IMG/VR virus record: IMGVR_UViG_3300034071_002139
Location: 1 to 31,103 of that record
From: a virus
Direction: 5' to 3' (one strand)
Length of the DNA: 31,103 nucleotides
Under the pieces are notes generated by a model. That model made no database searches, was not told where the DNA came from, and was given only the letters and a program-made list of their open reading frames with translations. This document shows positions 1-31,103 of this stretch, piece after piece. The translations under genes were made by a program, and so were the position numbers. How positions within the stretch are numbered: position 1 is the stretch's first letter; every line of letters starts with the position of its first letter.

Positions 1-1
1 G

Positions 2-532
2 GAGGCGGCGGCGGAGGGTGCTCCGGTGACACTGGCGGAGGCGGGCGGAGGCGAGCCCGGGGAAATGGCGACGGAGCCCGGAGGCGTTGAATTAGAAAAA
101 CTTATGATAGAAGAAAGCCCGGAGGGCGGGGAAAAGGTTGAAAGTGCATACAATATCCAAAGTGTATACACTTCGCCCGGCATCCAACGCGATCAAATCC
201 CGGTTTTGCAAGCGCCGGAAGTGGATCGCCATGATGAAGAAGTCGCCCGCCTAGTCCGCGATTCTTTGGAGGCATTCCGGAAAGGGCGGAGCAAAGGCCC
301 GGGCGGGCGGCGCGTGATCCCGATTCAAAAGGTGTCAGATATTACCGCACTAGACACCCTCTTTCGGCGAGCCACCCGGCAGGGCGAAAGGGCCGGGGAG
401 GCGGCCGCCCGGCCCGTCCTCAATATTCAGTTCCTTGGCGGCGTGAGTCGCGAAACTGTCAGGGCGGCAACGGATGACACTTCGCGAATTGTTGACGTAG
501 AAGGGGAGGACCTCGAAACGCGCCCGCGTTGA
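2..532 (+). CDS. Unrecognised protein, 5' end missing
   Basis: The reading frame is open from the left edge of the window (base 2) to a TGA at 530-532. A GTG at 26 is the first possible start inside the window, but the frame is open upstream of it, so the true start is probably outside. The visible part has a low-complexity Gly/Glu/Ala-rich beginning, then a charged helical stretch (around HDEEVARLVRDSLEAFRKG) and a more ordered C-terminal part containing VLNIQFLGGVS. I recognise no family. The DNA is extremely G-rich and purine-skewed, unlike the downstream phage genes, which may mean that this belongs to a host or to another module. A DNA-binding protein or small terminase subunit is possible, but no motif supports it. 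Confidence 0.5.
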   Translation, partial: EAAAEGAPVTLAEAGGGEPGEMATEPGGVELEKLMIEESPEGGEKVESAYNIQSVYTSPGIQRDQIPVLQAPEVDRHDEEVARLVRDSLEAFRKGRSKGPGGRRVIPIQKVSDITALDTLFRRATRQGERAGEAAARPVLNIQFLGGVSRETVRAATDDTSRIVDVEGEDLETRPR

Positions 533-577
533 AAACGCGTTTCCCGGGAAAGGGCCCCCATCGAAGGTGGCAGGGTG

Positions 578-645
578 GCAGGGTGGCAGGGCCGGAGGGC
601 GGGCGGAGGCGGCAGGGTGGCAGGGCCGGAGGGCGGGCGGAGGCG
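578..645. repeat. Perfect 34-bp G-rich tandem duplication
   Basis: Bases 578-611 and 612-645 are identical 34-bp units built from GGCAGGGTGGCAGGG and GGAGGGCGGGCGGAGGC segments. Partial units continue on both sides, from about 566 to 690. The run is rich in G triplets on the + strand, so it could form G-quadruplexes. It lies just after the stop of the first gene. Confidence 0.8.
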
Positions 646-769
646 CGGCAGGGCGGCGGCAGGGCGGTGGCAGGGCGGAGGGGACGGCACGGGTGGGGGT
701 CCCGATCCCGCGGCCGTCTTCATATTATATCAGCACCCTGTAAAAATTTCTCCGATTCCCGAAATCCGG

Positions 770-868
770 TTTACCCTATAACAAAATCCTTTTACCCTAT
801 AACAAAATACCCTTACCCCGGTCTCGAAATTTTTCCCGGCTCCTGAGATCCTTTTACCCTATAACAAA
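770..868. repeat. Three iteron-like copies of TTTACCCTATAACAAA
   Basis: The 16-base core is present exactly at 770-785, 791-806 and 853-868. Start-to-start distances are 21 and 62 bp, close to two and six helical turns, so all three copies face the same side of the helix. The surrounding DNA is A/T-rich. On the minus strand the core reads TTTGTTATAGGGTAAA, and a near-identical copy overlaps the promoter of the gene at 1837. Binding sites for a replication initiator or repressor are the likeliest meaning; no binding protein is identified. Confidence 0.65.
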
Positions 869-874
869 TACCAC

Positions 875-903
875 TTGCCGTCGACCCCGATCGGGGCTAG
901 TAT
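875..903 (+). promoter_or_regulatory. Promoter of the small-RNA candidate
   Basis: TTGCCG (875-880) and TAGTAT (898-903) are separated by exactly 17 bp, a sigma70-type arrangement. The -35 box lies 7 bp after the third copy of the 16-base motif, so a protein bound there could control it. Transcription would begin near 910. Confidence 0.5.
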
Positions 904-909
904 CGGTGT

Positions 910-1023
910 CTGAACCAAACCCATGTGGTGCGGTTCGGGTGGACAATGAACGAGAATCGGTCTCCCGAGTGGGAAGACCAACCCAGTAGGGGGATGCGTC
1001 CCTCTACTGGGTTTTTTGTTTTT
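910..1023 (+). ncRNA. Candidate small structured RNA (~110 nt)
   Basis: A promoter-like pair (875-903) and a very strong intrinsic terminator (980-1023) bracket about 110 nt with no good ORF. The predicted transcript can fold into three hairpins. In the first, GAACC 912-916 pairs with GGTTC 932-936, extended by TGTC 907-910 with GACA 942-945 if transcription starts slightly upstream. In the second, GGTCT near 959-963 pairs with AGACC 975-979. The third is the terminator. I do not recognise a known RNA family. Its position beside iteron-like repeats resembles antisense or copy-control RNAs of replicons, but that is analogy only. Confidence 0.5.
980..1023 (+). terminator. Strong intrinsic terminator
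   Basis: The arm at 980-993 (AACCCAGTAGGGGG) pairs with 1000-1013, a 14-bp stem with a single G-U pair and a six-base loop. It is followed by TTTTTTGTTTTT. It would stop a + strand transcript, most simply the small-RNA candidate just upstream. Confidence 0.85.
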
Positions 1024-1052
1024 ATGGCAAATGAGAAACGGGAGATCTTTTG

Positions 1053-1310
1053 AATCCTAACAAAACAACCTCCCGTTTCCTCCGGCGATCTCCCGTTTGC
1101 AAAGGCCGTCCGGAGTTACGGCACTCGGTCAATCGGATGCAGCCCTACTCCTGCTTACATCCCAGCCGACACAGGGGCTTGTTTGATCCCCGTCAATCTT
1201 GCCCTCGGGCCGGTCAAATTAGCCGCCCTCGAAAATCGGCTGGAACCTAGGTAGGAGTAGGGCAAAAGGACTTTCGGCTCTTTCGGACGGGAGGTTGCTT
1301 TGTTAGGATT
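1053..1310. repeat. 258-bp imperfect inverted repeat, MITE-like
   Basis: The outer 24 bases (1053-1076) match the reverse complement of 1287-1310 at 23 of 24 positions. Inside, 1142-1152 pairs perfectly with 1253-1263, and 1162-1169 with 1236-1243. The whole unit can fold into one long interrupted hairpin with an apical region at about 1170-1235. It has no coding potential. Length, terminal inverted repeats and lack of a gene fit a miniature inverted-repeat transposable element, but I see no clear target-site duplication. The sequence AAACGGGAG also occurs at 1036-1044 and, inverted, at 1070-1078 and 1090-1098, giving an alternative local hairpin at the left end. Confidence 0.55.
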
Positions 1311-1385
1311 AGCTTCGACGGCCCCAGCCTGCAACCCGCATGGCACCGGCGTTTAAGCGCCCTAACAGGCACACAAAATAGCGAA

Positions 1386-1665
1386 AATCAGGGAGATCTT
1401 TTTTGGTCGAAAAATGCGAAATTGGGGTTAAGTCGTTGAGACTCTAGGGGAGGGAGGAGGAACTCTAAAAAAGAAGAATACTTTTTTCCCTTCATTTATA
1501 CGACTTCGTAACTATACGGTTGCGTTATTTTGAGGGGAATTAAAGAAAAGTGAAAGTGCTCTCCCTTACTCCCGTGGCTCGCCTGATTTGCTTGATCTCA
1601 CTAAGGCTAGGGAGTAAGGGAGATCTTTTTTGACATCTCCCTGATTTTTTCGGATCTCCCTGATT
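1386..1665. repeat. Cluster of direct and inverted GGGAGATC motifs
   Basis: AATCAGGGAGATC occurs at 1386-1398. Its reverse complement is complete at 1653-1665 and present as 12 bases at 1635-1646. GGGAGATCTTTTTT occurs at 1391-1404 and again at 1618-1631. The copies at 1618 and 1635 can pair with each other and compete with the hairpin at 1560-1623. Operator sites or recombinase arm sites are possible. Confidence 0.5.
1560..1631 (+). terminator. 14-bp perfect hairpin followed by a T run
   Basis: TCTCCCTTACTCCC (1560-1573) is perfectly complementary to 1610-1623, with a 36-base loop. ATCTTTTTT follows. This has the form of an intrinsic terminator with an unusually long loop; it may instead be a regulatory or recombination structure. 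No obvious gene ends just upstream. Confidence 0.45.
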
Positions 1666-1802
1666 ATTGCAACTGACTTGCGTTAAGAGACGATTTTGAC
1701 CGACCCGCGTCAGATTTTGGTGTGTTTGTCAGGACTTTTCGTGGCTGTTGTGTTAGGGTTTTGACTGGCCCTAAAGGGCTATCTCCCGAAACGGCTTCTG
1801 CG

Positions 1803-1831
1803 TTGTCCGCTCCCGCTAATTGTTGTAGGGT
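1803..1831 (+). promoter_or_regulatory. Promoter of the exported small protein, leaderless type
   Basis: TTGTCC (1803-1808), a 17-bp spacer and TAGGGT (1826-1831) precede the ATG at 1837 by five bases. The -10 box lies within TTGTTGTAGGGTAAA (1820-1834), one base different from the minus-strand reading of the motif repeated at 770-868. The same regulator may therefore act at both places. Confidence 0.5.
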
Positions 1832-1836
1832 AAATT

Positions 1837-2148
1837 ATGCGCTCAACCCTGCTCTTTCTTGCCGCCGCTCTGTTGGTTCCTGCCGCACTGGCAGACGACG
1901 GGCTTCGCTGGTGGTCCGCTCCCTTGACCGGCTACCCACTGGCCACCGGCGTGGAGATCCAGATCGTCCCCTCGACGCCAAAGGTCACTGGGATGCCTTC
2001 GATCACCGCGCCAGCGCCGTCCGCCTTCTTTGCTCCGAAGCTGCCACCTGTCGTCGACCCTCCGCCGCAAGTCATCATCCGGCCGATCTACCTGCCTAGG
2101 ACCTACATCAGGCCCGTGACGGTATTCCGCGGAACGCGCTGCCGCTAG
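1837..2148 (+). CDS. Small exported proline-rich protein
   Basis: The 103-residue product begins with a clear signal peptide: M-R-S, a hydrophobic core of Leu and Ala to about residue 18, and a likely cleavage after A-L-A near residue 19. The mature part is about 80 residues, rich in proline with many P-x-P and I-R-P-I patterns and no obvious catalytic motif or second membrane span. The function is unknown. The ATG at 1837 is chosen because it gives a complete signal peptide and sits five bases after a -10 box. A secreted product upstream of the regulators and integrase could be a lysogenic-conversion (moron) gene or a host gene beside the element. Confidence 0.6.
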   Translation: MRSTLLFLAAALLVPAALADDGLRWWSAPLTGYPLATGVEIQIVPSTPKVTGMPSITAPAPSAFFAPKLPPVVDPPPQVIIRPIYLPRTYIRPVTVFRGTRCR

Positions 2149-2161
2149 TCGTCCCGCTTTT

Positions 2162-2239
2162 TTGATCTCCACGATAATTTGTTGTAGACAAAATACCCGA
2201 CCCCATTCATATTCACAAAATCCGACGATACAAAATCCG
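2162..2239 (+). promoter_or_regulatory. Promoter region of the MarR-like regulator
   Basis: Two arrangements fit. TTGATC (2162-2167), a 17-bp spacer and TAGACA (2185-2190) would give a leader of about 40 nt. TTCATA (2206-2211), a 17-bp spacer and TACAAA (2229-2234) lies five bases before the ATG at 2240 and would be leaderless. A direct repeat ACAAAATCCGAYGA at 2215-2228 and 2230-2243 overlaps the start and could be an operator for autoregulation. Confidence 0.35.
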
Positions 2240-2620
2240 ATGACCCTTCCAGAATTATTGACCTCCATGACCGACCTGAGTGCCGCCCTTGCGCGGTGCT
2301 CCTCCCGTCGCAGCCGCACCCTGCCTGTCCACGTTATACTCATGCTCTTGCTCGTTGCCGAGGGCAACCAACGCGGGGAGACGGTTACCGTTGCCGCGTT
2401 AGGCCGGTATCTGGGGCTGCACAACAGCAGTCTCATTGACGGGCTTGCTAGGTTGGTCGAAGCCGGTCTGGTGCAGCAGAGCCCCAAACGACCCTCCGAG
2501 GTCCACCGCGACATCACCATCACCGCTGCGGCCGTGGATCTTCTGTCTCACGCCCTTCTCACGCCCGAGCGCACCACTGTTTTCCCTGACCCACAACCCG
2601 CTGCTCAAGAAGCCGCATGA
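2240..2620 (+). CDS. MarR-like winged-helix regulator
   Basis: From the ATG at 2240 the product has 126 residues. Residues of about 30-105 follow the MarR pattern: a helical lead, an HTH (TVAALGRYLGLHNSSLIDGL), then a wing-like segment reading L-V-E-A-G-L-V-Q-Q-S-P-K with later D-I-T-I-T. This is the usual order of recognition helix and beta-wing in dimeric MarR repressors. An upstream TTG at 2162 would add 26 unlikely residues, so I prefer 2240. The stop overlaps the next start, so the two regulators are probably translated together. It is likely to control the integrase operon or its own promoter; ligand and operator are unknown. Confidence 0.6.
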   Translation: MTLPELLTSMTDLSAALARCSSRRSRTLPVHVILMLLLVAEGNQRGETVTVAALGRYLGLHNSSLIDGLARLVEAGLVQQSPKRPSEVHRDITITAAAVDLLSHALLTPERTTVFPDPQPAAQEAA

Positions 2621-2973
2621 TGAGAAGACAACAAGGAACTAAGAACCAGAGGTTTTCGTGGGAGATCTTGAATAAGGTTCTCGTGACGCTAAGAGAACAC
2701 GGCACGCTCACCACCCCGCAGTTGATCAAGACGGCAGGTCTAGCCTCGTGCTTCTCAGCCGGGAGGATCTTTCTCTACAACGAGATGCTGACCGAGTCGG
2801 GATCTCAGGAGAGGTTAGTCGCCAAGAAGGGTTCGGGAAGAGTACTCATGTGGAGCCTACGAATCGTGCCTACCGCTCGTGAGCTAGCCGAGAAGTTCGA
2901 CATGAATCCGCTATCTGAAGAGAACCACAGAAAGAATCTGGCTTGCGCGAGAACACGTCAAAGAAGACCATGA
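2617..2973 (+). CDS. Small winged-helix-like DNA-binding protein
   Basis: This 118-residue basic protein starts at the ATGATG at 2617, overlapping the stop of the MarR-like gene, and its own TGA overlaps the integrase start. Residues of about 14-80 look like a helix-turn-helix with a wing: a helix ending L-V-T-L-R-E-H-G, then TLTTPQLIKTAGL, a short hydrophobic loop and a basic strand around K-K-G-S-G-R-V-L-M-W. No family is recognised with certainty. Its place just before the integrase fits a recombination directionality factor or regulator. Codon use, with many AGA, AGG and CTA codons, differs from the neighbouring genes and suggests separate ancestry. Confidence 0.5.
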   Translation: MMRRQQGTKNQRFSWEILNKVLVTLREHGTLTTPQLIKTAGLASCFSAGRIFLYNEMLTESGSQERLVAKKGSGRVLMWSLRIVPTARELAEKFDMNPLSEENHRKNLACARTRQRRP

Positions 2974-4079
2974 GTGACCCCATCAAAACCTACCCGTCAA
3001 AGGATGGGCGCGTTGAGATCCGCTATCGGGTTGGTAGCACCCGCCACCGCGAGACGACCAAAGCCGACGTCGCTGCCACACGGGTTGTCGAGATCAGGCA
3101 ATACCTGTCCCGATGCCAGAAGCCGCTCACCCCTCGCGAGGTCGAGGAGTATCACGCCGCCGTGGCATTGCTGCCAACCGGGGTATCCTTGATCGAAATC
3201 GCCCGTCAATACGTCGCCCCGGCCAAGAGCGCCGTCACGATGCCCGACGCCATCGCCGCCTACCTCACTCATTGCCGCAGCCGGAACTTGGCCGAGCGCA
3301 CTCTCGACGACCGCAAGCAGCATCTCACTGCCTTCCGCACCTGCTCCTTCATCGAGGATGACCCGGCCAAGGTCACATGGAATGCCGTCGACCAATACCT
3401 CGGCACCTTCGAGTCTCCCAAAACGGCCAACACCCACCGGGCGACGCTCGTTTCTTTTTTCGACTATTGGTGTAAAATCTCCGGGGCGACCGTCAATCCG
3501 GCCAAGCAGGTCGAGGCACGCAAGGTGCCGGTGAAGGACCCCGTCCCCTTTACCCCGACGCAGCTTCACCGTCTCCTTGATGCGGCTTACCGACTCGAAC
3601 TCCCCGACGTCCTCCTCTTCCTCGCCCTCGGTGCTTACACCGGCGCACGGGCCAAGGAGATCGAGCGGTTGACTTGGGGCGACGTATGGAACCCGCAGCA
3701 AAGCCACCTTGTCCTTTCATCGTCGATCACCAAGACCAATCGTCGCCGCACGATCCCGCTACTCGCGCCGATGACGCAGATCATCGAGCACGCCAAACAG
3801 GCCGTCCACGCGGATCTGCTGCCTGTTGATCCGACTCGGCTCCTTGTTACCAAGCGACTGCGCCGCCGCCTGAGTAAAGTCGCCGCTGCGGCCGGGGTCG
3901 ATTGGGTTGACAATGGCCTAAGAAAAGGCTTTGTGTCAGCAGCAGTGACTCTCCACGGCACCGCCCGGGCGGCGTCGTGGGCCGGGCACAGTGAATCTGT
4001 TCTTGAATCGAACTACAAAGCCCTCGTCTCCGAGGAGGATGCGCAGGACTGGTTCTCCGTTTACCGACCCAACCCATGA
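2970..4079 (+). CDS. int: Tyrosine recombinase (phage integrase)
   Basis: The product of 369 residues has an N-terminal SAM-like core-binding domain (about 95-185) and a C-terminal catalytic domain. Visible active-site elements are Arg227 in G-A-R-A-K-E-I, Arg318 in N-G-L-R-K, His340 in A-G-H-S and the nucleophile Tyr349 in S-N-Y-K-A-L. The His of the usual H-x-x-R box is Asn315. Length is normal for phage integrases. I choose the ATG at 2970 because it overlaps the preceding TGA, giving coupled translation; an upstream ATG at 2943 would add nine residues. The segment after the tyrosine (L-V-S-E-E-D-A-Q-D-W-F-S-V) resembles Verrucomicrobiota integrases. It should carry out site-specific integration and excision; the attachment site is not identified. 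Confidence 0.88.
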   Translation: MSDPIKTYPSKDGRVEIRYRVGSTRHRETTKADVAATRVVEIRQYLSRCQKPLTPREVEEYHAAVALLPTGVSLIEIARQYVAPAKSAVTMPDAIAAYLTHCRSRNLAERTLDDRKQHLTAFRTCSFIEDDPAKVTWNAVDQYLGTFESPKTANTHRATLVSFFDYWCKISGATVNPAKQVEARKVPVKDPVPFTPTQLHRLLDAAYRLELPDVLLFLALGAYTGARAKEIERLTWGDVWNPQQSHLVLSSSITKTNRRRTIPLLAPMTQIIEHAKQAVHADLLPVDPTRLLVTKRLRRRLSKVAAAAGVDWVDNGLRKGFVSAAVTLHGTARAASWAGHSESVLESNYKALVSEEDAQDWFSVYRPNP

Positions 4080-4330
4080 AAACCTACACTCGCGACCAAA
4101 TCCACGAAATCGTTGTCGACTCGCTTTCTGAGCGCACCTCGATTCCGGTTCACATCACCGACATCCGCCTCGAAGATCTCGGCATCGACAGCGTTGAACG
4201 CACTGAAGTGATTGTCGACATCGAGGAACGCTTTGACATCGAGATCCTCGACGAGGACGCCGAGTTGTGGCAGACCCCCGACGACATCATCGATTACCTC
4301 ATCGACATCCTTGCCTCTCCCTACCTATGA
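4076..4330 (+). CDS. Acyl carrier protein
   Basis: The 84-residue acidic protein has the full ACP pattern: an N-terminal helix, then L-E-D-L-G-I-D-S-V-E with Ser39 as the predicted 4'-phosphopantetheine site, followed by helix II (E-V-I-V-D-I-E-E-R-F-D-I-E-I) and a last helix ending D-D-I-I-D-Y-L. The serine is followed by Val where Leu is most common, which the family tolerates. ACPs carry acyl chains as thioesters for fatty acid, lipid or polyketide synthesis and need a holo-ACP synthase, presumably from the host. Its ATG overlaps the integrase stop and its own stop overlaps the next start, so it is firmly within the integrase operon. An ACP in a phage gene cluster is unusual. What it acylates cannot be told from the window. 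Confidence 0.85.
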   Translation: MKTYTRDQIHEIVVDSLSERTSIPVHITDIRLEDLGIDSVERTEVIVDIEERFDIEILDEDAELWQTPDDIIDYLIDILASPYL

Positions 4331-4650
4331 ACGAAGAGGAAGGGGAAATACTGGCGGAAGCGATCAAAAAAATCAAGGATCTCAAGGCCAGTTTTCATCA
4401 GGCGATCGAGAAAGCCATCGTCTCTCAGTTGGAGATTATCGAGGGGCATGTGCCTACGGACGAGGAGATCATTCATCACGCTCGCCGGAGTGAGTCCTTC
4501 GATGCAATGGTGCATCAGATCTGGTGGAAAAACGAATTGATCGTCGACGCCCGAGTCAACATGGATTTTGAGAACGACGCAATATCTTACGAAATCCGTG
4601 TTCGCCACCTTGTTGAACTTTCTGACGAAATCTCGGTTGACCTCGACTGA
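4327..4650 (+). CDS. Unrecognised 107-aa protein coupled to the ACP gene
   Basis: It starts at the ATG at 4327, which overlaps the ACP stop codon. The product is acidic, with a long N-terminal amphipathic helix (about residues 5-40, E-I-L-A-E-A-I-K-K-I onward), a middle segment containing M-V-H-Q-I-W-W-K-N, and a C-terminal half that looks like alternating beta strands (V-D-A-R-V-N-M-D-F, I-S-Y-E-I-R-V-R). There is no membrane segment and no catalytic motif I can name. The tight coupling suggests that it works with the ACP or in the same early operon, but this is inference. Confidence 0.65.
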   Translation: MNEEEGEILAEAIKKIKDLKASFHQAIEKAIVSQLEIIEGHVPTDEEIIHHARRSESFDAMVHQIWWKNELIVDARVNMDFENDAISYEIRVRHLVELSDEISVDLD

Positions 4651-4664
4651 ATTTACTCTATAAT
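4637..4664 (+). promoter_or_regulatory. Near-consensus promoter, leaderless type
   Basis: TTGACC (4637-4642), a 16-bp spacer and a perfect TATAAT (4659-4664) lie inside the end of the 107-aa gene. The ATG at 4672 follows the -10 box by seven bases, so transcription should start at or next to the start codon. This promoter probably starts the replication operon. Confidence 0.75.
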
Positions 4665-4671
4665 TAATCCC

Positions 4672-4878
4672 ATGAGTAAAAAACCCGCAGGCCGACCCCG
4701 AGAACTGGACGCCCCCATCCAACTGAATCTCTGCGTCGAAGCCCAGACCAAGGTGCGACTGGAAGAACTGACCGATGCGGCCAAGCAGATTGACCCCAAG
4801 GCTAGCCTCAGTCGCGTTGCCTCCGCCCTGATTATTGAGAAGCACGAAGAAATTTTCGGAACCATTGAGCCTGCATGA
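4672..4878 (+). CDS. Small ribbon-helix-helix-like protein
   Basis: The product has 68 residues: a basic N-terminus (K-K-P-A-G-R-P-R), a strand-like stretch (I-Q-L-N-L-C-V), and two helices around A-Q-T-K-V-R-L-E-E-L-T-D-A-A and S-L-S-R-V-A-S-A-L-I-I-E-K. This is the order of a ribbon-helix-helix DNA-binding domain, which binds operators as dimers. It is the first gene after a strong promoter and its stop overlaps the start of the resolvase gene. It may repress its own promoter. The family assignment rests on pattern only. Confidence 0.55.
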   Translation: MSKKPAGRPRELDAPIQLNLCVEAQTKVRLEELTDAAKQIDPKASLSRVASALIIEKHEEIFGTIEPA

Positions 4879-5450
4879 CCAAGGAACGCCTCATTATCGC
4901 CATCGATCCCGGAGCCAATGGCTCCATCGTGGCTGAGTATGCCTCATCTCTTTGCCGAGAAGAGAGGGAATCCTGTCGGTTTACCACCTACCCGATTCCG
5001 GAGAAGCTGTGGGACCTCTACGAGTTGCTCCACAAAATTACGTTTGACGATGTGTTCACCAGCAATTTAGCGCCGGTCGCCTACCTCGAACACAACACCG
5101 GTTTCATGGCGGGCATCAAGCGCAAGACCGCGGACGGCGGCGAGGAAGCTGGAGGCGTTTCTCCGAAAGCGATGTATTCCTTCGGACGCAACACCGGGCA
5201 CATCGAGATGGCACTGGTCGCACTGCGCATCCCTGTCTGCCGGGTCACCCCGATCAAGTGGCAGAACGCGGCCGGGGTGACGACCGCCAAGAAAAAGTTG
5301 ATGACGCCGACTCAGTGGAAGAATCATTTGAAAGCCGCAGCGCAAGAGAGGTTCCCCAAAACCAACGTGACCCTCGCAAACGCCGACGCTCTCCTCATCC
5401 TCGACGCAGCCTGCAACCGCGGGATGAAGCACGTCGAGAATCTTTTCTGA
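4875..5450 (+). CDS. RuvC-like Holliday junction resolvase
   Basis: This 191-residue protein has an RNase H-fold nuclease pattern typical of phage RuvC-like resolvases. The first strand ends in I-A-I-D-P-G-A-N-G (Asp11), the central strand in Y-L-E (Glu72), and the C-terminal helix carries N-A-D-A-L-L-I-L-D (Asp171 and Asp177). These acidic residues would bind two metal ions and cut branched DNA. Length is near the 160-190 residues of RuvC. Its ATG overlaps the previous stop. It should resolve replication and recombination intermediates before packaging. A related RNase H-fold nuclease with another substrate is the main alternative. Confidence 0.75.
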   Translation: MTKERLIIAIDPGANGSIVAEYASSLCREERESCRFTTYPIPEKLWDLYELLHKITFDDVFTSNLAPVAYLEHNTGFMAGIKRKTADGGEEAGGVSPKAMYSFGRNTGHIEMALVALRIPVCRVTPIKWQNAAGVTTAKKKLMTPTQWKNHLKAAAQERFPKTNVTLANADALLILDAACNRGMKHVENLF

Positions 5451-5526
5451 CCCCGCCCCGTGAACTGCAACACCCCGGCGAGACGCCACCCAAAGCGCAA
5501 ATCGCCAGCACGAATCGACGTGTGAC

Positions 5527-5544
5527 CCCCGCGGACGCGCGGGG
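5527..5544. repeat. GC-rich hairpin between resolvase and P-loop gene
   Basis: CCCCGCG (5527-5533) and CGCGGGG (5538-5544) form a perfect 7-bp stem with a four-base loop, in the 124-bp gap after the resolvase gene. No T run follows, so it is not a classical intrinsic terminator. It may protect or attenuate the transcript. Confidence 0.5.
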
Positions 5545-5574
5545 CTAGGGGATTCTTTCCCGACCCTACCTGAC

Positions 5575-5928
5575 ATGAACCACCCCATCCCTACCCTCGA
5601 CCGCCTCATCATTGTCGTCGGCCCGCCACAGAGCGGGAAGACGCTCAATGCCCGGGTTATCGCCGAGCACTTCAAGTGTCCGGTTTACGACGATCTCAAC
5701 ACCCTCGCGCAGGACTACCAGTTCGAGGACTTCGTTTCCGCGGTATTGATTTGCTCCGCGCCACCGTCGGTTCAACACGGTGCTTTCGCAGAAGACTGCG
5801 GACCCCGTTTTGTCATCAAGCACGAGCGGCGCTACGTCTACGCCCGTGAGGTGCGTCTTGAATCCCCCGATCGTTTGCGCGGCAGCGTCGTCGGTTGGGT
5901 CGACCCCAAACCCATGGAGAAGCTTTGA
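5575..5928 (+). CDS. Small P-loop NTPase-like protein
   Basis: The 117-residue product has a Walker A motif at residues 16-23 (G-P-P-Q-S-G-K-T) after a hydrophobic strand (R-L-I-I-V-V), then a helix and Y-D-D-L. The beginning matches small phage nucleotide-binding proteins and kinases. There is no clear Walker B or lid, and the protein is shorter than typical nucleoside monophosphate kinases. It may be a reduced kinase-like protein or a small ATP-binding accessory factor. No promoter or ribosome binding site is evident; it lies after a hairpin in the replication cluster. Confidence 0.6.
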   Translation: MNHPIPTLDRLIIVVGPPQSGKTLNARVIAEHFKCPVYDDLNTLAQDYQFEDFVSAVLICSAPPSVQHGAFAEDCGPRFVIKHERRYVYAREVRLESPDRLRGSVVGWVDPKPMEKL

Positions 5929-5931
5929 CCG

Positions 5932-6357
5932 ATGAATTCCGAAAAACTCCCCTCCGTCTACGTCACTTACGACACTCGCCGCAAGGTGTGGGTCTTGATG
6001 TTCGACTACAAGCTCTCGTTGCCGGTAGACAAGCGGGAGCGGATCGACGTGTCGATTCCCGCGGGCTTCGAGTTTGACCTTGCCTCCATCCCCCGGCCGA
6101 TCTGGCCCCTTATTGGCAGCTTTGAGTTGTCCCTCGTCGCCCCTCTGATCCACGATTATTTCTACCAATACACTGGGCGACCGGTCTACCATCGCCGCAT
6201 CCTTGACAACCTCCCGGTTCCCGCCGGTTCGTGGCATGACGTGTCGCGGGCCGAGGCCGACAGGCTCTTTCTCTCCCTCATGCTGCGCGAAGGGGTGACC
6301 TCGTGGAAAGCTTACGCCGCCTATCGTGCCGTTCGCCTCTTCGCCCATCGCTGGTAG
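5932..6357 (+). CDS. DUF1353 family protein
   Basis: The 141-residue product shows the DUF1353 pattern: a conserved I-P-A-G-F-E-F-D-L-A-S-I-P-R segment, then A-P-L-I-H-D-Y-F-Y, then S-R-A-E-A-D-R-L-F and a C-terminal Y-R-A-V-R-L-F. Proteins of this family are common in phages and prophages and their biochemical role is not established. The conserved Asp and His residues in F-D-L-A-S and I-H-D could be catalytic or metal-binding. It begins three bases after the P-loop gene stop, so the two are probably co-translated. Length is normal for the family. Confidence 0.75.
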   Translation: MNSEKLPSVYVTYDTRRKVWVLMFDYKLSLPVDKRERIDVSIPAGFEFDLASIPRPIWPLIGSFELSLVAPLIHDYFYQYTGRPVYHRRILDNLPVPAGSWHDVSRAEADRLFLSLMLREGVTSWKAYAAYRAVRLFAHRW

Positions 6358-6360
6358 CAT
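6332..6360 (+). promoter_or_regulatory. Weak promoter before the DUF3310 gene
   Basis: TTCGCC (6332-6337), a 17-bp spacer and TAGCAT (6355-6360) precede the ATG at 6367 by six bases. The spacing matches the stronger leaderless promoters of this genome, but the -35 box is poor. Confidence 0.3.
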
Positions 6361-6366
6361 CTCCCC

Positions 6367-6795
6367 ATGAACAACACCCACGACCCCGTCAACCATCCCG
6401 AGCATTACACGTCACACCCGAGCGGCGTCGAGTGCATCGATGTCACCAGACACATGACCTTCAACATCGGGAACGTCATCAAGTATTGTTGGCGCTCGGG
6501 TTTGAAGGGCGGCAACCCAAGTGTGCAGGATCTCCGCAAAGCCGCGTGGTATCTGGAAGACGAAATCCGCCGCATCGAAAGAACCACCGATCACATCCTC
6601 AACATGGCTCCCGGTGACGGAATCAAATCGATCCTGAGTGTGAAATATCACAACGACGTCAAGTCGGAACTCGACGAGGCCGCCCGGAAGATCCACGAGG
6701 CAGTCAACGCCGTGCCGAGCGAAGCGGAGGCGCTGTGGAACCATAAAACCGGCGCTCCCTACAAGTCCTGCTACTACAATAACGCGCCCGAGTGA
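6367..6795 (+). CDS. DUF3310 family phage protein
   Basis: The N-terminal 65 residues carry the DUF3310 signature: V-N-H-P-E-H-Y, G-V-E-C-I-D-V, an F-N-I-G-N-V-I-K-Y-C-W-R stretch, G-L-K-G-G and K-A-A-W-Y-L. This domain is widespread in phages, often near replication or nucleotide metabolism genes, and its activity is not established. The C-terminal half (about 70-142) is a helical extension with no recognised motif, so the protein is longer than the minimal domain. The stop codon overlaps the GTG start of the helicase-nuclease gene. Confidence 0.8.
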   Translation: MNNTHDPVNHPEHYTSHPSGVECIDVTRHMTFNIGNVIKYCWRSGLKGGNPSVQDLRKAAWYLEDEIRRIERTTDHILNMAPGDGIKSILSVKYHNDVKSELDEAARKIHEAVNAVPSEAEALWNHKTGAPYKSCYYNNAPE

Positions 6796-9413
6796 AGACT
6801 CTCTACCCAGTCCAAGAGATTGCAGTCTCGCAGATGGAGCAGATTCTCCGGAAGCGCGGCAGCGTTTTGAACTCGTCGGACACCGGCACGGGCAAAACGC
6901 TCATGTCGGTAGAGCTTTCCCGACGTCTCAATCTCGCGCCTCTCGTCGTCTGCCCCAAGGCGGTGATCCCGTCATGGCAGCGCACCTTCGACGAGCAGGG
7001 CGTCGAGTATCTCGGTGTCATCAATTACGAGTCTTTGCGCACCGGGAACACCTTCTTTGGCTACTGGGATGGGCCGAAGCCGAAGAAAGGGAAAGAGGAT
7101 CGTCGCCCTTTTGTATACAATGAGGACATCCGCCTCATTATTTGGGATGAATCGCATCGGGCAAAAGCGGAGCGGTCGCAGAACGCACGGATGTTGCGGT
7201 GGGCCAAGGACCCGAAGCGCATGAACGTCCTTGTTTCCGCCACCGCAGCGTCTAATCCGTCCGAAATGCGGGCAGTCGGCTATCACCTCGGGCTCCACGA
7301 GTGGACCAACTTCCGCCTGTGGGCCAAGAACCACGGGTGTTCCATCGATCCATGGGACAATCTCAAGTTCACCGACTCTCCCAAACGGGCCCTTGAGTGG
7401 CTTACGGAGCTACGTCAAGAGATCTACCCCCACCTCGGTGTCAAAGTTTCCCGGGCCGACATGGCGCAGTTCTTTACCGAGAGCCAGATCATCGACGACC
7501 CCCTCGACTTTGGCGACGGAGGAAAGATCGACGAACTCTACGCCGAGGTCGAGACCTTCATGGCCGAACTCGAAGCCAAGGAAGCACTCGACGACCCTCA
7601 TCCTGCGGCCGAGGCGTTGATCGCCATGCTTCGTGCCCGCCAGCGCATCGAACTGTTGAAGGTCGCGCTGATCGTCGAAATGGCCGAGGAGGCGATCAAG
7701 GAGGGAATGCGGGTTGCCGTCTTCTTGAACTTCAACGCATCCGTCCAAGCCGTCAGTGAAAAGATGGGAGGGTGCCCGGTGATCTGGGGAACAGACCCTC
7801 TGACCCAGATGACTCAATCCTCTGCGGCCCGGCAGCAGGTCATCGACGCCTTCCAAGCCAACACCGAGCCGGTCATTGTTCTCAATATTGAGGCGGGCGG
7901 CGTTGCCATCTCCCTGCACGACGAACTTGGCGACGCACCCCGCCTTGCGCTCATCTCACCAACGTGGAATGAGAAAAGTTTGCATCAAGTGCTCGGAAGA
8001 GTTGACAGAGCCGGAGCAAAAACCAATACTGTCCAGCGCATCCTTTACGCTGCTGGCTCCGTCGAGGAGCAGGTTCGCGAATCGATGATGCGCAAGTTGG
8101 AGAATCTCCGGAATCTCCATGATTTCTCAGCCTTAACCACTGCCCCTGATCCTATGCCCCCCAAGAAAAAGGCCGAAGCTTCGGCCCCTGTTACCGTCGT
8201 CGTGGACGATTCCGTTGCCGAGGAACCGGCACACGCCCACTACTCGCCCTCGTCGCTCAAATACTTCGAGATCTGCCCCTCCTACCTCAACCGGCAGGAT
8301 GACGACAGCAATCCCGCTGCCGAGCAAGGAACCCGCATTCACCACGCTCTCGAACACGAGGACACCAGCAAACTCCACAACGAGGAGGAACACCGTCTCT
8401 ATGAGATGACGCTCGCCTGCGCTCAAGGCAACGAGGAAGCTCACGGCGTTCAAGACGCGGAACTGCTTCGCGAAATTCGACTCAAGATCGACCTGCACCA
8501 CCACACCACGTTCGGGACCCTTGACCGCCTCCGCATTGCCGGTCGCATCGCCGTCGCACAAGACTACAAATTTGGAGTCAACCCGGTTGACGACGCCGAC
8601 ATCAACGCGCAAGCGTGGACTTACTCCCTCGGCATCTTTCAGCTTTACCCCGAGGTTGAGATCATCCATTTCTATTTCCTCATTCCCAAGCAGGAGACCG
8701 TCACCCACGCCATCTTTGTTCGACACGCCGACGTCGAGCCCGAGGATTGGTGGACCGAGGAGCACTATGTCTCTGCGACGTATGATGACATCCGCCTTCG
8801 CGTGAACCTCATCATCTCCCGCTCCGAGGAAATTACCAAGATTCCGGCCGAGCATCGGGAATACAACCCGCAGGCTCACGTCTGCGAGTTCTGCGGATTC
8901 AAGGAACGGTGCAAGGCACTCAGCGATAAAGCACTCGTGATCGCTGCAAAGCTTGAGCCGGGTCTTGCTCTGCCGACCGCCGTCGACCCGGATCTCATTG
9001 ACGACCCTGCGGAACTCGGCCGACTTCGCATGACCGTCCACGTCCTTGAAGGCTGGGTTGAAGCGATGAAGAAGGCGGTCAACCGCGTTCACAAGGAGAG
9101 AGGACTCGAATGTGAGGGGTTTTCGTGGAAGACCCGCACCATCAGCCGGTCCATCACCGATCCGCTCGCGGCACTCAATGTGCTGGTCGACGAGTTCCAT
9201 TTCGACAAGAACCAATTTACCGACGCGTATTTTGATGCCGTCGGCAGCGTCTCGATCGAGAAGCTGGAAAAGGTGCTCCTTCGCCACAAGCCAGAGGGGG
9301 CCGACAAAGAAGATTTTCTGGAGGCTGCGATGAGCATTCTCCGGGAACACGAGGTCTTGACCGGAGGTGACCAAGAGATTGGCTTCTTCCAGATTGACCG
9401 AACCAAAAAATAA
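6792..9413 (+). CDS. SNF2-type helicase fused to an iron-sulfur PD-(D/E)XK nuclease
   Basis: The 873-residue protein joins two enzymes usually encoded separately. Residues of about 1-440 form an SF2/SNF2-like ATPase: Walker A S-D-T-G-T-G-K-T (29-36), D-E-S-H (119-122), V-S-A-T-A motif III and Q-V-L-G-R-V-D-R (399-406). A Pro/Ala/Lys linker at about 445-480 leads to a RecB/AddB/Cas4-like nuclease. That part has C495 in I-C-P-S, a G-T-R-I-H-H motif, an acidic D-Y-K motif at 591-593, and C698-x2-C701-x5-C707, the four-cysteine arrangement that holds a 4Fe-4S cluster. It should translocate on DNA and degrade or process ends, in recombination or replication. The GTG at 6792 overlaps the previous stop. 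A single open frame spans both halves. Confidence 0.8.
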   Translation: MKTLYPVQEIAVSQMEQILRKRGSVLNSSDTGTGKTLMSVELSRRLNLAPLVVCPKAVIPSWQRTFDEQGVEYLGVINYESLRTGNTFFGYWDGPKPKKGKEDRRPFVYNEDIRLIIWDESHRAKAERSQNARMLRWAKDPKRMNVLVSATAASNPSEMRAVGYHLGLHEWTNFRLWAKNHGCSIDPWDNLKFTDSPKRALEWLTELRQEIYPHLGVKVSRADMAQFFTESQIIDDPLDFGDGGKIDELYAEVETFMAELEAKEALDDPHPAAEALIAMLRARQRIELLKVALIVEMAEEAIKEGMRVAVFLNFNASVQAVSEKMGGCPVIWGTDPLTQMTQSSAARQQVIDAFQANTEPVIVLNIEAGGVAISLHDELGDAPRLALISPTWNEKSLHQVLGRVDRAGAKTNTVQRILYAAGSVEEQVRESMMRKLENLRNLHDFSALTTAPDPMPPKKKAEASAPVTVVVDDSVAEEPAHAHYSPSSLKYFEICPSYLNRQDDDSNPAAEQGTRIHHALEHEDTSKLHNEEEHRLYEMTLACAQGNEEAHGVQDAELLREIRLKIDLHHHTTFGTLDRLRIAGRIAVAQDYKFGVNPVDDADINAQAWTYSLGIFQLYPEVEIIHFYFLIPKQETVTHAIFVRHADVEPEDWWTEEHYVSATYDDIRLRVNLIISRSEEITKIPAEHREYNPQAHVCEFCGFKERCKALSDKALVIAAKLEPGLALPTAVDPDLIDDPAELGRLRMTVHVLEGWVEAMKKAVNRVHKERGLECEGFSWKTRTISRSITDPLAALNVLVDEFHFDKNQFTDAYFDAVGSVSIEKLEKVLLRHKPEGADKEDFLEAAMSILREHEVLTGGDQEIGFFQIDRTKK

Positions 9414-9452
9414 AACAAAACCAATACCAACTAAAAAACCAATACTACTACC

Positions 9453-10352
9453 ATGAGCAAACTCCAATTCGGAAAGCCCGCCACTGCCGCAGCCCCCAAA
9501 GCCGCTCCTGCCCCGACGCCCGTCGTCGAAGCGCAGGCAACGGTTGTGGCGGAAGCCCCCGCCCCCAAGAAGGCAACTCCTCGTGCTGCCAAGCCCGCTG
9601 AAGTCGCCCCGGTCGCCGACCCGACTCCCGCCCCGACGACCGCACTTGCGGCTCCGGCGTCGTCGGCCATCGGCATCGAAGGCGAACTCGATCAGCGCGA
9701 CATTCGCCTCCCCCGGTTCAACACCGTCAATCCTACCTCGAAGCTCTGCACCGAGCAGGATTTCCCTGCCGGAGCCATCGTCTTCGAGAAGGAAGTCACA
9801 CTTTTCGAGAAAGGTGCCGATCAACTCGACACCGTCGTTCTTCGCCTCAAGAAGGTTTTCCAACAGAAGCTCCCCTTCGACAGCGAGGAGCGCCCGCAGG
9901 TTTTTGACAGCAGCGCCGAGGTCGAAGCCAACGGCGGCACGATCAAATACTCCAAGGAAGCGGAGGAAGATGGTCGCTTCTACCAGAGCGTCGCTCACAT
10001 CGTTCTCGCTGTCCGTGCCCCCAATGACCTTCCCGCCGAGGAAGTCTACCGTTTCTCTTACGAGCACGGCGGAGCCAACTGGGCGGTCGGTGTCATTACC
10101 GTCGCGGGATCGAGCTACACGTCCTTCGCCGTTCCGGTCATCAACAAGGCGTATGGCGCTCTCAAGGCCACAGGTCTTGCTGGCGGTCTCTGGGGCGTCA
10201 GCACCGAAAAGCGCAGTAACGACAAGAACACTTGGTATGTCCCGGTGGCGAAGTTCGCCAGTGTCTTGACCGACGCTGACGACCTCGCGTTCTTCCGTGA
10301 TCTCGCCTCGGTTTACAGTCTCGATCTCAACGCACACTCCGAAGAAGAGTAA
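9453..10352 (+). CDS. Probable ssDNA-binding or recombination accessory protein
   Basis: The 299-residue product has a low-complexity Ala/Pro/Lys-rich N-terminal arm (about 8-75) and a folded domain from about 80 to 290. The domain has alternating strands (R-D-I-R-L-P-R-F, V-V-L-R-L-K-K-V, N-T-W-Y-V-P-V-A) and an acidic tail ending S-E-E-E. An acidic tail is typical of ssDNA-binding proteins that recruit partners. In many phages a RecB-like nuclease gene is followed by such a protein and then by the polymerase, as here. I do not recognise the family from sequence, so the call rests on order and tail. It is followed by a strong terminator. No ribosome binding site is visible. Confidence 0.45.
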   Translation: MSKLQFGKPATAAAPKAAPAPTPVVEAQATVVAEAPAPKKATPRAAKPAEVAPVADPTPAPTTALAAPASSAIGIEGELDQRDIRLPRFNTVNPTSKLCTEQDFPAGAIVFEKEVTLFEKGADQLDTVVLRLKKVFQQKLPFDSEERPQVFDSSAEVEANGGTIKYSKEAEEDGRFYQSVAHIVLAVRAPNDLPAEEVYRFSYEHGGANWAVGVITVAGSSYTSFAVPVINKAYGALKATGLAGGLWGVSTEKRSNDKNTWYVPVAKFASVLTDADDLAFFRDLASVYSLDLNAHSEEE

Positions 10353-10370
10353 TCTTTCCGAGTGCCTCAC

Positions 10371-10401
10371 GGGGGAGTGTCGAAAGGCGCTCCCCCTTTT
10401 T
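10371..10401 (+). terminator. Intrinsic terminator after the ssDNA-binding candidate
   Basis: GGGGGAG (10371-10377) pairs with CTCCCCC (10390-10396), and T run 10397-10401 follows. It lies 18 bases after the stop codon and should close the 4.67-10.35 kb operon, or reduce readthrough into the polymerase gene. Confidence 0.85.
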
Positions 10402-10431
10402 CGGCTCCACTGAAGTAACCACACCTTGACC

Positions 10432-12282
10432 ATGCACCCGAAAACCGCCGCCGTTGACTTCGAGACCTTTTACCAGAAATCCCGCTACTCCACCCAGATC
10501 CAAGGGCCTCGCGGGTATGTCGACCATCCTGAGTTCGACGCCTACATGGTGTCCATTGCCACCTCCGACGGGGGTGAATTTGTTGGGCACCCTTCCGAAT
10601 TTGATTTTCACGACCTCGACGGATACGCGTGGCTCTCGCACAACCGCGGGTTTGATTTCCTCGTCTACCAGAAACTCCTTGCGACCGGGAAGACCACCGG
10701 CCCGAAGGACCCCGAGTGGCATTGCACCGCCGACCTCGCCGCCTATCTCGGCTACCCCCGCGCCCTCGCACAGGTTCTCGCTATGCTTTACGGAGTCTCT
10801 CTCGACAAGGGAGTGCGAGACCGCATGAGCGGGCAGAAGTGGGAGTCCATGTCGCCGCAGGAGCAGGAAGATGTTCGTAACTACGCCATGGAGGACGTGC
10901 GCTACCTCAACCGATTCTGGCAGGACTACGGCCCGATCTGGCCCGAGCACGAGCGCCGCATCTCGGATCTGACGCTGCGAATGAAGAACGCCGGTCTTCC
11001 GATCGACGATGCCAAGCTCGACCAGTCTATCAAGACGCTCCGGCAGAAGTTGTTCGATCTTGAAGAAGCAATCCCATGGTTTGATCGCAGCAATCCCAAG
11101 GAGAAAGCGAAAACCCCCCTCTCACCCAAAGCGATGGCCGAGGAGTGTTTGAAGATCGGACTCCCGGTGCCCTCTTCGCGGGCGAAGGCAAGTGCCGCTG
11201 CACAGGCGTGGCTCGAAGAATACGGAGATCAGGCTCCTTTTGTTCGCGCGATGGGTGAATGGAACTCCGTCAACTCTCTCCTTCAAAAGCTCACCACCCT
11301 GCGTGAGCGAATCATCTTCCCCGAGGAGGACGACTTTGCCTACCAGCACCTCCCCGCGGAATTGCGAAACGGGCAGACTGCGTGGTGTCCCTACGGGCTC
11401 AAATACTTCGGAGCGCACACCGGGCGCGACTCTGGCGGGGAGGGCTTGAACGTACTTAACATGCACCGTGGCTCGGTAGCCGGAATCGATTTCCGTAGCC
11501 ACATCGTCGCCCCGGCTGGATTCAAGTTTGTTTCGGCCGATTACTCGCAGATCGAACCGCGGGTGCTCGCTTGGTTGGCCGAAGATGACGCGTTCCTCGA
11601 TGCTGTTCGTTCCGGAATCGACCCCTACGTCGCTTTCGGGATACACACCCTCGGGCATCTAGGAGACTGGAACAAGCAGGACCGGCAGGTCTGGAAGATG
11701 ATGGTTCTCTCGCTCGGATACCAAGCCGGGGGCGAGAAGTTCCAAGGAGCGGCAAAGTCGATGGGCGGTCTCGAACTGACTCTCGAAGAGGCGAAGGATC
11801 TTGTTCGTCTCTACCGTCGCAAGAACAAGAAAGTCGCTGATCGGACCAAGGGCTTTTGGGCACTCATGGAAAACGAGCTTCGGAGGCAGAGCAAGACAGC
11901 AGGAGGCTCGGGCACGGCAACGGTGACCCTTCCGTCTGAGCGCACCATTACCTATCGAAATGTGGTAGGGCGGAGCAACTTGACCGCTGATCTTGCAACC
12001 GAGGCAGGGTATCGAAAGTCCCATATTTACGGGGGTTTGGCGACAGAAAACGTAGTGCAGGCATGTAGCCGGGACATCTTCTTCGATGGATACCTTGGAA
12101 TCGCCGCTGCTGGGCTCTCCGTGGTCCTCCGCATCTACGACGAATTTCTAATCCTCGTGCGAGAGGAGGAAGCGGAAAACGCAAGACACATCACCGAGCA
12201 GATTATGGGAACCCCGCCCGAGTGGGCTGCGGATCTCCCGGTCGCCGCGGAAGCAGAAATTATCGACATCTACACCAAATGA
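10432..12282 (+). CDS. DNA polymerase, family A, with 3'-5' exonuclease domain
   Basis: The 616-residue product has an N-terminal proofreading domain: ExoI V-D-F-E-T (D9, E11), ExoII around L-S-H-N-R-G-F-D-F, and ExoIII Y-A-M-E-D. The polymerase domain follows: motif A A-D-Y-S-Q-I-E-P-R (D370, E375), motif B R418-Q-V-W-K422-M-M and motif C I-Y-D-E (568-571). There is no 5'-3' exonuclease domain, as usual in phage enzymes. Motif C has Tyr where most family members have His. I choose the ATG at 10432; a TTG two codons earlier is also possible. It replicates the phage genome with the primase-helicase encoded next to it, whose start overlaps this stop. Confidence 0.9.
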   Translation: MHPKTAAVDFETFYQKSRYSTQIQGPRGYVDHPEFDAYMVSIATSDGGEFVGHPSEFDFHDLDGYAWLSHNRGFDFLVYQKLLATGKTTGPKDPEWHCTADLAAYLGYPRALAQVLAMLYGVSLDKGVRDRMSGQKWESMSPQEQEDVRNYAMEDVRYLNRFWQDYGPIWPEHERRISDLTLRMKNAGLPIDDAKLDQSIKTLRQKLFDLEEAIPWFDRSNPKEKAKTPLSPKAMAEECLKIGLPVPSSRAKASAAAQAWLEEYGDQAPFVRAMGEWNSVNSLLQKLTTLRERIIFPEEDDFAYQHLPAELRNGQTAWCPYGLKYFGAHTGRDSGGEGLNVLNMHRGSVAGIDFRSHIVAPAGFKFVSADYSQIEPRVLAWLAEDDAFLDAVRSGIDPYVAFGIHTLGHLGDWNKQDRQVWKMMVLSLGYQAGGEKFQGAAKSMGGLELTLEEAKDLVRLYRRKNKKVADRTKGFWALMENELRRQSKTAGGSGTATVTLPSERTITYRNVVGRSNLTADLATEAGYRKSHIYGGLATENVVQACSRDIFFDGYLGIAAAGLSVVLRIYDEFLILVREEEAENARHITEQIMGTPPEWAADLPVAAEAEIIDIYTK

Positions 12283-14480
12283 CCACGCCCTCGTTCCGCG
12301 CCGCTACCAATTTGTCGTCTGACGCTCTCGTTCTTCTTGACGCTCCCCCGTGGGAATACGACTCCGAACGCCCCGAAGGGCTCACGTCAAAAGCAAAGTT
12401 TCGTCAATGGCAACTCAAAGACACCACTTGTCGGATTCACTTCACCCTTGTCGAACCGATCAACCCAAATCACCGGGTCGAGGATGACAACCCGCCCCGA
12501 CGCTTCTTTGGATGGGTCGCCGACTACGATGCCGACATCCAAGCCGACGAGTTCCTTCGACGAGTCGCCAAGGTCGACGCGGAAGTTCGCCCGGTCTGGT
12601 TCAGTCGGACGTTCTCCGGAGGCATTCGGGCGGTGTGGGTTTTCGAGGAGCCAGTGTGGGCTGACTGCCCTGCGGTCGCCGAGAAGTTCATGCGGAACTT
12701 TGCGTCGAGAGCCAAGGCGCAGACTCTCGCTCCCGGCCTTGACCCTGCCTCCTACCAACCCCACATGCTTTGGGAACACGGGACCGACTGGGCTCCGGTG
12801 CCCGAGTCTATCCCGGTTCCGAAGGCGGTGACCCAATCCCTCTATCGGGATTCGGTCATCCAGATCAAAAAGGTTGACGCCCCCTACACGGATCTGCCGA
12901 TGGATGAGATCGCGGCCGAGGTGGAGCGCCGGTTTCCCGGTCGCCTCTACGGCAATGCCCTCGAAGTCGGACAGCGGGTGCCTCTCTTCTGGCTCCCAAT
13001 CACCGACGACGGCAAGGAGAAAGACAAGTCGGCGATCGTCGCGGAATGGGGCGTCTACTCCTTCTCGTCCCGCGCCACACAGGGTAGAATGTTTTGGGAT
13101 GAGTTGCTAGGACACGAGTTTGTCCAGAAATACAAAGAGAAGCGCCTCGATCAGGCGATGACCGGTTGCTACTTCGACGGGAAACTCTACTGGCGCATCG
13201 ATCCCAAGTCAGGCGCGTGGGTTTCTTCGACACGGGAAGATGCGCTTCTCTACCTTCGCGTTGATCGGGGACTGAGCAACAAGACCAAAGGGAAGGAGAC
13301 CTACTCTGAATCTGACCACGCTCTTCTCTGCATCCAGACGATGCACCGGGTTGACTCGACGGCTCCGTTTCTCCACACTCCAGAACAGTTTGTCGAGTGG
13401 AACGGGGAACTCTACCTCAACACCAACCGCCGTCGCCCCATGGACCCGGCTCCGGTCGGATACGGTAATCCGGAGAACTTCCCGTGGATCTCGACTTTCT
13501 TCGAGAACTTCTTTGACCGACACGACGAAGACACCCTCTCTCCGCGGGATTCTTTTCTTGCCGAAATCACCCGCTCCTATCGAGCCTTGCTCGACGCCCG
13601 CCCAGTGCAAGGGCACGCCTTGATTGTGTGTGGCGCGGCGGGATGCGGCAAGTCGCTCCTCGGCACCTACATTCTTCGCCACATTTTCGGCAGCGCCACC
13701 GACGCGGGAAATTTCCTTGCGAAGGGAAGTGCTTTCAACAAGGCGCTCGGAGAGTCTTTTGTCTGGTTCATTGACGACAACCAAAGCGTCGGCACGATGG
13801 CGGCGCACAAGGCATTTTCGGAGATGCTCAAAAAGCATGTCGCGACTCCGGAAGTTTCTGTCCAGCCCAAACACAAGGACGCCCGGGACATTCCGTGGTT
13901 CGGGCGCATCTATGTATCGTGCAACGATGACCCAGACAGCGTCTCGATTATTCCTGACCTTGACATCAACATCGCCGACAAGCTTTGTCTCTATCGTGTC
14001 AACCCAAACTGGCGGGCCCAGTTTCAAGACACGATGGACATGCAGGAACTTCTGCAACACGAGTTGCCCTACTTTTTGCGCTGGTTGCTCGATGAATTTG
14101 AAGTGCCTACCGAACTGCTGACCCCCGATCGGCCCCGATACGGGTTGCAGGTTTACCACCACCCGGGTCTCGTTCAGTCGGCTCGCGAGTCCAGTGCTCA
14201 CTTCCGCATGGCTCAGATGTTGGACATCTACCGGGCACAGTGTCGCCGGGAAGAGCGCAATCGGTTTATCGCAGGAACCTCCTCCGAGTTGTTGGTTCAG
14301 ATGATGCACCCGGACAGTGACATCGCCAATTTGATCCGCGCATCAAACACGAGCCCCATCCAATTCGGGCGTCTTCTCGGAGCCCTCGCGAAGCAGGAGC
14401 ACGGATTGCCGTGGCTCAAGAAGCTCGATAGCAAAAACAACCAGTCCATTTGGCAGATTGACACCCACGACATGCCATGA
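12279..14480 (+). CDS. Primase-helicase (AEP-like primase plus SF3-like helicase)
   Basis: From the ATG at 12279, which overlaps the polymerase stop, the protein has 733 residues. The N-terminal part shows an archaeo-eukaryotic primase-like pattern: A-D-Y-D-A-D (D82, D84, D86) and a later S-G-G-I-R (113-117) before a hydrophobic strand. The C-terminal part is a D5/SF3-like helicase with Walker A G-A-A-G-C-G-K-S (452-459), Walker B F-I-D-D-N (D499, D500) and a sensor-like Y-V-S-C-N-D-D. It should unwind DNA and make primers at the phage fork. The helicase call is firm; the primase call is by pattern and could be a non-catalytic relative. Confidence 0.8.
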   Translation: MTTPSFRAATNLSSDALVLLDAPPWEYDSERPEGLTSKAKFRQWQLKDTTCRIHFTLVEPINPNHRVEDDNPPRRFFGWVADYDADIQADEFLRRVAKVDAEVRPVWFSRTFSGGIRAVWVFEEPVWADCPAVAEKFMRNFASRAKAQTLAPGLDPASYQPHMLWEHGTDWAPVPESIPVPKAVTQSLYRDSVIQIKKVDAPYTDLPMDEIAAEVERRFPGRLYGNALEVGQRVPLFWLPITDDGKEKDKSAIVAEWGVYSFSSRATQGRMFWDELLGHEFVQKYKEKRLDQAMTGCYFDGKLYWRIDPKSGAWVSSTREDALLYLRVDRGLSNKTKGKETYSESDHALLCIQTMHRVDSTAPFLHTPEQFVEWNGELYLNTNRRRPMDPAPVGYGNPENFPWISTFFENFFDRHDEDTLSPRDSFLAEITRSYRALLDARPVQGHALIVCGAAGCGKSLLGTYILRHIFGSATDAGNFLAKGSAFNKALGESFVWFIDDNQSVGTMAAHKAFSEMLKKHVATPEVSVQPKHKDARDIPWFGRIYVSCNDDPDSVSIIPDLDINIADKLCLYRVNPNWRAQFQDTMDMQELLQHELPYFLRWLLDEFEVPTELLTPDRPRYGLQVYHHPGLVQSARESSAHFRMAQMLDIYRAQCRREERNRFIAGTSSELLVQMMHPDSDIANLIRASNTSPIQFGRLLGALAKQEHGLPWLKKLDSKNNQSIWQIDTHDMP

Positions 14481-15013
14481 GCTACTTCAATCTCCCCAAG
14501 CAATACCCGGGCATGTATCACTTCAATGAAGAGACGCGGCTTTGGGTGCCTATTAAAGCCAAGGCAAAGAAACACCCACTTTGCCAAGTAGCTTTTTGCT
14601 CTCGACCGTCTGAGAAAGCCGCGAAGATCGGACGCAGTCTTCTTTGCGTGACTTGTCGGGTTCGCATGTGGAGGGCCAACAACCCCATCCGGGCAATCTA
14701 CAATGCGGTCAAGAACAAAGCACGGCGGCGGCGCATCCCCTTTGATCTGGACTTCGCCGTCTTCGAGCAGCTTTGCCACGAGACCGACTACCACGCCCGC
14801 CGGGGGAGATCGGTGAAGCATCTGCACATTGATCGCATTGACGCACTTCGGGGCTATCACAACGATAACGTGCAGATCTTGACCGCGGAAGACAACATCG
14901 ATAAAGGTCACCACGAAGAGACAAGGAGCCGCTACGAGTGGGAGGAGTATTGTGCCGGAGCCGAGGACCCTTCCGCAGCATGTGACAATCCCGCCGACGG
15001 CGATCCGTTTTGA
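14477..15013 (+). CDS. HNH endonuclease with zinc ribbon
   Basis: The 178-residue protein has a four-cysteine zinc ribbon (C36, C41, C57, C60), a basic helical segment (N-A-V-K-N-K-A-R-R-R-R) and an HNH core with H-I-D-R-I-D, G-Y-H-N-D-N-V-Q and a final D-N-I-D-K-G. HNH enzymes use a beta-beta-alpha metal fold to nick or cut DNA. It lies immediately upstream of the large terminase, a place where HNH proteins assist DNA packaging in many phages. A free-standing homing nuclease is the alternative. The start overlaps the stop of the primase-helicase. The C-terminal tail contains the promoter for the terminase gene. Confidence 0.8.
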   Translation: MSYFNLPKQYPGMYHFNEETRLWVPIKAKAKKHPLCQVAFCSRPSEKAAKIGRSLLCVTCRVRMWRANNPIRAIYNAVKNKARRRRIPFDLDFAVFEQLCHETDYHARRGRSVKHLHIDRIDALRGYHNDNVQILTAEDNIDKGHHEETRSRYEWEEYCAGAEDPSAACDNPADGDPF

Positions 15014-15038
15014 CTGGGGCAAGGAAGCGGGGTAAACT
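15010..15038 (+). promoter_or_regulatory. Promoter of the packaging genes, leaderless type
   Basis: TTGACT (15010-15015), a 17-bp spacer and TAAACT (15033-15038) precede the GTG start at 15045 by six bases. It begins inside the last codons of the HNH gene. This is the likely late promoter for terminase and the head genes. Confidence 0.7.
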
Positions 15039-15044
15039 CCCGTA

Positions 15045-16835
15045 GTGAAAGCATCCTCACAAAATACCATCATTCGCTACGGCCGCATCTGGGACGGGCG
15101 GTTGACTGATCTCGACATCGAACTTGCCGCCTTCAAACTCGAACTCACCGTCGAGGAGAATGGGCTCGGGAAATACCAGCATTGTCGGAACATCATCGAC
15201 ATGCTGTGGAACCACGAGGGAGCCACGATGAAGTTTGACTGGCATCCATGGGCCGAGCGCATGGTCGAGGAAGCTTGCGAGAACAAGTTCCTTTCAGTCG
15301 CAGGGTGCGGCTCATCGGGAAAATCCGACACCTTCGCCGTCTACGCGATCGTTTGCTATCTCGCCGACCCGCGGAACACTCGGGTTCTCGTTACTTCGAC
15401 TTCGTTGAAGGACTCCCGGATGCGGATTTGGGGTCGGATCAAAGAATACTGGACCGCTGTGCCCGGGCTCCCCGGCAAGCTCGTGGACTCCATGGGCATG
15501 ATCAAGTTCGTCGACGAGAATGGCGTGCCAGACGAAGGCAGCGGCATTGTCCTCGTTGCGGGGGAATCGAAAAAGGAAAAGGAATCCATCAAGAAGTTGA
15601 TCGGGTTTAAACGGAAGCGGGTCATTATGATCGCGGACGAGATGCCCGAACTTTCTTCGACGATCTACGACGCCGCTTTGTCTAACCTTGACTTGAACCC
15701 CTACTTCCAGTTGGTCGGCATCGGCAACCCCAACTCTCGTTTCGATGCGTTTGGGGTGTTCTCGAAACCCAAAGGCGGGTGGGGCTCGGTCTCAACCGAC
15801 GCTGGCGAATGGGACACCGTCGTCGGGAAGTGCATCAGGTTTGATGCCGAGAAAAGCCCAAACATTCTTGCGGGTCAAATGCTCTACCCATACCTCATCA
15901 CCGAGGAGAAGCTCGACAAGAAGAAGATGGAACTCGGGGAAAACTCGCTGCTCTACTGGCGGATGTATCGCGGGTTCTGGTGTCCGACTGGTTCGGACGC
16001 AGGTCTCTATTCGGAGGCTGACATCACTCAGTCCGGAGCCGACTCCTCTCAGGTCAAGTGGATGGGAGCGACTACGCGGGTAAGTTTTCTCGACACATCC
16101 TTCACCAGTGGAGGGGATGAGGCGGTTGCTTATATCGGGACTTTTGGCACGGACATCTATGGAACAGAACTCCTGCTGCTTGATCAGGACCCTCATGTTC
16201 TCGCCGACGACGTCAGCGATGATGCTTCGTTCGGATTCCAGATCGCTCGGAAATTCCGGGATCTCTGTCACCAGCACGGGATCTCGGTAAAGCACGCGGG
16301 GCTTGACGTCACCGGCGGGGGCACACCTTTCGCGGACATCCTCGCCTCGGTGTGGGGCGACGGGTTTCATCGATGCCTTTTCTCAGGAAGTGCGACCGAG
16401 CGCAGCGCCTCGGCTTCCGATTCCCGTTCTTGCTCCGATGTGTTCAGCAACAAAGTCTCGGAGTTGTGGGGAATCGGAGTGCAGTTTGTCCGGACGGGCC
16501 AGCTTCGGGGAATCACTAAGGATCTTGCACAAGAAATGACCGCCCGCCTTTATACCACCGAGGGCAAGGGGCGGATTCAAGTAGAGCCAAAGCGGAAGAT
16601 GAAAGCCCGCTTTGGCCGCAGCCCGGATCGGGCCGACGCCGCTTTTGGTCTTCTTGATCTTTGCCGCGAGCGGCTGTCTTTTGAGTGCGAGGAGATCCGC
16701 ACAGTCAAACCAGCGTCTGACTCGTCAGGAAACAAGTCGATGACTTGGGACGACTATATCACCCAGTCAGAGGTGATACACGCGCGATATGATGGCGATG
16801 AAGCGGAGTCGAGTATCCCCTTGCGCTTCTTCTAA
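15045..16835 (+). CDS. Terminase large subunit
   Basis: The 596-residue product has both terminase domains. The ATPase has Walker A G-C-G-S-S-G-K-S (87-94), Walker B V-I-M-I-A-D-E (193-199) and a coupling-like stretch near V-G-I-G-N-P-N-S. The RNase H-fold nuclease has D350 in V-S-F-L-D-T, D421 in G-L-D-V-T and D528/D531 in S-P-D-R-A-D-A. It cuts concatemeric DNA and drives it into the prohead through the portal. The GTG at 15045 is chosen because it lies six bases after a -10 box. Length is typical. No small terminase subunit is recognised in the window. Confidence 0.9.
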   Translation: MKASSQNTIIRYGRIWDGRLTDLDIELAAFKLELTVEENGLGKYQHCRNIIDMLWNHEGATMKFDWHPWAERMVEEACENKFLSVAGCGSSGKSDTFAVYAIVCYLADPRNTRVLVTSTSLKDSRMRIWGRIKEYWTAVPGLPGKLVDSMGMIKFVDENGVPDEGSGIVLVAGESKKEKESIKKLIGFKRKRVIMIADEMPELSSTIYDAALSNLDLNPYFQLVGIGNPNSRFDAFGVFSKPKGGWGSVSTDAGEWDTVVGKCIRFDAEKSPNILAGQMLYPYLITEEKLDKKKMELGENSLLYWRMYRGFWCPTGSDAGLYSEADITQSGADSSQVKWMGATTRVSFLDTSFTSGGDEAVAYIGTFGTDIYGTELLLLDQDPHVLADDVSDDASFGFQIARKFRDLCHQHGISVKHAGLDVTGGGTPFADILASVWGDGFHRCLFSGSATERSASASDSRSCSDVFSNKVSELWGIGVQFVRTGQLRGITKDLAQEMTARLYTTEGKGRIQVEPKRKMKARFGRSPDRADAAFGLLDLCRERLSFECEEIRTVKPASDSSGNKSMTWDDYITQSEVIHARYDGDEAESSIPLRFF

Positions 16836-16848
16836 TTTCTCCTATAAT
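16821..16848 (+). promoter_or_regulatory. Promoter before the GT-A-like gene, leaderless type
   Basis: TTGCGC (16821-16826), a 16-bp spacer and a perfect TATAAT (16843-16848) precede the ATG at 16855 by six bases. The -35 box is inside the last terminase codons. Confidence 0.65.
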
Positions 16849-16854
16849 TTACCC

Positions 16855-17946
16855 ATGCTTGCTATCGTCCCCGTAACAGTCAAGTCCGCCCCCTTGCTCG
16901 GACCCCTTGCCCGTCTTTTCGAGAAACTCGGCTCTCAAGGGCAGCACCGGCTTTTGGTCTCGTGCGACAGCCAAGCCCTCGAACAAGCGCAGCAGTTTGC
17001 CGAGGCAGTAAAACGGCTCTTTGTCGACGTATCGGTTTGCTCCGTTGGGGAGATCGACCTTACTCAGGCGGGACGCACAGTGCATCTTCGCGCGACATTG
17101 GAACACATGGTCCAAACCAAAAATCAGGAACCGTGGATTTGGATGGAAAATGCCTGTCCTACCAACCCCGACTGGCTTGACCAACTCCAGCAAGAATGGG
17201 ATCTCAAGCCGGTTGACCGGCATGTTTTGGGGTGCGTCGAGCCCACCTACTTTCGTGCCACCCCGGCACAGCAGAAAAAGGCTAATATTGTCAAACCCCT
17301 TTTCTTGCACAAGGGGCACCATGTCCGGTTCGGCGTTTACTCGTATGACTTTATTGATCGAGTGACTCTGCTTCTTTCTGCGCACAACACGCCATGGGAA
17401 CTCCACTGCCAAAACGAGATCGTGCCGATGACGCATCCGTCGTCGAGAATGGCGACTCTTTGGGCGTCCCGAAACTTTGAACTCAAGAGCCGAAGCCGAG
17501 TTGAAGGGGAGCCTACCCCCAACGTGGAGTCCGAGATTCGCGCAAATGCGAAAAAGGCGGCCGAACTCGACGACGTCTCGGTTATCCACGGGTGCCGCGA
17601 CGGCTCTCTTGAGTGGGTTGTATCTCGCCGCACCTTCAAACCCAAAACGGCCGAGGAGAAACTCGCCGCCGTGAGGGAAAATATCACCGAAGCCAAGGAG
17701 GTGGTGAGCGAATACGCCGAGAAGATCCGCTCGCAGGAAGCTGAACTCCAGACCCTTCGTGTCCGGGTCAGGGAACTTGAAGGACAGATCGCCGCCTACG
17801 AGGAGGAAGAGCCCGAAGAAGCGGTTGACCTTGTCGAGGAAGAAGTGGAGTTTGAAGGGGAGCTTTCCGCCGCATCACTTGAAGTTGATACGGAGAAGGA
17901 AACGCTGGCCAAGAAACTGACGTTCGCCCCCGTTGCCGCTGAATGA
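16855..17946 (+). CDS. GT-A glycosyltransferase-like protein with coiled-coil tail
   Basis: From the ATG at 16855 the product has 363 residues. An upstream in-frame ATG at 16789 lies inside the terminase gene and is rejected because the promoter lies between. Residues 1-250 look like a nucleotide-sugar-type alpha/beta fold: an N-terminal strand I-V-P-V-T, L-L-V-S-C-D, and W-I-W-M-E-N with a following P-D-W-L; near 244 comes V-I-H-G-C-R-D-G-S-L, which I associate with phage GT-like proteins. Residues of about 265-310 form a coiled coil and 310-345 are highly acidic. It may glycosylate a virion or host target, or be a non-enzymatic head protein. Its stop overlaps the portal start. Confidence 0.5.
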   Translation: MLAIVPVTVKSAPLLGPLARLFEKLGSQGQHRLLVSCDSQALEQAQQFAEAVKRLFVDVSVCSVGEIDLTQAGRTVHLRATLEHMVQTKNQEPWIWMENACPTNPDWLDQLQQEWDLKPVDRHVLGCVEPTYFRATPAQQKKANIVKPLFLHKGHHVRFGVYSYDFIDRVTLLLSAHNTPWELHCQNEIVPMTHPSSRMATLWASRNFELKSRSRVEGEPTPNVESEIRANAKKAAELDDVSVIHGCRDGSLEWVVSRRTFKPKTAEEKLAAVRENITEAKEVVSEYAEKIRSQEAELQTLRVRVRELEGQIAAYEEEEPEEAVDLVEEEVEFEGELSAASLEVDTEKETLAKKLTFAPVAAE

Positions 17947-20240
17947 ACGACGATCTCGACAAGCCAAAAATGGAAGACGGGGAACTGGTGATCCCCGAGA
18001 CTCGCTTTTCGTGTCCGAACGCAGTTCGCGGAACTTTCCGCAAATTGTTCGAGGACGACAAAGATTCGTCCAAAGCGCGGGCGCAGGAGATTCGCATGTT
18101 CAATGGGGCACGCCCATACAGCGAGACGGAACTCAAGAAGGCGCAGCAGAGTTTCCGCACCAACGTAAATTTCGGGGAGGGGGAGGACACCCTCAGTGAG
18201 GCGTTGACCGCCTACATCGACATGATGCAGTCGGTCGAGACCCTCTACACCGTCCGCACCAAGTTCGGGGCCGACCCCAACGAGCGCCGTCGCTATTCCG
18301 ATGCCATCTCGCGGAAGATGACCAAACTCATTCGGAAAAAATGGAACAAGTATTTCCACCGCTACCTGCTCAACGCGACCAAGTTCGTCTCCGGGGCGGT
18401 TTCCTTCAACGTGTTTCCGGATCACATCACATGGCAGTATGATGTCAAAGGCTTCGGAGAGTTCTATGTCCCTCGTGATTGCGACGCGACCGAAGACTCG
18501 GTGCCTTATGCGTTTGCCGTCGGTGAGATGGAAGTGGCAGAACTCTATGCCAAGATTCGGGACGAAGAATCGGCCCGCGCCATGGGGTGGGACGTCGAAG
18601 AAGCGCAAAAAGCTCTTGTCTCTGCGGCTCGCCGCCGGGGGCAGGGATCGACGACCTACGATTCGTGGGAGCGCCTTGCCGCTGCACTCAAGTCTGACGA
18701 TCTCTACACGTCGAGTCAATGCGACCGAGTTCCTGTGATTTACACTATTGTCCGCGAGTTCGACGGGAAGGTCTCGATGCTCATCAACACCCGCGAGCCA
18801 GCGGTCCACGCCAACGGAAATTCAAACGACGGTAAGGATGACAAGTTCCTTTACTCGCGTCCCGGTATTTATGACACGATGGCACAAGCCTTCGTGTCAT
18901 TTACTTTCGGGGTCGGAATGGATGGGAAGTATTATGGCATCCGCGGGCTCGGCAACAAGATCATGGCTCCGGTCCAGACCAACAACCGGATGCTTTGTCA
19001 AGGCATCGACGGAGCAATGATGTCGGCAGCAATGCCAATCCGACCGAAAAATGAATCGGCACTCGGCAAAGCACTGATCCACCCCCGAGGCCCCTACATG
19101 GTCATCCATCCGGACGCCGAGTTGGTTGACGCTCGGGCCAACAATTTCTCCCAAAACACTCTGCTGATAAGCCAGCAGATGTCTCGATTGATCGCCAGCA
19201 AAGCGGGGTCTTATACGGCCGCGCGAGCCCTTCCCGAGAGCAAGGACATGTCTCAGTATGAGGCATCGGCTCGGATCTCCAACGCAGCCACATTGTCGGC
19301 GACCAACTTGGTCCTCTACCTTGTGCAGTCGGAGAACCTATATCGGGAGCAGACCCGACGCATGATTGCGCCTGACTATCCGGAAACCGTTGCCGGTGGC
19401 CGAGAAATCAAAGAGGCGCTTCAAGAACTTTGGGATGAAGAAGGCGTCCCGCCCGAGGCGTGGTATGACGTCGACCCACAATCGGTCACCGTTACCTTTC
19501 CCGTTGGTGCCGGTAGTCAGGCAGCACGAAGCAACGCGTTTCGCCGACTCGCCGAGATTGCTCCAGCCATGGACGAAGAGGGGCAGCGAAATTTCTACCG
19601 CGATCGGGTGGCGGATGCGATGGGCGGATACGAGCATGTCGATCGCTACATCCCTCCGACAGGGGTCATGCGGCTTTCCGACGCGTCCAAAACGGCCATG
19701 CTCGAAAACGAGTTGCTCACAAAAGGCGCGAAAATCGAGGCGCTTTCCGAAGAGTTCCATATTGCACACCTCGACCAACACACGGCAAAGCTGCTTGAAT
19801 TTATTACCGCAGTGGACAACGGGCAGGTCGAGTTGACTGCTGTGGTTGAGCAGACAATTGGCATCCACGACCACGCGACGCAGCACTTGCAGTTCATGGC
19901 AGGGAACCCGATTACGATGCAGGATGCCGCCCGTTTCCGTCAAGTCTTGCAACAGACTGGAGAGATCATTCTTAACGGAATGCGGAAGCTTGAAGCAGAG
20001 CGGCAAGCGAATCCGCAAGCGGGGCCAGAGCAGCCTGACGCAAAGCAGCAAGAATACATGATGAAGCTCGCTTTCCAGCGGCAGAACATGGAAATGAAGC
20101 TTGAAGAAATGGCTCGATCCGCTGAACTCAAGATGAACATCGAGATGATGAAAGCGAATCAGGCGGCGGTTTTGGCCGACGCCAAAGCAAAAGCGGCGCT
20201 TTCTCCTTTTGCGGCAATGAACTCTCGCGCAACCCCTTGA
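17943..20240 (+). CDS. Portal protein
   Basis: This 765-residue protein lies between terminase and scaffold-capsid genes, the usual place of the portal. It is rich in helices and polar residues with no catalytic motif. Its size matches the large portals of podoviruses such as P22 (about 725 residues). The C-terminal 100 residues are a long charged coiled coil (K-Q-Q-E-Y-M-M-K, E-M-K-L-E-E-M-A, then Ala/Lys-rich), compatible with a barrel-like C-terminal extension. As a dodecamer it would form the DNA channel and the joint to the tail. The ATG overlaps the stop of the upstream gene. Confidence 0.8.
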   Translation: MNDDLDKPKMEDGELVIPETRFSCPNAVRGTFRKLFEDDKDSSKARAQEIRMFNGARPYSETELKKAQQSFRTNVNFGEGEDTLSEALTAYIDMMQSVETLYTVRTKFGADPNERRRYSDAISRKMTKLIRKKWNKYFHRYLLNATKFVSGAVSFNVFPDHITWQYDVKGFGEFYVPRDCDATEDSVPYAFAVGEMEVAELYAKIRDEESARAMGWDVEEAQKALVSAARRRGQGSTTYDSWERLAAALKSDDLYTSSQCDRVPVIYTIVREFDGKVSMLINTREPAVHANGNSNDGKDDKFLYSRPGIYDTMAQAFVSFTFGVGMDGKYYGIRGLGNKIMAPVQTNNRMLCQGIDGAMMSAAMPIRPKNESALGKALIHPRGPYMVIHPDAELVDARANNFSQNTLLISQQMSRLIASKAGSYTAARALPESKDMSQYEASARISNAATLSATNLVLYLVQSENLYREQTRRMIAPDYPETVAGGREIKEALQELWDEEGVPPEAWYDVDPQSVTVTFPVGAGSQAARSNAFRRLAEIAPAMDEEGQRNFYRDRVADAMGGYEHVDRYIPPTGVMRLSDASKTAMLENELLTKGAKIEALSEEFHIAHLDQHTAKLLEFITAVDNGQVELTAVVEQTIGIHDHATQHLQFMAGNPITMQDAARFRQVLQQTGEIILNGMRKLEAERQANPQAGPEQPDAKQQEYMMKLAFQRQNMEMKLEEMARSAELKMNIEMMKANQAAVLADAKAKAALSPFAAMNSRATP

Positions 20241-20246
20241 TTTTTT

Positions 20247-20561
20247 ATGGACGCCCCCCTCTCCATCAACGCGGATCTTCAACCAAAACTCGCCGAGTGG
20301 TTCGCCAGCCAGTCAAACATGACGTGGCTCCAAGCAGTGCTGAACACGCCAGAAGGAAACCTACTTGTCGAAGTGCTTCGTGAGTCTGCCCTCCCTACCG
20401 AACAAGATCTCCACGGGATCGCCGATGAGAGCTACCTTTCTCGGGTTGCGATTACTCACGCGAAACAGGTGGGCGTTCGTAACTGTATTGAGACCCTTGT
20501 CTCTCTTCGCCACCATGTTGAAGTCCCCGAAGAGCTTTCTAAAGAATGGGAGACTGACTGA
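20247..20561 (+). CDS. Unrecognised 104-aa protein between portal and scaffold
   Basis: The product is small, acidic and mainly helical (K-L-A-E-W-F-A-S-Q, L-L-V-E-V-L-R-E-S-A) and lacks a signal peptide or membrane segment. It contains no motif I can name. The start is six bases after the portal stop, without a Shine-Dalgarno sequence, so translation probably depends on ribosomes from the portal gene. A minor head or assembly factor is likely from position only. Confidence 0.6.
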   Translation: MDAPLSINADLQPKLAEWFASQSNMTWLQAVLNTPEGNLLVEVLRESALPTEQDLHGIADESYLSRVAITHAKQVGVRNCIETLVSLRHHVEVPEELSKEWETD

Positions 20562-20569
20562 CCTTTTCT

Positions 20570-21793
20570 ATGAAAACTACCCCCGAAGCCCCCGCCCCCT
20601 CTGAGCCGACGACTCTTTCGCCAGACGTCGCCAAACCCTCTCTTGCCGGAGACATCGCTTCTCGGCTCGGCGCTCTCTTTGAGCCTGCCGAAGCATCAGA
20701 GGCACCCGCCGCTTCCCCAGCCGAGACCAAAAAAGAACCCGCAGTTCCGGTTGCCGATAAAGGTAAAGAAGCCCCAGAAGGGGGCACCGAAGACGCGCCT
20801 GTCACTCTTGATTCGCTGATCCTAGACGTGGAAGACGCGTCGCTGGTGGTCGCCGATGACGACGAAATTCCGGCGTTTGTGAAAGGAGAAGAGGCAGTCA
20901 GCACTTGGAAGGGGCTCAAGCAGGCAGAAAAAGCTGCGCGTGCGGAAGCCGAAACTCTTAAAGCACAGGTCGAGGATCTCAAATCGGCTACCTCCGAGGC
21001 GGCGACGCAGGAACTGGAAGCGTTGCGCACCCGGGTAATCGAGCAAGAGAAAGCCCTTCTCGCATCCCGCATTGAAGAGTCTGACGAATACCGCACCGCG
21101 GTGACTCGGCCTCTTCAACAAATCGAGAAAGACATCATGGGGCTGGTGGGAGATGACGAAGTCGCCAACGCCGTCTTTGACGGCATGTTGACCGGAGACG
21201 CCCGCGCCCGCGCCGAAAAGATTTCGGACGCTGTGTCGGATCTTTCGCCGATGGCGCAGAACCACATCTACGCGCTCATCAAGGACTACGACAAGGTGAT
21301 CGCTCATCGCGAGACGATCCGCCAGAAAGCTAGCGAAGCCAAAGCGGAGATCGAGCGGGCGACCCTAGAAAAGCAGTCTGTCGAGACGGCGGAGCAGAAA
21401 AAGATTCGGGAAGCCGCGACCACCAAAATCTGGGAGAACATCACAAAGACGCTTCCTTTCATGGTCGATGAAGAAGGGGCGATTCTTCCCGAATACGAAC
21501 AAGTCTTGGCCAAAGCCAAGCAAGGAGACATTACTAGGGCTGCATTCGCGACTCAAGCCTTCGCCCCGATCGCCATTCACCTTGTGCCTCAGTTGGCCGA
21601 GATGCTGAAAAAGAAAGACGGGGAGATTGCCTCACTCACCAAGCAGGTATCTCGATTGACTGGGGCGAGTCCGTCGTCAGCGGCATTCAAGGATCGAGGC
21701 TCTTCGGAGACGGCAGCGAAGCCGCTTCCGAAAGGAGGACTCGCGGTTGCTTTGGCAGAGAAACTGGCGGAAGCCGGAGTTACGCGCAACTGA
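20570..21793 (+). CDS. Capsid scaffolding protein (probable)
   Basis: The 407-residue protein is acidic. Residues 1-85 are low-complexity Ala/Pro/Glu, about 115-185 and 265-300 are coiled coil, and the C-terminus is basic (K-P-L-P-K-G-G then A-E-K-L-A-E). A helical coiled-coil protein with a basic end just before the capsid gene is the classical shape of a phage scaffold, which templates prohead assembly and then leaves. There is no protease motif. The call rests on shape and order, not on a recognised family. It is followed by hairpins that may reduce or control readthrough into the capsid gene. Confidence 0.65.
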   Translation: MKTTPEAPAPSEPTTLSPDVAKPSLAGDIASRLGALFEPAEASEAPAASPAETKKEPAVPVADKGKEAPEGGTEDAPVTLDSLILDVEDASLVVADDDEIPAFVKGEEAVSTWKGLKQAEKAARAEAETLKAQVEDLKSATSEAATQELEALRTRVIEQEKALLASRIEESDEYRTAVTRPLQQIEKDIMGLVGDDEVANAVFDGMLTGDARARAEKISDAVSDLSPMAQNHIYALIKDYDKVIAHRETIRQKASEAKAEIERATLEKQSVETAEQKKIREAATTKIWENITKTLPFMVDEEGAILPEYEQVLAKAKQGDITRAAFATQAFAPIAIHLVPQLAEMLKKKDGEIASLTKQVSRLTGASPSSAAFKDRGSSETAAKPLPKGGLAVALAEKLAEAGVTRN

Positions 21794-22035
21794 TACATCA
21801 GAATTTGTATCTTGTTTTTGACCTTGACGCACGTTGCCCTTGAAGTAGGGTGACGTGCGTTTCTGCTTTTCCGCACAATGAAAAGCACAGAAGTTCGGTC
21901 TGTCATCCGGGCGTTCAGCAATTCTAATCTTGATCTGATAGTCACAAACGCGACTGTCGGGATTTGCCGATCGCCCCGCTCCATGAGGATTCGGGATACC
22001 GTGAGGCCCCAAAAACTCGTGAAAGAAATAATCTC
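21792..22035 (+). promoter_or_regulatory. Structured leader upstream of the capsid gene
   Basis: GATACA (21792-21797) pairs with TGTATC (21806-21811), followed by TTGTTTTT: a weak terminator. ACGCACGT (21827-21834) pairs perfectly with ACGTGCGT (21853-21860), extended inside by CCCT/AGGG (21838-21841 with 21847-21850) and followed by a T-rich stretch. The second hairpin overlaps a possible promoter: TTGACG (21824-21829), 16 bp, TAGGGT (21846-21851). If used, it gives the capsid mRNA a leader of about 180 nt, the only long leader I infer here. Nothing else is recognised between 21870 and 22035. Confidence 0.5.
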
Positions 22036-23220
22036 ATGGCAGCACCCAACATTGATCAACTTCTTACTGTGGAATCTGGCCGCATCGGCGAAGACATCCA
22101 CAATCGCACCATGCACCGGTCCATCTGGATCGACATGGTTGAAAAAGGCACATGGCCCGACGGCATGGGGCAAAGCATCTCCGTTCTCGTTTACGAGAAC
22201 TCGGTTCCTGCTTCGCCCACCGCTTGGTCCACGATCGGATTCAACGACAACAGCGGAAACACTTGTGTTCCCGAAGCCGACCAGATCGAGTTCGCGCAAA
22301 CGCTTCGTTCCTACAACCTCGCCCAAAAGGCGCTGGAAGGACCCAAGATCTGCGTCAACGATCTTCGCTACACCTTCCAAGCCCAGAAGCAGCTTGACAA
22401 CTGCTTCTCCATCTTGGCCAACAACGCCCAAGAACTGCTTGCGAACCGGCACCGTGACGAATACATCCGTCTCGCGGGGCACAAGGTGATCTGCACCGAC
22501 GGGTATCCCGAAGGAAGCGCGTCTTTCCCCGCCACGGAGCCGACCAGTCGGCTCACCAGTGGGGCACTCAAGCGCATCTACCTTCGCCTTATGCGCGACG
22601 GCGCTGCCCGTGACGGCGGCTCGCTTGCCATGGTTGACGGAGCCCCGGCGTTCATCGCGGTCATGTCTCCTGAGACTGACGAAGCCATCATCGAGCAGGA
22701 CTACCAGATCCGCGAAGATTTCCGCGACACGGATCGTGCGCCGGAACTCCTCCGGGCTCTCGGCATCAAACGCGCCTACAAGGGTTTCTACCACGTCATC
22801 GACCACGAAGCGCCTCGCTACGACTTCGTTTCGTCCGCGTGGGTTCGCAGGAACTACTACAACTTGCAGGCAACCACGCAGGGCAATCGGGCGATCTTGA
22901 ACCCGGCCTACGACACGGCTGAGTATGAGGACTCCGTCATCTTCCTGCCGTCGGTCTACCGCACCCTTGTTCCTGCTCCGATCTCGACTCCCGGTGGCAA
23001 CACCAGCTTCGAGCCTCAGAGCTACATGGGTGACTGGAAGTGGCTCAACATCCAAGACCGCATCGACAACCCGGATATGTCGTGGGGCAACTTCCGCGGG
23101 CTGTTTGCCTGTGGCTCTGAGCCGATCCACCCCGAGTTCGGTTGGGTCATCCGCCACCTTCGACCCAACATCGCGCAGGTGTTCGTCGACGCTGACGGCA
23201 ACACCGTCGAGGCTGCGTAA
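22036..23220 (+). CDS. Major capsid protein (probable)
   Basis: From the ATG at 22036 ([10 protein letters not shown]) the product has 394 residues. It is a mixed alpha/beta protein without catalytic motif, signal or membrane segment. It follows portal and probable scaffold genes, has a long structured leader and is followed by strong hairpins, all fitting a highly expressed coat protein with an HK97-type fold. An in-frame ATG at 21964 would add 24 residues with no coat-like character, so I reject it. The sequence does not let me name a capsid family. Confidence 0.75.
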
Positions 23221-23237
23221 TTACGCCGCCTGTCCCC

Positions 23238-23295
23238 TTTTCTTCGGGGGCGAAGAAAACCAGCAACGCCGGGGGTTCTTTCGAGGACCCCCGGC
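23238..23295 (+). terminator. Two strong hairpins after the capsid gene
   Basis: TTTTCTTCG (23238-23246) pairs perfectly with CGAAGAAAA (23251-23259) around a GGGG loop. GCCGGGGGT (23268-23276) then pairs with ACCCCCGGC (23287-23295). Neither is followed by a long T run on the + strand, so they may stabilise the capsid mRNA 3' end or act as partial terminators before the fibre gene. Confidence 0.6.
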
Positions 23296-23309
23296 AACCT
23301 TCTCAATCA

Positions 23310-28153
<4,844 letters not shown>

Positions 28154-28157
<4 letters not shown>

Positions 28158-28588
28158 TTTCAATTCACGACATCCTTTCTTTTGCGTGGCCTAACCGTGG
28201 AGGCTGGCGAGTCTACGGTGACCAGATCACCGCAGGAGACGGTGGTCCTATCCCTACGATGGAAGAGATCGAAGCTGCCCGACCTGCGGCTGAGATCACC
28301 CACGCCGCGAACCTAGCGGCAGTGACACTCGCAAACACAAGAGCGAACCTGATCCTCACCCGCGCCCAGTTCGGCGAAATGCTGATCCGCCGAGGTATCA
28401 AATCTTCTGTTCTCGCAGCTATCGCGGCTATCCAAGATCCCACCACTCGCGAGATTATGACCGAGTGGTTTGAATACGCTCCGACCGTGCGGCGAACTTC
28501 CCCGAAAGTTGAGGCGATCCGGCAGCAACTCCTCCTCGACGCAGACGATGTTGACGATTGGTTCACTGAAGCGATGGGCTACGAGTAA
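28154..28588 (+). CDS. Small phage protein downstream of the fibre gene
   Basis: The 144-residue product starts at the ATG overlapping the fibre stop. It has a short N-terminal beta part (residues 1-35) and a helical C-terminal part with [27 protein letters not shown] and a final acidic helix (D-A-D-D-V-D-D-W-F). The Q-F-x-x-x-L plus E-Y-A-x-T-V-x-R-x-S-P pattern resembles small proteins found after fibre genes in many phages. Their role is not established; a fibre chaperone or attachment factor would fit the coupling. Confidence 0.55.
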
Positions 28589-28589
28589 T

Positions 28590-28618
28590 TTGACTTTTGC
28601 TCTACAATAAAATAAGGT
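28590..28618 (+). promoter_or_regulatory. Promoter of the sugar-modification genes, leaderless type
   Basis: TTGACT (28590-28595), a 17-bp spacer and TAAGGT (28613-28618) precede the ATG at 28624 by five bases. The -10 box overlaps AAGG (28614-28617), which could alternatively be read as a weak ribosome binding site. Confidence 0.5.
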
Positions 28619-28623
28619 AGGGC

Positions 28624-29133
28624 ATGGTAGCCCCTTCCGCTTTTGTTGACCCGTCTTGTTATCTCTCTGAGGACGCCACGGTGTGGCACTTCGCAGTGGT
28701 GCTTGCCGACGTGACTGTTTTACGAAACACGGTCATCGGCTCTCGGGTCGAAGTGGGGCGAGGGTCCTTTATTGGACAAGACTCTCGCATTGGTTCTGGC
28801 ACTTTTCTTCCCGCGAACAGCACGATCGGGTCGAGGGTGTTCATCGGGCCAAATGTCACGTTCACCGATGATCGACATCCGGTTGCAGGCAACGCTGGCT
28901 ACTACGCGGAGCCTCCAATCGTCGAAAATGATGTTTCGATCGGGGCGGGAGCGGTGATTCTTCCGGGCGTTCGTATCGGCGTGGGAGCCCGCATCGGTGC
29001 CGGAGCGATCGTTACGCGGGATGTCCCTCCCGGGGCTCTGGTGCGCAGCGAACCCGCTCGTCAGCGGGGCGAGGGAGGATGTCCACCAGAACTATTGGCC
29101 GCGGCCGAGAAAGTCGGAATTACGAAAGCATGA
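28624..29133 (+). CDS. Hexapeptide-repeat acetyltransferase
   Basis: The 169-residue product is a left-handed beta-helix protein of the WbbJ/LbetaH type. Repeated hexads with Ile, Val or Leu every sixth residue run through residues of about 20-145 ([36 protein letters not shown]). An F-T-D-D-R-H-P loop near residue 80 is typical of sugar N-acetyltransferases. Such enzymes act as trimers and transfer acetyl from acetyl-CoA to amino sugars. It is translationally coupled to a glycosyltransferase, so it probably modifies a sugar for virion or host surface decoration. An acyl-ACP donor, as for LpxA relatives, is possible but unsupported. Confidence 0.8.
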
Positions 29134-30038
29134 AAATCTCTGCCACCATCATCTGCAAGAACGAGCAGGACCATATCCTCGATTGCGTAGGATCTCTACA
29201 TGACGTAGACGAAATCATCGTGTGCGATACGGGGTCTACCGACGACACTCTTTTGCTCGTGAACAGTCTCAACGATGATCGCATCCGTTTAGCTTACTAC
29301 GAATGGGGGGATCACTTCGCCAACGCTCGCAATGCCGCTCTCGCCCTCGCCACTGGTGATTGGTGTGTCGTCATCGACGCTGACGAAGAACTCGCTCCGG
29401 GAGCTATCGCGGCTCTCCGAAAAGCGATTCGAGAAAAACCAACGGCCCAGACTTTTCGTTTTAAGTGCATCGCCAAGCACAGCCCAAACAACATCCACGA
29501 AATGGTCCGAGCGCACCGCAGATGCCCGGACATCTACTGGACGGGGCGGATTCACGAAGCACTCAATCGAGATGACCATGTTCCTGCCCACGGGGCAACA
29601 CTGCTCTACGGGTATTCGACCGCACACGCAAACGACCCTGACCGGGCTCTTCGGCTACTCCAAATGGATTTTGAAGAGCAGTCGGCTACCTCGGCGGGGC
29701 CCTCGGGCCGAACGCTGTATTACCTCGCTCGCGAGTGGTATTACCGGAGAGACTGGGCTAAAGCGGCGGAGTTGTTTGAGGCCCGGGCTCACTTTGTCGG
29801 GTATCGCGACGAGTGCGGGGACGCTTTGCTTTACTTGGCCCGCTGCTACTGGCAGCTTCAAGAGGGGGATCTCGCGAGGATTGCCGCGGTGAAATCGCTC
29901 ATCATGGTGCCCGATTGTCGGGAGACCTATCTGTTTCTCGCAGAAATGAGCTTTCCAGAGCAAGCGGCGGCGTGGACGCGTATCGCCGATGGAGCACAAA
30001 ATACGGGGGTCTTGTTCGTGAGATCTCCAGTTGCGTAG
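29130..30038 (+). CDS. Family 2 glycosyltransferase with helical C-terminal repeats
   Basis: From the ATG at 29130, which overlaps the acetyltransferase stop, the product has 302 residues. The N-terminal GT-A fold shows [28 protein letters not shown] and D-A-D-E-E (the metal-binding DxD). Residues of about 180-290 form TPR-like helical pairs ([20 protein letters not shown]). This pairing occurs in GT2 enzymes that glycosylate proteins or peptides. It has no membrane segment and should act in the cytoplasm. A longer frame from 29079 is rejected because it overlaps the previous gene by 55 bases. A likely target is a virion protein such as the fibre. Confidence 0.85.
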
Positions 30039-30059
30039 AGCCGATTGATCTGGTAATTT
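30031..30059 (+). promoter_or_regulatory. Promoter before the small beta-rich protein gene, leaderless type
   Basis: TTGCGT (30031-30036), a 17-bp spacer and TAATTT (30054-30059) precede the ATG at 30066 by six bases. The -35 box overlaps the last codons of the glycosyltransferase gene. Confidence 0.5.
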
Positions 30060-30065
30060 TCGAGC

Positions 30066-30422
30066 ATGGAAACTTCCGTGCCGACCCCGCTGCGTCCTCG
30101 TCCTCTTGCCGAGTTTCAAACTCACGGAGAAAATCCGGTGACCTCTCTCGTTATTAACGCGGGAGCCTCGACTCTGCGGTTTCTTCACGTTGTAAACAAC
30201 ACGGCAACCGCAGGCTTTGTGCAGGTCCACAACGCAGCCACTCTTCCGGCTGACACGGTCAAGCCCCTCCTCTCCCGGCCGATCACTGCAAACGGAGAAG
30301 TGCTCCTTGAGGTTCCGATCTATTGCAGCACCGGCCTGACCATCGTGATTTCGACTACCTTGGCGACCAAAACCATCTCCGCGAATGCTGCTCTGGTGTT
30401 CGCCAAATTCGTCAAACACTGA
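30066..30422 (+). CDS. Small beta-rich phage protein
   Basis: The 118-residue product has no signal peptide or membrane span. After a proline-rich start it is mostly strand-like: T-L-R-F-L-H-V-V-N-N, F-V-Q-V-H-N, V-L-L-E-V-P-I-Y, L-T-I-V-I-S-T-T, A-L-V-F-A-K-F-V. This profile fits a small beta-sandwich virion protein, for instance a decoration or fibre-associated protein, but I recognise no family. It opens a transcript that continues into the holin-like gene six bases later. Confidence 0.6.
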   Translation: METSVPTPLRPRPLAEFQTHGENPVTSLVINAGASTLRFLHVVNNTATAGFVQVHNAATLPADTVKPLLSRPITANGEVLLEVPIYCSTGLTIVISTTLATKTISANAALVFAKFVKH

Positions 30423-30428
30423 GATCCC

Positions 30429-30659
30429 ATGAAAAATCCGTTTACTTCCATCACTGTCTACGGGCTGGCCATCGCAGCACTTGCAAGCTTCCTCCCTTCT
30501 GTGGGGGTCAACGTCAACGTCGACGCTGCAAACGATTTTGTTGAGCACGCTAAAGGGGGGTGGCCAAAAGTCATCGAAGCCTTTGGCTTTCTGCTTGCTC
30601 TTTACGGGCGTTGGAAAGCGACTCAGCCTCTCAGCTTCTCGCGCAAAAATGACTTCTGA
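30429..30659 (+). CDS. Holin-like small membrane protein
   Basis: The 76-residue product has two hydrophobic segments. One lies at about residues 8-28 (Y-G-L-A-I-A-A-L-A-S-F-L-P) and the other at about 48-62 (V-I-E-A-F-G-F-L-L-A-L-Y-G), with a basic C-terminal tail (R-W-K-A-T). Size and topology fit phage holins, which open the inner membrane at lysis. The second segment and following Y-G-R-W-K are typical of small holin-like proteins. It is followed by a second membrane protein gene. No endolysin is visible inside the window, so the lysis role is inferred. Confidence 0.6.
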   Translation: MKNPFTSITVYGLAIAALASFLPSVGVNVNVDAANDFVEHAKGGWPKVIEAFGFLLALYGRWKATQPLSFSRKNDF

Positions 30660-30670
30660 TTCGACGCTCT

Positions 30671-31084
30671 ATGACCGCCGAAGATCACGAAAAGCTCTAT
30701 GAGGCGCTGACGACGCGTCTCACCCGGCAAGCTAAAATGATGTGGGTTCTCCTCATCAGTGCTTTCGGAGTCGGCGGCTGGGCGACGATTCAGCAGCAAA
30801 ACATCGCCAACCTCTACGAGAAAATGGCGGTGATCAATACGGAGATCAAGGCAGTCAACGCGAAACAGGAAGACATCTTCAAAGCGATGGCCGAGATGAA
30901 GGAAAAATCGTTCACGTTCCGCGAAGCCCAAGCGATCACGGAGCGCCTTGCCGTTCTCGAAGTCAAGTTTGTCAATTTGACCGCGGTGCTTGACGAGAAG
31001 ATTGATCGCCTTGAAGAGGTCATTCAAAAACAGGTATCGACGCTGCCCGACTCACCCACTTCGGACCCGATTGCCGCTCAATGA
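30671..31084 (+). CDS. Membrane-anchored coiled-coil protein
   Basis: The 137-residue product has a cytoplasmic-looking N-terminus, one membrane segment at about residues 24-41 (M-M-W-V-L-L-I-S-A-F-G-V-G-G-W-A), and then a long heptad-patterned coiled coil to about residue 122. A single N-terminal anchor plus a periplasmic coiled coil is the shape of an inner-membrane spanin subunit, which helps to disrupt the outer membrane at lysis. A structural or superinfection-exclusion role is an alternative. Its stop overlaps a further ATG, so it is coupled to a gene beyond the window. Confidence 0.55.
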   Translation: MTAEDHEKLYEALTTRLTRQAKMMWVLLISAFGVGGWATIQQQNIANLYEKMAVINTEIKAVNAKQEDIFKAMAEMKEKSFTFREAQAITERLAVLEVKFVNLTAVLDEKIDRLEEVIQKQVSTLPDSPTSDPIAAQ

Positions 31085-31103
31085 GGCCCCAAAACACCAA
31101 CCC
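31081..31103 (+). CDS. Start of a further gene, cut by the window edge
   Basis: The ATG at 31081 overlaps the TGA of the coiled-coil membrane gene in the ATGA arrangement used throughout this genome, and the frame stays open to the end (M-R-P-Q-N-T-N). Only seven codons are visible, so no product can be given. By position an endolysin or second lysis protein is possible. Confidence 0.35.

Follow-up and report, generated by a model that had tools for sequence, protein, structure and literature searches.

Gene setting and second carrier of the locus

The window, which is the whole 31,103-base virus record analysed here, encodes a tyrosine integrase (2970-4079), a helicase-exonuclease fusion, a DNA polymerase and a primase-like protein, together with a winged-helix protein (2243-2620) whose weak similarity to MarR_2 lies slightly under the curated cut-off. 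A tRNA search of the window found none. The candidate small RNA (sRNA) sits in the intergenic gap between an upstream, co-directional gene on the plus strand (2-532) and a 103-aa gene that begins at 1837, and the 103-aa, winged-helix and integrase genes are all co-directional and downstream of the terminator at 980-1023. Directly 3' of the integrase, a gene at 4076-4330 encodes an acyl-carrier-like protein (PP-binding, E 7.7e-9). A 1615-aa protein (23310-28157) contains long GPTGPTG collagen-like repeats and is perhaps a tail fibre.

Table 1 Features of the locus and of related sites in the window.
Feature	Position	Strand	Remark
Operator-like motif ATTTGTTATAGGGTAAA, copy 1, 16/17	770..786	-	Kept in the contig of L002, L007:9069-9085
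Operator-like motif, copy 2, 16/17	791..807	-	No L002 counterpart
Operator-like motif, copy 3, 17/17	853..869	-	5 bp before putative -35; kept, L007:9561-9577, 15/17
Weak promoter-like pair TTGCCG-17-TAGTAT	875..903	+	8/12; spacing and TTG/TA...T kept in L002, rest of hexamers not
Candidate small RNA, ~112 nt	908..1019	+	5' end inferred from promoter position and onset of conservation and consensus fold
Hairpin 1 (consensus form)	908..944	+	Pairing preserved despite changes at 911 and 912
Possible three-way junction, GAACGAGAA paired with U-rich tail	948..1021	+	Invariant in both phages
Hairpin 2, GGTCTCCC-GAGT-GGGAAGACC	959..979	+	One U-A pair becomes A-U in L002 (compensatory)
Intrinsic terminator, 15-pair stem and T6GT5	980..1023 (stem 980-1013)	+	Same 15-pair stem in L002
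Hairpin just 3' of terminator	1035..1079	+	43/45 identical in L002
Operator-like motif, 15/17	1818..1834	+	Directly before ATG of 103-aa gene
Operator-like motif, 13/17, palindromic form TTTGTTGTAGACAAA	2177..2193	+	Precedes winged-helix gene
Operator-like motif, 14/17	4652..4668	-	On promoter-like pair TTGACC-16-TATAAT (4637-4664)

An integrase search identified a second carrier, the 49,946-base contig IMGVR_UViG_3300035670_000314, whose integrase is 76% identical and whose copy of the sRNA element lies at L002:3619-3729 (L002, L003, L004, L005 and L007 are all pieces of this one contig). The initial scan of viral contigs had missed it because the base preceding CCCAGTAG differs in L002. Viral contig scans for further carriers returned just this contig again and one distant phage (L006); since the scans rely on exact short seeds, diverged copies may exist. 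No relative was found in scans of genome contigs, and blastn of the element gave no match in 50,697 phage records or in 72,556 plasmid records. The distant phage has a helicase 38-40% identical and a terminase adjoining its integrase, and the sRNA model R1 has no match in its 17.3-kb record, which may be a fragment. R1 was made from both known copies, so its strong matches there arise by construction; it also matches the minus strand at 972-1085 (E 0.00045), most likely because the terminator is palindromic. In the named-phage searches, no relative was found for the terminase or the winged-helix protein, the integrase gave only two matches, at 26%, and all matches of the DNA polymerase fell below 60% identity. 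The phage lineage is almost absent from the collections searched.

A conserved non-coding fold that ends in an intrinsic terminator

The stretch at 908-1019 folds, is intrinsically terminated, is non-coding and is conserved in one relative. The identity between the window and L002 is 103/113 over 908-1020, against 28/39 directly upstream (869-907). In L002, about 470 bp that carry a minus-strand ORF (3097-3561) lie between motif copies 1 and 3, and the sRNA module is nonetheless intact. This ORF, of 154 aa and without a Pfam match, is absent from the window, and its ATG directly follows a motif copy.

No start-codon ORF of at least 60 aa lies within the sRNA stretch, which agrees with the sequence-only reading of this interval as free of ORFs. 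A 35-codon frame starts from ATG 946 in the window; at that position L002 reads AAG, and a 1-nt indel falls within the frame; an ORF reading is disfavoured because of this indel and the lost ATG. Coding was rejected more broadly, since the two phages do not share the frames that cross 890-1085. On the opposite strand, an 82-aa frame over the element in L002 is shifted in the window by the 1-nt indel, and no minus-strand ORF of at least 60 aa overlaps 908-1019 in the window, on which ground a cis-antisense RNA of the OOP type was also rejected. The absence of a recognised RNA family was confirmed: the Rfam 15 search of the window gave 0 matches at the curated score, and the permissive searches gave matches only below gathering scores. 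No recognised description of the element was found in the literature as judged by titles and abstract starts, which cannot prove it unpublished.

The region 905-1023 of the window folds at -55.4 kcal/mol (z -4.9, with 0/200 shuffles as good), and the two further hairpins noticed earlier beside the terminator are part of this fold. The terminator itself measures 15 pairs instead of the 14 bp first given, and no other listed site in the window has so long a stem leading into a T run like this one. Of all the parts, hairpin 1 is weakest, with a z of only -0.6 for 905-945 alone, where 54/200 shuffles are as good in the window and 32/200 in L002; each phage prefers a slightly different form, and the form preferred in the window leads to one A-C in L002. 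The consensus fold of the two sequences contains 45 pairs, of which 41 are unchanged, three change on one side via G-U, one changes on both sides and none is broken, so the stems are conserved in the relative, structural conservation here resting on two carriers and a single truly compensatory pair. When the fold of L002 alone is put on the window, 1/47 pairs breaks.

Random placement of the same nine substitutions was equally good in 2.1% of 20,000 trials, in a test from which columns 1-3 and the 1-nt indel were left out. When the 3' letters were dealt anew between both sequences, the compensatory result was matched in 248/500 cases, a column shuffle that is uninformative at two sequences. 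The compensatory changes looked for among homologous loci amount to one pair, from two carriers. The pairs between GAACGAGAA and the U tail prove nothing because they are invariant between both phages.

Among 116 aligned windows of 120 nt, the lowest column-shuffle z on the plus strand are -9.17 (968-1087) and -6.74 (928-1047), scores that are not those of the sRNA alone since both windows include all or part of the hairpin at 1035-1079; the lowest z among the 65 windows inside 2970-6000 is -3.15. The minus-strand values for 928-1047 and 968-1087 are -8.05 and -7.28, and 905-1020 alone gives -7.55 (+) and -7.92 (-). Similar values on both strands, which count against the sRNA, are to be expected where there are inverted repeats.

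The sigma70-type pair with 17-bp spacing proposed in the sequence-only reading is present, but it matches at only 8/12 and its hexamers are not kept in L002, where the matching place reads TTGCGG/TACCGT and no promoter site of at least 8/12 is found nearby. A promoter scan with a threshold of 9/12 listed no site at 875-903, and such 8/12 sites are present in 3.8% of 40-bp segments drawn at random from the window, while shuffling 868-907 yields one in 2.4% of cases. A start set by this pair would fall at about 908-910, which is also the onset of the consensus fold and of the conserved block.

Operator-like repeats and readings of the candidate sRNA

Three phased copies of a motif upstream of the promoter-like pair had been described before, and the 15-base TTTACCCTATAACAA indeed recurs without mismatch at 770, 791 and 853, with spacings of 21 and 62. 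The window holds 6 sites with at least 13 matches to the 17-base ATTTGTTATAGGGTAAA, where 0.13 would be expected, and L007 has 8 (0.23 expected). L002 counterparts exist for 5/6 motif places, among them 2/3 of the upstream copies, now about 470 bp apart, and the motif that overlaps the window's best sigma70-like promoter match (11/12, at 4637-4664) has a match at the corresponding place of L002 (L007:14136-14152). Three L007 sites (4513, 6090 and 7977, 13/17 each) could not be paired with window sites because that part lies outside the window record.

The repeats were read as operators over replication iterons because single sites precede other genes and overlie a promoter; the three-copy array thus looks more like a set of putative operators. 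No replication initiator gene was identified beside the repeats. The earlier view of them as iteron-like repeats of replication is accordingly less supported, and a role in copy control is without support. The operators of phage repressors and MarR-type regulators are partly palindromic sites of about 16 bp near promoters, which the present sites resemble, here adjoining the winged-helix gene with its weak MarR_2 similarity. The regulator that would act on the motif is perhaps this winged-helix protein.

Four readings of the stretch were weighed. A leader attenuator would start at about 908 and usually stop at 980-1023 and, on a signal, allow readthrough across the 780-nt region into the 103-aa, winged-helix and integrase genes. 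We consider it unlikely, although the terminator does lie upstream of these co-directional genes, no strong plus-strand terminator is listed for 1024-1837, and the tail is also complementary to an upstream segment: no conserved antiterminator able to compete with the terminator stem shows up in the consensus fold, the first gene is about 800 nt away, and no leader peptide is conserved (in the window the MWCGSGGQ frame ends after 8 codons, in L002 it reaches 21). It is quite unlikely that the stretch is a plain terminator with the 3' untranslated tail of the gene ending at 532, from which more than 340 nt of repeat-rich DNA separate it. In L002, an opposite-strand ORF is present in between, yet 908-1020 is kept at 91%, and a mere terminator would presumably need neither hairpin 2, nor the junction, nor an exact T6GT5; the position of a strong plus-strand terminator downstream of that co-directional gene and the weakness of a separate promoter do speak for such a tail. 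The structure scores, symmetric across strands, the many adjoining inverted repeats and the integrase 2 kb off would suit an element that acts at the DNA level as part of attP, of a replication origin or of a regulator array, with an incidental RNA fold. This is distinctly improbable given the conserved one-directional terminator with its T run and the three one-sided changes of the consensus fold that pair only through G-U on the plus strand, although the window's form of hairpin 1 yields one A-C in L002.

To a phage-encoded, independently transcribed and intrinsically terminated sRNA at 908-1019 (+) we assign about an even chance; it remains a candidate because only two carriers and one compensatory change are available. 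Transcription of this sRNA would start near 908-910 from the weak promoter beside the last of the three operator-like sites, and a phage regulator, perhaps the winged-helix protein, would set its level. The sRNA may act in trans via short base-pairing by the conserved segment between hairpins 1 and 2 (GGACAA-GAACGAGAA), which could be freed if a chaperone takes the U tail, and the partner may be a phage or host mRNA in the lysogeny choice. A scan of 29 window genes for trans-targets gave nothing convincing (lowest z -3.55, at the start of the DNA polymerase), and none stood out in the comparison with L002, which covered only three genes and yielded no conserved candidate. The best reading of the sRNA locus is a lysogeny-side control region. 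The possible role in lysogeny suggested earlier would fit the neighbourhood, with its integrase and winged-helix regulator.

In the part of a published survey drawn on here, phage sRNAs that tune lysogeny or replication include OOP of lambda, sar of P22, 24B_1, PreS/LPR1 and VpdS, and the lysogeny-control sRNAs among its tabulated rows are mostly 20-225 nt, with one of about 550 nt (PMC12197685). The candidate resembles the sRNAs in that part as a small phage transcript, predicted in our case, near control genes (PMC12197685); unlike them, it has no annotated or 60-aa opposite-strand partner, and no sequence or Rfam relation was found. It resembles the phage sRNAs in size and place; neither its sequence nor a known target ties it to them. 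According to the same part of the survey, most known phage sRNAs come from a small number of intensively studied hosts (PMC12197685). If true, the present case would be an sRNA from a lineage nearly absent from the searched collections; its three-hairpin form is conserved, and a regulator circuit probably surrounds it.

The folded element next to the candidate sRNA

The sRNA is followed by a noncoding, conserved element of about 780 nt that is rich in inverted repeats (window 1024-1812, L002 3733-4515). Its blocks are 0.71-0.96 identical and are separated by stretches of 0.41-0.63. Complementary blocks are nested within it, namely 1054-1078/1285-1309, 1144-1169/1236-1261, 1359-1367/1751-1759, 1369-1379/1714-1725 and 1383-1397/1635-1649. 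Folding gives a z of -8.3 for the window copy and -4.8 for that of L002; for three coding controls of the same length the values are 0.5, -2.4 and -2.3. Three results count against RNA: the score is equal on the plus and minus strands; changes on both sides of a pair show no excess (16, where shuffles average 21); and the strand test is tied, with 2 G-U versus 2 A-C cells among the 123 pairs common to both folds. The element may be a large structured RNA or a DNA element and is a candidate only.

GOLLD and ROOL are large phage and prophage RNAs, as described in the portion of the source used here (PMC12286853). The comparison with them applies to the 1024-1812 neighbour, not to the sRNA: as far as that portion goes, the neighbour is of similar size, likewise noncoding and heavily folded, and belongs to a phage (PMC12286853); unlike them, it has no Rfam match even at permissive E-values, and the window has no tRNA. 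We regard as doubtful a two-part RNA locus in which the sRNA and a new large folded class of phage RNA of about 780 nt, of the giant ornate kind and unrelated in sequence to GOLLD and ROOL, would both be framed by the operator sites of one regulator (853-869 and 1818-1834), with the sRNA terminator as the gate that decides whether the large RNA is made. If transcribed, the 780-nt folded neighbour would be a new large phage RNA comparable with GOLLD and ROOL. The motif GGGAGAT has 7 of its 17 window occurrences within 1040-1788, in both orientations, where these copies form several stems.

Follow-up and report, generated by a model that had tools for sequence, protein, structure and literature searches.

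Genes for acyl carrier proteins (ACPs) recur across many unrelated phages. Erythrobacter phage vB_EliS_R6L (gp32; PMC5463345), Alteromonas phage R22Y (gp30; PMC11705849) and Vibrio phage R16F (ORF117; PMC10152775) each carry a lone ACP, the function of which is called unclear by the authors. Rhodobacteraceae prophages bear acpP, three of them with fab partners (fabG-acpP-fabF; PMC8224337), and the cyanophages P-HM1 and P-HM2 encode ACPS in addition to an ACP (PMC3037559). A cellular parallel is AcpB of E. faecalis, a divergent second ACP with ~30% identity to the canonical one and a role in FabT repression (PMC6509188). Redirection of host lipid metabolism by the phage ACP is the usual guess in the literature. 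Lone phage ACPs are already known. The one described here brings by itself no new principle.

The ACP gene was found in a 31,103-base IMG/VR virus record, the whole of which is called the window (Table 1). Profile, sequence and predicted fold allow a safe identification of its product as an ACP of the PP-binding family in which the phosphopantetheine serine is intact. The Pfam PF00550 (PP-binding) score is 36.1 bits (E=7.7e-9), above the curated cut-off of 20.8, which places the protein inside the family. It also matches PHROG 5934, "acyl carrier protein", over profile positions 15-88 of 93 (E=2.7e-10; PHROGs carry no curated cut-offs), and its top PDB match by sequence is the Aquifex ACP 2ehs (E=2.7e-9). 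The protein is acidic, with 23 D/E against 6 K/R residues and a pI of 4.05, and is 32-38% identical to the E. coli, B. subtilis and Aquifex ACPs. The helix II acids of these three proteins are largely kept; D35, D38, E41, E47 and E48 of E. coli ACP correspond to D38, E41, E44, E50 and E51 of the window ACP. Loop 1 is one residue longer than in the same three ACPs, and residue 40 is V where L is usual. Residue 41, an E in the window ACP, is S in the closest relative (described below), which indicates that helix II is not constrained over its whole surface.

The NCBIfam ACP models match the protein (best E=3.4e-12), every one under its own family cut-off. Orthology with AcpP was ruled out by the equivalog model TIGR00517, against which the score is 44.2 versus a cut-off of 70.45 bits, and no fab genes adjoin. 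Likewise, the score against TIGR01688 (DltC, the D-alanyl carrier) is 23.8 bits versus a cut-off of 52.35, outside DltC.

An AlphaFold2 model, computed with 33 phage ACPs as input, has a mean pLDDT of 85.8 and a pTM of 0.74. It consists of helices at residues 6-18, 32-35, 39-53, 59-62 and 68-80, with Ser39 opening helix II. Foldseek matched the model with a probability of 1.00 to ACP structures, including an ACP bound to AcpS, and a TM score of ~0.8 to PDB ACPs indicates the four-helix ACP fold. Ser39 is invariant across the 33 aligned phage ACPs, the search pattern having partly selected for serine, and the serine is present in 62 of the 63 distinct ACP ORFs of an IMG/VR survey in which one of two search patterns required it. 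Together, the Pfam, PHROG and PDB matches and the predicted fold bear out what an earlier note on this DNA had read from the letters, namely an ACP pattern with Ser39 in D-L-G-I-D-S-V and an acidic helix II.

Table 1. Positions of the ACP gene and of other features in the window
Feature	Position	Strand	Evidence
Integrase of the tyrosine recombinase type; its stop codon overlaps the ACP start codon	2970..4079	+	PF00589 1.6e-8; phrog_1 1.4e-29
ACP gene; 84-aa product with Ser39 within DLGIDSV	4076..4330	+	profile, sequence, predicted fold, dN/dS 0.20 versus relative
Ser39 codon, predicted 4'-phosphopantetheine attachment site	4190..4192	+	position in translation; alignment of 33 phage ACPs
ORF X, 107 aa, conserved; start overlaps ACP stop by ATGA	4327..4650	+	49% identity with L001:6255-6599 of relative, dN/dS 0.38
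Hexapeptide (left-handed beta helix) acyltransferase-like protein	28624..29133	+	PDB WxcM-like 4mzu E=2.1e-21; NCBIfam NeuD/PglB/VioB 2.5e-22, below cut-off
Family 2 glycosyltransferase (GT2), overlaps hexapeptide gene	29079..30038	+	phrog_13126 6.3e-44; PDB GmaR, SunS matches

The sole close relative located is a 49,946-base IMG/VR contig, IMGVR_UViG_3300035670_000314. Its ACP is 82% identical to that of the window and retains the serine (DSL at the site), so that the residue is kept in the related phage as well. Comparison of the two sequences indicates that the ACP gene is under purifying selection: the differences fall 8/11/26 by codon position, and the NG86 dN/dS is 0.20 for the ACP and 0.23 for the integrase. 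A chance ORF at 4076-4330 was ruled out by the profile score and the codon-position pattern. When the window ACP and its relative were placed in a tree together with ACPs of Verrucomicrobiota and of other phages, built on few columns and with poor resolution, the branch leading to the two measured 2.71 changes per column. The pair is thus a strongly diverged lineage and not a recent host copy. Recent capture of a host ACP was rejected since, in a comparison with the ACPs found in 145 Verrucomicrobiota genomes, identity reached no more than ~35-43% and the branch is long, if poorly resolved. Window positions 1-9605 and 28735-31033 align with the relative, and 9605-28735 is absent from it; the overlap between them is like that of pieces from a single genome of ~69 kb, circular or permuted. 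The scanned ORFs of the relative's contig (L009-L011, members not distinguished) include a PIF1-like helicase, an intein with a LAGLIDADG domain and an N-acetylmuramoyl-L-alanine amidase.

Searches elsewhere returned little. No INPHARED phage record matched the window ACP by tblastn at E<0.01. The PLSDB plasmids gave no close relative and one distant Xanthomonas match. A two-row alignment of the ACP, run against the GTDB genomes, found no close relative; this type of scan relies on few peptide patterns, and distant relatives can escape it. The integrase query against GTDB gave no close relative and one distant match, a Verrucomicrobiaceae MAG without an ACP beside its integrase. In IMG/VR, the ACP, the integrase, the RuvC-like protein, ORF X and the helicase, each used as a query, recovered the same single contig. 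Of 289 genomes in the MAG's phylum, the sole phylum scanned, 46 carry distant relatives of the window integrase, a count that does not identify the host.

The ACP gene is tightly packed between its neighbors. The start codon at 4076 shares bases with the integrase stop at 4077-4079, and the stop codon at 4328-4330 with the ATG of ORF X at 4327, both as ATGA. The overlaps reported in the earlier note are therefore confirmed. They belong to a run of five ORFs from 2162 to 4650 linked by 4-nt overlaps (the first start is uncertain). The neighborhood consists of the integrase, ORF X, RHH-like and RuvC-like genes and is not one of fab genes. 4-nt overlaps are found at 10 of the 28 gene junctions examined in the window. 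In the relative (locus L001), the integrase ends at 5565 and the ACP starts at 6001, with a 143-aa ORF in the space between them, and it is the stop of this ORF, not that of the integrase, that has the ATGA overlap with the ACP start.

Eighty IMG/VR loci with ACP relatives were surveyed; many of the records are fragments, so the absence of an integrase is weak evidence. PF00589 was found in nine of the records, the relative included, at distances of 0.6 to 42 kb, and in none of the nine does the integrase directly adjoin the ACP. The integrase and ACP domains are 580 nt apart in the relative and 1.2 to 42 kb apart in the other eight. At one of the surveyed loci, L041 (record G031), a 45-kb contig, a lone ACP is preceded on its own strand by an integrase 1.6 kb upstream, with fab genes absent among the near neighbors of the ACP. 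Thus the integrase-ACP pair is adjacent in the window only, and the role in an integration operon that the earlier note had proposed is not upheld: because of the intervening ORF in the relative, the common 4-nt overlaps and the lack of adjacency in the survey, a functional link is unsupported. The overlap appears to reflect tight gene packing in one operon, with no link to integration. The survey also contained, at L088 (4992-5228, in a contig of 133 kb), a phage ACP-like protein that has Glu in place of the serine (LHADELD) and may not act as a carrier, and two fusions (L028, 2758-3933, and L058, 4995-6173) with an N-terminal ACP domain in a phage protein of 391-392 aa.

A promoter-like element, TTGACC-16-TATAAT (11/12), is present at 4637-4664 and is conserved in the relative. 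It divides the integrase-ACP-ORF X run from the downstream genes and ends 7 nt upstream of the ATG at 4672 of the RHH-like gene; a transcript from it could be leaderless. A Shine-Dalgarno-like motif is found upstream of only 2 of the 28 gene starts examined (window 26-31084).

ORF X follows the ACP with an ATGA overlap in both the window and the relative. It diverges much faster than the ACP (49% versus 82% identity; dN/dS 0.38 versus 0.20). Its predicted structure is a long helix and a beta sheet, at low confidence. No family match was found in Pfam or PHROG and no fold match worth naming was obtained with this low-confidence model as the query; no homologue beyond the relative was found in IMG/VR.

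The window carries no recognizable dedicated partners for the ACP. A ketosynthase, reductase, acyl-ACP ligase, thioesterase or phosphopantetheinyl transferase was not found by Pfam in the scanned ORFs of the window and the relative, the scan covering ORFs from ~70 aa upwards except one 2787-aa ORF of the relative. Other lone phage ACPs likewise come without phosphopantetheinyl transferase or fatty-acid synthesis genes. The sole acyl-transfer candidate found in the window contig is the hexapeptide gene, ~24 kb from the ACP. The statement in the earlier note that no transferase lies beside the ACP holds locally, but this acyltransferase-like gene occurs in the same contig. The hexapeptide gene comes after a collagen-like tail fibre gene and overlaps the GT2 gene; the two genes (28624-30038) form a possible tail-fibre or surface glycan module. 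Window positions 28735-31033 align with the end of the relative's contig, and the module is at least partly common to both ACP phages. The closest matches of the hexapeptide product are WxcM-like and sugar N-acetyltransferase-type proteins, which use acetyl-CoA. The ACP-dependent LpxA and LpxD families of NCBIfam are matched with partial coverage, far under their cut-offs.

The window gene probably encodes an auxiliary PP-binding ACP, which the phage carries as a moron, a small accessory gene, and which would shift acyl flow or signals. As expected of the family, the host holo-ACP synthase (AcpS) would put phosphopantetheine on Ser39 and the host type II fatty acid synthase would load the protein with acyl groups. 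The extra ACP would then shift acyl flow, or acyl-ACP signals, in the infected or lysogenic cell, a guess common to the literature. However, given the long branch and the score below the equivalog cut-off, the window ACP may not interact with the host FAS enzymes at all.

The alternatives carry less weight: first comes a decoy or regulator, next a dedicated acyl donor, then a structural partner, and last a link to integration. The protein might not be a productive donor at all; its apo- or acyl-form might bind partners of the host ACP such as SpoT, AcpS or acyl-ACP sensing repressors and so alter the stringent response, CoA use or fatty-acid regulation. The retained acidic face of helix II, which binds partners and makes the E. 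coli ACP-SpoT contact (PMC3340395), the strong divergence from FAS ACPs and the example of E. faecalis AcpB, which works mainly via regulation (PMC6509188), all speak for such a role. It is nevertheless unlikely, as the data indicate no single partner and the intact Ser39 would be superfluous for a pure decoy. Quite unlikely is a role as dedicated acyl donor to the hexapeptide acyltransferase, which together with the GT2 would make an acylated sugar on the tail fibre or on the surface of the host. The overlap of the hexapeptide and GT2 genes just after the tail fibre gene, the presence of at least part of this module in both phages and the LpxA and LpxD matches agree with it. The low weight given to this reading is due to the use of acetyl-CoA by the closest relatives of the hexapeptide protein; in addition the Lpx matches are poor, the two genes are far apart, and a ketosynthase or acyl-ACP ligase that could supply a special acyl group was not found in the scanned ORFs. 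Less probable still is that the ACP, the acyltransferase and the GT2 let the phage use host acyl groups to build an acylated glycan, either on its tail fibre or on the host surface.

Mitochondrial ACP acts as a structural subunit, and mitochondrial examples are among the PDB matches of the window ACP model. The window ACP could similarly serve another phage protein as a small, acidic partner in assembly. One example would be ORF X, which follows it in both phages and has no homologue found elsewhere. Such a role is very unlikely, ranking below carriage of an acyl group to the acyltransferase and above the acylated glycan, since ORF X diverges far faster than the ACP, its model is of low confidence and matches nothing, and 4-nt overlaps are common in the window. 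Least probable, and hardly to be expected, is that ACP and integrase act jointly and tie integration or lysogeny to acyl supply. The ATGA overlap in the window and the nearness of the two genes in the relative and in L041/G031 fit such a link, but the nearest relative has its adjacency broken by the 143-aa ORF, which takes the overlap instead; 71 of the 80 records, many of them fragments, are without PF00589 and the other eight positives have it at a distance; and the similar integrase of the Verrucomicrobiaceae MAG has no ACP beside it.

The preferred reading, an auxiliary accessory ACP, can be set against the described systems. Like the members of PHROG 5934 (moron, auxiliary metabolic gene), the window ACP is a small lone phage ACP with the same motif and length, and it differs by its long branch and by the lack of a tblastn match in INPHARED. 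R6L, R22Y and R16F also have a single ACP, the absence of adjoining fatty-acid synthesis genes having been checked for R6L; their hosts differ, and unlike the window, R6L has no integrase annotated in the stretch examined. The Rhodobacteraceae prophages share with the window an ACP in a temperate phage or prophage, but three have fab partner genes, of which none was found in the window. P-HM1 and P-HM2 likewise have a phage-borne ACP, but with a synthetase of their own, again not found in the window. The fold, the serine site and the acidic helix II are common to the window ACP and the bacterial AcpP of type II FAS, from which the window ACP is set apart by its sub-equivalog score, its longer loop 1 and its lack of fab neighbors. 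By description it resembles E. faecalis AcpB, a divergent auxiliary ACP beside the canonical one in the cell; AcpB is a cellular gene with a shown role in FabT repression, whereas the window ACP is phage-borne. The diverged pair, with its serine kept and under selection, is a useful test of phage ACPs as acyl donors, regulators or structural partners. The window ACP is a diverged new case of the lone phage ACPs, a kind already reported.
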